Shown one piece after another: positions 1-64,000 of a stretch of DNA of 64,000 bases (within the stretch, counting starts at the first letter, position 1; the number at the start of each line of letters is the position of its first letter). Location: positions 7,244,541-7,308,540 of the forward strand of contig OX459103.1 of NCBI GenBank assembly GCA_949775045.1. The letters run 5' to 3'. Origin of the DNA: Metridium senile. Lineage: Eukaryota; Cnidaria; Anthozoa; Actiniaria; Metridiidae. The position numbers and the translations under genes are program-made. A model generated the notes under the pieces. The model was not told the DNA's origin, did no database searches, and saw only the letters and a program-made list of their open reading frames with translations.

Positions 1-469
1 ATCAGACAACTGGCACCGGCTAGCAATCAGCGTGGGTGTTTCTATGGAAACAATTAGAATAATATATGCATGGCTATAGGTATGAACCATTTAATATTTG
101 GTGGGGAGGGTTGGGTGGCAGTTGGATCAATTACAACTTTATTCGATATCTTTTTTTTCTGTATTTCAGTGTATGAAGATGGAGACCTTCGCTTATTAGT
201 TGATAATTTTTTGGGGATCATCCCACCCCCTCCTCTTACTTCCCCTACTTGAGGAGATATGAGAAGATATTAAATATACCGTCCTAACCTGCGCATGAAG
301 GAGATGTGACGAGGGATGTTTTCTAGTAATCTATCACGATTTTTAACACAAAATTTTGACCCCTAATCCCAAAAGCTCGCGTATTTTGGTCCCTTGATCC
401 TACAAAAAATGTACCGGATCCCTAAATTTATTCATACGATCGCGATCCCTCTTCTGTGATCCTATTTTA
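1..469. other. Left-edge noncoding DNA
   Basis: No convincing gene is seen. The short open frame at 70-252 has low-complexity composition and no recognisable domain, so it is not called. The stretch is AT-rich intergenic sequence upstream of the esterase gene. Confidence 0.5.
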
Positions 470-1140
470 AAATAATAAAACAGTTACATTTGTTAAATAA
501 TTATAAATTGATAAAATTAATATAATAATTTTTATACAAACATATTGTAATTGTGCCAGTAATAAGAGGTATTAAGATAAAATATTGATTGATTAATACC
601 AATACTATGGATAACCATTTTAAAATAATAAAATAATTACAATTATTAAATAATTAATTAATATAGTAATTTTTATGCAAACATATTGTACATAGTAATA
701 TGAGGTACTAAGATAAAATATTGATGATAGTCGATTGATAGCAATACTATGGATAACGACAAATTTTAAGATAATAAAATAATTACAATTATTAAATAAT
801 TAATTAATATAATTAATATAATAATTTTTATGCAAACATATTGTACATAGTAGAGTACAAACACTGAAAGTGTGCAACATAAATACCACTAAATACTGAT
901 AAATTATGCAAATTCTTTTGTTCTCTATTGTTTAATCAACACTATTTAGTGGTAAATAGTACAAAGTATTGCACACTTTTAGTGTTTGTACTCTAATATG
1001 AGGTACTAAGATAAAATATTGATGATAGTGATTGATAGCAATACTGGATATTAATATAATCAGTAATTTTTATACAAACATATTGTAAATATTATTCTAT
1101 ACATTAATTGATTGATAGCAATACTATGGATAACCATTTT
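470..1140. repeat. AT-rich tandem repeat, about 140-165 bp units
   Basis: About four diverged units share phrases such as aataatttttatgcaaaca, tattgtacatag, gaggtactaagataaaat and gatagcaatactatggata. The third unit is split by the 141 bp element at 853-993. Neighbouring units preserve the uninterrupted sequence. Confidence 0.75.
853..993. mobile_element. 141 bp TA-flanked MITE (GAGTACAAACACT family)
   Basis: Terminal inverted repeats of about 27 bp begin gagtacaaacact and end agtgtttgtactc. The element is flanked by TA on both sides. The adjacent repeat unit at 691-708 reads catagTAatatgagg without the element, so the empty site is present in the same array and the target duplication is TA. 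This points to Tc1/mariner-type mobilisation. Related copies, in the other orientation, lie at 51301-51584. Confidence 0.9.
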
Positions 1141-1854
1141 AATGGTTAGAAACAATAATTAATAGATAAAGGTTTCTCCTTATTATAAAATTAGAATAAC
1201 CACAACATGATCATAATTAATAAATCCCTAATATCAAACCGTAATTCATAGTAAACTTATGCATTTTCTTGTTCCAGTTTAATAGGATAAAATATCGAAC
1301 AGTCCACATTTCTGAATGACAACTTTGAATTTCACTGACACAGCAGATTCTTGCCCCACGGAGCGAATGATCACGAATAACACAAATGATCAGTGTTTGC
1401 CGAATAAATAATGTGATATTTGAATGTGTACCTTCGTGTTGGAGTCAGCAATAAAGCAGGAATCCTCATGATAAAAGTTAAAAACCGAGACAGATGATTT
1501 ACTGTAGAATATGATCAATGACAGTATAAAAGAGCGTCATGTGTACTTGACTGTAGAGTATCAAACACTTACGTCATCATCGACCAATAGGAACTCGAGG
1601 GTGAATTCGAAGGTTCATGACGTCATACATTGGTAGCCATGACTTCGTGGGAAATTTCTTCTTGAAAAAAAAAAATAATAATATGAAAATGTTTTTTTTT
1701 TTTTTTTTTGCTGTACGTTTTTTAGAGTTATATTTTAATACTATAAATAAAGGAATATTTTTGTTATTCGTTATTACCGCATTATCATTGCTATTATATA
1801 CTATTTCTATCATCATCATCATATTTACTCAGTTACTATCATCATCATCAATAT
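1141..1854. other. Noncoding stretch with scattered promoter-like words
   Basis: No gene is supported. A TATAAAAG word lies at 1525-1532, a CCAAT word near 1587 and a perfect TGACGTCA palindrome at 1618-1625. They could belong to a promoter, but no coding exon follows closely on either strand. Poly-T and trinucleotide ATC runs occupy 1690-1850. Confidence 0.3.
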
Positions 1855-2031
1855 ACCTCTTTATTACCGTATGCAAATTGCCCATTTCAGGCAACGTTGG
1901 CATAATTATTTTGAGAATTGTTCTTTTTCTGATGAATGCGTTATCACCAGTTTACATGTGAAAGAATCAACTCCCAAAGGTAGCATCACGTGACCTGAAA
2001 TGGGGTAAACAAACAAGGAAGGTAAAGAGGT
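1855..2031. mobile_element. Dispersed inverted-repeat element (acctcttta family), copy 1
   Basis: The ends are acctctttattacc and ggtaaagaggt, in inverted orientation. The inside shares gcaaattgcccattt, gagaattgttctttt and tagcatcacgtga with the copy at 33424-33586, which lies in the opposite orientation. It is a non-autonomous element with no coding capacity. Confidence 0.65.
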
Positions 2032-2086
2032 CTCTTATTATTAACTACCATCATCATAATTATTACTAGCAACATCATAAATATTA

Positions 2087-2293
2087 GTTTTCACTAGCGA
2101 CGCAAGCACAAGCGCAAGAGACCTTATTTCGTCGTGAAAACCGTTTGAAGCGCAAGATATCAAAAATGTTTCTTTTTTCTTGCGTTTGCGCTTGTGCTTG
2201 GCACTAGTGAATAGTTTGTTTGCGCTTGTGCTTATTCACGTCTCGTATTCACTATAAAATTAACCCTTGTGTTTGCGCTTGCTAGTGAAAACC
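2087..2293. mobile_element. Short inverted-repeat element (GTTTTCACTAGC ends)
   Basis: The left end gttttcactagcgacgcaag is matched by the inverted right end cgcttgctagtgaaaacc. The interior carries repeated cttgtgcttgcgcttg-like words in both orientations. No coding content and no unambiguous target duplication are seen. Confidence 0.65.
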
Positions 2294-2525
2294 AGGCTTT
2301 ATTATCAGATTTATATTACGCAGCTCATTAATCATCAGCATCACCATTGTTATGATCATTCTATCATTACAAAATTCTATTTTTTGATATTATATTTTCT
2401 GTTTCTCTACATTTTCTGTATATTTAAAAAAATGTTATAAACCGAGCGTGAAGTGTGTAAGGGAAAATAGCAGACCTCGGTCATATCCGTATCCAGGAGC
2501 CCACTACCACAAAAATACCTGAAAA

Positions 2526-2600
2526 CCCATTCTCGTACCCAGGCTAACTCGGTCGTTCATCTCTCCCGTGAACGACCGAGTTAGCCAGGGTACGAGAATG
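2526..2600. mobile_element. 75 bp snapback mini-element with CTGAAAA target duplication
   Basis: The arms ctcgtacccaggctaactcg and cgagttagccagggtacgag can pair as a hairpin with a short loop. The direct repeat ctgaaaa flanks the element at 2519-2525 and 2601-2607. Confidence 0.75.
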
Positions 2601-2883
2601 CTGAAAAACATATCGCGATAAGCCTTAAAAAACATCCACAGCCTTTAACAAATATATCCTGCTCCGAAGAATTGCCCATAGTCCCTATTAAATTGCTAAT
2701 GGACCGTCCCTTCCAGGTTAGGGCAACGGATTGATTTTACCGTGGCACATTTACAAGTAGCGTTGCGTGACAAAACAAACTTCCCGGTCCGTCTGATAGA
2801 ACCCAGTACTTTAACCTTGCATTGCGTAATTGGTCCCACCATCTAGATTATTCACATCTTACTAAATCAGTCTAGCTAGAGCC

Positions 2884-5800
2884 ATGTCCTTGTACACCTC
2901 TATCTTGTTGCTGTTCTTAATGACAGTAACTTGCTCGTACGCCACAAACTTCACCAATGTTGTTAACACCGAATATGGACCGGTCAGGGGCAAGATCGTC
3001 CAACTCTCGAACGGCCAACTTGTAAACAACTACCTTGCCTTCCCCTTTGCTCAAGCCAATCGCTATGAACGACCTACAGGCCCTAAGAAGTGGACTGAAG
3101 TTTTGAATGCTACAGAACATGGAGTTATGTGCCCTCAATTTCTAATTCCCGGCCTGCCTCCGACGATGGTGCCAAGCGAAGATTGTCTCACTGTTAGCGT
3201 CTATGCACCGGCTTCTGCCAAGGAGGATTCAAACCTTCCCGTAATGCATTGGATTCATGGAGGAGGGTACATGTTTGGATTCATGTCTTTGTACGATGGG
3301 AGTTTCTTAGCAGCGGATAGGAATGTCATCGTTGTGGAGACTCAGTACCGAGTTGGATCGTTTGGCTGGTTGAGTACTGGGACGAAAGAGTTACCGGGGA
3401 ATTATGGCTTGTTTGATATGCTTCAGGGCTTGAAATGGACCAAACAAAACATCAAGAAGTAAGTTATCATTATCATAATTTCAAATTTCTCCTCCCTCTT
3501 TCAAATCTACTTTTAAAATAGCATGATAAGGATTGACCACAGGTAGCCCAAGCTAACTGTTAGTGTTGATTTCAATACTAAGGAATATATATGGGAACTT
3601 TTGATCCTTCGATTTTTACCTTAAAGTTTAATGAAATTTAATAAAACTCTTACAGTGTCTTCTTGTTGATCTTTTTAATCCTCCTTTAGTAAATCAGGGT
3701 TTGTGCTACATGCATGTGGATTGACATTTATATACATGTACTTTATATTACAAAATCCAGATTTTTGAATCAGTCCTTTAAAAATTAAACTATTAAAAGT
3801 CTTTCAAAACAATCTATGTCCCGAAACATGTGATGCGAAATTCATTTGAATTTTAAAACATGTTGAAATGTTGATTTTTTTTTTAATCAAATGAAGAACT
3901 ATTTATATTGTAACCTTTATTAATATCTTTCACGCACCAATGGTTCCTTTGTAATTTTAATATTACAACATTCTTATGTTGTTAAGTGCATGTCATGCAA
4001 GTCATCTACTAGAAGTATGATTTATAGACACTTGGCTTTTACAGGTGTTGGTATTGTCATGCTAATTTGCAAAACATTTGCACAATATATTTTTAGATTT
4101 TCTATGTTCTACAAACATGCAAGGGCATAACAAACTATGTCACTGTACGTTTATGTATTAGTATGAGACAGACCTAGCCTCCTCCGCATGCAACTCTTGA
4201 CTCTGGGCTTCCTTTGTTGACTCTGGGCTTCCTGTGGCGGAACAAATGGTGGGGGGAGGGGGTGAGGGAGAGAGAAAAGAAGAAGAGGAGTTTTTATTTG
4301 GGGCCCATTCCTCTCTGGTTCGCATGGTAAAGGAAACCCAGCAGGGGACAAAGGAAACCCAGCAGGGTTGCATGCGGAGGAGGCTAAGACAGACCCTGAG
4401 GATGGTCATGGCTAGGGTTGGTTGCGGTCGTTTGCACCTATCCTTTTAACAGTTGCAACAAAAAGCATGTTCTGTCTAGACGTAAACTTTCAAAGTATGA
4501 CGCCAAACTGGCACTCTCCTAATGCGATTCTCTAAATAATTCAATTTGTTGAGGAAAATTTTGCATGTTTTATTTTTGTCATATATTTTAAGAGGTTTAG
4601 ATGCAAGTGTAGTACATATCAATTAGTTTTAAGACTCTGAGTGTTGCTCCAGCAAAGGAGTGAATCCCACACCCTCACCCCACATGTAACTCCTCAATGT
4701 GTCATCATCATCATCATAATCATCATTGCAATCAACTAACTTATTACACTTTTTCATGTATTTCTATTTGTAATTTTATTTAAATTATTCAAATTGTATT
4801 TTCTTTATTTGTTATAAAGTGTGTGAATAAAATTCAATTCAATTCAATTCAATAATATTTTGTAGGTTTGGTGGAGATCCTGATAAAGTGACCATATTTG
4901 GCCAATCAGCAGGCGGAATGGCTGTAGCAACATTGATGCTGTCACCACTTACTGAAGGATTATTTAAGAATGTTATCATCCAGAGTGGATATGCTAACAT
5001 GTTATTGGCAGTGATGGAACCAACTGAAGCATTAGAATCGGCCAAGTAAGCACTTTAGTACACCTATAGACTAAATCGAAATATGGCGACCTGCTATTGT
5101 TCTTGACTGACTAGCCTCGTGTTCATGATGAAATACAATGGAGTTTTCACATGAATGAGAGGCTAGTGAGTCAAGAACAATTGTTATTCAAATTGGTGGC
5201 CATATTTCGATTTGGTGTATATTATTATTACTATTCTGTTGAGTATCAGGGTCTTGTGAAGGAGAGGGAAAAGGGAAGCCCTTTCCTCTCCTCATTCCTC
5301 TTTGAAGGTCTGACCCAAAGGCTATATCAAGTGTGAATGACAGGGATTTGTGCCAAAAAAATATTGCCTCATTCAATAACCTATTTTCTGTCTACCCTTC
5401 TTTTTCTTCTAGTCTCTTCCTTTCCTTTCATTTCCTTCCTTTCATTATTTCCTTTCTTCCACCCTTCCACCCTTCTATCCTTGTTTCCACCCTTCCTTTC
5501 GTCCTTCCTTCCTTCCTTCCTTCCTTCCTTCCTTCCTTCCTTCCTTCCTTCCTTCCTTCCTTCCTTCCTTCCTTCCTTCCTTCCTTCCTTCCTTCCTTCC
5601 TTCCTTCCTTCTTTCCTTCCTTCCTTCCTTCCTTCCTTCTTTTCTTCCTTCCCCAAACCCAGGAGGGAAGAATAATAACCAACACCAAAAATAACTATAT
5701 ATACACTTTACACCTAGGTTTTAAATTAAAACCTCTAACACCAACAGCCTACATCAAGACAATTATATACAGTACACCCAGATGATGAATCCTCATCCAA

Positions 5801-8800
5801 ACATGCACCTACAATCATTGACAAAACTGTTGGCACGATTGTTGATTTTGTTATGTTCCTATATCTGTAATACCCCCCCTCCCCCTGTCAATGTTGCTGG
5901 AGGGGTATATGAACCTTGTCAATCGCGGGAAACATTTCCAACTCTTGTACTCTTTCATGAAAAACAGCAACATTGTATTGGGGGAGGGGGGTAGACAAAC
6001 TTATCCTCATAAATGAAAAAAATGATAGACCCACAAAAAAGTGTCCGAAATGTGATCGTGCCAACACATTTTGGCAATGATTGTCTGAGGGACATATTGT
6101 GGAATTTCATTAAAAATAAACGAGTAAGAGGTCAGAAGCGTTCCTAATTACAAGCTATGCCTCGAAAGGAAAAGATTGATATGTAATATGTGTATATCCG
6201 ACCCCTAACGATATGAAAACTAGTGGAAATGTCATTTTGCCGTAGCAACCCTTATATTTAAGTGCGAAATTATGCCAACGTAACAAGGGGATACACCAAA
6301 AAAATATTTTAAAAGGTCTCTAACTTAATAGAATGAAGTAATTATCAGAAAAGATATCATCACCTTCACAGTTAATCCAATAATAACCACGTTCTCTTTA
6401 AACAATGATTTTCTTATCAACTACATCTTATGTAAATACCTACGAATGTGAAGTTACTTTTGACGTATATGCTATAATTGACGCGCCTCAAAATTGCTAC
6501 ATTTTGTACGTAATAGCGCAAACGTCACATATTGCAAAAGATGCACGTCACTGGTTTGGTACATTATAAAAGTTGTGCATTTGTAAAATAAATCTCATAC
6601 TTCAAAGCGTTATACATAAAGAACATTATACAACAACTGAGCAGAAAACGTCTATTTGAAGTTCACATTGTGATCATGGCAGAGTCAATGCCGAATCGTT
6701 CGCAACGTTTGGTCTATTTAGTTACATACAGTCGAGCAGATCCCGAAAAAGTCCATTCTCGTGAATCGTTTGCAAATATTGTTCGTAATGCATGGGGTAC
6801 ATCAACGACATCGCGTATTGTACAGTTTATAGTCGCTAAAGAAGAGCATAATATATATCTATACTATACTACATAGATATCTATACTACATAGATATATA
6901 TATCTATACTTATACTATAGATATAAATATATTTATTATCTCTATACAGAGATAATACATTAAAGAAAACATTGTTTGTATAGACATGACGTCTGTAATG
7001 TGTCATTCAACACCATGTGCGCTTGTATATAGTTGTCCGTGAAATAGCAACGGTTCTCCACTGTTAAATAATAGATTACTCCCCAAATTAAACAAATATC
7101 CCTCCAATTTTTTCAACAATAGGGTTTGTATATATTCTTTAATTGTCTGACGTTTAGTTTATATTTCAAATTGTAGTATTTAACTCAAAACCAACGGTAC
7201 TCCACGTTGAATCACTTATAAAAAGATGAAGACATGTTCAAAACAATTAATACAAGTTTTGTGTGGAGTACCGTTGATAAAATGGGCATGTTAGGCTTTT
7301 TGAATATAATTTCTGTAGGAAATAGTTAGAATAAACATCAATAAAACATTGATCAAGGTCTAAGCTCTTTTTATTGTTGCACTTAGTGAATCATTACGAT
7401 TTTACAATGGAGTACCGTGTTCTGCACAGAAGACACTGCACACTATATAAATACTGATTACGTGACAACAATGTGATTGTGAAAATATCAATTTCATAAG
7501 ACAGTGAAGAGAGTGAAAATGGTCTTTAAAGGCAAAATGGATGTACTAATACAAGGTAGTAAATCTAATATTTAGTTCTTAATCCCTTGGATTTAATAAT
7601 ATCTTCAAGTCGTTTGGGAATGCTTTGAATAGTTTTGTCTATGACAGTTGTATCAAACGAATATAAAGTATCAATAACACGTTCTTTAAAAGTTTCAAAA
7701 TTCTCTTTAAGAATATTTTGCTCTATAGCATCATTATTTATTTTTCTTTTAACTAAATTAAAAATATTTTCAATCGGATTTAGGTCTGGAGACCTTGCAG
7801 GAATACACACCATTGTAGCCTTTGATTTTTTTAGTGCTTTTTTAGCTAATGAGCTATTTTGACTAGGATCGTTGTCCATAACAAATTTTCTGGCTTTGGT
7901 TTTTGAAAACTTTTTGAAAATGTTTTCAAAATTTCTAGTAATAAAGTCAGCGAAATACTCGCCATCCATTTTGTGGTATTGTTCAATAAAAATAGCACCT
8001 TGTCTATAACTAATAAGAACCAAAAGGTGGAGCCTTCTTCCTCCTGCTAGACTCTTCGAACCCTTAGATGTTATTTGTAATCCCTCATTTCTTTTTCTCC
8101 AAACCCTCCCTTTAGGACTCATTGCATTTGCTTTCGGATTGTACTTATGAATAAAAGAAACTCCGTCAAGATAAAATACCATGTCCTCCGTCCAATAGTT
8201 TGGTGTAGTTTTCAATGTTTTAACATTGTCTTTTGCAAATTTAAGTCTTTTTTTTCTGTCAGATTCACTGATTAGTCCCTTTCTTCTTGTCTGTAAACTC
8301 TTGTACCCTAATCTTTGTATTTCTCTGAGGTAAGTCCGGTAGCTTGTTTTCCGCTGCGAAAGCCCGCAATACTCTATTAAAGATTTCACTGTAAAATTTA
8401 CGTCCTCTTTCCTGATCCTTTTGATTCCCCTGGATAGAATTCTTCTTTCTCTGTCAGTTAAGTTAGTCTTTCTTCCCAACTTACTTTTCTTGTCGGGTTG
8501 TTTTGAATTCCGCTTCATTTTGTTTAAACCAATTCTTCTTACACTGCTTTTTGATATAGAACACATCTCTGCTATTTCCGAAAGAGAGTATGTGTTTTTT
8601 CTAAACAGAACATACGCTCTGGCACATTTATAGGCATTAATCTTGCCTTTGAAGACCATTTTCACCCTCTCCAAACGTTGATATCTTCACAATGACGTGT
8701 ATTGTTGCGTACGCCTTAAGCGCGTGCATTTTTGGGCGTTACTATGGTTATCCAATTTTGCGCGAGCTATAGTATAAATATATCAACTACGAAGCATATA

Positions 8801-11800
8801 TGTGTTAAGGACTGCTTATTACCTTAGAACATTTATTTTGAACACGGGTGTTATCGAATATAGAGCATATAAGTGTCTTGTCATGTAAATTTTACATTCA
8901 TTTAAAGCACTTTAAACAAAAGTGACGTCACATGATAGTATTAACTTCTTTCTGGAAAAAAAATTGCTACTGTTCAAATCGGTACACTATGTACTTTGTG
9001 TCCTGAAAATTTCATATCATTTCCACAACAATGTCAATGGCGTTTTAAGTCATATGTGTCTCAGACAATCATTGACAAAACTGTTGGCACGATTGTTGAT
9101 TTTGTTATGTTCCTATATCTGTAATACCCCCCCTCCCCCTGTCAATGTTGCTGGAGGGGTATATGAACCTTGTCATCACCTTCACAGTTAATCCAATAAT
9201 AACCACGTTCTCTTTAAACAATGATTTTCTTATCAACTACATCTTATGTAAATACCTACGAATGTGAAGTTACTTTTGACGTATATGCTATAATTGACGC
9301 GCCTCAAAATTGCTACATTTTGTACGTAATAGCGCAAACGTCACATATTGCAAAAGATGCACGTCACTGGTTTGGTACATTATAAAAGTTGTGCATTTGT
9401 AAAATAAATCTCATACTTCAAAGCGTTATACATAAAGAACATTATACAACAACTGAGCAGAAAACGTCTATTTGAAGTTCACATTGTGATCATGGCAGAG
9501 TCAATGCCGAATCGTTCGCAACGTTTGGTCTATTTAGTTACATACAGTCGAGCAGATCCCGAAAAAGTCCATTCTCGTGAATCGTTTGCAAATATTGTTC
9601 GTAATGCATGGGGTACATCAACGACATCGCGTATTGTACAGTTTATAGTCGCTAAAGAAGAGCATAATATATATCTATACTATACTACATAGATATCTAT
9701 ACTACATAGATATATATATCTATACTTATACTATAGATATAAATATATTTATTATCTCTATACAGAGATAATACATTAAAGAAAACATTGTTTGTATAGA
9801 CATGACGTCTGTAATGTGTCATTCAACACCATGTGCGCTTGTATATAGTTGTCCGTGAAATAGCAACGGTTCTCCACTGTTAAATAATAGATTACTCCCC
9901 AAATTAAACAAATATCCCTCCAATTTTTTCAACAATAGGGTTTGTATATATTCTTTAATTGTCTGACGTTTAGTTTATATTTCAAATTGTAGTATTTAAC
10001 TCAAAACCAACGGTACTCCACGTTGAATCACTTATAAAAAGATGAAGACATGTTCAAAACAATTAATACAAGTTTTGTGTGGAGTACCGTTGATAAAATG
10101 GGCATGTTAGGCTTTTTGAATATAATTTCTGTAGGAAATAGTTAGAATAAACATCAATAAAACATTGATCAAGGTCTAAGCTCTTTTTATTGTTGCACTT
10201 AGTGAATCATTACGATTTTACAATGGAGTACCGTGTTCTGCACAGAAGACACTGCACACTATATAAATACTGATTACGTGACAACAATGTGATTGTGAAA
10301 ATATCAATTTCATAAGACAGTGAAGAGAGTGAAAATGGTCTTTAAAGGCAAAATGGATGTACTAATACAAGGTAGTAAATCTAATATTTAGTTCTTAATC
10401 CCTTGGATTTAATAATATCTTCAAGTCGTTTGGGAATGCTTTGAATAGTTTTGTCTATGACAGTTGTATCAAACGAATATAAAGTATCAATAACACGTTC
10501 TTTAAAAGTTTCAAAATTCTCTTTAAGAATATTTTGCTCTATAGCATCATTATTTATTTTTCTTTTAACTAAATTAAAAATATTTTCAATCGGATTTAGG
10601 TCTGGAGACCTTGCAGGAATACACACCATTGTAGCCTTTGATTTTTTTAGTGCTTTTTTAGCTAATGAGCTATTTTGACTAGGATCGTTGTCCATAACAA
10701 ATTTTCTGGCTTTGGTTTTTGAAAACTTTTTGAAAATGTTTTCAAAATTTCTAGTAATAAAGTCAGCGAAATACTCGCCATCCATTTTGTGGTATTGTTC
10801 AATAAAAATAGCACCTTGTCTATAACTAATAAGAACCAAAAGGTGGAGCCTTCTTCCTCCTGCTAGACTCTTCGAACCCTTAGATGTTATTTGTAATCCC
10901 TCATTTCTTTTTCTCCAAACCCTCCCTTTAGGACTCATTGCATTTGCTTTCGGATTGTACTTATGAATAAAAGAAACTCCGTCAAGATAAAATACCATGT
11001 CCTCCGTCCAATAGTTTGGTGTAGTTTTCAATGTTTTAACATTGTCTTTTGCAAATTTAAGTCTTTTTTTTCTGTCAGATTCACTGATTAGTCCCTTTCT
11101 TCTTGTCTGTAAACTCTTGTACCCTAATCTTTGTATTTCTCTGAGGTAAGTCCGGTAGCTTGTTTTCCGCTGCGAAAGCCCGCAATACTCTATTAAAGAT
11201 TTCACTGTAAAATTTACGTCCTCTTTCCTGATCCTTTTGATTCCCCTGGATAGAATTCTTCTTTCTCTGTCAGTTAAGTTAGTCTTTCTTCCCAACTTAC
11301 TTTTCTTGTCGGGTTGTTTTGAATTCCGCTTCATTTTGTTTAAACCAATTCTTCTTACACTGCTTTTTGATATAGAACACATCTCTGCTATTTCCGAAAG
11401 AGAGTATGTGTTTTTTCTAAACAGAACATACGCTCTGGCACATTTATAGGCATTAATCTTGCCTTTGAAGACCATTTTCACCCTCTCCAAACGTTGATAT
11501 CTTCACAATGACGTGTATTGTTGCGTACGCCTTAAGCGCGTGCATTTTTGGGCGTTACTATGGTTATCCAATTTTGCGCGAGCTATAGTATAAATATATC
11601 AACTACGAAGCATATATGTGTTAAGGACTGCTTATTACCTTAGAACATTTATTTTGAACACGGGTGTTATCGAATATAGAGCATATAAGTGTCTTGTCAT
11701 GTAAATTTTACATTCATTTAAAGCACTTTAAACAAAAGTGACGTCACATGATAGTATTAACTTCTTTCTGGAAAAAAAATTGCTACTGTTCAAATCGGTA

Positions 11801-14800
11801 CACTATGTACTTTGTGTCCTGAAAATTTCATATCATTTCCACAACAATGTCAATGGCGTTTTAAGTCATATGTGTCTCAGACATGTCTGAGGGACATATT
11901 GTGGAATTTCATTAAAAATAAACGAGTAAGAGGTCAGAAGCGTTCCTAATTACAAGCTATGCCTCGAAAGGAAAAGATTGATATGTAATATGTGTATATC
12001 CGACCCCTAACGATATGAAAACTAGTGGAAATGTCATTTTGCCGTAGCAACCCTTATATTTAAGTGCGAAATTATGCCAACGTAACAAGGGGATACACCA
12101 AAAAAATATTTTAAAAGGTCTCTAACTTAATAGAATGAAGTAATTATCAGAAAAGATATCATCACCTTCACAGTTAATCCAATAATAACCACGTTCTCTT
12201 TAAACAATGATTTTCTTATCAACTACATCTTATGTAAATACCTACGAATGTGAAGTTACTTTTGACGTATATGCTATAATTGACGCGCCTCAAAATTGCT
12301 ACATTTTGTACGTAATAGCGCAAACGTCACATATTGCAAAAGATGCACGTCACTGGTTTGGTACATTATAAAAGTTGTGCATTTGTAAAATAAATCTCAT
12401 ACTTCAAAGCGTTATACATAAAGAACATTATACAACAACTGAGCAGAAAACGTCTATTTGAAGTTCACATTGTGATCATGGCAGAGTCAATGCCGAATCG
12501 TTCGCAACGTTTGGTCTATTTAGTTACATACAGTCGAGCAGATCCCGAAAAAGTCCATTCTCGTGAATCGTTTGCAAATATTGTTCGTAATGCATGGGGT
12601 ACATCAACGACATCGCGTATTGTACAGTTTATAGTCGCTAAAGAAGAGCATAATATATATCTATACTATACTACATAGATATCTATACTACATAGATATA
12701 TATATCTATACTTATACTATAGATATAAATATATTTATTATCTCTATACAGAGATAATACATTAAAGAAAACATTGTTTGTATAGACATGACGTCTGTAA
12801 TGTGTCATTCAACACCATGTGCGCTTGTATATAGTTGTCCGTGAAATAGCAACGGTTCTCCACTGTTAAATAATAGATTACTCCCCAAATTAAACAAATA
12901 TCCCTCCAATTTTTTCAACAATAGGGTTTGTATATATTCTTTAATTGTCTGACGTTTAGTTTATATTTCAAATTGTAGTATTTAACTCAAAACCAACGGT
13001 ACTCCACGTTGAATCACTTATAAAAAGATGAAGACATGTTCAAAACAATTAATACAAGTTTTGTGTGGAGTACCGTTGATAAAATGGGCATGTTAGGCTT
13101 TTTGAATATAATTTCTGTAGGAAATAGTTAGAATAAACATCAATAAAACATTGATCAAGGTCTAAGCTCTTTTTATTGTTGCACTTAGTGAATCATTACG
13201 ATTTTACAATGGAGTACCGTGTTCTGCACAGAAGACACTGCACACTATATAAATACTGATTACGTGACAACAATGTGATTGTGAAAATATCAATTTCATA
13301 AGACAGTGAAGAGAGTGAAAATGGTCTTTAAAGGCAAAATGGATGTACTAATACAAGGTAGTAAATCTAATATTTAGTTCTTAATCCCTTGGATTTAATA
13401 ATATCTTCAAGTCGTTTGGGAATGCTTTGAATAGTTTTGTCTATGACAGTTGTATCAAACGAATATAAAGTATCAATAACACGTTCTTTAAAAGTTTCAA
13501 AATTCTCTTTAAGAATATTTTGCTCTATAGCATCATTATTTATTTTTCTTTTAACTAAATTAAAAATATTTTCAATCGGATTTAGGTCTGGAGACCTTGC
13601 AGGAATACACACCATTGTAGCCTTTGATTTTTTTAGTGCTTTTTTAGCTAATGAGCTATTTTGACTAGGATCGTTGTCCATAACAAATTTTCTGGCTTTG
13701 GTTTTTGAAAACTTTTTGAAAATGTTTTCAAAATTTCTAGTAATAAAGTCAGCGAAATACTCGCCATCCATTTTGTGGTATTGTTCAATAAAAATAGCAC
13801 CTTGTCTATAACTAATAAGAACCAAAAGGTGGAGCCTTCTTCCTCCTGCTAGACTCTTCGAACCCTTAGATGTTATTTGTAATCCCTCATTTCTTTTTCT
13901 CCAAACCCTCCCTTTAGGACTCATTGCATTTGCTTTCGGATTGTACTTATGAATAAAAGAAACTCCGTCAAGATAAAATACCATGTCCTCCGTCCAATAG
14001 TTTGGTGTAGTTTTCAATGTTTTAACATTGTCTTTTGCAAATTTAAGTCTTTTTTTTCTGTCAGATTCACTGATTAGTCCCTTTCTTCTTGTCTGTAAAC
14101 TCTTGTACCCTAATCTTTGTATTTCTCTGAGGTAAGTCCGGTAGCTTGTTTTCCGCTGCGAAAGCCCGCAATACTCTATTAAAGATTTCACTGTAAAATT
14201 TACGTCCTCTTTCCTGATCCTTTTGATTCCCCTGGATAGAATTCTTCTTTCTCTGTCAGTTAAGTTAGTCTTTCTTCCCAACTTACTTTTCTTGTCGGGT
14301 TGTTTTGAATTCCGCTTCATTTTGTTTAAACCAATTCTTCTTACACTGCTTTTTGATATAGAACACATCTCTGCTATTTCCGAAAGAGAGTATGTGTTTT
14401 TTCTAAACAGAACATACGCTCTGGCACATTTATAGGCATTAATCTTGCCTTTGAAGACCATTTTCACCCTCTCCAAACGTTGATATCTTCACAATGACGT
14501 GTATTGTTGCGTACGCCTTAAGCGCGTGCATTTTTGGGCGTTACTATGGTTATCCAATTTTGCGCGAGCTATAGTATAAATATATCAACTACGAAGCATA
14601 TATGTGTTAAGGACTGCTTATTACCTTAGAACATTTATTTTGAACACGGGTGTTATCGAATATAGAGCATATAAGTGTCTTGTCATGTAAATTTTACATT
14701 CATTTAAAGCACTTTAAACAAAAGTGACGTCACATGATAGTATTAACTTCTTTCTGGAAAAAAAATTGCTACTGTTCAAATCGGTACACTATGTACTTTG

Positions 14801-17800
14801 TGTCCTGAAAATTTCATATCATTTCCACAACAATGTCAATGGCGTTTTAAGTCATATGTGTCTCAGACAATCATTGACAAAACTGTTGGCACGATTGTTG
14901 ATTTTGTTATGTTCCTATATCTGTAATACCCCCCCTCCCCCTGTCAATGTTGCTGGAGGGGTATATGAACCTTGTCATCACCTTCACAGTTAATCCAATA
15001 ATAACCACGTTCTCTTTAAACAATGATTTTCTTATCAACTACATCTTATGTAAATACCTACGAATGTGAAGTTACTTTTGACGTATATGCTATAATTGAC
15101 GCGCCTCAAAATTGCTACATTTTGTACGTAATAGCGCAAACGTCACATATTGCAAAAGATGCACGTCACTGGTTTGGTACATTATAAAAGTTGTGCATTT
15201 GTAAAATAAATCTCATACTTCAAAGCGTTATACATAAAGAACATTATACAACAACTGAGCAGAAAACGTCTATTTGAAGTTCACATTGTGATCATGGCAG
15301 AGTCAATGCCGAATCGTTCGCAACGTTTGGTCTATTTAGTTACATACAGTCGAGCAGATCCCGAAAAAGTCCATTCTCGTGAATCGTTTGCAAATATTGT
15401 TCGTAATGCATGGGGTACATCAACGACATCGCGTATTGTACAGTTTATAGTCGCTAAAGAAGAGCATAATATATATCTATACTATACTACATAGATATCT
15501 ATACTACATAGATATATATATCTATACTTATACTATAGATATAAATATATTTATTATCTCTATACAGAGATAATACATTAAAGAAAACATTGTTTGTATA
15601 GACATGACGTCTGTAATGTGTCATTCAACACCATGTGCGCTTGTATATAGTTGTCCGTGAAATAGCAACGGTTCTCCACTGTTAAATAATAGATTACTCC
15701 CCAAATTAAACAAATATCCCTCCAATTTTTTCAACAATAGGGTTTGTATATATTCTTTAATTGTCTGACGTTTAGTTTATATTTCAAATTGTAGTATTTA
15801 ACTCAAAACCAACGGTACTCCACGTTGAATCACTTATAAAAAGATGAAGACATGTTCAAAACAATTAATACAAGTTTTGTGTGGAGTACCGTTGATAAAA
15901 TGGGCATGTTAGGCTTTTTGAATATAATTTCTGTAGGAAATAGTTAGAATAAACATCAATAAAACATTGATCAAGGTCTAAGCTCTTTTTATTGTTGCAC
16001 TTAGTGAATCATTACGATTTTACAATGGAGTACCGTGTTCTGCACAGAAGACACTGCACACTATATAAATACTGATTACGTGACAACAATGTGATTGTGA
16101 AAATATCAATTTCATAAGACAGTGAAGAGAGTGAAAATGGTCTTTAAAGGCAAAATGGATGTACTAATACAAGGTAGTAAATCTAATATTTAGTTCTTAA
16201 TCCCTTGGATTTAATAATATCTTCAAGTCGTTTGGGAATGCTTTGAATAGTTTTGTCTATGACAGTTGTATCAAACGAATATAAAGTATCAATAACACGT
16301 TCTTTAAAAGTTTCAAAATTCTCTTTAAGAATATTTTGCTCTATAGCATCATTATTTATTTTTCTTTTAACTAAATTAAAAATATTTTCAATCGGATTTA
16401 GGTCTGGAGACCTTGCAGGAATACACACCATTGTAGCCTTTGATTTTTTTAGTGCTTTTTTAGCTAATGAGCTATTTTGACTAGGATCGTTGTCCATAAC
16501 AAATTTTCTGGCTTTGGTTTTTGAAAACTTTTTGAAAATGTTTTCAAAATTTCTAGTAATAAAGTCAGCGAAATACTCGCCATCCATTTTGTGGTATTGT
16601 TCAATAAAAATAGCACCTTGTCTATAACTAATAAGAACCAAAAGGTGGAGCCTTCTTCCTCCTGCTAGACTCTTCGAACCCTTAGATGTTATTTGTAATC
16701 CCTCATTTCTTTTTCTCCAAACCCTCCCTTTAGGACTCATTGCATTTGCTTTCGGATTGTACTTATGAATAAAAGAAACTCCGTCAAGATAAAATACCAT
16801 GTCCTCCGTCCAATAGTTTGGTGTAGTTTTCAATGTTTTAACATTGTCTTTTGCAAATTTAAGTCTTTTTTTTCTGTCAGATTCACTGATTAGTCCCTTT
16901 CTTCTTGTCTGTAAACTCTTGTACCCTAATCTTTGTATTTCTCTGAGGTAAGTCCGGTAGCTTGTTTTCCGCTGCGAAAGCCCGCAATACTCTATTAAAG
17001 ATTTCACTGTAAAATTTACGTCCTCTTTCCTGATCCTTTTGATTCCCCTGGATAGAATTCTTCTTTCTCTGTCAGTTAAGTTAGTCTTTCTTCCCAACTT
17101 ACTTTTCTTGTCGGGTTGTTTTGAATTCCGCTTCATTTTGTTTAAACCAATTCTTCTTACACTGCTTTTTGATATAGAACACATCTCTGCTATTTCCGAA
17201 AGAGAGTATGTGTTTTTTCTAAACAGAACATACGCTCTGGCACATTTATAGGCATTAATCTTGCCTTTGAAGACCATTTTCACCCTCTCCAAACGTTGAT
17301 ATCTTCACAATGACGTGTATTGTTGCGTACGCCTTAAGCGCGTGCATTTTTGGGCGTTACTATGGTTATCCAATTTTGCGCGAGCTATAGTATAAATATA
17401 TCAACTACGAAGCATATATGTGTTAAGGACTGCTTATTACCTTAGAACATTTATTTTGAACACGGGTGTTATCGAATATAGAGCATATAAGTGTCTTGTC
17501 ATGTAAATTTTACATTCATTTAAAGCACTTTAAACAAAAGTGACGTCACATGATAGTATTAACTTCTTTCTGGAAAAAAAATTGCTACTGTTCAAATCGG
17601 TACACTATGTACTTTGTGTCCTGAAAATTTCATATCATTTCCACAACAATGTCAATGGCGTTTTAAGTCATATGTGTCTCAGACAATCATTGACAAAACT
17701 GTTGGCACGATTGTTGATTTTGTTATGTTCCTATATCTGTAATACCCCCCCTCCCCCTGTCAATGTTGCTGGAGGGGTATATGAACCTTGTCAATCGCGG

Positions 17801-20800
17801 GAAACATTTCCAACTCTTGTACTCTTTCATGAAAAACAGCAACATTGTATTGGGGGAGGGGGGTAGACAAACTTATCCTCATAAATGAAAAAAATGATAG
17901 ACCCACAAAAAAGTGTCCGAAATGTGATCGTGCCAACACATTTTGGCAATGATTGTCTGAGGGACATATTGTGGAATTTCATTAAAAATAAACGAGTAAG
18001 AGGTCAGAAGCGTTCCTAATTACAAGCTATGCCTCGAAAGGAAAAGATTGATATGTAATATGTGTATATCCGACCCCTAACGATATGAAAACTAGTGGAA
18101 ATGTCATTTTGCCGTAGCAACCCTTATATTTAAGTGCGAAATTATGCCAACGTAACAAGGGGATACACCAAAAAAATATTTTAAAAGGTCTCTAACTTAA
18201 TAGAATGAAGTAATTATCAGAAAAGATATCATCACCTTCACAGTTAATCCAATAATAACCACGTTCTCTTTAAACAATGATTTTCTTATCAACTACATCT
18301 TATGTAAATACCTACGAATGTGAAGTTACTTTTGACGTATATGCTATAATTGACGCGCCTCAAAATTGCTACATTTTGTACGTAATAGCGCAAACGTCAC
18401 ATATTGCAAAAGATGCACGTCACTGGTTTGGTACATTATAAAAGTTGTGCATTTGTAAAATAAATCTCATACTTCAAAGCGTTATACATAAAGAACATTA
18501 TACAACAACTGAGCAGAAAACGTCTATTTGAAGTTCACATTGTGATCATGGCAGAGTCAATGCCGAATCGTTCGCAACGTTTGGTCTATTTAGTTACATA
18601 CAGTCGAGCAGATCCCGAAAAAGTCCATTCTCGTGAATCGTTTGCAAATATTGTTCGTAATGCATGGGGTACATCAACGACATCGCGTATTGTACAGTTT
18701 ATAGTCGCTAAAGAAGAGCATAATATATATCTATACTATACTACATAGATATCTATACTACATAGATATATATATCTATACTTATACTATAGATATAAAT
18801 ATATTTATTATCTCTATACAGAGATAATACATTAAAGAAAACATTGTTTGTATAGACATGACGTCTGTAATGTGTCATTCAACACCATGTGCGCTTGTAT
18901 ATAGTTGTCCGTGAAATAGCAACGGTTCTCCACTGTTAAATAATAGATTACTCCCCAAATTAAACAAATATCCCTCCAATTTTTTCAACAATAGGGTTTG
19001 TATATATTCTTTAATTGTCTGACGTTTAGTTTATATTTCAAATTGTAGTATTTAACTCAAAACCAACGGTACTCCACGTTGAATCACTTATAAAAAGATG
19101 AAGACATGTTCAAAACAATTAATACAAGTTTTGTGTGGAGTACCGTTGATAAAATGGGCATGTTAGGCTTTTTGAATATAATTTCTGTAGGAAATAGTTA
19201 GAATAAACATCAATAAAACATTGATCAAGGTCTAAGCTCTTTTTATTGTTGCACTTAGTGAATCATTACGATTTTACAATGGAGTACCGTGTTCTGCACA
19301 GAAGACACTGCACACTATATAAATACTGATTACGTGACAACAATGTGATTGTGAAAATATCAATTTCATAAGACAGTGAAGAGAGTGAAAATGGTCTTTA
19401 AAGGCAAAATGGATGTACTAATACAAGGTAGTAAATCTAATATTTAGTTCTTAATCCCTTGGATTTAATAATATCTTCAAGTCGTTTGGGAATGCTTTGA
19501 ATAGTTTTGTCTATGACAGTTGTATCAAACGAATATAAAGTATCAATAACACGTTCTTTAAAAGTTTCAAAATTCTCTTTAAGAATATTTTGCTCTATAG
19601 CATCATTATTTATTTTTCTTTTAACTAAATTAAAAATATTTTCAATCGGATTTAGGTCTGGAGACCTTGCAGGAATACACACCATTGTAGCCTTTGATTT
19701 TTTTAGTGCTTTTTTAGCTAATGAGCTATTTTGACTAGGATCGTTGTCCATAACAAATTTTCTGGCTTTGGTTTTTGAAAACTTTTTGAAAATGTTTTCA
19801 AAATTTCTAGTAATAAAGTCAGCGAAATACTCGCCATCCATTTTGTGGTATTGTTCAATAAAAATAGCACCTTGTCTATAACTAATAAGAACCAAAAGGT
19901 GGAGCCTTCTTCCTCCTGCTAGACTCTTCGAACCCTTAGATGTTATTTGTAATCCCTCATTTCTTTTTCTCCAAACCCTCCCTTTAGGACTCATTGCATT
20001 TGCTTTCGGATTGTACTTATGAATAAAAGAAACTCCGTCAAGATAAAATACCATGTCCTCCGTCCAATAGTTTGGTGTAGTTTTCAATGTTTTAACATTG
20101 TCTTTTGCAAATTTAAGTCTTTTTTTTCTGTCAGATTCACTGATTAGTCCCTTTCTTCTTGTCTGTAAACTCTTGTACCCTAATCTTTGTATTTCTCTGA
20201 GGTAAGTCCGGTAGCTTGTTTTCCGCTGCGAAAGCCCGCAATACTCTATTAAAGATTTCACTGTAAAATTTACGTCCTCTTTCCTGATCCTTTTGATTCC
20301 CCTGGATAGAATTCTTCTTTCTCTGTCAGTTAAGTTAGTCTTTCTTCCCAACTTACTTTTCTTGTCGGGTTGTTTTGAATTCCGCTTCATTTTGTTTAAA
20401 CCAATTCTTCTTACACTGCTTTTTGATATAGAACACATCTCTGCTATTTCCGAAAGAGAGTATGTGTTTTTTCTAAACAGAACATACGCTCTGGCACATT
20501 TATAGGCATTAATCTTGCCTTTGAAGACCATTTTCACCCTCTCCAAACGTTGATATCTTCACAATGACGTGTATTGTTGCGTACGCCTTAAGCGCGTGCA
20601 TTTTTGGGCGTTACTATGGTTATCCAATTTTGCGCGAGCTATAGTATAAATATATCAACTACGAAGCATATATGTGTTAAGGACTGCTTATTACCTTAGA
20701 ACATTTATTTTGAACACGGGTGTTATCGAATATAGAGCATATAAGTGTCTTGTCATGTAAATTTTACATTCATTTAAAGCACTTTAAACAAAAGTGACGT

Positions 20801-23800
20801 CACATGATAGTATTAACTTCTTTCTGGAAAAAAAATTGCTACTGTTCAAATCGGTACACTATGTACTTTGTGTCCTGAAAATTTCATATCATTTCCACAA
20901 CAATGTCAATGGCGTTTTAAGTCATATGTGTCTCAGACAATCATTGACAAAACTGTTGGCACGATTGTTGATTTTGTTATGTTCCTATATCTGTAATACC
21001 CCCCCTCCCCCTGTCAATGTTGCTGGAGGGGTATATGAACCTTGTCAATCGCGGGAAACATTTCCAACTCTTGTACTCTTTCATGAAAAACAGCAACATT
21101 GTATTGGGGGAGGGGGGTAGACAAACTTATCCTCATAAATGAAAAAAATGATAGACCCACAAAAAAGTGTCCGAAATGTGATCGTGCCAACACATTTTGG
21201 CAATGATTGTCTGAGGGACATATTGTGGAATTTCATTAAAAATAAACGAGTAAGAGGTCAGAAGCGTTCCTAATTACAAGCTATGCCTCGAAAGGAAAAG
21301 ATTGATATGTAATATGTGTATATCCGACCCCTAACGATATGAAAACTAGTGGAAATGTCATTTTGCCGTAGCAACCCTTATATTTAAGTGCGAAATTATG
21401 CCAACGTAACAAGGGGATACACCAAAAAAATATTTTAAAAGGTCTCTAACTTAATAGAATGAAGTAATTATCAGAAAAGATATCATCACCTTCACAGTTA
21501 ATCCAATAATAACCACGTTCTCTTTAAACAATGATTTTCTTATCAACTACATCTTATGTAAATACCTACGAATGTGAAGTTACTTTTGACGTATATGCTA
21601 TAATTGACGCGCCTCAAAATTGCTACATTTTGTACGTAATAGCGCAAACGTCACATATTGCAAAAGATGCACGTCACTGGTTTGGTACATTATAAAAGTT
21701 GTGCATTTGTAAAATAAATCTCATACTTCAAAGCGTTATACATAAAGAACATTATACAACAACTGAGCAGAAAACGTCTATTTGAAGTTCACATTGTGAT
21801 CATGGCAGAGTCAATGCCGAATCGTTCGCAACGTTTGGTCTATTTAGTTACATACAGTCGAGCAGATCCCGAAAAAGTCCATTCTCGTGAATCGTTTGCA
21901 AATATTGTTCGTAATGCATGGGGTACATCAACGACATCGCGTATTGTACAGTTTATAGTCGCTAAAGAAGAGCATAATATATATCTATACTATACTACAT
22001 AGATATCTATACTACATAGATATATATATCTATACTTATACTATAGATATAAATATATTTATTATCTCTATACAGAGATAATACATTAAAGAAAACATTG
22101 TTTGTATAGACATGACGTCTGTAATGTGTCATTCAACACCATGTGCGCTTGTATATAGTTGTCCGTGAAATAGCAACGGTTCTCCACTGTTAAATAATAG
22201 ATTACTCCCCAAATTAAACAAATATCCCTCCAATTTTTTCAACAATAGGGTTTGTATATATTCTTTAATTGTCTGACGTTTAGTTTATATTTCAAATTGT
22301 AGTATTTAACTCAAAACCAACGGTACTCCACGTTGAATCACTTATAAAAAGATGAAGACATGTTCAAAACAATTAATACAAGTTTTGTGTGGAGTACCGT
22401 TGATAAAATGGGCATGTTAGGCTTTTTGAATATAATTTCTGTAGGAAATAGTTAGAATAAACATCAATAAAACATTGATCAAGGTCTAAGCTCTTTTTAT
22501 TGTTGCACTTAGTGAATCATTACGATTTTACAATGGAGTACCGTGTTCTGCACAGAAGACACTGCACACTATATAAATACTGATTACGTGACAACAATGT
22601 GATTGTGAAAATATCAATTTCATAAGACAGTGAAGAGAGTGAAAATGGTCTTTAAAGGCAAAATGGATGTACTAATACAAGGTAGTAAATCTAATATTTA
22701 GTTCTTAATCCCTTGGATTTAATAATATCTTCAAGTCGTTTGGGAATGCTTTGAATAGTTTTGTCTATGACAGTTGTATCAAACGAATATAAAGTATCAA
22801 TAACACGTTCTTTAAAAGTTTCAAAATTCTCTTTAAGAATATTTTGCTCTATAGCATCATTATTTATTTTTCTTTTAACTAAATTAAAAATATTTTCAAT
22901 CGGATTTAGGTCTGGAGACCTTGCAGGAATACACACCATTGTAGCCTTTGATTTTTTTAGTGCTTTTTTAGCTAATGAGCTATTTTGACTAGGATCGTTG
23001 TCCATAACAAATTTTCTGGCTTTGGTTTTTGAAAACTTTTTGAAAATGTTTTCAAAATTTCTAGTAATAAAGTCAGCGAAATACTCGCCATCCATTTTGT
23101 GGTATTGTTCAATAAAAATAGCACCTTGTCTATAACTAATAAGAACCAAAAGGTGGAGCCTTCTTCCTCCTGCTAGACTCTTCGAACCCTTAGATGTTAT
23201 TTGTAATCCCTCATTTCTTTTTCTCCAAACCCTCCCTTTAGGACTCATTGCATTTGCTTTCGGATTGTACTTATGAATAAAAGAAACTCCGTCAAGATAA
23301 AATACCATGTCCTCCGTCCAATAGTTTGGTGTAGTTTTCAATGTTTTAACATTGTCTTTTGCAAATTTAAGTCTTTTTTTTCTGTCAGATTCACTGATTA
23401 GTCCCTTTCTTCTTGTCTGTAAACTCTTGTACCCTAATCTTTGTATTTCTCTGAGGTAAGTCCGGTAGCTTGTTTTCCGCTGCGAAAGCCCGCAATACTC
23501 TATTAAAGATTTCACTGTAAAATTTACGTCCTCTTTCCTGATCCTTTTGATTCCCCTGGATAGAATTCTTCTTTCTCTGTCAGTTAAGTTAGTCTTTCTT
23601 CCCAACTTACTTTTCTTGTCGGGTTGTTTTGAATTCCGCTTCATTTTGTTTAAACCAATTCTTCTTACACTGCTTTTTGATATAGAACACATCTCTGCTA
23701 TTTCCGAAAGAGAGTATGTGTTTTTTCTAAACAGAACATACGCTCTGGCACATTTATAGGCATTAATCTTGCCTTTGAAGACCATTTTCACCCTCTCCAA

Positions 23801-26800
23801 ACGTTGATATCTTCACAATGACGTGTATTGTTGCGTACGCCTTAAGCGCGTGCATTTTTGGGCGTTACTATGGTTATCCAATTTTGCGCGAGCTATAGTA
23901 TAAATATATCAACTACGAAGCATATATGTGTTAAGGACTGCTTATTACCTTAGAACATTTATTTTGAACACGGGTGTTATCGAATATAGAGCATATAAGT
24001 GTCTTGTCATGTAAATTTTACATTCATTTAAAGCACTTTAAACAAAAGTGACGTCACATGATAGTATTAACTTCTTTCTGGAAAAAAAATTGCTACTGTT
24101 CAAATCGGTACACTATGTACTTTGTGTCCTGAAAATTTCATATCATTTCCACAACAATGTCAATGGCGTTTTAAGTCATATGTGTCTCAGACAATCATTG
24201 ACAAAACTGTTGGCACGATTGTTGATTTTGTTATGTTCCTATATCTGTAATACCCCCCCTCCCCCTGTCAATGTTGCTGGAGGGGTATATGAACCTTGTC
24301 AATCGCGGGAAACATTTCCAACTCTTGTACTCTTTCATGAAAAACAGCAACATTGTATTGGGGGAGGGGGGTAGACAAACTTATCCTCATAAATGAAAAA
24401 AATGATAGACCCACAAAAAAGTGTCCGAAATGTGATCGTGCCAACACATTTTGGCAATGATTGTAGGTTTAACCATTCAAACCCTAACTGACCAAAACCT
24501 TTTTTCCAAGACTGCACACACCCAGATATCTAGGAACTATCACTGCTCACACCATGTGTTTTATTCATCTCTCCTTTTAGAGCATTTGGGGTCTTTTCAA
24601 GACTGCACACACCCAGATATCTAGGAACTATAACTGTGCATACCATGTGTTTTATTCATCTCTCCTTTTAGAGTATTTGGGGTCTTTTCAAGACTGCACA
24701 CACCCAGATATCTAGGAACTATCACTGCTTACACCATGTGTTTTATTCATCTCTCCTTTAAGAGCATTTGGGGTCTTTTCAAGACTGCACACACCCAGAT
24801 ATCTAGGAACTATCACTGCTTACACCATGTGTTTTATTCATCTCCTTTTAGAGCATTTGGGGTCTTTTCAAGACTACATACACCCTGAGGATGAACCATC
24901 ATCACATACACCTGGGTTTACACCATTCAAACATCAAACACTAACTGACCAAAACCCTTTTCCAAGACTGTATCCACCCAGATAACCAGGAACTATCACT
25001 GCTCACACCATGTGTTTTATTTATCTCCTCTTAGAGCACTTGGGGAGAAGTGTGGCTGTAATTAATCAATAATCAAATTTATATAGCGCATATTCCATTA
25101 AGTACTGATATGATGTGTGTAAGAAGTAGGCAGGCAAATGGCAATGGAATGCAGAAAGGTGCTAATTGTGCATTGTCTAATCCGTCCATCTCATTGGTTA
25201 AAGCATGAAAATCTGCCATAATTTCAAAACTAAGCGGATTTTTTAATATTTTATTTGATATCTGATTCCCTTTTCATCTAGTTAAGATTTCCTGATCCTT
25301 TATATATCAAAATTTCTATGTGGGGAACATATCAAATTGTAAACATCTTTTGGCTATTGTTTTGAGCGCTTATGATTGGACGAGATCTTTTAGTACAAAA
25401 GAAACTTTGTTCCAAAACAGAGTTTTTGCACATTTTATTTTTAAAATGTGTTACCTATAGGCTGATATACTTTCAGTCTGAAAACTGAGACATTCTTATG
25501 TGGGGAGGTTGCTATTGCCGCAGAACAATAGAAAGTTGCCTACTTCTTTCACACATCATTACTTAAATGTAATGACATATATGTTTTATTTATCTCCTCT
25601 TAGAGCACTTGGGAAAAATTGTGGCTGTAATGACATGTCAAATCTGAAGGAATGCCTTAGCAAGCAGTCAATGACAGATCTAGTAGCGAGACAATCACTG
25701 ATACCTGCAAGAGAGTTTCTTGCTGTGTTTTCACCTGTTGTAGATGGCGACTTCTTGCCTGGTGAGTAGTAAAACATTAAATAACTGTTATTATTTAGTA
25801 TATACACAATTCACAACCTCATAAGAACGTGCGCTCTTATTGGTTCGCTATCTAAGGATATTAGACCATATCTACTGCTGAAGCTTGTGCGCGTCTTGTC
25901 ACACTTTGTAATATTACACAATAAATTATTATTTTATACAAGAATTTTCATTTCTTTATTTTGAAAAGAGATATAAGACATGCCTGCGGAGGAGCCTATA
26001 TCTGATAATAATTAATTTTAAATATATCTTAAAATATCCTGAAATAATAATAAATTACAATTAAATAAATAGTTTAAATATTTTAAAATTTAGAGCAAAA
26101 ATAAAGCAAACTAACATTATCAAAATGTACAAGGCTAACTATAAAATAATAAAAATGATATTTCTGCCTATTGTTTATCATGATAGCTTCCCTATTAATT
26201 TTATATTTTATTTTTCAAATTGATTTAAAAGCAACAATACTAATATCAACACTATATTTTAGTGTTTCTTAAATTCCAAATATGAGGACTTCTAAAATCT
26301 ACTAATCAATCACAAGCTATTTACACAATGCACTTGGCCTTTTACAAATCAAGTAAAGGGTACTAGTACTAGTTTCCCTAATAAATGTAATTAAGAAATG
26401 AACCTCATAATTAAATAGAGCACATCAAGATATGCAAGATTCCTGAGTTTGGTTGTATTTGGTTGTATTCTGATCAAGGTATAGCCTCATAAAAATGACT
26501 AAAAATAGAATAGAATGGGACGCTTGTCCTTCCAATCCATACATTCCTTTGTAATTTTGGGCAGTTTTGAATGGCTGTAACTCACTCAATATCCAACCAA
26601 AAGCACCAAATCTCCTAAATCTTACATATCTTGAACTGCTCTTTTATATTATGAGGTTCATTTCTTAACTACATTAATTAGGAAAAACTAGTACCCAGTC
26701 CTTTACTCATTTTGGAAAAGGAGAATAGGATAACTGATCATTTTTTGTTATGATCATCAATATACCATCATGCATGGTTGTTATCATGATCATCAGACAT

Positions 26801-29800
26801 GATCATCATCATTATTTGCATCATCATTATTGTCATCAACAACATCATGATCATCACTGCCATCATCATTGTTATCATGGTCATCATTTATCATCATCAT
26901 TTGTATCATCATTATTGTTATCATGAACATCATTAAACATTACATCATCGTTTGTATCATTATATTCATCATGAGTATCATGATCATCACCATACCATCA
27001 TTGTTATCATGGTCATCATTTATCATCATCATCATTATCATCATTTGTATCATTATATTATCATCATGATCATCACTATCATCACCATTTTGTCAATATA
27101 CTGTGATATAACCACTCTGGCAACTGTACATCACTCCAACCTCGTTCCCAGGGCCCTCTCCCTTCGCGCGAAGGGAGAGGGCCCTGGAAACGAGGTTGTA
27201 CATCACTCGAATAGTCAAAGATACACTTGGCTATGCTTCAGGGTTCTTTACGACTTCTATCTTGCTCTACAGCTCCCTGCGTGTTCACATCCCAGTATAT
27301 ATATAGACACGTGCTCCGTTTTATATTTCTTTAACTATATATTCAATTATTTGTAACAGGCTATTATTTTCCACAGATCTTCCAACGAATCTAATTGCTA
27401 AGGGTAACTTCAGGAAGACAAATGTTATTGTTGGTTTTACTGATGATGATGGTGGTACTCTCCTAGCCACAGCACCAGGTACACTATGGTTAGTCCAGGG
27501 ATGGGAAACTTTGGGCAGGGGCAGATCTGGGTGGTGTCCCTAGTGGCACCAGACAACCCCCCCCCCTCCCCCTAGCGCTGCAATTACATCTATTATATTT
27601 AAGACATCAAGGGACCAGACACCCCCTAACACCACAAGAGGATTATTTGCAATTTGGACACCCCTGACAAATTTCTGGGTCCTCCCCTGTTGGGACACTT
27701 AAGTTTCCAACCTCAAGCATGTATTTTACGATCTTCTCAACCTCAGCAAAGCTTAAGAAGTCGGGATGGATGTCTACGGGATCAGGTCATAATTCATACG
27801 AGATATGCACTGAATGTTTTAAAAATACTTTTATAAACTGGTGTTTGTTAAAACTTTTAAGTTAACAGGGGGGGGGGGGCTGATAATGCCCCCAGGGCAC
27901 ACAAAACAATAGAGTTATCCCGGCTAGCAGGGACAACTCGCCTTCGTATAAACAGCCCCTAATTTAGTGTTTTCACTCCCTCGCCCTCTTCTCATCCTCT
28001 TTGGAACCATGCATGAACAATTTGTTTTCTTTCTTAGCAATGTTTCGTGGGCTTCCAACTGACAATGGAACTACGCGAGAAGACTTCTTAAAGTACATGA
28101 ACAGGACTAAATTTGTACGAGGACAGAATAGCAAGGTCGTCGACGCCATTATCAATGAATATACTGACAAAAACGACGTTGACAATATTAACAAGACTAG
28201 AAGGTAAAATTAAAGTGATTTCCTTCCGCATTTTCAAGTATTGGAAAACTAATTAACAATTATTCGCTGAAAGCGAGGAAAGTCGAGGTTATTATTAACC
28301 AATACTCATTGAGCCTGAGGAGAATAATTGTTTTAGTATCTCGTAGTCGTAGTCGTAGTTGCAGTCGCAGTCGCAGTAGTAGTAGAAACTATATAGTCTA
28401 CATTTTCTTGCACTGGCGAAGGAAATTTACTTAAGTATTAACTCTTCGTACATAAATGTTTTTAAAAATAATGTATCTGAAATTAAAGGTGGAGAGAGAA
28501 TGGAAAGAGTAAGCGAGACCTGAAGAAACTACTGGTCTGAATGGGAAGTGTTGGTCAAACTTGGATTAAATTCCAAAGAATTTCTAAGAACATAAATGAC
28601 TTAGAAACCAGGGCTTTGGTGACGCTGCGCATAGACAATAGGTGGACGTACAGTGACGTGGTTTGTTTTAATTTTTACAACCAACCATTGCTATTAGAAC
28701 AAGGATAATTGTTCTATTGTTAAAATGGTTGGCAAATTAGCACCACAATACTGACCAACACTTGTAAACACAACGCTCACCTGTAAGCAGAATAACATCT
28801 AATTTTAGTATCAATAGAAACTAGCGAGTAAACTAGTATAGGCTGCGTCGGTGTTTGATATAAACAATAGGTTAAGTCAACATTTTTCACGGTGTTACAA
28901 ATTTCATTATATTACCTATAATTTTTGTATCATTTCTTTTAGGAGTTTGTTCGAACTTACTACTGATATGGGGTTCAGGGTACCAGCTTTGGTCGCATCA
29001 CAGGCCTTTGCGAAAAAAGGAATGAACACATTCGTCTACCAGTTCGATTACAGACTTCCTTTGCTGTTTGATCGTAAAAGCACACCAGCTTGGATGGGTG
29101 CATATCATGGTGCTGATCTCCCTTACACTTTTGGCACTGAGGCACCATTTCTCAGTTTCGCGGCAGGTTTTGGTAAAGAAAGTCAAGACTTTGGAGTATT
29201 GTTTAGAACCTATCTCAAGAACTTTGTTGCAACGGGGTTTGTATATACGTTTTCTAATTTCCTGCCTCTGACTTTATTTTGTGACTTTAAAAGATACAGA
29301 CGTTTCGGTCTGTACCACTCAGTATCCGTTATCATCATCATGATTATTTTTATCATCATTAGTTTCATGGATAATATCATCACCATGCATCATTATCTTT
29401 ATCATTATATCTTTATTATATCGTTATCATTAATGTTATCATTATCTTATCTTATAATTATCGTTAGGAGGGGCGATCCATTTGATATTTGACGGGGGGG
29501 AGGGGGGGGGGGGGGGGCAAGAAATTTCTTTTAGCCCGCTGGCAAGCGCTAGAAATTTTTTTTGGTAACGTTACAAAGATTTTAGTGGAGATATCTCCTT
29601 GCACTTAATGTTTTTCGACTCTATCTTTCGGGCCGTGCACGAAATGTTTTTTCAAAATCTTCCAACACCCCCTCCCCCCTCCTCAAAATTCAAATGAGTC
29701 GCCCCTTATCATTATCATTATATTATTATCATTATCGTTATCATTATTTATATCATCAGAATGCCGTTTATTTTTTTAATCAATCATTGGCATCGAGAAC

Positions 29801-30869
29801 TATAATTTATGGGATGCACTGGAAATAAATTGTGACTATTCTCTTTCGTCGACACAGGGATCCTAACTCTGACAGCGTCGCTAAATGGCCTAAGTTCGTT
29901 AACGGCGAGGAAAAGGTCGTTCTTATGCATCCAAATCCTACCGTCACCGACCACCTTGTGGCTGATAAAGTGAAGTTTTGGCAGGAAACTGTACCTTCTT
30001 TAGTAACTCCTCCGAAAACTACTGCTGGGGAAAAACAAGGTTTGTGATGTGTTAGCCTCCTCCGCAGGCATCCCTTCCCTAGTTCTCGGATTTCTGGGCT
30101 TCCTGTCTCAACGGGCGGTTATTAGCTTCCAGTCTCCTCGCGTCCTACCATATAGGTAACACAGGAAGCCCAAAACGGAAATAATCGGAAAAGAGTTGCC
30201 TGTGGAGGAGGCTAGTGATGTGTTACATCCTCCCCGCTGGCTTTTTTCGTGGCCGATAAACTGCTAAACAATCCTAGCTTCTGTGCGAAAACTCCGATGA
30301 AACGAGTTAAACATTGCACACATAAGCGAAATTTACTATTCACAAAGCTTTTTAGTAATAGTTAAAAACATATATATATTTGTGCAAATAGAAGAACCCC
30401 CCAATACACAAAAATATCAAGAAATATCTGAGGAATGATCAAAATAGCAAACACTGAAACAAATTGATGAACGAAAGCATAACAGAAAAAAGGCTCATTA
30501 TTTGTTAATTGCTACATAAATGTTCTAGATCTCCAAATTTTCCCAATCTTTTCTGGTTTATCCATCGTCCTTTGGGGCGGAGCTATACGTAAACTCGTTC
30601 AGCCATTGGTTGACTTGATATTAGCTTTGCCTCCAAACTGATTGATGGCTAAGACAAAAATATCAACTCCAAATCACAATTTGCTGTTTTTGACACAACG
30701 ATTTCGGCTTCAGTGACTTTGATTTACCAAACCCTTTGCTAATTCTCATTATTTCATTTTCTTGGCAGGTCCTATGTTTACTCTGATTGTCATAGCAACA
30801 TCTGTTTTGGTTGGTACCTTTTCAATGCTGTACATATGTCGCAAAGCTACTAGTGCCAGGCCTGCATAA
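2884..30869 (+). CDS. Membrane-anchored cholinesterase/carboxylesterase-like protein (8 exons)
   Basis: Exons 2884-3458, 4866-5045, 25604-25761, 27377-27478, 28038-28203, 28943-29236, 29858-30039 and 30769-30869 all use GT-AG introns. They join in one frame to 1758 nt, or 585 residues. Residues 1-20 form a signal peptide. HGGG (125-128) is the oxyanion loop, EDCL (99-102) the family signature, GQSAGG holds nucleophile Ser206, and [13 protein letters not shown] holds His449. The acidic member falls in GFTDDDGG (Asp329), where the family usually has Glu. Residues 555-576 form a membrane helix followed by a short basic tail, so this is a type I surface ester hydrolase of the alpha/beta-hydrolase fold. 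The first ATG of the open frame was taken as start because a signal peptide follows it directly. The substrate is not predictable. A non-catalytic adhesion role is less likely because Ser and His are kept. Intron 2 is inflated by the transposase array. Confidence 0.93.
3459..4865 (+). other. Esterase intron 1
   Basis: AT-rich intron with a GTAAGT donor and TTTTGTAG acceptor. It holds the MITE at 4175-4386 and a short aattc run (4832-4854) just before exon 2. No coding sequence is seen. Confidence 0.85.
4175..4386. mobile_element. 212 bp snapback element, 9 bp target duplication (TAGCCTCCTCCGCA family)
   Basis: The left end is tagcctcctccgcatgcaac and the inverted right end gttgcatgcggaggaggcta. 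Direct repeats agacagacc (4166-4174 and 4387-4395) flank it. The interior has inverted purine-rich and pyrimidine-rich words and two gggcttcct-type repeats. The 9 bp duplication suggests Mutator-like mobilisation, which is an inference. Relatives lie at 30053-30214 and, more distantly, 33055-33167. Confidence 0.85.
5059..5220. mobile_element. Inverted-repeat MITE in esterase intron 2
   Basis: The arms tacacc..aaatcgaaatatgg and ccatatttcgattt..ggtgta are inverted copies. An inner pair, ttcttgactgactagcctc and gaggctagtgagtcaagaa, extends the hairpin. Nothing in it is coding. Confidence 0.7.
5494..5650. repeat. (TTCC)n microsatellite
   Basis: A nearly pure run of ttcc tetranucleotides of about 150 bp, with a pyrimidine-rich approach from 5395. 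Long open frames across it on both strands are composition artefacts. Confidence 0.97.
5812..6083. mobile_element. Module A, 272 bp snapback Tc1/mariner-type MITE
   Basis: The inverted repeats caatcattgacaaaactg and ttttggcaatgattg continue inward through tgttggcacgat and atcgtgccaaca. They go on through a C-rich/G-rich pair with caatgttgctg and cagcaacattg, so most of the element folds back on itself. The outer end is preceded by TA. Full copies also lie at 17684-17955, 20938-21209 and 24192-24463, the last followed by TA. Left halves only (about 110 bp) remain at 9066 and 14868. Confidence 0.88.
6565..6572 (+). promoter_or_regulatory. TATA box of the small ORF in module B
   Basis: TATAAAAG lies about 105 bp before the ATG at 6676. 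CRE-like tgacgtat and cgtcac words lie further upstream. The same box occurs at the equivalent place in every B copy. Promoter function is inferred. Confidence 0.45.
6676..6876 (+). CDS. 66-residue ORF of module B, possible truncated Rep/HUH-like N-terminus (copy 1)
   Basis: The ATG at 6676 follows a TATA box. The peptide contains [25 protein letters not shown] and QFIVAKEEH. From memory of the family, this resembles the N-terminus of Rep/HUH-endonuclease-like orphan proteins common in cnidarian genomes. In those the metal-binding His pair follows soon after the EEH segment. Here the frame runs instead into an AT-only palindromic tract and stops, so no His pair is present and nickase activity is not expected. 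The frame is intact in all six B copies. No splice donor rescuing a longer product was found. It may be a captured gene fragment, a short regulatory peptide or non-functional. Confidence 0.4.
   Translation: MAESMPNRSQRLVYLVTYSRADPEKVHSRESFANIVRNAWGTSTTSRIVQFIVAKEEHNIYLYYTT
6855..6956 (+). other. AT palindrome and terminal hairpin after the small ORF
   Basis: Stacked atagatat/atatctat palindromes end in a perfect 8 bp stem, attatctc/gagataat (6935-6942 and 6949-6956), with a 6 nt loop. It lies immediately after the small ORF in each B copy and could form a transcript-end hairpin or a cruciform. Confidence 0.5.
7194..7415. repeat. Internal caacggtactccac repeats of module B
   Basis: The word caacggtactccac is followed about 70 bp on by its exact inverse, gtggagtaccgttg. 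A third, weaker copy (ggagtaccgtg) lies near 7407 and a related caacggttctccac near 7049. The spacing suggests protein-binding sites, possibly for the transposase, but this is not shown. Confidence 0.5.
7476..7575 (+). pseudogene. Inverted, truncated copy of the transposase 5' end
   Basis: The plus strand reads gtgaaaatatcaa and then ATG (7519) with codons for MVFKGK, then diverges and stops at 7575. The minus-strand start of the transposase at 8659 has the same upstream words and the same first six residues. The transposase gene is therefore flanked on its 3' side by an inverted duplicate of its own leader and start. The fragment overlaps the transposase stop codon by a few bases. Confidence 0.7.
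7565..8659 (-). CDS. Tc1-type DD34E transposase, copy 1
   Basis: The 364-residue protein starts at the ATG at 8659; the frame is open five codons further upstream but has no ATG there. The N-terminal part has two helix-turn-helix-like stretches, [20 protein letters not shown] (about residues 24-43) and a second region up to about residue 120, separated by a GRKT-type basic linker. The catalytic domain shows Asp165 in VFYLDGVSF, Asp262 in FVMDNDPSQ and Glu297 in SPDLNPIEN. The last two are 34 residues apart, the DD34E spacing of the Tc1 branch. All catalytic residues are present and nothing is interrupted, so the enzyme is predicted to cut and rejoin DNA at TA sites. A TATA-like sequence lies upstream on the minus strand near 8775. 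Length is normal for the family. Confidence 0.95.
   Translation of the reverse strand: MVFKGKINAYKCARAYVLFRKNTYSLSEIAEMCSISKSSVRRIGLNKMKRNSKQPDKKSKLGRKTNLTDRERRILSRGIKRIRKEDVNFTVKSLIEYCGLSQRKTSYRTYLREIQRLGYKSLQTRRKGLISESDRKKRLKFAKDNVKTLKTTPNYWTEDMVFYLDGVSFIHKYNPKANAMSPKGRVWRKRNEGLQITSKGSKSLAGGRRLHLLVLISYRQGAIFIEQYHKMDGEYFADFITRNFENIFKKFSKTKARKFVMDNDPSQNSSLAKKALKKSKATMVCIPARSPDLNPIENIFNLVKRKINNDAIEQNILKENFETFKERVIDTLYSFDTTVIDKTIQSIPKRLEDIIKSKGLRTKY
9492..9692 (+). CDS. 66-residue module-B ORF (copy 2)
   Basis: Identical in translation to the ORF at 6676. Its TATA box is retained because the unit's deletion ends upstream of it. Confidence 0.38.
   Translation: MAESMPNRSQRLVYLVTYSRADPEKVHSRESFANIVRNAWGTSTTSRIVQFIVAKEEHNIYLYYTT
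10381..11475 (-). CDS. Tc1-type DD34E transposase, copy 2
   Basis: Identical in translation to the copy at 7565-8659, with the full catalytic triad. It lies in a unit that lacks the left terminal repeat of B, so this copy could supply enzyme but its own module is probably not mobile as B. Confidence 0.95.
   Translation of the reverse strand: MVFKGKINAYKCARAYVLFRKNTYSLSEIAEMCSISKSSVRRIGLNKMKRNSKQPDKKSKLGRKTNLTDRERRILSRGIKRIRKEDVNFTVKSLIEYCGLSQRKTSYRTYLREIQRLGYKSLQTRRKGLISESDRKKRLKFAKDNVKTLKTTPNYWTEDMVFYLDGVSFIHKYNPKANAMSPKGRVWRKRNEGLQITSKGSKSLAGGRRLHLLVLISYRQGAIFIEQYHKMDGEYFADFITRNFENIFKKFSKTKARKFVMDNDPSQNSSLAKKALKKSKATMVCIPARSPDLNPIENIFNLVKRKINNDAIEQNILKENFETFKERVIDTLYSFDTTVIDKTIQSIPKRLEDIIKSKGLRTKY
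11882..11885. other. A-less B/B junction (CATG)
   Basis: Two B modules meet as tctcaga-CATG-tctgaggg with no A between them. The four bases equal the first two and last two bases of A (CA and TG). They could be a two-base-stagger excision footprint of A or simply abutting ends of B. Confidence 0.7.
12478..12678 (+). CDS. 66-residue module-B ORF (copy 3)
   Basis: Identical in translation to the ORF at 6676. It lies in a full-length B that has no adjoining A on its left. Confidence 0.38.
   Translation: MAESMPNRSQRLVYLVTYSRADPEKVHSRESFANIVRNAWGTSTTSRIVQFIVAKEEHNIYLYYTT
13367..14461 (-). CDS. Tc1-type DD34E transposase, copy 3
   Basis: Identical in translation to the copy at 7565-8659. It lies in the full-length B at 11886-14867, with both B terminal repeats present. 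Confidence 0.95.
   Translation of the reverse strand: MVFKGKINAYKCARAYVLFRKNTYSLSEIAEMCSISKSSVRRIGLNKMKRNSKQPDKKSKLGRKTNLTDRERRILSRGIKRIRKEDVNFTVKSLIEYCGLSQRKTSYRTYLREIQRLGYKSLQTRRKGLISESDRKKRLKFAKDNVKTLKTTPNYWTEDMVFYLDGVSFIHKYNPKANAMSPKGRVWRKRNEGLQITSKGSKSLAGGRRLHLLVLISYRQGAIFIEQYHKMDGEYFADFITRNFENIFKKFSKTKARKFVMDNDPSQNSSLAKKALKKSKATMVCIPARSPDLNPIENIFNLVKRKINNDAIEQNILKENFETFKERVIDTLYSFDTTVIDKTIQSIPKRLEDIIKSKGLRTKY
15294..15494 (+). CDS. 66-residue module-B ORF (copy 4)
   Basis: Identical in translation to the ORF at 6676. Confidence 0.38.
   Translation: MAESMPNRSQRLVYLVTYSRADPEKVHSRESFANIVRNAWGTSTTSRIVQFIVAKEEHNIYLYYTT
16183..17277 (-). CDS. Tc1-type DD34E transposase, copy 4
   Basis: Identical in translation to the copy at 7565-8659. 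It lies in the second truncated unit. Confidence 0.95.
   Translation of the reverse strand: MVFKGKINAYKCARAYVLFRKNTYSLSEIAEMCSISKSSVRRIGLNKMKRNSKQPDKKSKLGRKTNLTDRERRILSRGIKRIRKEDVNFTVKSLIEYCGLSQRKTSYRTYLREIQRLGYKSLQTRRKGLISESDRKKRLKFAKDNVKTLKTTPNYWTEDMVFYLDGVSFIHKYNPKANAMSPKGRVWRKRNEGLQITSKGSKSLAGGRRLHLLVLISYRQGAIFIEQYHKMDGEYFADFITRNFENIFKKFSKTKARKFVMDNDPSQNSSLAKKALKKSKATMVCIPARSPDLNPIENIFNLVKRKINNDAIEQNILKENFETFKERVIDTLYSFDTTVIDKTIQSIPKRLEDIIKSKGLRTKY
18548..18748 (+). CDS. 66-residue module-B ORF (copy 5)
   Basis: Identical in translation to the ORF at 6676. It is in a full A+B unit. Confidence 0.38.
   Translation: MAESMPNRSQRLVYLVTYSRADPEKVHSRESFANIVRNAWGTSTTSRIVQFIVAKEEHNIYLYYTT
19437..20531 (-). 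CDS. Tc1-type DD34E transposase, copy 5
   Basis: Identical in translation to the copy at 7565-8659. It is in a full A+B unit of 3254 bp. Confidence 0.95.
   Translation of the reverse strand: MVFKGKINAYKCARAYVLFRKNTYSLSEIAEMCSISKSSVRRIGLNKMKRNSKQPDKKSKLGRKTNLTDRERRILSRGIKRIRKEDVNFTVKSLIEYCGLSQRKTSYRTYLREIQRLGYKSLQTRRKGLISESDRKKRLKFAKDNVKTLKTTPNYWTEDMVFYLDGVSFIHKYNPKANAMSPKGRVWRKRNEGLQITSKGSKSLAGGRRLHLLVLISYRQGAIFIEQYHKMDGEYFADFITRNFENIFKKFSKTKARKFVMDNDPSQNSSLAKKALKKSKATMVCIPARSPDLNPIENIFNLVKRKINNDAIEQNILKENFETFKERVIDTLYSFDTTVIDKTIQSIPKRLEDIIKSKGLRTKY
21802..22002 (+). CDS. 66-residue module-B ORF (copy 6)
   Basis: Identical in translation to the ORF at 6676. It is in a full A+B unit. Confidence 0.38.
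   Translation: MAESMPNRSQRLVYLVTYSRADPEKVHSRESFANIVRNAWGTSTTSRIVQFIVAKEEHNIYLYYTT
22691..23785 (-). CDS. Tc1-type DD34E transposase, copy 6
   Basis: Identical in translation to the copy at 7565-8659. It is the rightmost module and is followed by the closing A element and the TA flank. Confidence 0.95.
   Translation of the reverse strand: MVFKGKINAYKCARAYVLFRKNTYSLSEIAEMCSISKSSVRRIGLNKMKRNSKQPDKKSKLGRKTNLTDRERRILSRGIKRIRKEDVNFTVKSLIEYCGLSQRKTSYRTYLREIQRLGYKSLQTRRKGLISESDRKKRLKFAKDNVKTLKTTPNYWTEDMVFYLDGVSFIHKYNPKANAMSPKGRVWRKRNEGLQITSKGSKSLAGGRRLHLLVLISYRQGAIFIEQYHKMDGEYFADFITRNFENIFKKFSKTKARKFVMDNDPSQNSSLAKKALKKSKATMVCIPARSPDLNPIENIFNLVKRKINNDAIEQNILKENFETFKERVIDTLYSFDTTVIDKTIQSIPKRLEDIIKSKGLRTKY
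24466..25062 (+). repeat. About 90 bp tandem repeat carrying copies of the exon 3 splice acceptor
   Basis: Units begin caagactgcacacaccc near 24507, 24598, 24688, 24779, 24864 and 24962. Most contain ttttattcatctctcctttt followed by agagcatttggg. This matches the real esterase exon 3 acceptor (tctcctcttag/agcacttggg at 25604). The last unit, after AG at 25033-25034, also copies the first 28 or so bases of exon 3, up to gtggctgtaat, before diverging. Confidence 0.88.
25063..25603 (+). other. Right end of esterase intron 2
   Basis: AT-rich noncoding sequence between the acceptor-containing repeat and exon 3. No element boundaries are clear. The true acceptor is cctcttag at 25596-25603. Confidence 0.7.
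25762..26351 (+). other. Esterase intron 3, left part
   Basis: AT-rich DNA with no gene. The fragment tgcctgcggaggagcctat near 25980 resembles one end of the TAGCCTCCTCCGCA element family. Confidence 0.6.
26352..26706. mobile_element. 355 bp inverted-repeat MITE
   Basis: About 60 bp ends are inverted copies: the left reads agtaaagggtactag and goes on through taagaaatgaacctcataat, and the right is its inverse. No coding content is present. It is inserted in esterase intron 3. Confidence 0.8.
26735..27100. repeat. (ATC)n-type simple repeat tract
   Basis: Imperfect atc/atg trinucleotide repetition over about 360 bp. Open frames here are composition artefacts. Confidence 0.9.
27137..27198. mobile_element. 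62 bp near-perfect palindrome with 10 bp target duplication
   Basis: The arms caacctcgttcccagggccc and gggccctggaaacgaggttg meet with essentially no loop at cgcg. The direct repeat tacatcactc flanks it at 27127-27136 and 27199-27208. It lies about 180 bp before esterase exon 4. Confidence 0.88.
27479..28037 (+). other. Esterase intron 4
   Basis: Contains C-rich (27559-27573) and G-rich (27869-27880) homopolymer tracts around a degraded repeat. No coding sequence other than the flanking exons. Confidence 0.7.
28204..28817 (+). other. Esterase intron 5, left part
   Basis: Contains a short gtcgta/gtcgca microsatellite (28342-28385) and AT-rich sequence with fragments of dispersed repeats. No gene is seen. 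Confidence 0.65.
28818..28916. repeat. Dispersed repeat fragment (actagcgagtaaactag family) before exon 6
   Basis: The phrases actagcgagtaaactagtat, aggctgcgtcggtg and ttaagtcaacattttt recur, in one orientation or the other, near 33815-33910 and 40386-40560. This copy ends about 25 bp before the exon 6 acceptor, so it lies next to the polypyrimidine tract. Confidence 0.7.
29237..29857 (+). other. Esterase intron 6
   Basis: Contains atc/ttatc simple repeats, the G/C-ended element at 29466-29708 and the acceptor gacacag before 29858. No coding sequence is seen. Confidence 0.75.
29466..29708. mobile_element. Inverted-repeat element with G-run end (ggggcgatccatttga family)
   Basis: The left end aggggcgatccatttga, followed by a G run, is matched in inverse by a C run and tcaaatgagtcgccccttat on the right. 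The internal phrase gcccgctggcaag resembles the copy at 59357-59582 (cgcccgccagtg), and 32884-33047 looks like a third copy. Confidence 0.65.
30053..30214. mobile_element. 162 bp snapback element, 9 bp target duplication, next to an exon donor
   Basis: The ends are tagcctcctccgcaggca and tgcctgtggaggaggcta. Direct repeats gtgatgtgt lie at 30044-30052 and 30215-30223. The left target copy starts 4 nt after the GT of the exon 7 donor (30040-30041). It is in the same family as 4175-4386. Confidence 0.9.
30224..30768 (+). other. Esterase intron 7, right part
   Basis: AT-rich noncoding sequence ending in the acceptor ttcttggcag before exon 8. Nothing else is recognised. Confidence 0.7.
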
Positions 30870-31323
30870 GAGGCGCTCCTTTTTATCTTCCATAGAAAGC
30901 CCAAGCTTGTCCATTTTCGAGTTCTCTATTGCTCAGTCTTCTATTTCAGGTTAATGTTTCAGTACATAGAAAAGATATGTCGTGGTAATTGAATTGATTC
31001 ATGATACATACATTCTGTTTCTTACCACGGGCTGTATTGATTGTACGTAAACTGGCTAGTATAGAAACAAATCTGGAGTATGTGAAGTTTGCTCGGCTTT
31101 TAGATATGTGCATTTCTTGCCTTGCCTTTTCTGTCTTGCCAGTTTGTCCCAATTACAAAAAGAATATATCACATATGCCACCGAGGTTTAGGATGGGCAA
31201 TGAGGAACTCGAAACGGGAATATTTGGATTTTAAAATTCTAACTTGTTTTGATTTGCTTAAACGTTTAATTTTTAGTTTACTTATGCACTAAAACTCGTA
31301 AAACCTGTTTTAAAAACTTGTTT
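30870..31323 (+). other. Likely 3' untranslated region of the esterase gene
   Basis: No further coding sequence follows the stop codon at 30867-30869. The first clear AATAAA-type polyadenylation words are further right, near 31787-31800, so the transcript may run past the MITE at 31324. Confidence 0.4.
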
Positions 31324-31456
31324 GCCTGCGTAGCGGCTCTCTAGCAGAAGGGAGAGGGAGAGAGGGACCTTCTCTCTCCCTCACTGGTCCCACTCTTCTT
31401 CTTTTCCCTCTCCTTCACCCTCCCCCTCCCCTAGTAGAGATCGGCTACGCAGGCTA
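31324..31456. mobile_element. 133 bp inverted-repeat element with about 12 bp target duplication
   Basis: The ends are gcctgcgtagc and gctacgcaggcta around a purine/pyrimidine-rich core. The direct repeat aaaaacttgttt lies on both sides (31312-31323 and 31457-31468). Confidence 0.8.
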
Positions 31457-31468
31457 AAAAACTTGTTT

Positions 31469-32883
31469 CCTAAGTACTTTTATACTCAATGTAAATCAAT
31501 GTACATTTTTACTGCACAAGATCGACTGTAACGATTAATGAGATTTAAAACCTAGTCCTAAACGTCTTATAATTAGTAAACGTCCTTATCACTACCCTGG
31601 TTCCAGAGGGGCTTAATTTCTTTTATAAGGAATAATACGAGTTGCGATACTCTACCAAACAAACAAAATACACACAAAATTGTTCTCGAAACTACTTTAA
31701 ATTAATCGTAAAAAATCCTCAAACCTCTGGCATCCAGGGTACCTGATCACGTACCACTTATTTAAATATGGATTTTTAAATATTAACACAATAAAAAATA
31801 AATCAAACCTCAAACATAATTGCATTCTAAATTAAAAGCGTCGTCTCAAAACTATATGTGCACCATTCCATATCACCGCTGTCCTATTTGACAAAAGGCG
31901 CATTTGCACAGGCTAAGCCTCGATTTGTTGCAGAGCATTCACAAACTCCAAGCAAAGCACTCAAAAATATGACCAGCTAACCAATAGAAAACACATTTGA
32001 ATTTATTCTGAATCTTGGCTTTCCCTATACTAACAGCGATGTTATAAGTTAACGTGACACTTGAGTATTGTGAAGCTAAGCGCGCGATCCGCAAATGTTC
32101 AACCTCCATAGAGATCAATATAATATCACCAACCATATTGCATATTGAAATTAAAGGTTGCTTTAATTCAACTTTAAATTTGCTAAATATGTATCGTATA
32201 ATATAAATCTTCCCTATGTAAAGAAGCCTTAAAATTCCAATTGGTTTAATCTGTAGATCGAGTTCAGTTAAGATTACTTATTTTTCGAGCCAGAGCGTTA
32301 GTCCTTCACTGGAGTCAAACTTTAATTACTTCACTGAAGTCGACTTGTAATACTGTGCCATATGTTCTACCTTACAAGGCGAAACATGTGAGCAGAGTTG
32401 TGTGTTTTTAATATTGAATGTAAGAGCAAACCTCATGAAAGAGCCTCTATGGGGAGTGATGGTTATAAAAATATACATCTACATATGTTAAACGCCTACA
32501 TACAACTCCTAGCAACACCTACCCACATTGACAGTTTCGACATTTATTTTCTAATTAGAGTCTCATCACAAAAGAAAAATCCCATCGTATTTCGCGATTT
32601 TTTCGTTTTACATTTTTGTGTGGTATTTCTCTGGGGTTAAAAATCGTCGTGCCGCGCCCTTTTTAAATGACTTTCGGTAATATATTTTAAAGGTGATTTT
32701 GAAAATGCCCGACAAGCAAACGAGATACTTTTAACCCCGACTCGTTCCCTCGGCCTACACCCACTAAAAATGCCTTCTCCTTCCCGGCATATCTCTATAT
32801 ACCAATGAATACTAAATATCATGCATCGACATCATGTAGTGCCATGCAGATTTGTGTCGGTGACCATGAATGAAAAAGTATGA
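31469..32883. other. Intergenic DNA between the convergent genes, part 1
   Basis: No gene is supported. Short open frames on both strands lack domains and overlap one another. AATAAA words near 31787-31800 may serve the esterase gene. Confidence 0.5.
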
Positions 32884-33047
32884 TTAGGGACGGATCAGTA
32901 GACTTTTGAGGGCGGGTTGGGCAAATATTTTGAGCAAGATATTTTTTCCAATTCTACTTATATGCAGGAGTTTTTTTCAACTTGCACGAATCAGTATTTT
33001 TTTTTTGCCGCACGATTTTTGTTTCTCCCCCCCCCCCCCCCCCCCCT
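32884..33047. mobile_element. Degraded element of the agggacgga / G-run family
   Basis: It begins tagggacggatcagtagac followed by gagggcgggttggg and ends in a long C run (33028-33046), the same layout as 29466-29708 and 59357-59582. The right terminal repeat is missing or replaced. Confidence 0.5.
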
Positions 33048-33054
33048 AGTATAG

Positions 33055-33167
33055 TAGCCTGTGGACAGGCTCAAGGGGATTGGGGAGGGGAGGACTCGCC
33101 CCACTCTCTATCACCCCTTCCTTTCCCCTCCCCACCCCAATCCCCCTTCGAGCCTGTCCACAGGCTA
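33055..33167. mobile_element. 113 bp snapback element (TAGCCTGTGGACAGG ends)
   Basis: The arms tagcctgtggacaggctc and gagcctgtccacaggcta continue through a G-rich/C-rich pair. The flanks ctagtatag and ttagtataa match at 7 of 9 positions, suggesting an aged 9 bp target duplication. Confidence 0.75.
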
Positions 33168-33175
33168 TTAGTATA

Positions 33176-33740
33176 AATGCACTAGTGGTTATAAAAAAGG
33201 GGGATGATTGGTCTAGAAATTCACACTATTTCTCGATAGTCATCTATAGTGTTTCAGGCGCTTTTAGAAATAGGAAGGCTGGTTATTTTTACTTTATTAA
33301 ATAATCACTTTTGTATTTATACTAAAACAATTAACCACATGGTTAGTGAATATCGGTGAATAAAAACCTTGACTTCGTCTCGCTTATATTAACCGATATT
33401 CACTTCGCCTTCGGTGAATAATAGACCTCATTACCGTCCTTGTTTGTTGCCCCATTTCAGATCACGTGATGCTACCCTTGGGAATTGTTTCTTTCACATG
33501 TAAATGATCATATATCACGTTCATCATAAAAGAACAATTCTCAACGTGGTCTAAAATGGGCAATTTGCATAAAGGTAAAGAGGTCTATTGTAAAATAATT
33601 GCGAGAATTTTTATTGATTCATCTTTTTTTTTTTCTCTACAGGTATTTTTCCAACATGTCTGACGAGAACTGACTCAACATCACAGCCCAACGACAATGT
33701 TTTTTATATTTTTTATATTCATTTTGTCAGTTAAAAAAAA
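33176..33740. repeat. Dispersed repeat copy 1, interrupted by another element
   Basis: Sequence shared with 33900-34340 includes ggtctagaaattcacactat, ttctcgata, gcgcttttagaaatag and tatttttccaacat. The sequence breaks at 33424 and resumes at 33587, with the acctcttta-family element between. Confidence 0.7.
33424..33586. mobile_element. Dispersed inverted-repeat element (acctcttta family), copy 2
   Basis: The ends agacctcattacc and ggtaaagaggtct are inverted. The interior matches 1855-2031 in reverse orientation (gggcaatttgcat, aagaacaattctc, cacgtgatgctac). It is nested in the repeat at 33176-33740. Confidence 0.7.
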
Positions 33741-33780
33741 AAAATTAAACTCTCTAGTATAAACACTTCTTTTTTTTACG

Positions 33781-33915
33781 CCGATGAAAGGCTAAAGCTC
33801 GAAACGTCAGTAAAGTTAAGTCAACATTTTTTACGGTGATACAAATTTCATTATATTACCTATCAATTATATCAACTACCGACGCAGCCTATACTAGTTT
33901 ACTCGCTATTTTCCA
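33781..33915 (+). repeat. Dispersed repeat with CGAAACGTCAGTAAAG core, copy 2
   Basis: Contains gatgaaaggctaaagctc and gaaacgtcagtaaagttaag, then aagtcaacattttt, gcagcctatactagtttact and cgc. The same modules occur at 28818-28916 and 40386-40560. The GATGA..CGAAAC..GTC layout is reminiscent of hammerhead-type motifs of Penelope-like retroelements, but the core here is CCGATGA rather than CTGATGA. Confidence 0.5.
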
Positions 33916-34340
33916 AGTATAAATACGCTGGTAATTATAGAAAATCGCGCGCGGTGATTGGTCTAGAAATTCACACTATTTCTCGATAATCACCGACAGC
34001 GTTTTGCGCGCTTTTAGAAATAGAGAAATGAACGGTTTTTCTTCAAAAAAAGGCTGTTTTTTTACTTTTTGAAATAATTACTTGTGCATTTATACTAAAA
34101 CCATTATCCACCTCAGTGAATATGGGTGGATAACAACCTTGACTCCGACTCAGCGTAATTATTCACCGGTCTCACTTCGCTGTTAAATAATTGTGAGAAG
34201 TTTTTAAAATCAAAATCGATTGATTTTTTCTTTCTCTCCAAGTATTTTTCCAACATATCTGTCGAGAACTGACTTAACTGATCAAAGCCAAACGACATTT
34301 TTTTTACTGACATTTTTTATATCCCTTTTACCACTCAAAA
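33916..34340. repeat. Dispersed repeat copy 2
   Basis: Uninterrupted relative of 33176-33740. A minus-strand frame at 34113-34313 with segments such as FDQLSQFSTDMLEKYL is a possible coding relic but has no recognised domain. Confidence 0.55.
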
Positions 34341-35720
34341 AATGTAAACAAATGTAAATGTAAAATAAATTTGATTTTGTAGTCGTTTACTTTTTAAGTT
34401 ATTTTCTTCGTCATATTAAAGGTTCATTCAATGAATATTGCTGTAAATGAACGGTGAAACTGGGGAAGGGGAGGGGGGGGGGGGGGGGGGGATATCGTAG
34501 CAAAGATTATCTTAAGTTTTATAAAAGGTTCAACGTAAAATAGAAATTTGATAACTTCAAGACAAAATAATATTTCTTCATCAAAAATGCTTACATTTCT
34601 CACCTTCTCTCGACACCTCGTTTGTGTTGAGTCGCATCCTCTTCGTTTGCCAATATAATGGTGATTTCTTCAAGATAAAGCCAAAATATTGAAACTTGTA
34701 AACATTTTGAAGACTAGTAGTCTTTTTAAATGCAGCAAAAAGATGTTGGAAATTCATGGACTGTTTGTTTCTCTCTTCAATTCGTAGAAGTTTACGTTTT
34801 GCTCAAGCTTTTGCAAACAAAACTTGACCTTACTTTTTTCCTCGTCATCTTTTCTAGGTACTAAAAGCATTGGTTATTCTTTCTTTCAGTGAATTCAAAC
34901 CTTCTCTGCTTTAAGGATTTTCAAAAAGGTCTATTGATGGAGTTTGTTTTCAAATGTTCAAGCTATCTACAAAATGGATGACCTGTAGTACGCGCGCGCG
35001 TTGAATTTAAAATGAGCGGGAAAAGTGAGGTCATCGGAAGTGACGTCACGTTTTTTGTGTAAACGCTCGAAAGTAAAAATGATAGATTCCTCTATCAGTT
35101 AATGCAAAAAAAATACAAACACGAAATGAATTAAGTAAGTAAATGACTTTATTTAGAAATGAATAATAATATAAATGAGTAAGTAATAATAAGACTTTAT
35201 TTTCGAAAAAAAAGGTCACTCAGAGTAAACAACGGCTGAGCATTAGTAGAAGTTAGAAATAAAATTTACAAAAGGGAACCGATAAGAATGAAAAACTAAT
35301 GGAGAAATCATTGTTCCAAATTATGTTCATATTACCGACATCCTTTGCAGGCTTCACTCGGTGTAGACTGTGATTTTGATGGCCAAGGGGTAATTAACGC
35401 GTGATTTGGGCTTAAATAAGTGCGCGATTCATGGAAATAACGAAATTTAGTCCGTGATAATTCTATGTTGATCGTGACGCGTGATTCCCTTCATAAAATG
35501 TACGTGATTCGCGAATGATTAGCTCAATCGCGTGCACGATTTTTGTCCATGTCGACTAACCTCGTTCCCAGGACCTAGCTTATAAACTTCGCTTTTGACG
35601 ACTACCACCAATACACATGAATATAAAGGTACTCGGGTTTCTCTTCTGGATGTGACACACAAAAAAAACTAAATCCAACTAGTACAGTACACCTGCAAAT
35701 GTTTTTAAGGGTATATTTTG
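34341..35720. other. Intergenic DNA before the EGF gene stop
   Basis: Holds a G run (34464-34490) and AT-rich sequence. Minus-strand AATAAA words (TTTATT on the plus strand near 35149 and 35194) could be polyadenylation signals for the EGF gene. No gene is seen. Confidence 0.5.
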
Positions 35721-38700
35721 CTATACAAATCTATTTGATTTAGATATCCGTGGTATTCGTGGTATCCGTGGTATTCGTGGTATCCGTGGTACACGTGGTG
35801 TCCGTGGTAACCGTGGTGTTCGTGATGTCCGTGGTATCCGTGGTATCCGCGAAGTCCCGCCTCTGCTTCCTTTGCAGCAACAACGACAGCAACAAATACA
35901 TGGACCAATTAATAACAAAACAGCTGCACCGAAAATGAGAAGGATTTGAAAGCCTGTGTTGAGATTTTTCCACCAGCATCTGATACCTGAACCTAAAGTT
36001 AAGCATAATAAAAAATAATAGTCATCATTACTTTGTAATATTGACAGTGACTGTAATGATGACAACAAGAAAAAATATGACAATAATTATAATTATATGG
36101 CAATAACATTGTCAATGATAATAACAAAGACATTGGCAATTAAACAATTTAATAGAAAATCACTAAGACAATGCCAATAATAATGACAATACCAATGAAA
36201 CAATTACAAAATATTAGGCAATTAGACACCAACAATGACAAAAGCAATCACCTGAAAAACCAGTTTTGCATGAGCAAGTGTACGATCCAGGAGAATTCAC
36301 ACAAACGGCAGTATCCTTATGACATTTATGACTACCAATTAGACATTCATCCACATCGATGCATGTCATCCCGTCTCCTTTAAAGCCACTATTACACGTG
36401 CAATTGTATGATCCCACTGTATTTGAACACTGAGCATTGACGCTGCAGTTGTGGATACCATCTTTACATTCATCTACATCAATGCATGTCATCCCGTCTC
36501 CTTTAAAGCCTTTGTTGCACTTGCACTTATATGATCCCACAGTGTTTGAGCACTGCGCATGCTTGCTACAGTTGTGGATACCATCTTTACATTCATCTAC
36601 ATCAAGGCATATCATCCCGTCTCCTTTAAAGCCGTTGTTGCACTTGCAATTGTACGATCCTATGTTGTTTGAGCACTGCGCATGCTTGCTACAGTTGTGG
36701 ATGCCCTCTTTGCATTCATCTACATCAAGGCATGTCATCCCGTCTCCTTTAAAGCCTTTGTTGCACGTGCACTTGTATGACCCCACAGTGTTTGAACACT
36801 GCGCATGCTCGCTACAGTTGTCGATGCCCTCTTTGCATTCATCTACATCGACACATGTTTTTCCATTGCCATGGAAACCTTGCTTGCATGTACAAGCATA
36901 GGAGCCTTCAGTGTTAGAGCATGTTGCGTACATGTGACAATCATGTGTTTGTCGGCATTCATTGATATCTTCACACACCATATCGTTCCCTTTAATTTGA
37001 AAAATAATATATAAATATATATAATAATATATAAATATACAGCCAATCTCGGAAAGGTTGTCAACCTGGAAAGACAAATATACTAAAAGAAATATCACGT
37101 GACTCATTATATATTCACTTTCCGGGCGTGTAAAAAGTCAGTTACTTCTAGCGGGGAAGATACTGCTTGTTTGAATTCACCGCCATATTATACTTTCAAA
37201 CGCATCTTACTTTCTACACGCGCGGAAAGTGAATATAAAATGAGTCACGTGATATTTCTTTTAGTATATATGTCTTTTCAGGTGGACAACCTTTTCGAGA
37301 TCGGCTGTACATGTATATAAAAATATATAAATATATAATACAGTCACTTGCAAAAATTATGGCCGCAATAAATATAAATATATACGTATATACGTTTTTA
37401 ACGATTAAAAGCCCAATTTGCTAGAAAACTGTTTAGAATATTTCAATACAGCTTAGATAAGCACAATGGGAAAGACTATGATCAATTTCGATTTGGATTT
37501 AGTTAGAAAAAAAGGGAAAATGTGATATGCAAATTTATATATTTACATAGGTTTGAGTGCCAATTAAATTTTTGAAAGTGACTGTATATAAATATAGAAT
37601 AATATATAGTATATATGATCTGTACATTATTCCCTGGTGAACGACATTTAATTTTGATATCAATGTGAGATTGCTGATCAACTTCAACTAAATAAGTCAT
37701 CTTCATGGCAACTATTTTCACCAGTCGAACATTCATCCATGTCAATCACTCACCATTGTCACTATGGTAACCATCCTTACAGCGACAGAAATACGAGCCT
37801 GCAGTGTTGTGGCATACTTCATTTAAATGGCAGGGGTTGTTGTCAACAATACACTCATTTCTGTCTTGACACTGACCATCTTTTTCATCAAAGCCTTGTT
37901 TACAGGGACACTTGTATGAACCAGCAGTATTGACACAGCTTTGATTTGAACTACAGGTGGCTTGATTCATCTTGCATTCATCAATATCTTTTAAAATAAT
38001 ATAATATTTATCATTTTCACTCCTGAATAAATATCTGTACAGCTCTATATGGAATATGAAGAAAATAATGCCAGATGATGATTATAATAATAATTTAATA
38101 ATAACTTTTGTAACATCTCAATCTCCTAGCTGGACGCAGTGCGCCCTACTAATCGGGGAGACTCACTCACACTCTCTACTACGTTTAATATTTTGCACAC
38201 AACTCGGCTCACATGTTCATTTTTGCTGAGCTGAGGGAAACTGGATAACCTGGAGAAAAACCCTTGTGGTATTGGAGAGAACAACACATCAAACAAACTC
38301 AACTCACATATAATCCATGCCCAAGCTGGGACTCGAACCTGGATAGCGGTGAGAGGCCAGCGCTCTCACCGCTAGGTCATCCAATAGCCTGCATAGATAT
38401 ATTTTAATATCCCCAAGTTCCTCTCTCCCTCAGCTCCTCTTCCCCTCCCCTTCCCTGAAGAGCCTTGCTATGCAAGCTATAGATAATTATCAATTCATTA
38501 ATTGTTATTAAAACTTGCTGATAACATTTCAGGAAATGTGTAATAGGCAATACAAGTAGAAATGTCAGTCATATAAAATTTGATATATGACAATCAATAA
38601 TGTTGCGTTCAAATTTTTTATTTTTATAGTTGTCTAGTATTTATTATCCTTAGTTTTCATTTACTTTCCGGTCTTTGTTTTCGTTTAAACGTTCCCTTAA

Positions 38701-41700
38701 GTATTTTTAAATATGTTGTATATTTACAAATATATGTTGTATATTTAAAAATGTCACGCCGGGCCTACGCGCGCTCAAAAACGCCGGGGTTTATTTCACT
38801 GTCCGCCATATTGGACGTTTGCCATTTTTTGGGAGACTGGGTACGAATTTCCGAACCAACGGTTGCACGAATCTTTTATAGCTCCGGAACGTGATCGATC
38901 GATTCCTATCTTCAATCGATTGATAGGACTTGACAAAGCAACCATTGAACAAGCGGTCAACTTGATGGCGAGCAAAAAAAAGTTTGTTTTAGTTCTTTTT
39001 GAGCCAATCTCAATGACATGAATAGTCATCCGAATGAAATTTGTTTGAAAAGCACATTTTGACCCTTGTTTTTTCTTTTTTGTGCTGTACTTTAATATGA
39101 AATAATTTATTGTGTGATCATCGTTGGTCTTTCGCCGAGTATGCCTTCTTTTTAGTTTTTCGTGTTTGGACTTCATTATTTTTATATCGCTGGTTTTCGC
39201 ACGACGTTTTGTACGATGCCAAGGCCAAGATTTAAAGTTGGAGCCTACATGAGGGAGAGGAAGATGGTTCGAAAGCAAGTTTATATCATGAAGAAGCGAA
39301 AGCTAGAAACTGAATTGCAGTCCATCGATGCATAGATAGAAGAGAAGGAGAAGGAGCTGAAGGCAAAGACCGACAGACTTCGCTATCTAGATACGAAGGT
39401 TTGCATTATAGTTAGAAATATTAGCTATCTTGGGGATTGGCCTTTAAATTTGAGCGGTATTTTTTTTTACACGAAGAGGCAGGGTCGCACGATGTTTACT
39501 ATCAAAGTGAAGTTTATCAAGCTTTAATATTTTTATATGTACCTGATAGACTATCAGAGTACTCTTACATTTTCATATTTTGTGTTGCTTTCTTTACAAT
39601 TTGATGTTTTATCATTATATTTTACATAATTAGACGTTTTCATAGCAAGCACAGGCACCCCAAGCTCATATCATTCTGTCAATAATCAAAACACTCCACT
39701 CGATCTACTCTATATCATGGGAGTAGACATCTAATAAATAAACATTTGTTTTTATTCACATTTTGATGAAATGAAGCTAGAGTTAGGCGAGGTTTGATTT
39801 ATTATTGACATGATACACATACAAATTAAGGACAGTTATAACTTTTGGCTGCTATAACTGCCTGTTCTTCCCGGGGGGGGGGGGGGGGGGGGGGGTACTT
39901 GACCCAGTTTCTGACGGGGACGTTCCGCTGGTACCTCTAAACCCTGACCCTATTTAAGACAGCAAAATCCTAAAAATATGCACCCTATTTCAAGACAAAT
40001 TGGTAAAAAGTAGACCCTATCCAAGACTCAAGGGGGAAATTGTATACCCTAGGTAAGGCAATTTAAGACAAATTAGGCTAAATTGTATACCCTATTCAAG
40101 ACAACAAGGCAAAAAACCATACCCTATTTGGCGGAACGTCCCCGTATAGTAAATATAAGGGAGTACCCCCCCCCCCCCCCCCCCCCCCCCCGGCTGTTCT
40201 TTTATTATGATAATTATGGATACACTGTACATGTAATGCAAGCTACACCAGTTATTTATGTAATTACTGATAATAGTTTTGTTTATGTCACAGGTACATG
40301 TATGATAGCAGTGTTATAAGACATATCTTAATAGACATGTACAAAGGAAGACAAAAGAAGGTCTCTCAAGCTGAACTCTTTTGTTATTCATGATAGGTAA
40401 TATAATGAAATTTGTAACACCGTAAAAAAATGTTGACTTAACTTTACTGACATTTTGGGCTTTAGCCCTTCGTCGGAGGGCTAAAGTTCGAAACGTCAGT
40501 AAAGTTAAGTCAACATTTTTAACACCGATGCAGCCTATACTAGTTTACTCGCTAGTTTCCATTTATTTTTGCTTTTGTTATTCCTTATTTACTATTAAAT
40601 TACTAATTTCTTTTTTCTTGTGACAACATTTTTTAAATTTGGTAAATATTAGCAAATAGCACTAAATGGTCCTAATTAAACAACTGTAAACAAAACAAAA
40701 TAGCACAATCAATCAATCATTGATTTTATTTGCACTTAAAAATTACAACTTTGTATAGTATTATGCACATTAGAGTTGTTTTCATTAACCGGCGAAACAA
40801 AGTGTATTAGTTAAAGTGTGATAGACAAATAACATTATAACATAGGCAAGTAGAATCGCGCGCTCTGATTGGCTTATTTTCTATTGACAAGAAACGGATA
40901 TCCCAAAGAGATATCCCATAGAAATTTAATGTGAGGATTTCAAGTTCGCTATAGTAAATTTTTACTTTTTTTGCGACAAAAACAAATTGAAATGGCCGCA
41001 TTGGACAACTTTCCAGTTTTGCTTTCGACATATTTGAAGAAAATGTTGAGCCTGCAGTGGAGAAAAAAGCGAAAAACTACGAGAAAGTTCGACCAAAACC
41101 TACAAAAATTTGCAACTAGGTGGCGAGCATTGGTTGTTTTTGCATACATTTTAATAAGCAAAAGTTGAGAAAATCAAATCAGATTGCAAAAACTCCAGAG
41201 AGAATACATAAAAGGGTATTATTTTAATTCTCTAAAGAATATAAAGCTCGTTCACATACCTCGATAATAGTTGAAAACAATAGTTTTAGTTTTTATCTTT
41301 CCTTGTAAACAACACGGCGGTGAGTTGAGTTATCTTTTGCTGAGAGATATCGTTGCTTTTCAGTTACTTTTAAAAAGCTGTAAAATTCACGATAAGTTTT
41401 TCTACAAAGTTAACAACGTTTTTGAAGTCAGGAAGTGTTCTTGTCTTTCTTTGTCTGCATACAAAAGGTTCAAAAATCTTGGAAAAGGCCGTTTTTTCTC
41501 GATTCAAAGTTCTGTCAGCGATCATCATGCTTTCATGTCTTTCATCTTCTTCATTAAGTACGACACAGATAAATTAATTCCTCCAACAGTTTACGGTGAT
41601 TTCGTTTAAAGTTCTTATTATTGTTTATCGAAAAATAAGAGCTTTCAAAGGCTCTTTTGCTCGATGCAAACGTCCACAACACGAATTTCAACTGGTTTCA

Positions 41701-44700
41701 ACATCAATTGTGGCTCACTTCAGTTTGTGTGAGTGTAAAACTTGTTTTTTGTTTCTTGACTTTCTCTGATGTAGAGGTATAAACAAAATCCTTTGTCTTT
41801 AAAGGATCTTTGATTTGGAATGATGAAGAATCGAAAGCTGCCATAATTTCAATATTTTGGCATTAAAATCACTGTAGGTTTGTCGAAGCAGCCGTGACAG
41901 GCATGCTGAATGAAAACCGGTTTCTGACAACCCCTCTTTTTCAGTAAAACTACTGGGAAGCCATTTGAAAGCAACGTACGCGCGTTGTTAATTAAATTAA
42001 AAAAATATTACTTTTTTATCGAAAAATAATTGTGGTCATATAATGAAATTCTTATTAACTGAGCTTGGTCGGTCTGTACAGGAGAATCTTGACCTTGGTC
42101 GGGTCCTCATTGCGTTCGGTCTGTTCTTTCCGACTTCACCCAAGATTCTCCTGTACAGACCTCCCGCTTGGTTAATAAGATCGTATTATTTTACTGAAAA
42201 AAGGGCCTATGTTATAAAAGAAATGGTCGATAATTAGCGTGTGTATATCCAGTTCTGAAAGCACTCTGGTAGCTAGAGTCGCACTCGGCTAAAGCCTCGT
42301 GCGACTCTTACGCTACCATCGTGCTTCCAGAACTGGATATACGCACGCTAATTATCGACCATTCCTTTAATAAAAGAACACTAAAGGAATGGTCGATAAT
42401 TAGCGTGCGTATATCCAGTTCTGGAAGCACGATGGTAGCGTAAGAGTCGCACGAGGCTTTAGCCGAGTTCGACTCTAGCTACCAGAGTGCTTTCAGAACT
42501 GGATATACGCACGCTAATTATCGACCATTTCTTTTATAACATAGGCCCTTTTTTCAGTAAAATAATACAATTTTATTAACCGAGCGGGAGGTCTGTACAG
42601 GAGAATCTCGGGTGAAGTCGGAAAGAACAGACCGAACGCAAAGAGAACCCGACCAAGGTCAAGCTAAGATTCTCCTGTACAGACCGACCAAGCTCAGTTA
42701 ATAAGATTTTTATGTTATGATCACAATTATTTTCGATAAAAAAGTAATATTGTTTTAATTTAATTAACGACGCGCGTACATTGCTTTCAAATGGCTTCCC
42801 AGTAGTTTTACTGAAAAAGAGCGGGTTGTCAGAAACCGGTTTTCATTCATCATGCCTGTGACGGCTGCATGCTTCGACAAACCTACAGTGATTTTAATGC
42901 CAAAATATTGAAATTATGGCAGCTTTCTTCATCATTCCAAATCAAAGATAGTTTAAAGACAAAGGCTTTTGTTTATACCTCTACATCAAAGAAAGTCAAG
43001 AAACAAAAAACAAGTTTTACAAAGGATTTTAGCTGACACGAACTGAAGTGAGCCACAATGGATGTTGAAACGAGTTGAAATTCGTCTTGTAGACGTTTGC
43101 ATCGAGCAAAAGAGCCTTTGAAAACGCTTATTTTTCGATAAACAATAATAAGAACTTTAAACGAAATCACCGTCAACTGTTGAAGGAATTAATCTATCTG
43201 ATGAAAGACATGAAAGCATGATGATCGTTGACAAATCTTTGAATCGAGAAAAAACGGCCTTTTCCAAGATTTTTTTAACCTTTTGTATGCAGACAAAGAA
43301 AGACAAGAACACTTCCTGACTTCAAAAACGTTGTTAACTTTGTAGAAAAACTTATCGTGAATTTTACTACAGCTTTTTAAAAGTAACTGAAAAACAACGA
43401 TATCTCTCAGCAAAAGATAGCTCAACTCACCGCCGTGTTGTTTACAAGGAAAGATAAAAACTAAAACTATTGTTTTCAACTATTATCGAGGTATGTGAAC
43501 GAGCTTTATATTCTTTAGAGAATTAAAATAATACCCTTTTGTGTATTCTCTCTGGAGTTTATGCAATCTGATTTGATTTTTTCAACTTTTGCTTATTAAA
43601 ATGTATGCAAAAACAACCCTTTGCAAATTTTTGTAGGTTTTGGTCGACCTTTCTCGAAGTTTTTCGCCTTTTTCCTCCACTGGCTCAAAATTTTCTTCAA
43701 ATATGTCGAAAGCAAAACAGGAAAGTCGTTGCTGTCGTCCAATGCGGCCATTTTAATTTGTTTTTGTCGCAAAAAAAGTAAAAATTTGCAATAGCGAACT
43801 TGAAAGCCTCACATTCAATTTCAATTTCAATTTCAATTTCTATCGATATCTCTATGGGATATCCATTTCTTGTCAATAGAAAATAAGCCAATCAGAGCGC
43901 ACGATTCTACTTGCCTATGTTATAAAAATATATGTACATGTAGTTAAGGTGCATTGAACAGTAACACACTAAAGAGTGTTTCACAGGTTAATAAAAACAG
44001 TTTTAATGCATGTATACATTGATGACATACCATACCAGCCATGCTGAATTGGGCAACCTGTTTAAATATTATTCAAAATAAATAAACAACACCAATTGCT
44101 AGATTTCAATCATTTTAGAGCATCTTCATTGAAAGCTTGAAATCAGCAAAGTATAATAGAGTGCTCCCATTAAACTCATGATTGAACAACGTGTAATAAA
44201 TAGTAGGAATTCATACAAAAACCTGTATATACATGTGTGATTGTTTCATTAGCACTTTCAGTACTTATATTTAGTATAAATATTTCATGGATTTAGTAAG
44301 AGCACATAACAGGTTCCCATTTATATCTGTACTTTCCCATTTAAATCTGTACTTATGCAAATTGTGTTGATGTGTGCTAAACACAAAAATCAACCAGTCA
44401 GAGAAGTTCACTTCAGAAAAAATATATACTCTGATTGGTTGATCTGTGTATTTAGCACACATCAACACACTTTGCATAAGTACATATTTAAATGGGAAAG
44501 TACATATTTAAATGGGAACCTGTTACATGCACTTGTCAACAAACATATGTTTTGTCAATAAACATTTACTAATATAATTGTTTATGTTCTTCCGTTCCTT
44601 TTATATATATGTACATATATTGTATATATATAGGGCCGTATGTTAGATAACCTTTATAGTGTTAATACGTATTTTTCCCTCGTTAAATAAAGTATATTGT

Positions 44701-47700
44701 ATTGTATTGTATTGTATGTACACCCTAAATACTTTGAAGCTGGCATGGATGACGAGGGTAATTATGCCTATTCCATTCCCCATAATGAAACTGGATATAT
44801 AATGTGCCAGAGTTTTTTTGGTCAAAGAAAGCGAAATCTTTGTTTGCTTCTACTAATAGTTTCACTACATGTTTGTTTCTTTTCAAACCCTTCAACTTCC
44901 TCACAAAGAAGGCTTGTACTTCTTCTTTACTCAGACTTGCTACTAGACCAAAGAACATAATCACTGACTCTAGGCAGGTGAAACTTATGACATGACCTTT
45001 ATTGTTTTTGGCCAAGTAGCATAGTGGTTCTCTTAACTTATCAATAGACTAGATCACTACTGACATGGCACTGACTATGGCATAAGGTATGTTCCGGCGT
45101 ATTTCAGCATAGTAGGGTCTACTTATAGCAACTCGACCGGCTAGTCTGCGGTATCTTAGTTTACAGCCAAACCTACAGAAGCGTTCCTATCGAGGTTGGA
45201 ATGCTCGATTTATTCTTCCAAACTTGATTTGAAATTTGTTTTGAAATTTGCATAAATGAATCGAAACTTGTAAGTTTCAAAAACTGCCTCAAATCAAAAC
45301 ATTACTTTCAATGTTTTTTGGACAACAGAAACTTGCTAAACCTAGTCTGCTTACAGAAATATTGTTATAAATACTTACTAAAGTATTCTATTACAATAGC
45401 ATTATCAGTTATTGACCACAGATCATGATTTCGAGACCATTATCGGTTGACGGTTGAAGTCTGCAATTTGAAACTTACAAGATTCGATTCATTTATGCAA
45501 ATTTCAAAACAAATTTAAAATCAAGTTTGGAAGAATAAATCTAGCCTTCCAACTTCGATAGGAACGCTTCTGTAGGTTTGGCTGTAAGCCAAAGTCTAAC
45601 TTCCATATCAAGCACTGATCCAGTTGTCATTGAGTTGGACGATAGTAAATGTGCAACTAAAAACATAATTTATGTGCAAATCAATTTATTATATCATGAT
45701 AACACAATCTGACTCCCACAATATAGTAACCTAGTGTTAGAGCACACTTTTCATAGTTTTTTGATTAGTTTTGTCTAAACATTGGACAGATCCTAGGCAG
45801 GTTCCAAAAATATTAATTATTACATTTTTATCATTTCATTATATTAATGGGTTTGTAGTTATATAGGCATATACATTGGACATCAGCTTGAAACATATAT
45901 CAACTTAAGTAACAAACATATTATTTTCATATATTAACAATAAATATTTTAGGAATGACACAGTTTAATTTCTATTATACTTGACATTTGTAGTCATGCG
46001 AGCAGCATTATACATACAAAACCAAGATGTTTGGGGAGTCCCCCGATGAAAACCTGCTTGGTTATGTATGTATTACGCTGCTCATGCAACTACAAATTTC
46101 AATGTATTATATTAATTAAAGCTACATCATTACTAAAATATTGCTTGTTAATGATGAAAATAATATAAAGTTTGTTACTTAGTTGATATATGTTTCAAGC
46201 TGATGTCCAATGTTTATGCCTAACTACAAACCCAATAATATAATGAAATGATAAAATGATTGCAAAACTTTGATTAATATTTTTTTAAACCTGCCTAGGC
46301 TATGTCCAATGTTTAGGCAAAACTATTCATCAAGAACTAATTATAAAACTCTGAAAAGTGTGCTCTAGCTAGTCTGACACTATCATTGTATATACAAGTT
46401 GAGTATTAAACATCAATCAAAGTAACAGTATTTCCTATACAGCCAATTTCACTATCGTTGTTTGATAAAATATTCATTTACAACCAATTCGAAGAGAATT
46501 TTGTAGTATAATAACGGGTGTCTGTAAAACCCGGAACGTGCCCGGAACACCCGGAACACCCCGGAACACCCCGGAACACCCCGGAACACCCCCGGAACAC
46601 CCCCGGAACACCCCCGGAACACCCCGGAACACCCCAGAAAAGTAAATATTTATAAAATTAAAAAAGGGAAAAAAGAAAAAAAAAGAAAGAAAAAAGGAAA
46701 AAAAGGAAAAAAAATTGAGATTTTTCACGTTGTAGTTTTGCAGAAAAAAAAATATTTACAGCTCTGCACATTTTCACGTAACTATTGTATCTCATAATTA
46801 GGTCTATTATGTTATATGCCGTTTTCGACGTCGTTGCCGTAGTGGTTACTTAAACTCCCTACTATTGTAGTAGAAATAGCATTTCACTGGACTGAAAACA
46901 AATGAGAGTTTGTGAATCCTAAAACCACACTAAGGGCCTGTTTACATGGAGATAGGGTGACCCTAGGGGTAGGGCCAATAGATAGCCGTCCTTTACCTGC
47001 AAAGAGACGATCGAGGTAGGGTGACCCTATAGGTGTAGGGTTAGCGTCTCAGGTAAATAAACAACAAAATGGCGGTTAAACGTTCTATTTTCGCTGTAAA
47101 CTTTATATTCTTGTCTTTAGTATCCTTGGCTGTGGGATTTCAATGCTGTGGCTTCTTATTATCAATGTTTATAGCTCAAACGGCATCCCCAAGAGCGAAT
47201 TATATATCAAGCCGCCAACCAGTACAGTATTGCGTAAGCGAGACTACGTGTTTGACTACTTTGAGCGATATTTGTGATGTTTGGAGCGTTCTTTGTCACA
47301 GGATCTCTAACATTTTATTCTTTTCCATTAGTTTTATCACTTTAATGCTCATTTACGATTACTTTTAACTGGAATCTTCGTAAATACTCGCCAGAACGAT
47401 ATAGCCCTCCCCCTAGGGTCACCCTACCTTGAGCGTTTACATGCAAAAAGCTGGCCCTCCTAGGAGGGTCACCCTACCTAGCTGATAGGGTAACCCTACC
47501 CCTAGGGTCACCCTACCTGACATGTAAACACAACCATGGAATACAATAGAGCCGGGGTGACCCTAGGGGTAGGGTGACCCTCCTAGGGGGTGACCCTATC
47601 TCCATGTAAACAGGCCCTTAGTGCACAGTACGGAACTTCATTACGTGCTAATGCAAACAACTCTGATTTGTTTTCAGTCCAGTGAAATGTCATTTTCGAC

Positions 47701-50625
47701 GAAATACATTGTGAATACGACCGTAATCTAAGACCGTTAGCTAATGAACGCGGGATAACTACAATAGTAGGGAGTTTAAGTAACCAATTCGGAAACGACG
47801 TCGAAAACGGCATATAACAATAGACCTAATTATGAGATACAATAGTTACGTGAAAATGTGCAGAGCTGTAAAGATATTTATTCTGCAAAACTACAACGTG
47901 AAAAATCTCATTTTTTTTCCTTTTTGTTTTCCTTTTTTTTCTTACTCTTTTTCTTTCTTTTTTTTTTTCTTTTTTCCCTTTTTTCTTTTTTTAATTTTGT
48001 AAATATTAACTTTTCTGGGGTGTTCCGGGGTGTTCCGGGGGTGTTCCGGGGTGTTCCGGGGTGTTCCGGGTGTTCCGGGTGTTCCGGGCACGTTCCGGGT
48101 TTTACAGACACCCTATAATAACTTTTGATTCCAAAAATTGCTTGGTAATTATTCTGTCAAAGCTAGCAGTGGATTAATTGTCAACAAATATTTAAAGCAA
48201 ATGCACTCCTGAATGAGGTACTTAACGTATTTTTAAACAGCAATAATGACTATGACTTATAACTAAATGGATTGAATTGCATGAGTTTGACTCTGATCGA
48301 TCGAAGGAAGCGAATTCCTACAACAAATAGAATAGATAATATGTGTTAAGAGTAAATCCAAATCCTTCAAGTTTATTACATGCTTCGTCATGCACCTATC
48401 AGAAAATTAAACAAACAAGCTTTATAGATTAAAACTAACCTTTCAATCTTGTTTCTGTGTCAGTTGAAGTGGGCAATTCCCCTTTAGAAACGTCTTGACA
48501 AATGTGTCAAAGGCAACAACAAACTCACTGCCTCACGCTTAAAAAACTCCCCATCAAACCCATCTCCTCCATCAAACTTTCCCAAACAGTCCTTCAACAT
48601 GTTCTTATCCTTGTCCCCTTCGTCGTCCACATTATCAACCAAAACATCATCATCAGAATCCAGTAAAACCTCTTCGCGAACTTGTTCAACACTCAGACTG
48701 GCCGCCATCTTGTTTTACCCTCACGCGTAAAACCGCTGTACTCAATAAATGGCGAACCCCGGCTTTTTTGAGCGCGCGTAGGCCCGGCGTGTTGAGTATT
48801 TAGTGTAGTCTGTATGTAAATTCAGTTTTAAGTCACTGTGCAATCAAGGTCCATCGTAACACCAAAATGTAAGTTTTCTTTTTTTTTCTGCTTTATAATT
48901 CTATGCTTCATTGTAACATTTCTCAGTTATAAATAATAATAATAGAGCTTATGTCATGTACCAGAGGGTTTATTGATCTAGTAGTTGTATTTATTATCCA
49001 ACTTCCCATAGACGAGTAAAAATATTAGCAGGAGTAGGACTGGATCAAGTAAAAATATCCAGCGATATTTTTACTTGTCTATGACTAACCCTCAAGTAAA
49101 ACAATATTTATTTTATAAAAGAACAAAAATCCTTTTGATTGGATAGTAAATAACTTATTAAACAGTGTGATCTGTGTACTATGGCTGGATATTCTTAAAG
49201 CGTTTCACTCATAAAATATCCAGCCATATTACACATCAAACTGTCTAATAAGATATATTTAACACCCTCAAAATTATTGGGGGGGGGGGGGGGGGGGGGG
49301 CTACCCATTGTTTTCTGAAAATAGCCCTGAAAATAACTACCATTTAATACACTCAAATCATGGTTTTGGGGGGGGGGCTCGGGGGGGGGGGGGGGGGGGG
49401 TTGTCATCCGGACCTCACAAATCATCAGATTTACAAAATTATGCCAAATTAAACAAGTAGAAAAATGGTGATGATTGCGATTTAGCTAAATGATAGTGAT
49501 AATCATGTCAATATTTGGGCTCCCTGTGCTAGACCCTCGTGGTCTTTAGTAAACTGCCATATTGGATTGTCGTCTCTCTCTTTCCTTATTCACTAGCACG
49601 TGAAACACATCATAATGACAAGATTATTAAAATAGATGATAAAAATGAATAATAAAACATGAATTACCTTCACAGTAAGCATTCTTAAATGCTAGTGTAA
49701 ATCCTTTGTCACAAATGCAGATTTCCTCACTTTCGTTGTAACGACAAACTCTATGAAATTGTGGCTGATCTAAATATGACATAATGAATTAATAAATTAA
49801 TTAATATTACTATATTACAGTTTGATCTTGTGCTATAATTGTCACCATAATTTTAATACATTAAGTATTATAATTATTATTTTATGTGAAATTGAATATT
49901 TTAAAGTACAGTAATAATTTATTTGTTTGTTTATATTTATTTATACATGTACTTACTTACTTACTTACTTACTTATTTATTTATCTATTTTACAATTATA
50001 GTGATTCTATTTCTATTGAAATATAAAAAGGAAAAACCCTAAAAAACTTTTATCACTAATAGACTGGGACCGAGGCAAAAAGTATGTGGTCCCGAGACCG
50101 CTCTGCCTTGGGAAACAATGGTTGAGGGACCACAAACATACTGTTTTACCCAAGGTTTCAGTCTATAAGTGTTTTGTTATATACCAACTGTCAAAGAACA
50201 ACAAAAACGTAGCTATGACCAAATATTTTTATTCTAAACATGACCTTCATAAACTAAGGTTTTGTTATTTCACGGTAAATAACATATTGTTGCCCGCTGA
50301 GGGTCATTGCCGCGGAAACATCCAAATTTGTTATGTTCACATGATACCCTCTCACCCAATCAAAGTGCGAGAAAAATGAACTTTAATTGACAGTTGGTAT
50401 ATAACAATCATTATTTCATTCATTATAATTTAAACATTTACTTTTGGGTCCCAGTCCTTTGTTGTGAAACAGCTTGTCACATGTTATAAGAGTAATTCCT
50501 ATCACCACAGCAACAAGAAAAACACCAAATAAGGCTAAGAACAAAGCTTTATGTGTTCGTGACAGTGCACGATATCTTTGTTTGAGGTTGAACTTAATAG
50601 TTGGCTTTAACACTTCCGGCTCCAT
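35721..50625 (-). CDS. Two-pass membrane protein with eight calcium-binding EGF repeats (5 exons)
   Basis: On the minus strand, exons 50625-50442, 49769-49668, 37987-37754, 36989-36252 and 35992-35721 join at phase-1 GT-AG introns to 1530 nt, or 509 residues. Residues 27-48 form a signal-anchor helix. A partial Cys-rich EGF-like stretch (about 70-95) precedes eight repeats of the D-x-D/N-E-C...C.C...GSY.C.C type (about 96-420), the consensus of calcium-binding EGF domains; repeats 4 to 7 are near copies. Residues 434-450 form a second helix, followed by CICCCRCCC and an Arg-Ile-Pro repeat tail. Role by family: extracellular calcium-stabilised rod, probably adhesion or matrix binding; no specific name is claimed. 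The start ATG lies just after a possible acceptor, so the first exon may be preceded by an untranslated exon. Intron 2 (37988-49667) is filled with transposons. Confidence 0.88.
35741..35858. repeat. 9 bp minisatellite in the last EGF-gene exon
   Basis: Thirteen or so variants of ggtatccgt encode the Arg-Ile-Pro tail on the minus strand. All three minus-strand frames are open across it: Arg-Ile-Pro, Thr-Asp-Thr and His-Gly-Tyr. The splice phase selects Arg-Ile-Pro. Confidence 0.85.
37040..37307. mobile_element. 268 bp TA-flanked inverted-repeat MITE
   Basis: About 110 bp arms match: cagccaatctcggaaagg, aaatatcacgtgactcat and tattcactttccg against their inverses. TA lies on both sides (37038-37039 and 37308-37309). 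It lies just upstream of the six-EGF exon, in the intron. Confidence 0.85.
37341..37584. mobile_element. 244 bp TA-flanked Tc1-type MITE
   Basis: The left end cagtcacttgcaaaaatt and the inverted right end tttttgaaagtgactg are flanked by TA on both sides. CAGTSACTTGCAAAA-type ends are typical of Tc1 elements. No transposase is inside. Confidence 0.85.
37690..37743 (-). pseudogene. Relic of an extra EGF unit after the exon 3 donor
   Basis: Directly downstream of the GTGAGT donor at 37753, the minus strand encodes DMDECSTGENSCHEDD, the start of a calcium-binding EGF domain, before a stop. It is out of frame with the exon. It looks like a decayed EGF coding unit now inside the intron. Confidence 0.6.
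38095..38392 (-). repeat. tRNA-derived SINE
   Basis: The minus strand starts with a tRNA-like head. The A box tagcggtgagag is at 38363-38374 and the B box ggttcgagtcc at 38329-38339. The gcctctcaccgc stretch between them resembles a Glu(CTC) anticodon arm. A non-tRNA body follows, and the unit ends in an AT-rich tail. It lies in intron 2 of the EGF gene, same strand as the gene. Confidence 0.75.
38393..38754. other. Noncoding DNA left of the 10 kb inverted-repeat region
   Basis: Contains gcctgcatag.../...tatgcaagct ends of a small degraded snapback element (38396-38480) and AT-rich sequence. No gene is seen. Confidence 0.5.
39216..39533 (+). pseudogene. Basic coiled-coil ORF with in-frame stop near the left end of the 10 kb region
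   Basis: The ATG at 39216 opens 39 codons (MPRPRFKVGAYMRERKMV start, rich in Lys/Arg) to a TAG at 39333. The same frame then continues with a Glu/Lys heptad-like stretch (IEEKEKELKAKTDRLRYL). This looks like one protein N-terminus broken by a nonsense mutation, or an upstream ORF. No domain is recognised. Its place just inside an inverted repeat suggests a transposon gene, which is an inference. Confidence 0.35.
39534..39869. other. AT-rich filler inside the 10 kb region
   Basis: Nothing is recognised here apart from the left target-site copy ctgttctt at 39862-39869. Confidence 0.5.
39870..40193. mobile_element. 324 bp element with homopolymer G/C ends and 8 bp target duplication
   Basis: It begins cccggg, then a run of about 25 G, and gtac. 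It ends gtac, then a run of about 28 C, and gg. Direct repeats ctgttctt flank it (39862-39869 and 40194-40201). Inside are several taccctattcaagacaa-like short repeats and an inverted pair gacggggacgttccgc / gcggaacgtccccgt. Confidence 0.82.
40386..40560. repeat. Inverted dimer of the CGAAACGTCAG dispersed repeat
   Basis: The left half reads the repeat in reverse (aatgttgacttaactttac, gggctttagccc). The right half reads forward (agggctaaagttcgaaacgt, taaagttaagtcaacattt), with ttcgtcgg between them, giving a large hairpin. The right end carries gcagcctatactagtttact and cgc, as in copies at 28818 and 33781. Confidence 0.7.
40835..43925. mobile_element. 3.1 kb near-palindromic foldback composite on four TTATAA sites
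   Basis: The arms of about 1.4 kb, 40841-42211 and 42540-43919, are inverted copies (gcaagtagaatcgcgcgctc at the left end and its near-inverse at the right). TTATAA stands at 40835, 42212, 42534 and 43920, so the order is TTATAA-arm-TTATAA-core-TTATAA-arm-TTATAA. The core (42218-42533) is itself palindromic and carries two hairpins built on gtatatccagttctg. Each arm carries a further hairpin built on ggtctgtacaggagaatct. The arms differ by small substitutions and indels, including an extra aatttc run at 43818-43840. Possible coding relics such as MAALDNFPVLLSTYLKKML (plus, 40992) are short and unassigned. Confidence 0.85.
43926..44307. other. Noncoding DNA between foldback elements
   Basis: AT-rich sequence with no supported feature. 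Confidence 0.5.
44308..44525. mobile_element. 218 bp foldback MITE (TAACAGGTTCCC ends)
   Basis: About 97 bp arms match: taacaggttcccattta, cttatgcaaattgtgttgat and gtgtgctaaa against their inverses on the right. A direct 22 bp subrepeat (tttcccatttaaatctgtac) occurs twice in each arm. Confidence 0.82.
44725..45015 (-). CDS. Unassigned 96-codon open frame, possible exon
   Basis: The frame is long for AT-rich surroundings and of ordinary amino-acid composition, with LSKEEVQAFFVRKLKG and LLVEANKDFAFFDQ. An AG precedes ggtcatgtcat on the minus strand, so an exon start near 45000 is possible. No domain, no partner exon and no neighbour support a gene. It could be a relic of the 10 kb element's gene. 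Confidence 0.2.
   Translation of the reverse strand: MAKNNKGHVISFTCLESVIMFFGLVASLSKEEVQAFFVRKLKGLKRNKHVVKLLVEANKDFAFFDQKNSGTLYIQFHYGEWNRHNYPRHPCQLQSI
45164..45584. mobile_element. 421 bp TA-flanked inverted-repeat MITE (CAGCCAAACCTACAGAAGCG ends)
   Basis: Arms of about 135 bp match: cagccaaacctacagaagcg, ttcctatcgaggttgga, ttcttccaaacttgattt and catttatgcaaatttc-type words. TA lies on both sides (45162-45163 and 45585-45586). The end sequence resembles the element at 37040-37307 in its first five bases. Confidence 0.85.
45716..46390. mobile_element. 675 bp imperfect foldback element
   Basis: Arms of about 330 bp are inverted, diverged copies. Shared words include gagcacacttttca, attggacagatcctaggcag, gtagttatataggcat, ttggacatcagcttgaaac and catacaaaaccaag. 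The axis is near 46050. Divergence is greater than in neighbouring elements, so it is older. Confidence 0.75.
46928..47623. mobile_element. 696 bp nested element with CACTAAGGGCCTG ends
   Basis: The left end cactaagggcctgtttacat and the right end atgtaaacaggcccttagtg are inverted. Subterminal gggtgaccctaggggtaggg motifs and their inverses recur throughout. CACTA-like termini suggest an EnSpm/CACTA-related element, but only a possible 2 bp CA duplication is seen. It carries the ORF at 47069-47368. Confidence 0.8.
47069..47368 (+). CDS. 99-residue ORF inside the nested CACTA-like element
   Basis: The ATG lies in an aacaaaATGGcgg context. The protein has a hydrophobic N-terminal segment (about residues 9-35, with GFQCCGFLLSMF), six or more cysteines in the middle (SETTCLTTLSDICDVWSVLC) and a C-terminal hydrophobic stretch. 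It could be a small membrane or secreted protein, or a captured first exon. No family is recognised. It is not a transposase. Confidence 0.35.
   Translation: MAVKRSIFAVNFIFLSLVSLAVGFQCCGFLLSMFIAQTASPRANYISSRQPVQYCVSETTCLTTLSDICDVWSVLCHRISNILFFSISFITLMLIYDYF
48123..48528. other. Noncoding DNA inside the 10 kb region
   Basis: No feature is recognised. If the acidic ORF at 48708 is spliced, its first intron starts at 48528. Confidence 0.4.
48529..48708 (-). CDS. Acidic 60-residue first exon near the right end of the 10 kb region
   Basis: The minus-strand ATG at 48708 is followed by 60 codons to a consensus GTGAGT donor at 48528-48527, leaving phase 0. The peptide starts MAASLSVEQVREEVLL and is followed by runs of Asp/Glu (DSDDD, DDEGDKDK). 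Acidic N-termini of this kind occur in several transposon proteins but also in host proteins. No downstream exon was identified. It lies just inside the 37 bp inverted repeat and reads inward, so a link to that element is plausible. Confidence 0.35.
48792..49667. other. EGF-gene intron 2, right part
   Basis: Contains hairpin-forming pairs (gacgagtaaaaata / tatttttacttgtc near 49011-49080; a pair around 49150-49258 built on ggctggatatt) and two G-runs at 49279-49300 and 49364-49400. No gene is seen. Confidence 0.55.
49279..49400 (+). repeat. Paired G-runs
   Basis: Runs of 22 and about 30 G residues, separated by 65 bp, with G-quadruplex potential. Homopolymer lengths in assemblies are unreliable. 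Confidence 0.8.
50060..50165. mobile_element. 106 bp snapback element (TAGACTGGGACC ends)
   Basis: The arms read tagactgggaccgagg, then gtatgtggtccc, matched inversely by gggaccacaaacatac and ccaaggtttcagtcta. It lies in intron 1 of the EGF gene. Confidence 0.7.
50177..50404. mobile_element. 228 bp inverted-repeat MITE (TTATATACCAACTGTCAA ends)
   Basis: The terminal repeats ttatataccaactgtcaa and ttgacagttggtatataa are perfect inverses. No coding content is present. It ends 38 bp before the EGF-gene exon 1 donor. Confidence 0.85.
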
Positions 50626-51298
50626 TTCTGTAAACAAAACAATAATTAAAATTAATAAATAACTAAAAAAGCTTTGAGCATTGAAACTGATATAAGGTTG
50701 TCGTACCTATTATCGCGCACATCCTATTATCGTAAAAAATAATATACACTATTTCGAGAAAGTTTGTCACCTGTGAAAAGCACACAAGCTAGTGGTGCAA
50801 AGGATCATGGATCAGTTTAGAAACTAAGTGTACATTCGGAACCCCTTTCTTGTTGTTTGATAAGTCAAAATGGACATTTCTCAATAACATATTGACAAGT
50901 GTAGCAATGTGGCCGTGAAATCCTTGCGTTCTTCTATCTTTTAGGCTTTTCACTTCACGGCTGGCAAAGTTTCTCTCTTCTGCGTAAAAGTTTATTGAAA
51001 AAAGTAGACCAAAAAGGTTGGTTGCAACAAAATAAGCAGCCATAATTGTTTTGATTAATTTTGAAGCAGTTTTTTAGAAGACATAATTAAGGCCCTGTGC
51101 ACGGAGTTCGTGTACAACGTCGTCATGCGTAAAATGAATGAAATATTGTTTTAAAATTACTTCTGCTCAGTCACTTTTGAACCAATAATCTTGATCTTTA
51201 CATAATGTTTTAGAGAATTTCACGTAGTTTCTTATGTAGCTTTTTTGGTGAAATTGGATGTAGAAAAATGAGAGAGAATAAATAATTACTGTTGACTA
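50626..51298. other. Upstream region of the EGF gene
   Basis: The ATG at 50625 is preceded by tttgtttacag, a good acceptor on the minus strand, so a 5' untranslated exon may lie further right. A minus-strand 84-codon frame (51040-50789) has no recognised domain and is not called. No clear promoter is seen. Confidence 0.35.
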
Positions 51299-51300
51299 TA

Positions 51301-51584
51301 GAGTACAAACACTAAAAGTGTGCAATAGAGTACAAACACTAAAAGTGTGCAATACTTTGTACTATTTACCACTAAATAGTGTTGATTAAATAATAGAGAA
51401 CAAAAGAATTTGCATAATTTAGCAGTATTTAGTGGTATTTATGTTGCACACTTTTAGTGTTTGTACTCTACTTTGTACTGTTTACCACTAAATAGCGTTG
51501 ATTAAACAATAGAGAACAAAAGAATTTGCATAATTTAGCAGTATTTAGTGGTATTTATGTTGCACACTTTTAGTGTTTGTACTC
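51301..51584. mobile_element. Tandem dimer of the GAGTACAAACACT MITE with extra end
   Basis: The left terminal repeat (gagtacaaacactaaaagtg) occurs twice, the second after tgcaaTA. Two body copies follow, each ending gcacacttttagtgtttgta then ctc. TA flanks the whole block (51299-51300 and 51585-51586). The body matches 853-993 in reverse orientation. Confidence 0.88.
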
Positions 51585-51898
51585 TATATGTCCTTTTTTT
51601 AATGTGTAACTTCCGAAACAAATTTTTGTTGCGACTGATTGAACTTTTTATAAAAGTACTTCAGATGTTAGCTTGGAGTTTGTGTTATAATAAAAGGAGT
51701 TATTTTTGCACAACAACTCACTGAAACGTTCGAAAACTTATAAAAAACGCTGATTACGTGAAGGTGTGAAATGACTGTTTACGCTTGGTAAATGCTATTC
51801 ATTAATAACTCACAAAGTTTTTTCTTTCTTTGGGCAAAAAAACAAAAACATTTAAGTTCATAAAAGAGACTTTCCAACTATATTTGATATTATTTAAA
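51585..51898. other. Noncoding spacer
   Basis: AT-rich sequence between MITEs with no supported feature. Confidence 0.5.
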
Positions 51899-53049
51899 CG
51901 CAGTGTCTATATGTACGGCAGGCCGTCGCGGTCTTAAAAAAACTAAATGACAGGCAGTCCAAAATTTTGTACAAAATTCGAGAGAATGGCTGAAGTTTAT
52001 CAAATCAAACTAGTTTTATTTCATATAGAAATATCAAGCGCTTATTTCGAGCTAAGCGGAATTGGATAAGGACGTAGTGCCTTCCCTCTATACTATATAG
52101 CCGGCTTGACACTTAGAAATTTTCGCCTTGACCTCAATGTACTCATCCTCGGGAACCCAGGGGTATTCTTCTGTCGCTCGTTTCTCGCTTCCACAACATA
52201 TACCCCTGGGAACGTAGTCTGTTGGAGCTTGTTCCGGAAGTCAAAATTCAGCTCTTTCTTGATTGGTCGACCTTATTAGGTCGACCAATGAAAATTCAAG
52301 ATAACCATTCAAAGAAAGTCGTTAAATAAGTTTGAATTTTGACTTCCGGAACAAGCTCCAACAGACTACGTTCCCAGGGGTATATGTTGTGGAAGCGAGA
52401 AACGAGCGACAGAAGAATACCCCTGGGTTCCCGAGGATGTGTACTCAACGACAACACATCGTTGTTAGTTGAATTGTACATGACCAATAAATAGAGTTCT
52501 TTTAGCTCTCAATAAGGACTTGATATTGTGAAATAAAACTACTTTGATTTGAAGACATTTGAAAGCATTTTTTTAGCTTTTATGACTGAAAAGTTTGGAC
52601 TGCCTGTCATTTAGCCAGACCGTGACGGGCAGTAACGTAACACATCGTTGATAGTTGAATTGTACATGATCAATAAATAGAGTTCTTTTAGCTCTTTCTT
52701 TTCTATTTGAACTAAGACTAGTTCAATTTACCGTTTGAAAGAGTTTCCTTTCGATTTTGAGAAAACTTACGACCGCCCAACACTCAGTCACGTCGTTGAG
52801 TACATTAATTGAGGTCAAGGCGAAAATTTCTAAGTGTCAAGCCGGCTATATAGTATGTAGAGGGAAGGCACTACGTCCTTATCCAATTCCGCTTAGCTCG
52901 AAATAAGCGCTTGATATTTCTATATGAAATAAAACTAGTTTGATTTGATAAACTTCAGCAATTCTCTCGAATTTTGTACAAAATTTTGGACTGCCTGTCA
53001 TTTAGTTTTTTTAAGACCGCGACGGGCTGCCGTACATATAGACACTGCG
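51899..53049. mobile_element. 1.15 kb long-inverted-repeat element
   Basis: About 245 bp arms are inverted copies: cgcagtgtctatatgtacgg, cttaaaaaaactaaatgaca, aattcgagagaatggctgaa and ggataaggacgtagtgcctt. No target duplication is obvious. The centre has a direct repeat of about 58 bp (acacatcgttg, tagttgaattgtacatga) at 52457 and 52640, each followed by a partial copy of the arm. Another element is nested at 52144. Confidence 0.82.
52144..52439. mobile_element. 296 bp nested palindromic element with TGTACT target duplication
   Basis: About 125 bp arms match: catcctcgggaacccagggg, tattcttctgtcgctcgttt, ctcgcttccacaacatatac and ggaacgtagtctgttggagc against their inverses, around ttggtcgacc..ggtcgaccaa. 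Direct repeats tgtact lie at 52138-52143 and 52440-52445. It is inserted in the left-centre of the element at 51899-53049, so it is younger. Confidence 0.9.
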
Positions 53050-54026
53050 AAGGAATTACTACATCAATATTCAGACGATTGGAGTATTTTTGCGTTGTCG
53101 TGCTGAAAAACATTTAAAACAATCGTTTTGAACGCCGGTCTTTGAATTATAACGATCGAAATCGAAATGAATCATACTATCCTTTGCTAGATGGTAAAAA
53201 ATCTAAAGCTAGATAAGCTACAATATGACTGCAGTGAAGTAAGCGATCACATTCAAGAGACATTCAAAAGGGGGCGTGATGAAATCCACTAAATTCGTAC
53301 ACATCACTTATATACCATAATCTTGCTTAAAAATTGTAGTAGTCCCAAAATAAGTTTTCCAACATCTTCCCTATCTATTCACGGACATTTGTGTGTATTT
53401 TCAAGTGTTGTCATCAAATTGCTGCTCTGTTATGAGCACATTTGTAAACCACTTTGATTCGTCCGCTGAAATCAACGACTGGAACGTTTACGGCCAAATC
53501 AGACAACTTTTATCTTTAATAACTTCGCAATAAAGACCTCAAATCGTCTAAATTTTTTCACATCAATACATTAAGTCACCCTCATTCCATGGCAAATATT
53601 TTCAATAACCCAAAATATAAATTCGCTTTCCATTCGAGCAGCAAAGACAGCAAAAAAGTGAGAAATCTCTAGTTTTAAACTTTAATAACTCATCTAGTTT
53701 CTATTCTATCCTTCTCAAACTTGCACAACAGCTTTCGGGTGAATTGTAGATTCCATGGCAAAGGGTTTAAAAAGGCAAATTAACAAATTTCTGACCAAAC
53801 TATTTTACGAAAACTCGCTCCGACAGCATGAAAAGTTAACACAAAAACTCTTAAAAAATAATTTTTTTCTCTTATTCTACAAAAAAATAACTTGTTAGGC
53901 AATAATTATCAACAAACCCGAGTTATGCTTAGGAAAAATCTAAAACTTATAATAATTTTACATTTTTCGTAGCAGCGTTATTATCTGTTGCGTTACCGTC
54001 ACGCAATCCCGTATATCAGGATTTAG
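53050..54026. other. Noncoding DNA left of the satellite
   Basis: No gene is seen. Two attccatggcaaa words 162 bp apart (near 53587 and 53749) resemble the inverse of the satellite's ttgccatggaat, so very old inverted satellite monomers may lie here. Confidence 0.4.
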
Positions 54027-57000
54027 AAATTGTCAATTTTCTTTCATATGAAAAACGTACGTTGAAAGATATAGTGTTCTAAATGCTTGCCATGGTATTG
54101 TCAATGTATGGTGAGTACCAGTGTGCAAAATCATGAGTATATCTCTTATTTTTAAAAAATTATAGGAATTTACTGTTTTTTTTAGAAATTGTCAATTTTC
54201 AGTCATAAAGAAACCTTTATTTGCATGTTGAATGATATTGTGTTCTAAATGCTTGCCATGGAATACTCAATGCATGGAGAGTACCCGGGTACAAAATCAG
54301 GAGTATATCTCTAATTTGAAAAAAATTATTAAGAATTTTCTGTTTTTTTTACAAATTGTAAATTTCCCGTCATATTAAAAAACCTCATTTGCATGTTGAA
54401 AGATATTGTCTTCTAAATGCTTGCCATGGAATGCTCAATGCATGGAGAGTACCAGCGTACAAAATCAGGAGTATATCTCATATTTTAAAAAAGTTATTAA
54501 GAATTTTCCTTTTTTTTACAAATTGTCAATTTTCCGTCATATTAAAAAACCTCATTTGCATGTTGAAAGATATTGTGTTCTAAATGCTTGCCATGGAATT
54601 CTCAATGCATGGAGAGTACCAGGGTGCAAAATAAGGAGTATATCTCATATTTTAAAAAAGTTATTAAGAATTTTCTGTTTTTTTACAAATTGTCAATTTT
54701 CAGTCATATTAAAAAACCTCATTTGCATGTTGAAAGATATTGTGTTCTAAATGCTTGCCATGGAATGCTCAATGCATGGAGAGTACCAGGGTGCAAAATC
54801 AGGAGTATATCTCATATTTGGAAAAAGTTATTAAGAATGTTCTTTTTTTTTTTACAAATTGTCAATTTTCCGTCATAAAAAAAACTTCATTTGCATGTTG
54901 AAAGATATTGTGTTCTAAATGCTTGCCATGGAATTCTCAATGCATGGAGAGTACCAGGGTGCAAAATAAGGAGTATATCTCATATTTTAAAAAAGTTATT
55001 AAGAATTTTCTGTTTTTTTACAAATTGTCAATTTTCCGTCATATTAAAAAACCTCATTTGCATGTTGAAAGATATTGTCTTCTAAATGCTTGCCATGGAA
55101 TGCTCAATGCATGGAGAGTACCAGCGTACAAAATCAGGAGTATATCTCATATTTTAAAAAAGTTATTAAGAATTTTCCTTTTTTTTACAAATTGTCAATT
55201 TTCCGTCATATTAAAAAACCTCATTTGCATGTTGAAAGATATTGTCTTCTAAATGCTTGCCATAGAATACTCAATGCATGGAGAGTACCAGGGTGCAAAA
55301 TTAGGAGTATATCTCATATTTTAAAAAAGTTATTAAGAATTTTCTGTTTTTTTACAAATTGTCAATTTTCAGTCATATTAAAAAACTTCATTTGCATGTT
55401 GAAAGATATTGTGTTCTAAATGCTTGCCATGGAATGCTCAATGCATGGAGAGTACCAGGGTGCAAAATCAGGAGTATATCTCATATTTTAAAAAAGTTAT
55501 TAAGAATTTTCCTTTTTTTTACAAATTGTCAATTTTCCGTCATATTAAAAAACCTCATTTGCATGTTGAAAGATATTGTCTTCTAAATGCTTGCCATGGA
55601 ATGCTCAATGCATGGAGAGTACCAGGGTGCAAAATAAGGAGTATATCTCATATTTTAAAAAAGTTATTAAGAATTTTCTGTTTTTTTACAAATTGTCAAT
55701 TTTCAGTCATATTAAAAAACCTCATTTGCATGTTGAAAGATATTGTGCTCTAAATGCTTGCCATGGAATGCTCAATGCATGGAGAGTACCAGGGTGCAAA
55801 ATCAGGAGTATATCTCATATTTGGAAAAAGTTATTAAGAATGTTCTTTTTTTTTTTACAAATTGTCAATTTTCCGTCATAAAAAAAACTTCATTTGCATG
55901 TTGAAAGATATTGTGTTCTAAATGCTTGCCATGGAATTCTCAATGCATGGAGAGTACCAGGGTGCAAAATAAGGAGTATATCTCATATTTTAAAAAAGTT
56001 ATTAAGAATTTTCTGTTTTTTTACAAATGGTCAATTTTCAGTCATATTAAAAAACCTCATTTGCATGTTGAAAGATATTGTGTTCTAAATGCTTGCCATG
56101 GAATGCTCAATGCATGGAGAGTACCAGGGTGCAAAATCAGGAGTATATCTCATATTTGGAAAAAGTTATTAAGAATGTTCTTTTTTTTTTTACAAATTGT
56201 CAATTTTCCGTCATAAAAAAAACTTCACTTGCATGTTGAAAGATATTGTGTTCTAAATGCTTGCCATGGAATTCTCAATGCATGGAGAGTACCAGGGTGC
56301 AAAATAAGGAGTATATCTCATATTTTAAAAAAGTTATTAAGAATTTTCTGTTTTTTTACAAATTGTCAATTTTCCGTCATATTAAAAAACCTCATTTGCA
56401 TGTTGAAAGATATTGTGTTCTAAATGCTTGCCATGGAATGCTCAATGCATGGAGAGTACCAGGGTGCAAAATCAGGAGTATATCTCATATTTGGAAAAAG
56501 TTATTAAGAATTTTCCTTCTTTACAAATTGTCAATTTTCCGTCATATTAAAAAACCTCATTTGCATGTTGAAAGATATTGTGTTCTAAATGCTTCTCAAG
56601 TACATTAAGGCCTGGGACAGGCCTAATTTCAGATAAAACGAAATATTTTCGTGAAAACAATCCAAAAGGCAACAAAACTTTCAGATAACCTTGATTCCAT
56701 TTGGTGGGATCTTTTTGTGTTGCTTTTGGGCAGAACCACTGATTACATGGTGGGTCACGTGACTTTTTGATATTCAAATTTTCAAATATTCCTCCGGTAG
56801 TGAGTTCAAAACGTATCGGAGAAGTAAATACTTAAACTTATTTCTCTTCTGCATTGCTTTTCAACAGTGTCTTGGCTCGTTGAAAAAGTAAACTGCTTTA
56901 AGGGGTTGTTATGCAAAAAAGGTCACGTGACTTCACATATGCCCATTTATCTCGTTACCTAAAAGTCAAAGGTCGTCAGCTAAGACAGTATCATATATTT

Positions 57001-57770
57001 ATTAGTGAGAACTATCCTTTGTTGTCTAAAATTTTGTTTCAGCAGCTTTCTCCACCACCGGAGAGAGGTTTTTATGTTTAGTCATGTGACCTAGCCTGTG
57101 ACGTCACTAATTATCAAAAAAGGCCATAGAAAAGTTAAGGTCGTTGAGTTCCATCATATTACCAAAAATAAAATTTATCGAGGAACATTAAGGCAGTTAA
57201 AGGTTATATTTTAGTTTTTAGTGAGTCCTCTTATTATCCCAGGCCTTAATGTACTTGAGTTGCCATGGAATTCTCAATGCATGGAGAGTACCAGGGTGCA
57301 AAATAAGGAGTATATCTCATATTTTAAAAACGTTATTAAGAATTTTCTGTTTTTTTACAAATTGTCAATTTTCAGTCATATTAAAAAACCTCATTTGCAT
57401 GTTGAAAGATATTGTGTTCTAAATGCTTGCCATGGAATTCTCAATGCATGGAGAGTACCAGGGTGCAAAATCAGGAGTATATCTCATATTTGGAAAAAGT
57501 TATTAAGAATTTTCTTTTTTTTTTTACAAATTGTCAATTTTCAGTCATAAAAAAACCTTCATTTGCATGTTGAAAGATATTGTGTTGTAAATGCTTGCCA
57601 TGGAATACTCAATGCATGGAGAGTACCAGGGTGCAAAATCAGGAGTATATCTCATATTTGGAAAAAGTTATTAAGAATTTTCTGTTTTTTAACAAATTGT
57701 CAATTTTCAGTCATATCAAAAATGATCATTTGCATTTTTGTCATTTGTTGAAATATTGTGTTGTAAATGG
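54027..57770 (+). repeat. About 167 bp satellite array, some 18 monomers
   Basis: Each unit reads aaattgtcaatttt, catatt, cctcatttgcatgttgaaag, atattgtgttctaaatgctt, gccatggaat, caatgcatggagagtaccag and gagtatatctcat. The period is 159 bp at the worn left edge, then 167 bp. A variant (tttggaaaaag with a longer T run and cataaaaaaaactt) recurs about 1.0 kb and then 335 bp apart, suggesting a higher-order pattern. 167 is not a multiple of 3, so the chains of overlapping open frames are artefacts. A 665 bp element interrupts it. Confidence 0.95.
56595..57259. mobile_element. 665 bp element inserted in the satellite (CTCAAGTACATTAAGGCC ends)
   Basis: The left end ctcaagtacattaaggcctg and the right end aggccttaatgtacttgag are inverted. 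The satellite monomer is split as aaatgctt / ttgccatgg, where intact monomers read aaatgcttgccatgg, so the duplicated target is TT. No coding content is seen. Confidence 0.88.
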
Positions 57771-57781
57771 GATTGTTAAGA

Positions 57782-59015
57782 CAAGTGGTATCATGTGATA
57801 GATATCGATGAGACAAATTAAAAAAAATGACTGACATGATCACTGACCACGCCCTTGCAAAGTTATGACGTCACCAATGCTTTGCCTGGTTTAAGAAAAT
57901 TCATATAAATTCTGAACTATTTAGAATATTTAAATGATATGTCTACCAACAAATAGGTATAGCTGTCAGCTTTTGAGCAATACTAGGTTTATGCTCATCA
58001 GAGCACCTTGAAAATTGACTTGATTGACAGATTTGACGTCATAACACGTGATAGGTGTGGTCAATTGACAAACCAAGGCCATATTTGTTTATGCCTCAAC
58101 TAGAGCCGTCCAGTCATACCAGAGTTGTATAAGCTCATAGGTTAACCATAACCCCTGAAAACTAAGGGTTCCAGATCCTATATATTTCTTATTACTACAG
58201 CTTGTGTTTGAAATCCAGCTTTGCTGAAAAACTCCCTTTTTGAAATTTTTGATGAAAGTGAAAACAAATGGTATCATTTGATAGATATCGATGAGATAGA
58301 TTAAAAAACTTGACTGACATGATCACTGACCACGCCCTTGCAAAGTTATGACGTCACCAATGCTTTGCCTGGTTTAACAAAAGTCGTGTAACGTTTGAAC
58401 TATTTAGAGTATTGAAATTATATGTGTACCAACAAATAGGTGTAGCTGTCAGCTTTTGAGCAATACTAGGTTTATGCTCATCAGAGCACCTTGAAAATTG
58501 ACTTGATTGACAGATTTGACGTCATAACACGTGATAGGTGTGGTCAATTGACAAACCAAGGCCATATTTGTTTATGCCTCAACTAGAGCCGTCCAGTCAT
58601 ACCAGAGTTGTATAAGCTCATAGGTTAACCATAACCCCTGAAAACTAAGGGTTCCAGATCCTATATATTTCTTATTACTACAGCTTGTGTTTGAAATCCA
58701 GCTTTGCTGAAAAACTCCCTTTTTGAAATTTTTGATGAAAGTGAAAACAAATGGTATCATTTGATAGATATCGATGAGATAGATTTAAAAAATTGACTGA
58801 CATGATCACTGACCACGCCCTTGCAAAGTTATGACCAATGCTTTGCCTGGTTTAACAAAAGTCGTGTAACGTTTGAACTATTTAGAGTATTGAAATTATA
58901 TGTGTACCAACAAATAGGTGTAGCTGTCAGCTTTTGAGCAATACAAGTTTCATGCCCATGAGATTACCTTGAAAATTGACTTGATTGACAGATTTGACGT
59001 CATAACACGTGATAG
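57782..59015. repeat. 483 bp tandem repeat, about 2.5 copies
   Basis: Units beginning near ggtatcat..gatagatatcgatgag occur at about 57782, 58265 and 58748. Copies 1 and 2 are nearly identical over tgtcagcttttgagcaatac and agagccgtccagtcatacc. The third copy ends after gtcataacacgtgatagg at about 59015. It follows the satellite with almost no spacer. Confidence 0.9.
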
Positions 59016-59356
59016 GATATTCCTAGCGACTCTTGAAACTAATGTAGCGCGCAAGGAAGCCCAATGAATTCGACGAGCAAGCATAAAATATGTTTCAATA
59101 ATAGGACACGAATGTTTTATTATGTCCAATCAACAATCGAACCTTTAAACTATTCTTGTTTTGAATAATGAAAACTTCGGGTTTTTTTTCAATTTCGAAA
59201 ACTAAACTTAATAATGAGTTCTACGTGTTCACGATTGAGGTGTTTTGACTGTAACATAGGAATTAAGCTTGGCAACATTGATTTTCGAAATCAGCATCGA
59301 ACAAATATGCCCATTGGGTGTCACATTTTGGGCTGTACAAAATTGGTTATTGGATA
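59016..59356. other. Noncoding DNA
   Basis: No supported feature. Confidence 0.5.
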
Positions 59357-59582
59357 AGGGACGGACCATTTGATTTTTGTAGGGGGGGTGGGTAGATTTT
59401 CAGCGTGCTCGAAATTTTTTTTTCGCCCGCCAGTGTTGCAGGATATTTTTTTGCTGTACCAAACTATATTTTTTTGCCATATTGACGTTGCACAATTTTT
59501 TTTTAGGTTGTAGAACTTGCTCGATATTTTTTGGGGATTTAACTCCTCCGGCCCCTACAAATATTAAATGGTCCGTCCCTAA
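59357..59582. mobile_element. 226 bp inverted-repeat element (agggacggaccatttga ends)
   Basis: The left agggacggaccatttgattt with a G run and the right cccctacaaatattaaatgg then tccgtccct are inverted. The core is T-rich with cgcccgccagtg. Relatives lie at 29466-29708 and 32884-33047. Confidence 0.8.
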
Positions 59583-61078
59583 AGCAAACTGTTTAAAAAA
59601 GGCAATCTTTTGATGACTTTGTTTACAAACTTTCAGATCAATAGATAAAATTCCCTTTGTACATTAATTCAAAGCATACGGTTAATTGAGCGTAAATTCA
59701 CTTCTGAGAAAGTTAAAACGCAAAAACGTTTTGAACACAAAAATAGCATTATTGACACAATCGGATTATCAGAGATTATAACACATTATTATCCGCCGAC
59801 CGATCGATGACATGCAAAGTAAATGGAAATCAAGTTCTTGTAAGTTTCCCGCACATAAACGATCATAACTAGAAAAATTATATCTCCAAAACTCGAGAAC
59901 TGCAACAATAAATAATTAATTAATTAATCGAATACGCCATCGCATGTGTTCCACTGATCGTTGCAATTGTAATCGTGACGTGAGAGCAAGGTCAGTGACA
60001 AGTGATGTCAATATTATAAAAAAGACATCAAAAGTTTTTTCGTTATATTGATAATACTCGTTAATAATTTTACAATTTGACACATTGAATTGATATTTTG
60101 AGTTTGAAAGATTTTGCCAAGTTTGGTTGGATTTGAAATAAGAACATGTTTGAGGACTTTTTTGAAGCCATTTATATCAGAACAAGACGTGTACTTGATA
60201 ATTATGGAGAATCTGTACATTTGTACAGTTTGAAAAAATTCTGCTGCTTAAAAATGAGATTTTCTAAAATATTCCCCGAAAAATGAAAACATTTTTTTTT
60301 TGAAGGGGGGTGGGGGGAAGGGGGGCAGTTATTAAAAACAACGAACACTTGGACCGAACAACTTGAACTGCACAGGTGGTATTCAATTTTTAATCTGCAG
60401 TCTGGCAGTCGAAGCAAAAAAAAACCAAACAAATTGAACATGCATTCACAGAGTTTTGGAAACTAGATGCGCAGGGCTTTAATATATGTGGAACATATAT
60501 TATGTTGTTTAGTAATCCAAAGATCAGAGAGTTAAAATTATCAAGTTTGGAGGATATAACATATATGCAAATGCAAATGCAAATCAAAATAAATGCAAAT
60601 GCAAATTGTTTTTGATCATTTTTTGGAAAACAATGAGCTCCTTATAAATAGCTTAAAACATCACCAAACTACGTATACGTAATATGCTCCTTGGAAAGCA
60701 TTGTTGTTGAACGTTTTAGCTAGGAACAAGTGAATATTATGGGATATATGCTCGTTGGAAATTTTTCAACAAAAAAAAACATAAGTGCTCGATTTCTTTC
60801 CCACAGAACATTCTGGTTATTTTTGGTGTGTTTAACATAATGCACTACGCAAACAAAATTTCAATGATTGATCCATGTTTGGAACAAGGTTGACAAGTTC
60901 TATCTTCCCATGCTAAAAGATGTTCATTAGAGTAAATAGGAGTGGCAATTTTCTCAGACAAAAAAACTGGGAACGAGTAAATTGAAACCCTTATAACTTC
61001 GCTTACATTTACTCAAACGTTAACACGCATACATCATTGGACTAGGAAATTACAACCAACATTCATAAATAACGTATT
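59583..61078. other. Noncoding AT-rich DNA
   Basis: No gene is supported. A G-run element-like fragment lies at 60300-60330, and the ATGCAAAT cluster is annotated separately. Confidence 0.5.
60565..60606 (+). promoter_or_regulatory. Cluster of five overlapping ATGCAAAT octamers
   Basis: The octamer ATGCAAAT, the consensus of POU/Oct-type factors, occurs at 60565, 60571, 60577, 60593 and 60599. It arises from a short 6 bp tandem repeat, so regulatory use is only a possibility. Confidence 0.3.
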
Positions 61079-61711
61079 GCGCATGCGCAGTGAACTTTTA
61101 CTTTCTCAAATTCAAAAACTCATACCTTCTGCGCATGCGTATCTACAGAGTTAATTTTTATTTAAAATTCAAGCGTATTGTTATGCTTGTAGGATAATGT
61201 ATCTCCTCATTGGTGGAGCCTTTAGAGAGTCTTTAAATTCTAACCCTAGTTTGACAAAAAAAATTATGCGCATGCGTACATGATCTAAAAAATAGACTAA
61301 TATTGGTTGCCTAGTCCAGTAGATTACCATACGCTAGCAAAAAAATAAAAATTATTTTAATGCGCGTGCGCAGTGACTTATTTATTTATTGCTAACCCTA
61401 ATCCCTATTTCCTGCGCATGGTCACTTACAGATTTTAAATGTTTTTCAACTGAAAGACATTAGTCATGCTGTTCATGCCAATGAAATCATTTTTTGAGAA
61501 AACTTCTAGGAAGCCCCTCAAAATTGAAACCCTAGTTTGAATTTAAAATTTCTGCGCATGCGCAGTTATCCAAAAACAATTACTGTAGAAATATTTGTAT
61601 GGTGTAGTACATTAACATCAGCTATCAAACTGTTCAAGATATTAAATTGCACATGCGCAATGAATTTTAAATTTGATGCTAACCCTAACCCCTATCTCTT
61701 GCGCATGCGCA
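61079..61711. repeat. Array of TGCGCATGCGCA palindromes in a diverged tandem repeat
   Basis: About eight full or near matches to tgcgcatgcgca lie at 61079, 61131, 61266, 61360, 61411, 61553, 61654 and 61700. They are separated by sequence that itself recurs (ctaaccctaa, tcaaattcaaaa/aaatttaaaat and aggaagcc words). The palindrome matches the NRF-1 consensus. The unit seems to be about 300 bp with two or three palindromes per unit. Confidence 0.65.
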
Positions 61712-62760
61712 CTTACTGAGTTAGAATTTCGTTCCAATTGAACAGTATTGCTATGTATTTTATGTCAATGCAATGCCTTTTTACTAAAACGTTTAGGAAG
61801 TCGATAAATTTATAACTCTCCCTTAAATTGTTGCTCTAAAACAGTAGAACACGCATGGTAATGCATTGAAATTGTTTAGTAAGTTATTGTTTAGTAGATA
61901 TAACAGGAGTTATTAAAAAATTAAAATTTACACTCCCGGCCCTCCAGGTATATAAGGTTATCCTCACTTTTTTTTACACAAGAAAGTGTTTAGGTGCATC
62001 AGTGAACATAGTACTGCTGTACTATCACATAACGGTTAATAACAGCAATGCACAGCATGTTTTTAATTTTACGTTTAATGTAGGTATTTTAAACCTATCA
62101 GTAGTATAAATCTAATACAATTAAGTTAGACTTAATGGTATTTTAAACTCGCTTTTCTAGACATAGAAAAGTTAAATATTAGAAAGGCTCGTACGTGAGG
62201 CAAGGTTCGTACGTGAGTTTGTACGTGAGTGGAAGGTTCGTGTACATGTTCAACACCGCATCAACCCACTGATATGAAAATCATGCAAACTGTACTTATC
62301 AAATTCTTTTTTTTATAGCCGTTTTTTTAGTTTTGTCCTTTTTCGTTTGTTTCTTTTATTCGTGTTCGTGAGCTAATAAAACTGTTGTTTCTTTGCTTGA
62401 ATTGCATATTGTAGTCGTTTTGGTGTAGTCCACGATGACTGATTGCTTGTGTTTCCACTTTCACAGGTTGTCTCTTTAGGGTTACAATCCTACGGCTGTA
62501 GCAAGCAGTTACGCAAGAAAGTTAACTGACCACATCGATGTTTTTCAGCTTATCTGTCCGACTAGCACGTTATATGCCTTGTCTAGCTCATTTGGAGTCG
62601 TTTTGTTCAGTTTTAAGTTGTAACTATTCATTAAAGGTGTATCCTGCGTTGCATCCGGGTTTTTTATCCGTAAATACCGTCTGTGTATCACAGAAAGATT
62701 TCTTAAAATTAAAAGGATACTTAATCAATTGTCTCACGATTGAGGTCATTGGTAGAAATA
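61712..62760. other. Noncoding DNA
   Basis: No gene is supported. A 90-codon plus frame at 62538-62810 has no domain and runs into the hammerhead-like motif, so it is not called. Confidence 0.45.
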
Positions 62761-62767
62761 CCGCGAC

Positions 62768-62798
62768 GTTTCGACTGCAATCTGCTAGTCTTCATCAG
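62768..62798 (-). ncRNA. Hammerhead-like ribozyme motif
   Basis: The minus strand reads CTGATGA (62798-62792), an extra A, then gact..gca..tgc..agtc that can form a 7 bp hairpin with one bulge, then GAAAC (62772-62768) and GTC. This is the order of hammerhead core parts, with one added A before stem II. Penelope-like retroelements are known to carry hammerhead motifs. No reverse transcriptase is visible in the window, so activity is uncertain. Confidence 0.4.
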
Positions 62799-62810
62799 GC
62801 GATGGTGTAG

Positions 62811-64000
62811 ACTGGATGATGGTTGTCTTGTTGTGGGCCCCCGCATATGACTCTGACACATGAGCAGGACTGGGAAAAATAATTGATAACCAATCAGCGG
62901 ACTTGTTCGAATAAGTCAATCAGAGCGCGTACTTAAATCCAGGTACGCTGAGAACAAGAAATCTTTCTCTGATTCGCAGACGGGACTTACGAGTAAACGA
63001 GTAACGTCTGGCTGCACGCAGGCTATTAAAGGTGCCGTCAGATTTCTTTACGTGTGCTCTCTAGCTGTCATTTCTGTTTCCATCTCCTCGAAAGTTATGT
63101 AAATGGCATATTGTAAGTGCATGGACCAGTATGCTATAAAGGTCCGTCCCCCTAGATGCAGCAAAGGTATTAGGTGTGAGCAGTCATCCGCGTTAACGTG
63201 GTGACGCGGAAATGTAATGCCAATTTAGAATCCTCGTGCCAAGGCAATCCAAGCCACATCGCGCACGGGTGGGAGTGCATTTTTGCGATTGCTTCTCTTT
63301 GTTTGTATCCACTGGTTATGGCATTAGCTTTGACTATTGTTTTCCTGCCCTCACAAGAAATTAATCCAACTAGCCACGCCATCATCATAAAATCCGATAT
63401 TGCCATCTCATAAATACTAGTTACAATGCATACTTAAAAGACTGTAATAATATGAAAAAAATGAATGTTTAAAATGAGTTTTTTGTGCTATTTTCAAAAA
63501 AGGCGCGTATAACTCAAAAAAGTGTTTGACAACTTTTTAAGCCGAGTTACGGTAGTAGCAACATTGTTCCGCTGTTTAAAGTTTGAATTACACACATGCA
63601 TGTCGAAGTGCGCGCGGTCTCAGAAAAATGGGCGTGTGCTTGCACGTCTCAATCAGTCGAAGAGCGTGTAAGTCGTTTAATTTGAAGCACGTATAAATCA
63701 AGTTCTTCCTTCACTCATAAAGCCGTAGAGGCGAAACCCGTCGGAGGAGATAAAATCGTTGGTATTAATCAATTTTCTTTCAGAATTCACTTCCGATTTA
63801 ACGCTGTCAAAACGAATCTCCTGCCCGCCAAAATAAGACATGAAACAAATTTTTCAAAATTCAAAACGGCATTCAAATGCCACCTAAAATCTTTGTAATT
63901 TCTTTTCGTTTTCTCCTTTTAGTAGTGTGTTATCATATTTGTATTTATGTTTATATTGTTAGATTTAGTTATACAGGACCCCATTTAAAAACCAGCGATG
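62811..64000. other. Right-edge DNA
   Basis: No gene is supported. Frames of 71 and 78 codons are open on opposite strands at 63170-63413; neither has a recognised domain. GC content rises slightly, which could mark a relic of a retroelement or a distant exon. Confidence 0.4.

What the first reader, a model, noticed from the sequence alone, without database searches (positions are those of the whole stretch)
5812..24463. Six-copy head-to-tail array of an intact Tc1-type transposon inside a host intron
Cut-and-paste transposons normally sit as single copies. Here six modules, each with an intact DD34E transposase and identical translations in every frame, lie head-to-tail in one TA-bounded block of 18.7 kb. 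Such an array could come from rolling-circle or replicative amplification, repeated insertion at abutting ends followed by unequal exchange, or reinsertion of a circular concatemer. A young array is also a seed for new satellite DNA and a large source of transposase. An assembly duplication must be excluded.
Basis: partly seen in the sequence, partly recalled or inferred. Interest (0 to 1): 0.88.

Follow-up and report, generated by a model that had tools for sequence, protein, structure and literature searches.

The report
Virus-like replicating transposon, in tandem arrays
The six-copy array is a stripped-down member of a family of animal mobile elements that pair a virus-type DNA replication protein with a cut-and-paste transposase; the pairing may explain why they sit in the genome as long head-to-tail chains.

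Summary
The array is real: six modules at 5812-24463 with identical transposase genes, in an intron of a carboxylesterase gene, bounded by TA. It is not an ordinary Tc1 transposon. A 272-bp quasi-palindromic block (R) stands at both ends and at most module junctions. The same genome holds many more copies and arrays; 31 of 39 units read carry a further gene, Rep (HUH nickase plus SF3 helicase, as in ssDNA viruses), and Rep is open in 88 of 88 scored copies. So the element is R + Rep + Tc1-type transposase; the window holds a Rep-deleted derivative. Two further families in this genome (Rep 45-51% identical) have the same two genes, an R-like hairpin, R-bounded insertions at CTAG, and long arrays; ten public contigs appear to carry both genes. 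Most likely Rep makes rolling-circle concatemers, and the transposase cuts at two R blocks and inserts R(body-R)k. That step is inferred; unequal exchange between R repeats is the main rival and probably adds to it. Seventeen junctions carry Tc1-like excision footprints in place of R. Closest precedent: a decayed Rep-plus-transposase element in truffle (Liu 2011). I rate it a new variant of a known kind.

The parts
5810..5811 (.). left TA of the target (CTA)
   Evidence...CACCTA|CAATCATTG
5812..6083 (+). R1, 272-bp quasi-palindromic terminal block (ends CAATCATTG/CAATGATTG, inner C-rich/G-rich hairpin)
   Evidence: folds at -52.8 kcal/mol, z -6.9
6084..9065 (+). body B1 (2982 bp; Rep mostly deleted)
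6676..6876 (+). Rep remnant in module 1 (N-terminal part only)
   Evidence: full Rep in other genomic copies
7565..8659 (-). Tc1-type DD34E transposase, module 1
9066..11881 (+). module 2: first ~110 nt of R fused to the body by a 438-bp deletion with 3-bp microhomology
10381..11475 (-). transposase, module 2
11882..11885 (+). CATG in place of R between modules 2 and 3 (excision-footprint-like)
11886..14867 (+). body B3, identical to B1
13367..14461 (-). transposase, module 3 (coordinate by offset; body identical to B1)
14868..17683 (+). module 4, identical to module 2
16183..17277 (-). transposase, module 4 (coordinate by offset)
17684..17955 (+). R5
17956..20937 (+). body B5, identical to B1
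19437..20531 (-). transposase, module 5 (coordinate by offset)
20938..21209 (+). R6
21210..24191 (+). body B6, identical to B1
22691..23785 (-). transposase, module 6 (coordinate by offset)
24192..24463 (+). closing terminal block R, identical to R1
24464..24465 (.). right TA of the target (TAG)
2881..3462 (+). host carboxylesterase exon upstream (open stretch)
   Evidence: PF00135 E 6.5e-61
4831..5046 (+). host carboxylesterase exon upstream (open stretch)
   Evidence: PF00135 E 2.7e-18
25482..25766 (+). host carboxylesterase exon downstream (open stretch)
   Evidence: PF00135 E 3.4e-5, below cut-off
28842..29489 (+). host carboxylesterase exon downstream (open stretch)
   Evidence: PF00135 E 1.2e-11

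Best explanation
The element is a composite transposon: a unit made of R (272 bp, taken to be both replication origin and carrier of both transposase end sequences) and a body with two genes, Rep (HUH nickase + SF3 helicase) and a Tc1-type transposase, read outward from R. Proposed cycle: Rep acts at R in an integrated R-body-R copy, releases the unit and amplifies it by rolling-circle replication into head-to-tail concatemers; the transposase then cuts the left end of one R and the right end of another and inserts R(body-R)k into CTAG with a TA duplication, so k is 1 for single copies and 2 to 10 or more for arrays. Later the transposase can excise R, or R(body-R)k, from inside an array, leaving C(A/T)G, CAT or CATG; exchange between R repeats changes k further. 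The window array is a Rep-deleted derivative that would need Rep from other copies. Shown by sequence: both genes, R at both ends, TA at CTAG, arrays, footprint-like junctions, three families. Inferred: Rep nicking at R, circles and concatemers, order of events.
Against: No circle, concatemer or nick site was seen; Rep activity and origin are untested. Within-array likeness and terminal R also fit unequal exchange. The C4 (3 units) and C2 (at least 13 units) loci share identical flanks but not unit number or junction types, so arrays change after insertion, or the assembly is at fault. Mixed footprints in one array show that arrays are not pristine concatemers. The window array and three single copies lack Rep. 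IMG/VR gave no relative. Solo R insertions (k = 0) might be expected and none was seen (0 of 42; partial list). One left edge has no R and two have no CTA. In the family-3 unit read, R is followed by TAG inside the array too.
Confidence: 0.57

Rival explanations
1. Single R-body-R copies are inserted by the transposase, and arrays then grow in place by unequal exchange or replication slippage between the direct 272-bp R repeats (or between bodies). Rep plays no part in making arrays.
For: R is a direct repeat in every copy counted (36 of 36), suited to exchange; single copies with the same haplotype as arrays exist; what looks like one insertion present twice has 3 and at least 13 units; modules 2 and 4 of the window share a deletion, as a duplicated two-module block would; this array lacks Rep.
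Against: Does not explain why single copies carry direct terminal R blocks each holding both transposase ends, nor why three divergent families that share Rep all form arrays; but no Rep-less Tc1 control was run.
Confidence: 0.28
2. Parvovirus-like rolling-hairpin replication: R is a terminal hairpin like an AAV inverted terminal repeat, and arrays are integrated head-to-tail concatemers of a linear replicon.
For: R folds as one long hairpin (z -6.9; z -5.1 and -5.4 in the two other families); the top Foldseek hits of the whole model are AAV Rep68 chains and the helicase half is closest to AAV Rep40; AAV often integrates as head-to-tail concatemers (PMC5714925 passages).
Against: Hairpin transfer should flip R relative to the body (recalled); 0 of 36 R copies are flipped. 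The rows that cover only the nickase half are Reps of circular viruses, but that list does not exclude parvovirus nickases.
Confidence: 0.08
3. Assembly artefact: a single copy expanded by the assembler.
For: Perfect identity; read depth not testable here; the C4/C2 loci with identical flanks could be a false duplication.
Against: Internal landmarks in the window array, R-less junctions of four types, locus-specific haplotypes and unit lengths, single copies assembled as single, arrays in three families.
Confidence: 0.04
4. Nested or abutting independent insertions of single elements into the same site.
For: Transposase and TA target are present.
Against: No TA on both sides of R at internal junctions of family 1 (R abuts AGA and TCT); units in an array share haplotype; constant orientation in the arrays read.
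Confidence: 0.01

Closest known systems
Geminivirus-like transposon of Tuber melanosporum (Liu et al. 2011, PMC3198968; passages and section 8 read)
   Same: A Rep-like gene and transposase ORFs plus a microsatellite between inverted ends; 42 Rep genes or remnants, all but one closely alike.
   Different: There: fungus, interrupted or truncated ORFs in a reconstructed copy, 37-bp TIRs, no obvious target duplication, arrays not mentioned in the section read. Here: animal, open Rep and DD34E transposase, R blocks at both ends, TA at CTAG, arrays, three families.
Tc1/mariner superfamily (Tc1, Sleeping Beauty, Bari1)
   Same: DD34E transposase, inverted ends, TA duplication, footprint-like junctions; Bari1 also forms head-to-tail arrays of roughly 80 and of six copies (PMC8834629 passages).
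   Different: A second gene (Rep); ends carried in a quasi-palindromic block present as a direct repeat; arrays common and dispersed over many contigs.
CRESS-DNA viruses, including RepE1 cressviruses of sea anemones (PMC11071296; passages and section 12 read)
   Same: HUH + SF3 Rep; two genes read outward from a hairpin-bearing intergenic block (layout of the viruses recalled); high-copy integration in anemones reported.
   Different: A transposase and no capsid-like ORF; integrates with a TA duplication.
Teratorn (piggyBac + herpesvirus; PMC10175614 passages) and Polintons (recalled)
   Same: A transposase or integrase joined to a replication module.
   Different: Two genes and about 4.3 kb; ssDNA-virus-type Rep; Tc1 transposase.
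Vespertilioviruses, bacterial filamentous viruses that replicate with IS3 and IS30 transposases (PMC6668415 passage)
   Same: An ssDNA virus lineage using an insertion-sequence transposase.
   Different: They lack Rep; bacterial; here both enzymes are present.
Helitrons and Replitrons (recalled; the Replitron paper itself did not come up)
   Same: HUH-type eukaryotic mobile elements.
   Different: Here insertions carry inverted ends and a TA duplication and a DDE transposase; Rep has an SF3 helicase (Helitron traits recalled).

Membership tests
Tc1/mariner superfamily | DDE/D transposase of Tc1 type (DD34E) | tested here: met
   DDE_3, SB100X match, D163/D260/E295 invariant in 17 sequences
Tc1/mariner superfamily | inverted terminal ends and TA target duplication | tested here: met
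   two family-1 left edges differ (ATA, CAA)
Tc1/mariner superfamily | short excision footprints | tested here: inconclusive
   17 R-less junctions with CAG/CTG/CAT/CATG fit it; the event itself is inferred
Tc1/mariner superfamily | active excision and insertion | not testable with these tools
   needs an assay
CRESS-DNA virus | Rep with HUH nickase and SF3 helicase | tested here: met
   no Pfam match above cut-off for family-1 Rep itself
CRESS-DNA virus | capsid gene | tested here: not met
   besides Rep and transposase, no frame over 98 aa in the one full unit listed
CRESS-DNA virus | circular ssDNA genome | not testable with these tools
   needs reads of extrachromosomal DNA
Parvovirus-like element | terminal hairpins in flip and flop orientation (recalled) | tested here: not met
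   36 of 36 R in one orientation
Helitron | insertion without target duplication or inverted ends (recalled) | tested here: not met
   TA duplication and inverted ends
Replitron | Rep family and end structure as described in 2023 (recalled) | not tested
   source paper did not come up in the library
Rep + transposase composite (Liu 2011 truffle element) | Rep and transposase genes within one mobile unit | tested here: met
Rep + transposase composite (Liu 2011 truffle element) | common descent of both genes with the truffle element | not tested
   truffle sequence not fetched

The most novel reading that the evidence does not exclude
A class of animal DNA transposons with a two-enzyme, virus-like life cycle: an ssDNA-virus-type Rep copies the element as rolling-circle concatemers and a Tc1 transposase acts as its integrase, writing whole concatemers into CTAG sites. 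It would be a copy-and-paste Tc1 element, a CRESS-type replicon that traded its capsid for a transposase (or never had one), and a direct route from mobile element to tandem repeat.
Probability: 0.5. Interest if true: 0.9.

Novelty: new variant of a known kind. Interest (0 to 1): 0.82.

Why it matters
It joins two replication worlds that are usually kept apart: cut-and-paste transposition and rolling-circle replication of ssDNA viruses. It offers a testable answer to how cut-and-paste elements can raise their number and form arrays, gives a sequence-level case for virus-transposon exchange in animals, and shows how an intronic tandem repeat could be seeded in one event.

Tried and rejected
Considered and rejected or weakened: R as an independent dispersed MITE (of 42 R copies listed, all on two contigs, 40 of 276 candidates scored, none lacks another R or a Rep within 10 kb; the earlier query favoured R next to a body); nested independent insertions (no TA on both sides inside family-1 arrays); rolling-hairpin replication (R never flipped); a geminivirus-type nonanucleotide in R (only TATTAC by eye, recalled motif, no test run; dropped). 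Family-1 Rep has no Pfam match above cut-off and no meaningful PDB sequence match; the A1 profile gave only E 0.26 (SIRV1 ORF119) and 0.46 (papillomavirus E1) in the PDB; PHROGs gave nothing of note; relatives match Parvo_NS1 (16 of 39) and papillomavirus E1 helicase (13 of 39) at E 0.01 or better. Best viral fold matches are papillomavirus E1 and parvovirus NS1. IMG/VR scans found no relative. First contig-length test (7 shared lengths, shifted mean 1.75, max 6) was weak; it was repeated with contigs of 3400 or more and sources matched, on lists typed by hand from the best 120 rows each (217, 676 and 947 hits in all); the seventh length (1617) is too short for both genes and the sources differ. 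In one search, 8 of 39 rows (four window units, three Rep-less singles, one copy with a broken Rep) were dropped before the count. In one search one helper coordinate (C2:29371200) was typed roughly and comes from no call; the R concerned has others within 10 kb, so the count stands. One expected right edge of the family-3 array (L062) held no element and was left out. One family-1 copy (C15b) lacks its left R and was left out of the left-edge count; the left edges of three stitched loci were outside the stretches fetched. In one search the family-3 rows list one TAA inside (one also a TAG), and some others too; in the unit read Rep is open for 440 aa. Own-genome searches score only the best candidates, so counts are lower bounds. 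Host identity (an anthozoan, perhaps a sea anemone) is inferred from names of near proteins. The statement on print rests on listings (titles, starts of abstracts) of the searches and on the papers named, in an open-licence library; most subscription papers are missing.
Full report
What is in the window. Six modules lie head to tail at 5812-24463. A 272-bp block, R, opens the array (5812-6083) and closes it (24192-24463); modules 1, 5 and 6 are R plus a 2982-bp body, modules 2 and 4 share one 438-bp deletion that fuses the first 110 nt of R to the body, and module 3 follows module 2 with only CATG where R should be. Shared sequence is identical. Each body has a transposase on the minus strand with DD34E spacing. 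The target was CTAG with the TA doubled. Carboxylesterase stretches flank the array on both sides on the plus strand, so it is intronic.

What it is a piece of. The window lies in a 389-Mb genome in 169 contigs, and pieces of the module match there many times (136 matches, 34 of 356 candidates scored). Of 39 units that I read, 31 carry 1.3 to 1.6 kb more at the AT-rich stretch near position 1041 of the unit. That extra sequence completes a gene of 447 codons, Rep, on the strand opposite to the transposase. The other 8 units (four full bodies of the window, three single copies, one copy with a broken Rep) have no intact Rep. With a relative as query, 88 Rep copies of 389 candidates were scored and all 88 were open; 77 of these lie in 16 loci with neighbours within 10.5 kb, 11 stand alone. 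So the window holds a Rep-deleted derivative that occurs at four loci at least (window and L001-L003), which suggests that it moved after losing Rep.

What R is. R is a quasi-palindrome that folds far better than its shuffles (z -6.9, 0 of 200). Its ends are the transposon ends (CAATCATTG/CAATGATTG). It lies in the same orientation as the body in 36 of 36 copies. In the unit taken as a circle it lies between the start points of the two genes, the place where circular ssDNA viruses carry their origin (last clause recalled).

How insertions end. Family-1 right edges read R|TAG in 15 of 15 loci (two of these share flanks). Left edges with R read CTA|R in 10 of 11 loci there (one is ATA; one locus has no left R, three were not covered) and in 9 of 10 further ones (one is CAA, where another 10 of the 20 R blocks lay between two bodies). 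Single copies are R-body-R; arrays are R(body-R)k. Among junctions inside arrays, 17 have no R but CAG (6), CTG (6), CAT (3) or CATG (2). These fit excision of R, or of a longer R-bounded piece, with 3' overhangs of the CA end; the A/T alternation resembles the Sleeping Beauty type of footprint (recalled). That footprints match 3-nt 3' overhangs in Sleeping Beauty is in PMC7827188 (passages); the 2-nt Tc1 overhang is recalled. Two junctions hold two R blocks sharing nine bases.

How alike the units are. Over 4058 columns away from gaps, of 31 full-length units from 10 loci (8 of 39 rows dropped), units of one array differ by 0.42 on average (72 pairs), units of different loci by 3.77 (393 pairs), and no permutation of 2000 did as well; unit lengths differ by 4.9 against 67. 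So an array comes mostly from one template; the C2 array mixes two close haplotypes. The same haplotype is found in arrays and in single copies.

Independent replicates. With a more distant relative as query the genome gave other Rep families, again in long arrays: 17 copies on C11 at a spacing mostly near 3975 and 3796, and runs on C14, C7, C3 and C152 at 4183 or somewhat less (88 of 394 candidates scored). One unit of each of two families was read. Family 2 has Rep (51% to family 1) and transposase (46%) with an R-like hairpin between (z -5.1); family 3 has Rep (45%) and transposase (42%) with a hairpin (z -5.4). The hairpins share CAATC/GATTG ends and a C-rich arm followed by CAATGTTG, answered by CAACATTG and a G-rich arm (read off). 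Edges read for these families: left CTA in 7 of 7, right TAG in 6 of 6, with R at both ends of five family-2 insertions (one array, four singles) and one family-3 single; one further stretch missed the element, and inside the family-3 unit R is followed by TAG as well.

Beyond this genome. Among listed relatives on contigs of 3400 bases or more (84 Rep, 112 transposase), 10 pairs share contig length and source; lengths shifted by 1 to 100 either way gave 0.36 on average and at most 2. One pair (contig of 4213) proved to be the Rep (440 of 440) and transposase (367 of 368) of the family-2 unit of 4183, which checks the method but also shows that some of these contigs come from this or a near species. 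The relatives that bear organism names are from corals, soft corals and sea anemones.

How it works. I favour rolling-circle amplification by Rep from R, followed by insertion of R(body-R)k by the transposase. Replicational release of genomes from tandem copies is described for geminiviruses and circoviruses (PMC3187698 passages), so an R-body-R copy with an origin in each R could release circles without leaving its site. The sequence shows the enzymes, the ends, the terminal redundancy and the arrays. It does not show circles or nicking. Exchange between R repeats is the chief rival, and it or excision probably acts as well: the C4 array (3 units) and the C2 locus (at least 13 units) have identical flanks over the 1809 and 200 bases held for both, and in samples 2 kb and 5 kb out (500 and 371 of 500 bases matched), but not in register in four samples about 20 kb and 100 kb out, so the same insertion has come to differ in length and in junction types, unless the assembly doubled it.

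What is known. A Rep-plus-transposase transposon was described in truffle in 2011, with interrupted or truncated genes, 37-bp ends and no obvious target duplication (PMC3198968, section 8). RepE1 viruses with capsids and high-copy integration were reported from sea anemones (PMC11071296, section 12). Head-to-tail arrays of the Tc1-like Bari1 are known (PMC8834629 passages), and tandem MITE arrays in coral (PMC2872659, abstract and two sections). I found no description of an animal Rep + Tc1 element in arrays in the listings of the searches named under Tried and rejected. Hence: new variant of a known kind.

Noticed in passing
window 7473-7543 and 8635-8696: The start of the transposase gene and its upstream stretch recur in inverted orientation downstream of the gene (85% over 39 nt, 72% over 36 nt), as if its promoter and first codons had been copied.
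   Followed up: no
C4:19944511-19957954 and C2:7760309-7850175 (own genome): Two arrays of different unit number share identical flanks, as if one insertion had been copied with its host segment, or an assembly duplication.
   Followed up: partly
C2:37344457-37496142 (own genome): About 150 kb dense with family-1 units in both orientations, a possible young satellite region.
   Followed up: no
C2:7814144-7814658 and C2:7818983-7819497 (own genome): Junctions with two R blocks that share nine bases at the join.
   Followed up: no
C1:18199738-18201930 (own genome): Two R blocks only 1.9 kb apart, perhaps a much shortened derivative (not read).
   Followed up: no
window 24503-24885: A 91-bp tandem repeat, 4.2 copies, starts about 40 bases after the array.
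   Followed up: no
window 54061-59016: Tandem repeats of 167/335 and 483 bp units over 5 kb.
   Followed up: no
window 46541-46639 and 48013-48088: Decamer repeats CCCGGAACAC and TTCCGGGGTG, reverse complements of each other up to rotation, 1.4 kb apart.
   Followed up: no
window 36214-38081, minus strand: Open stretches with EGF-like repeats (by eye; no family search run).
   Followed up: no
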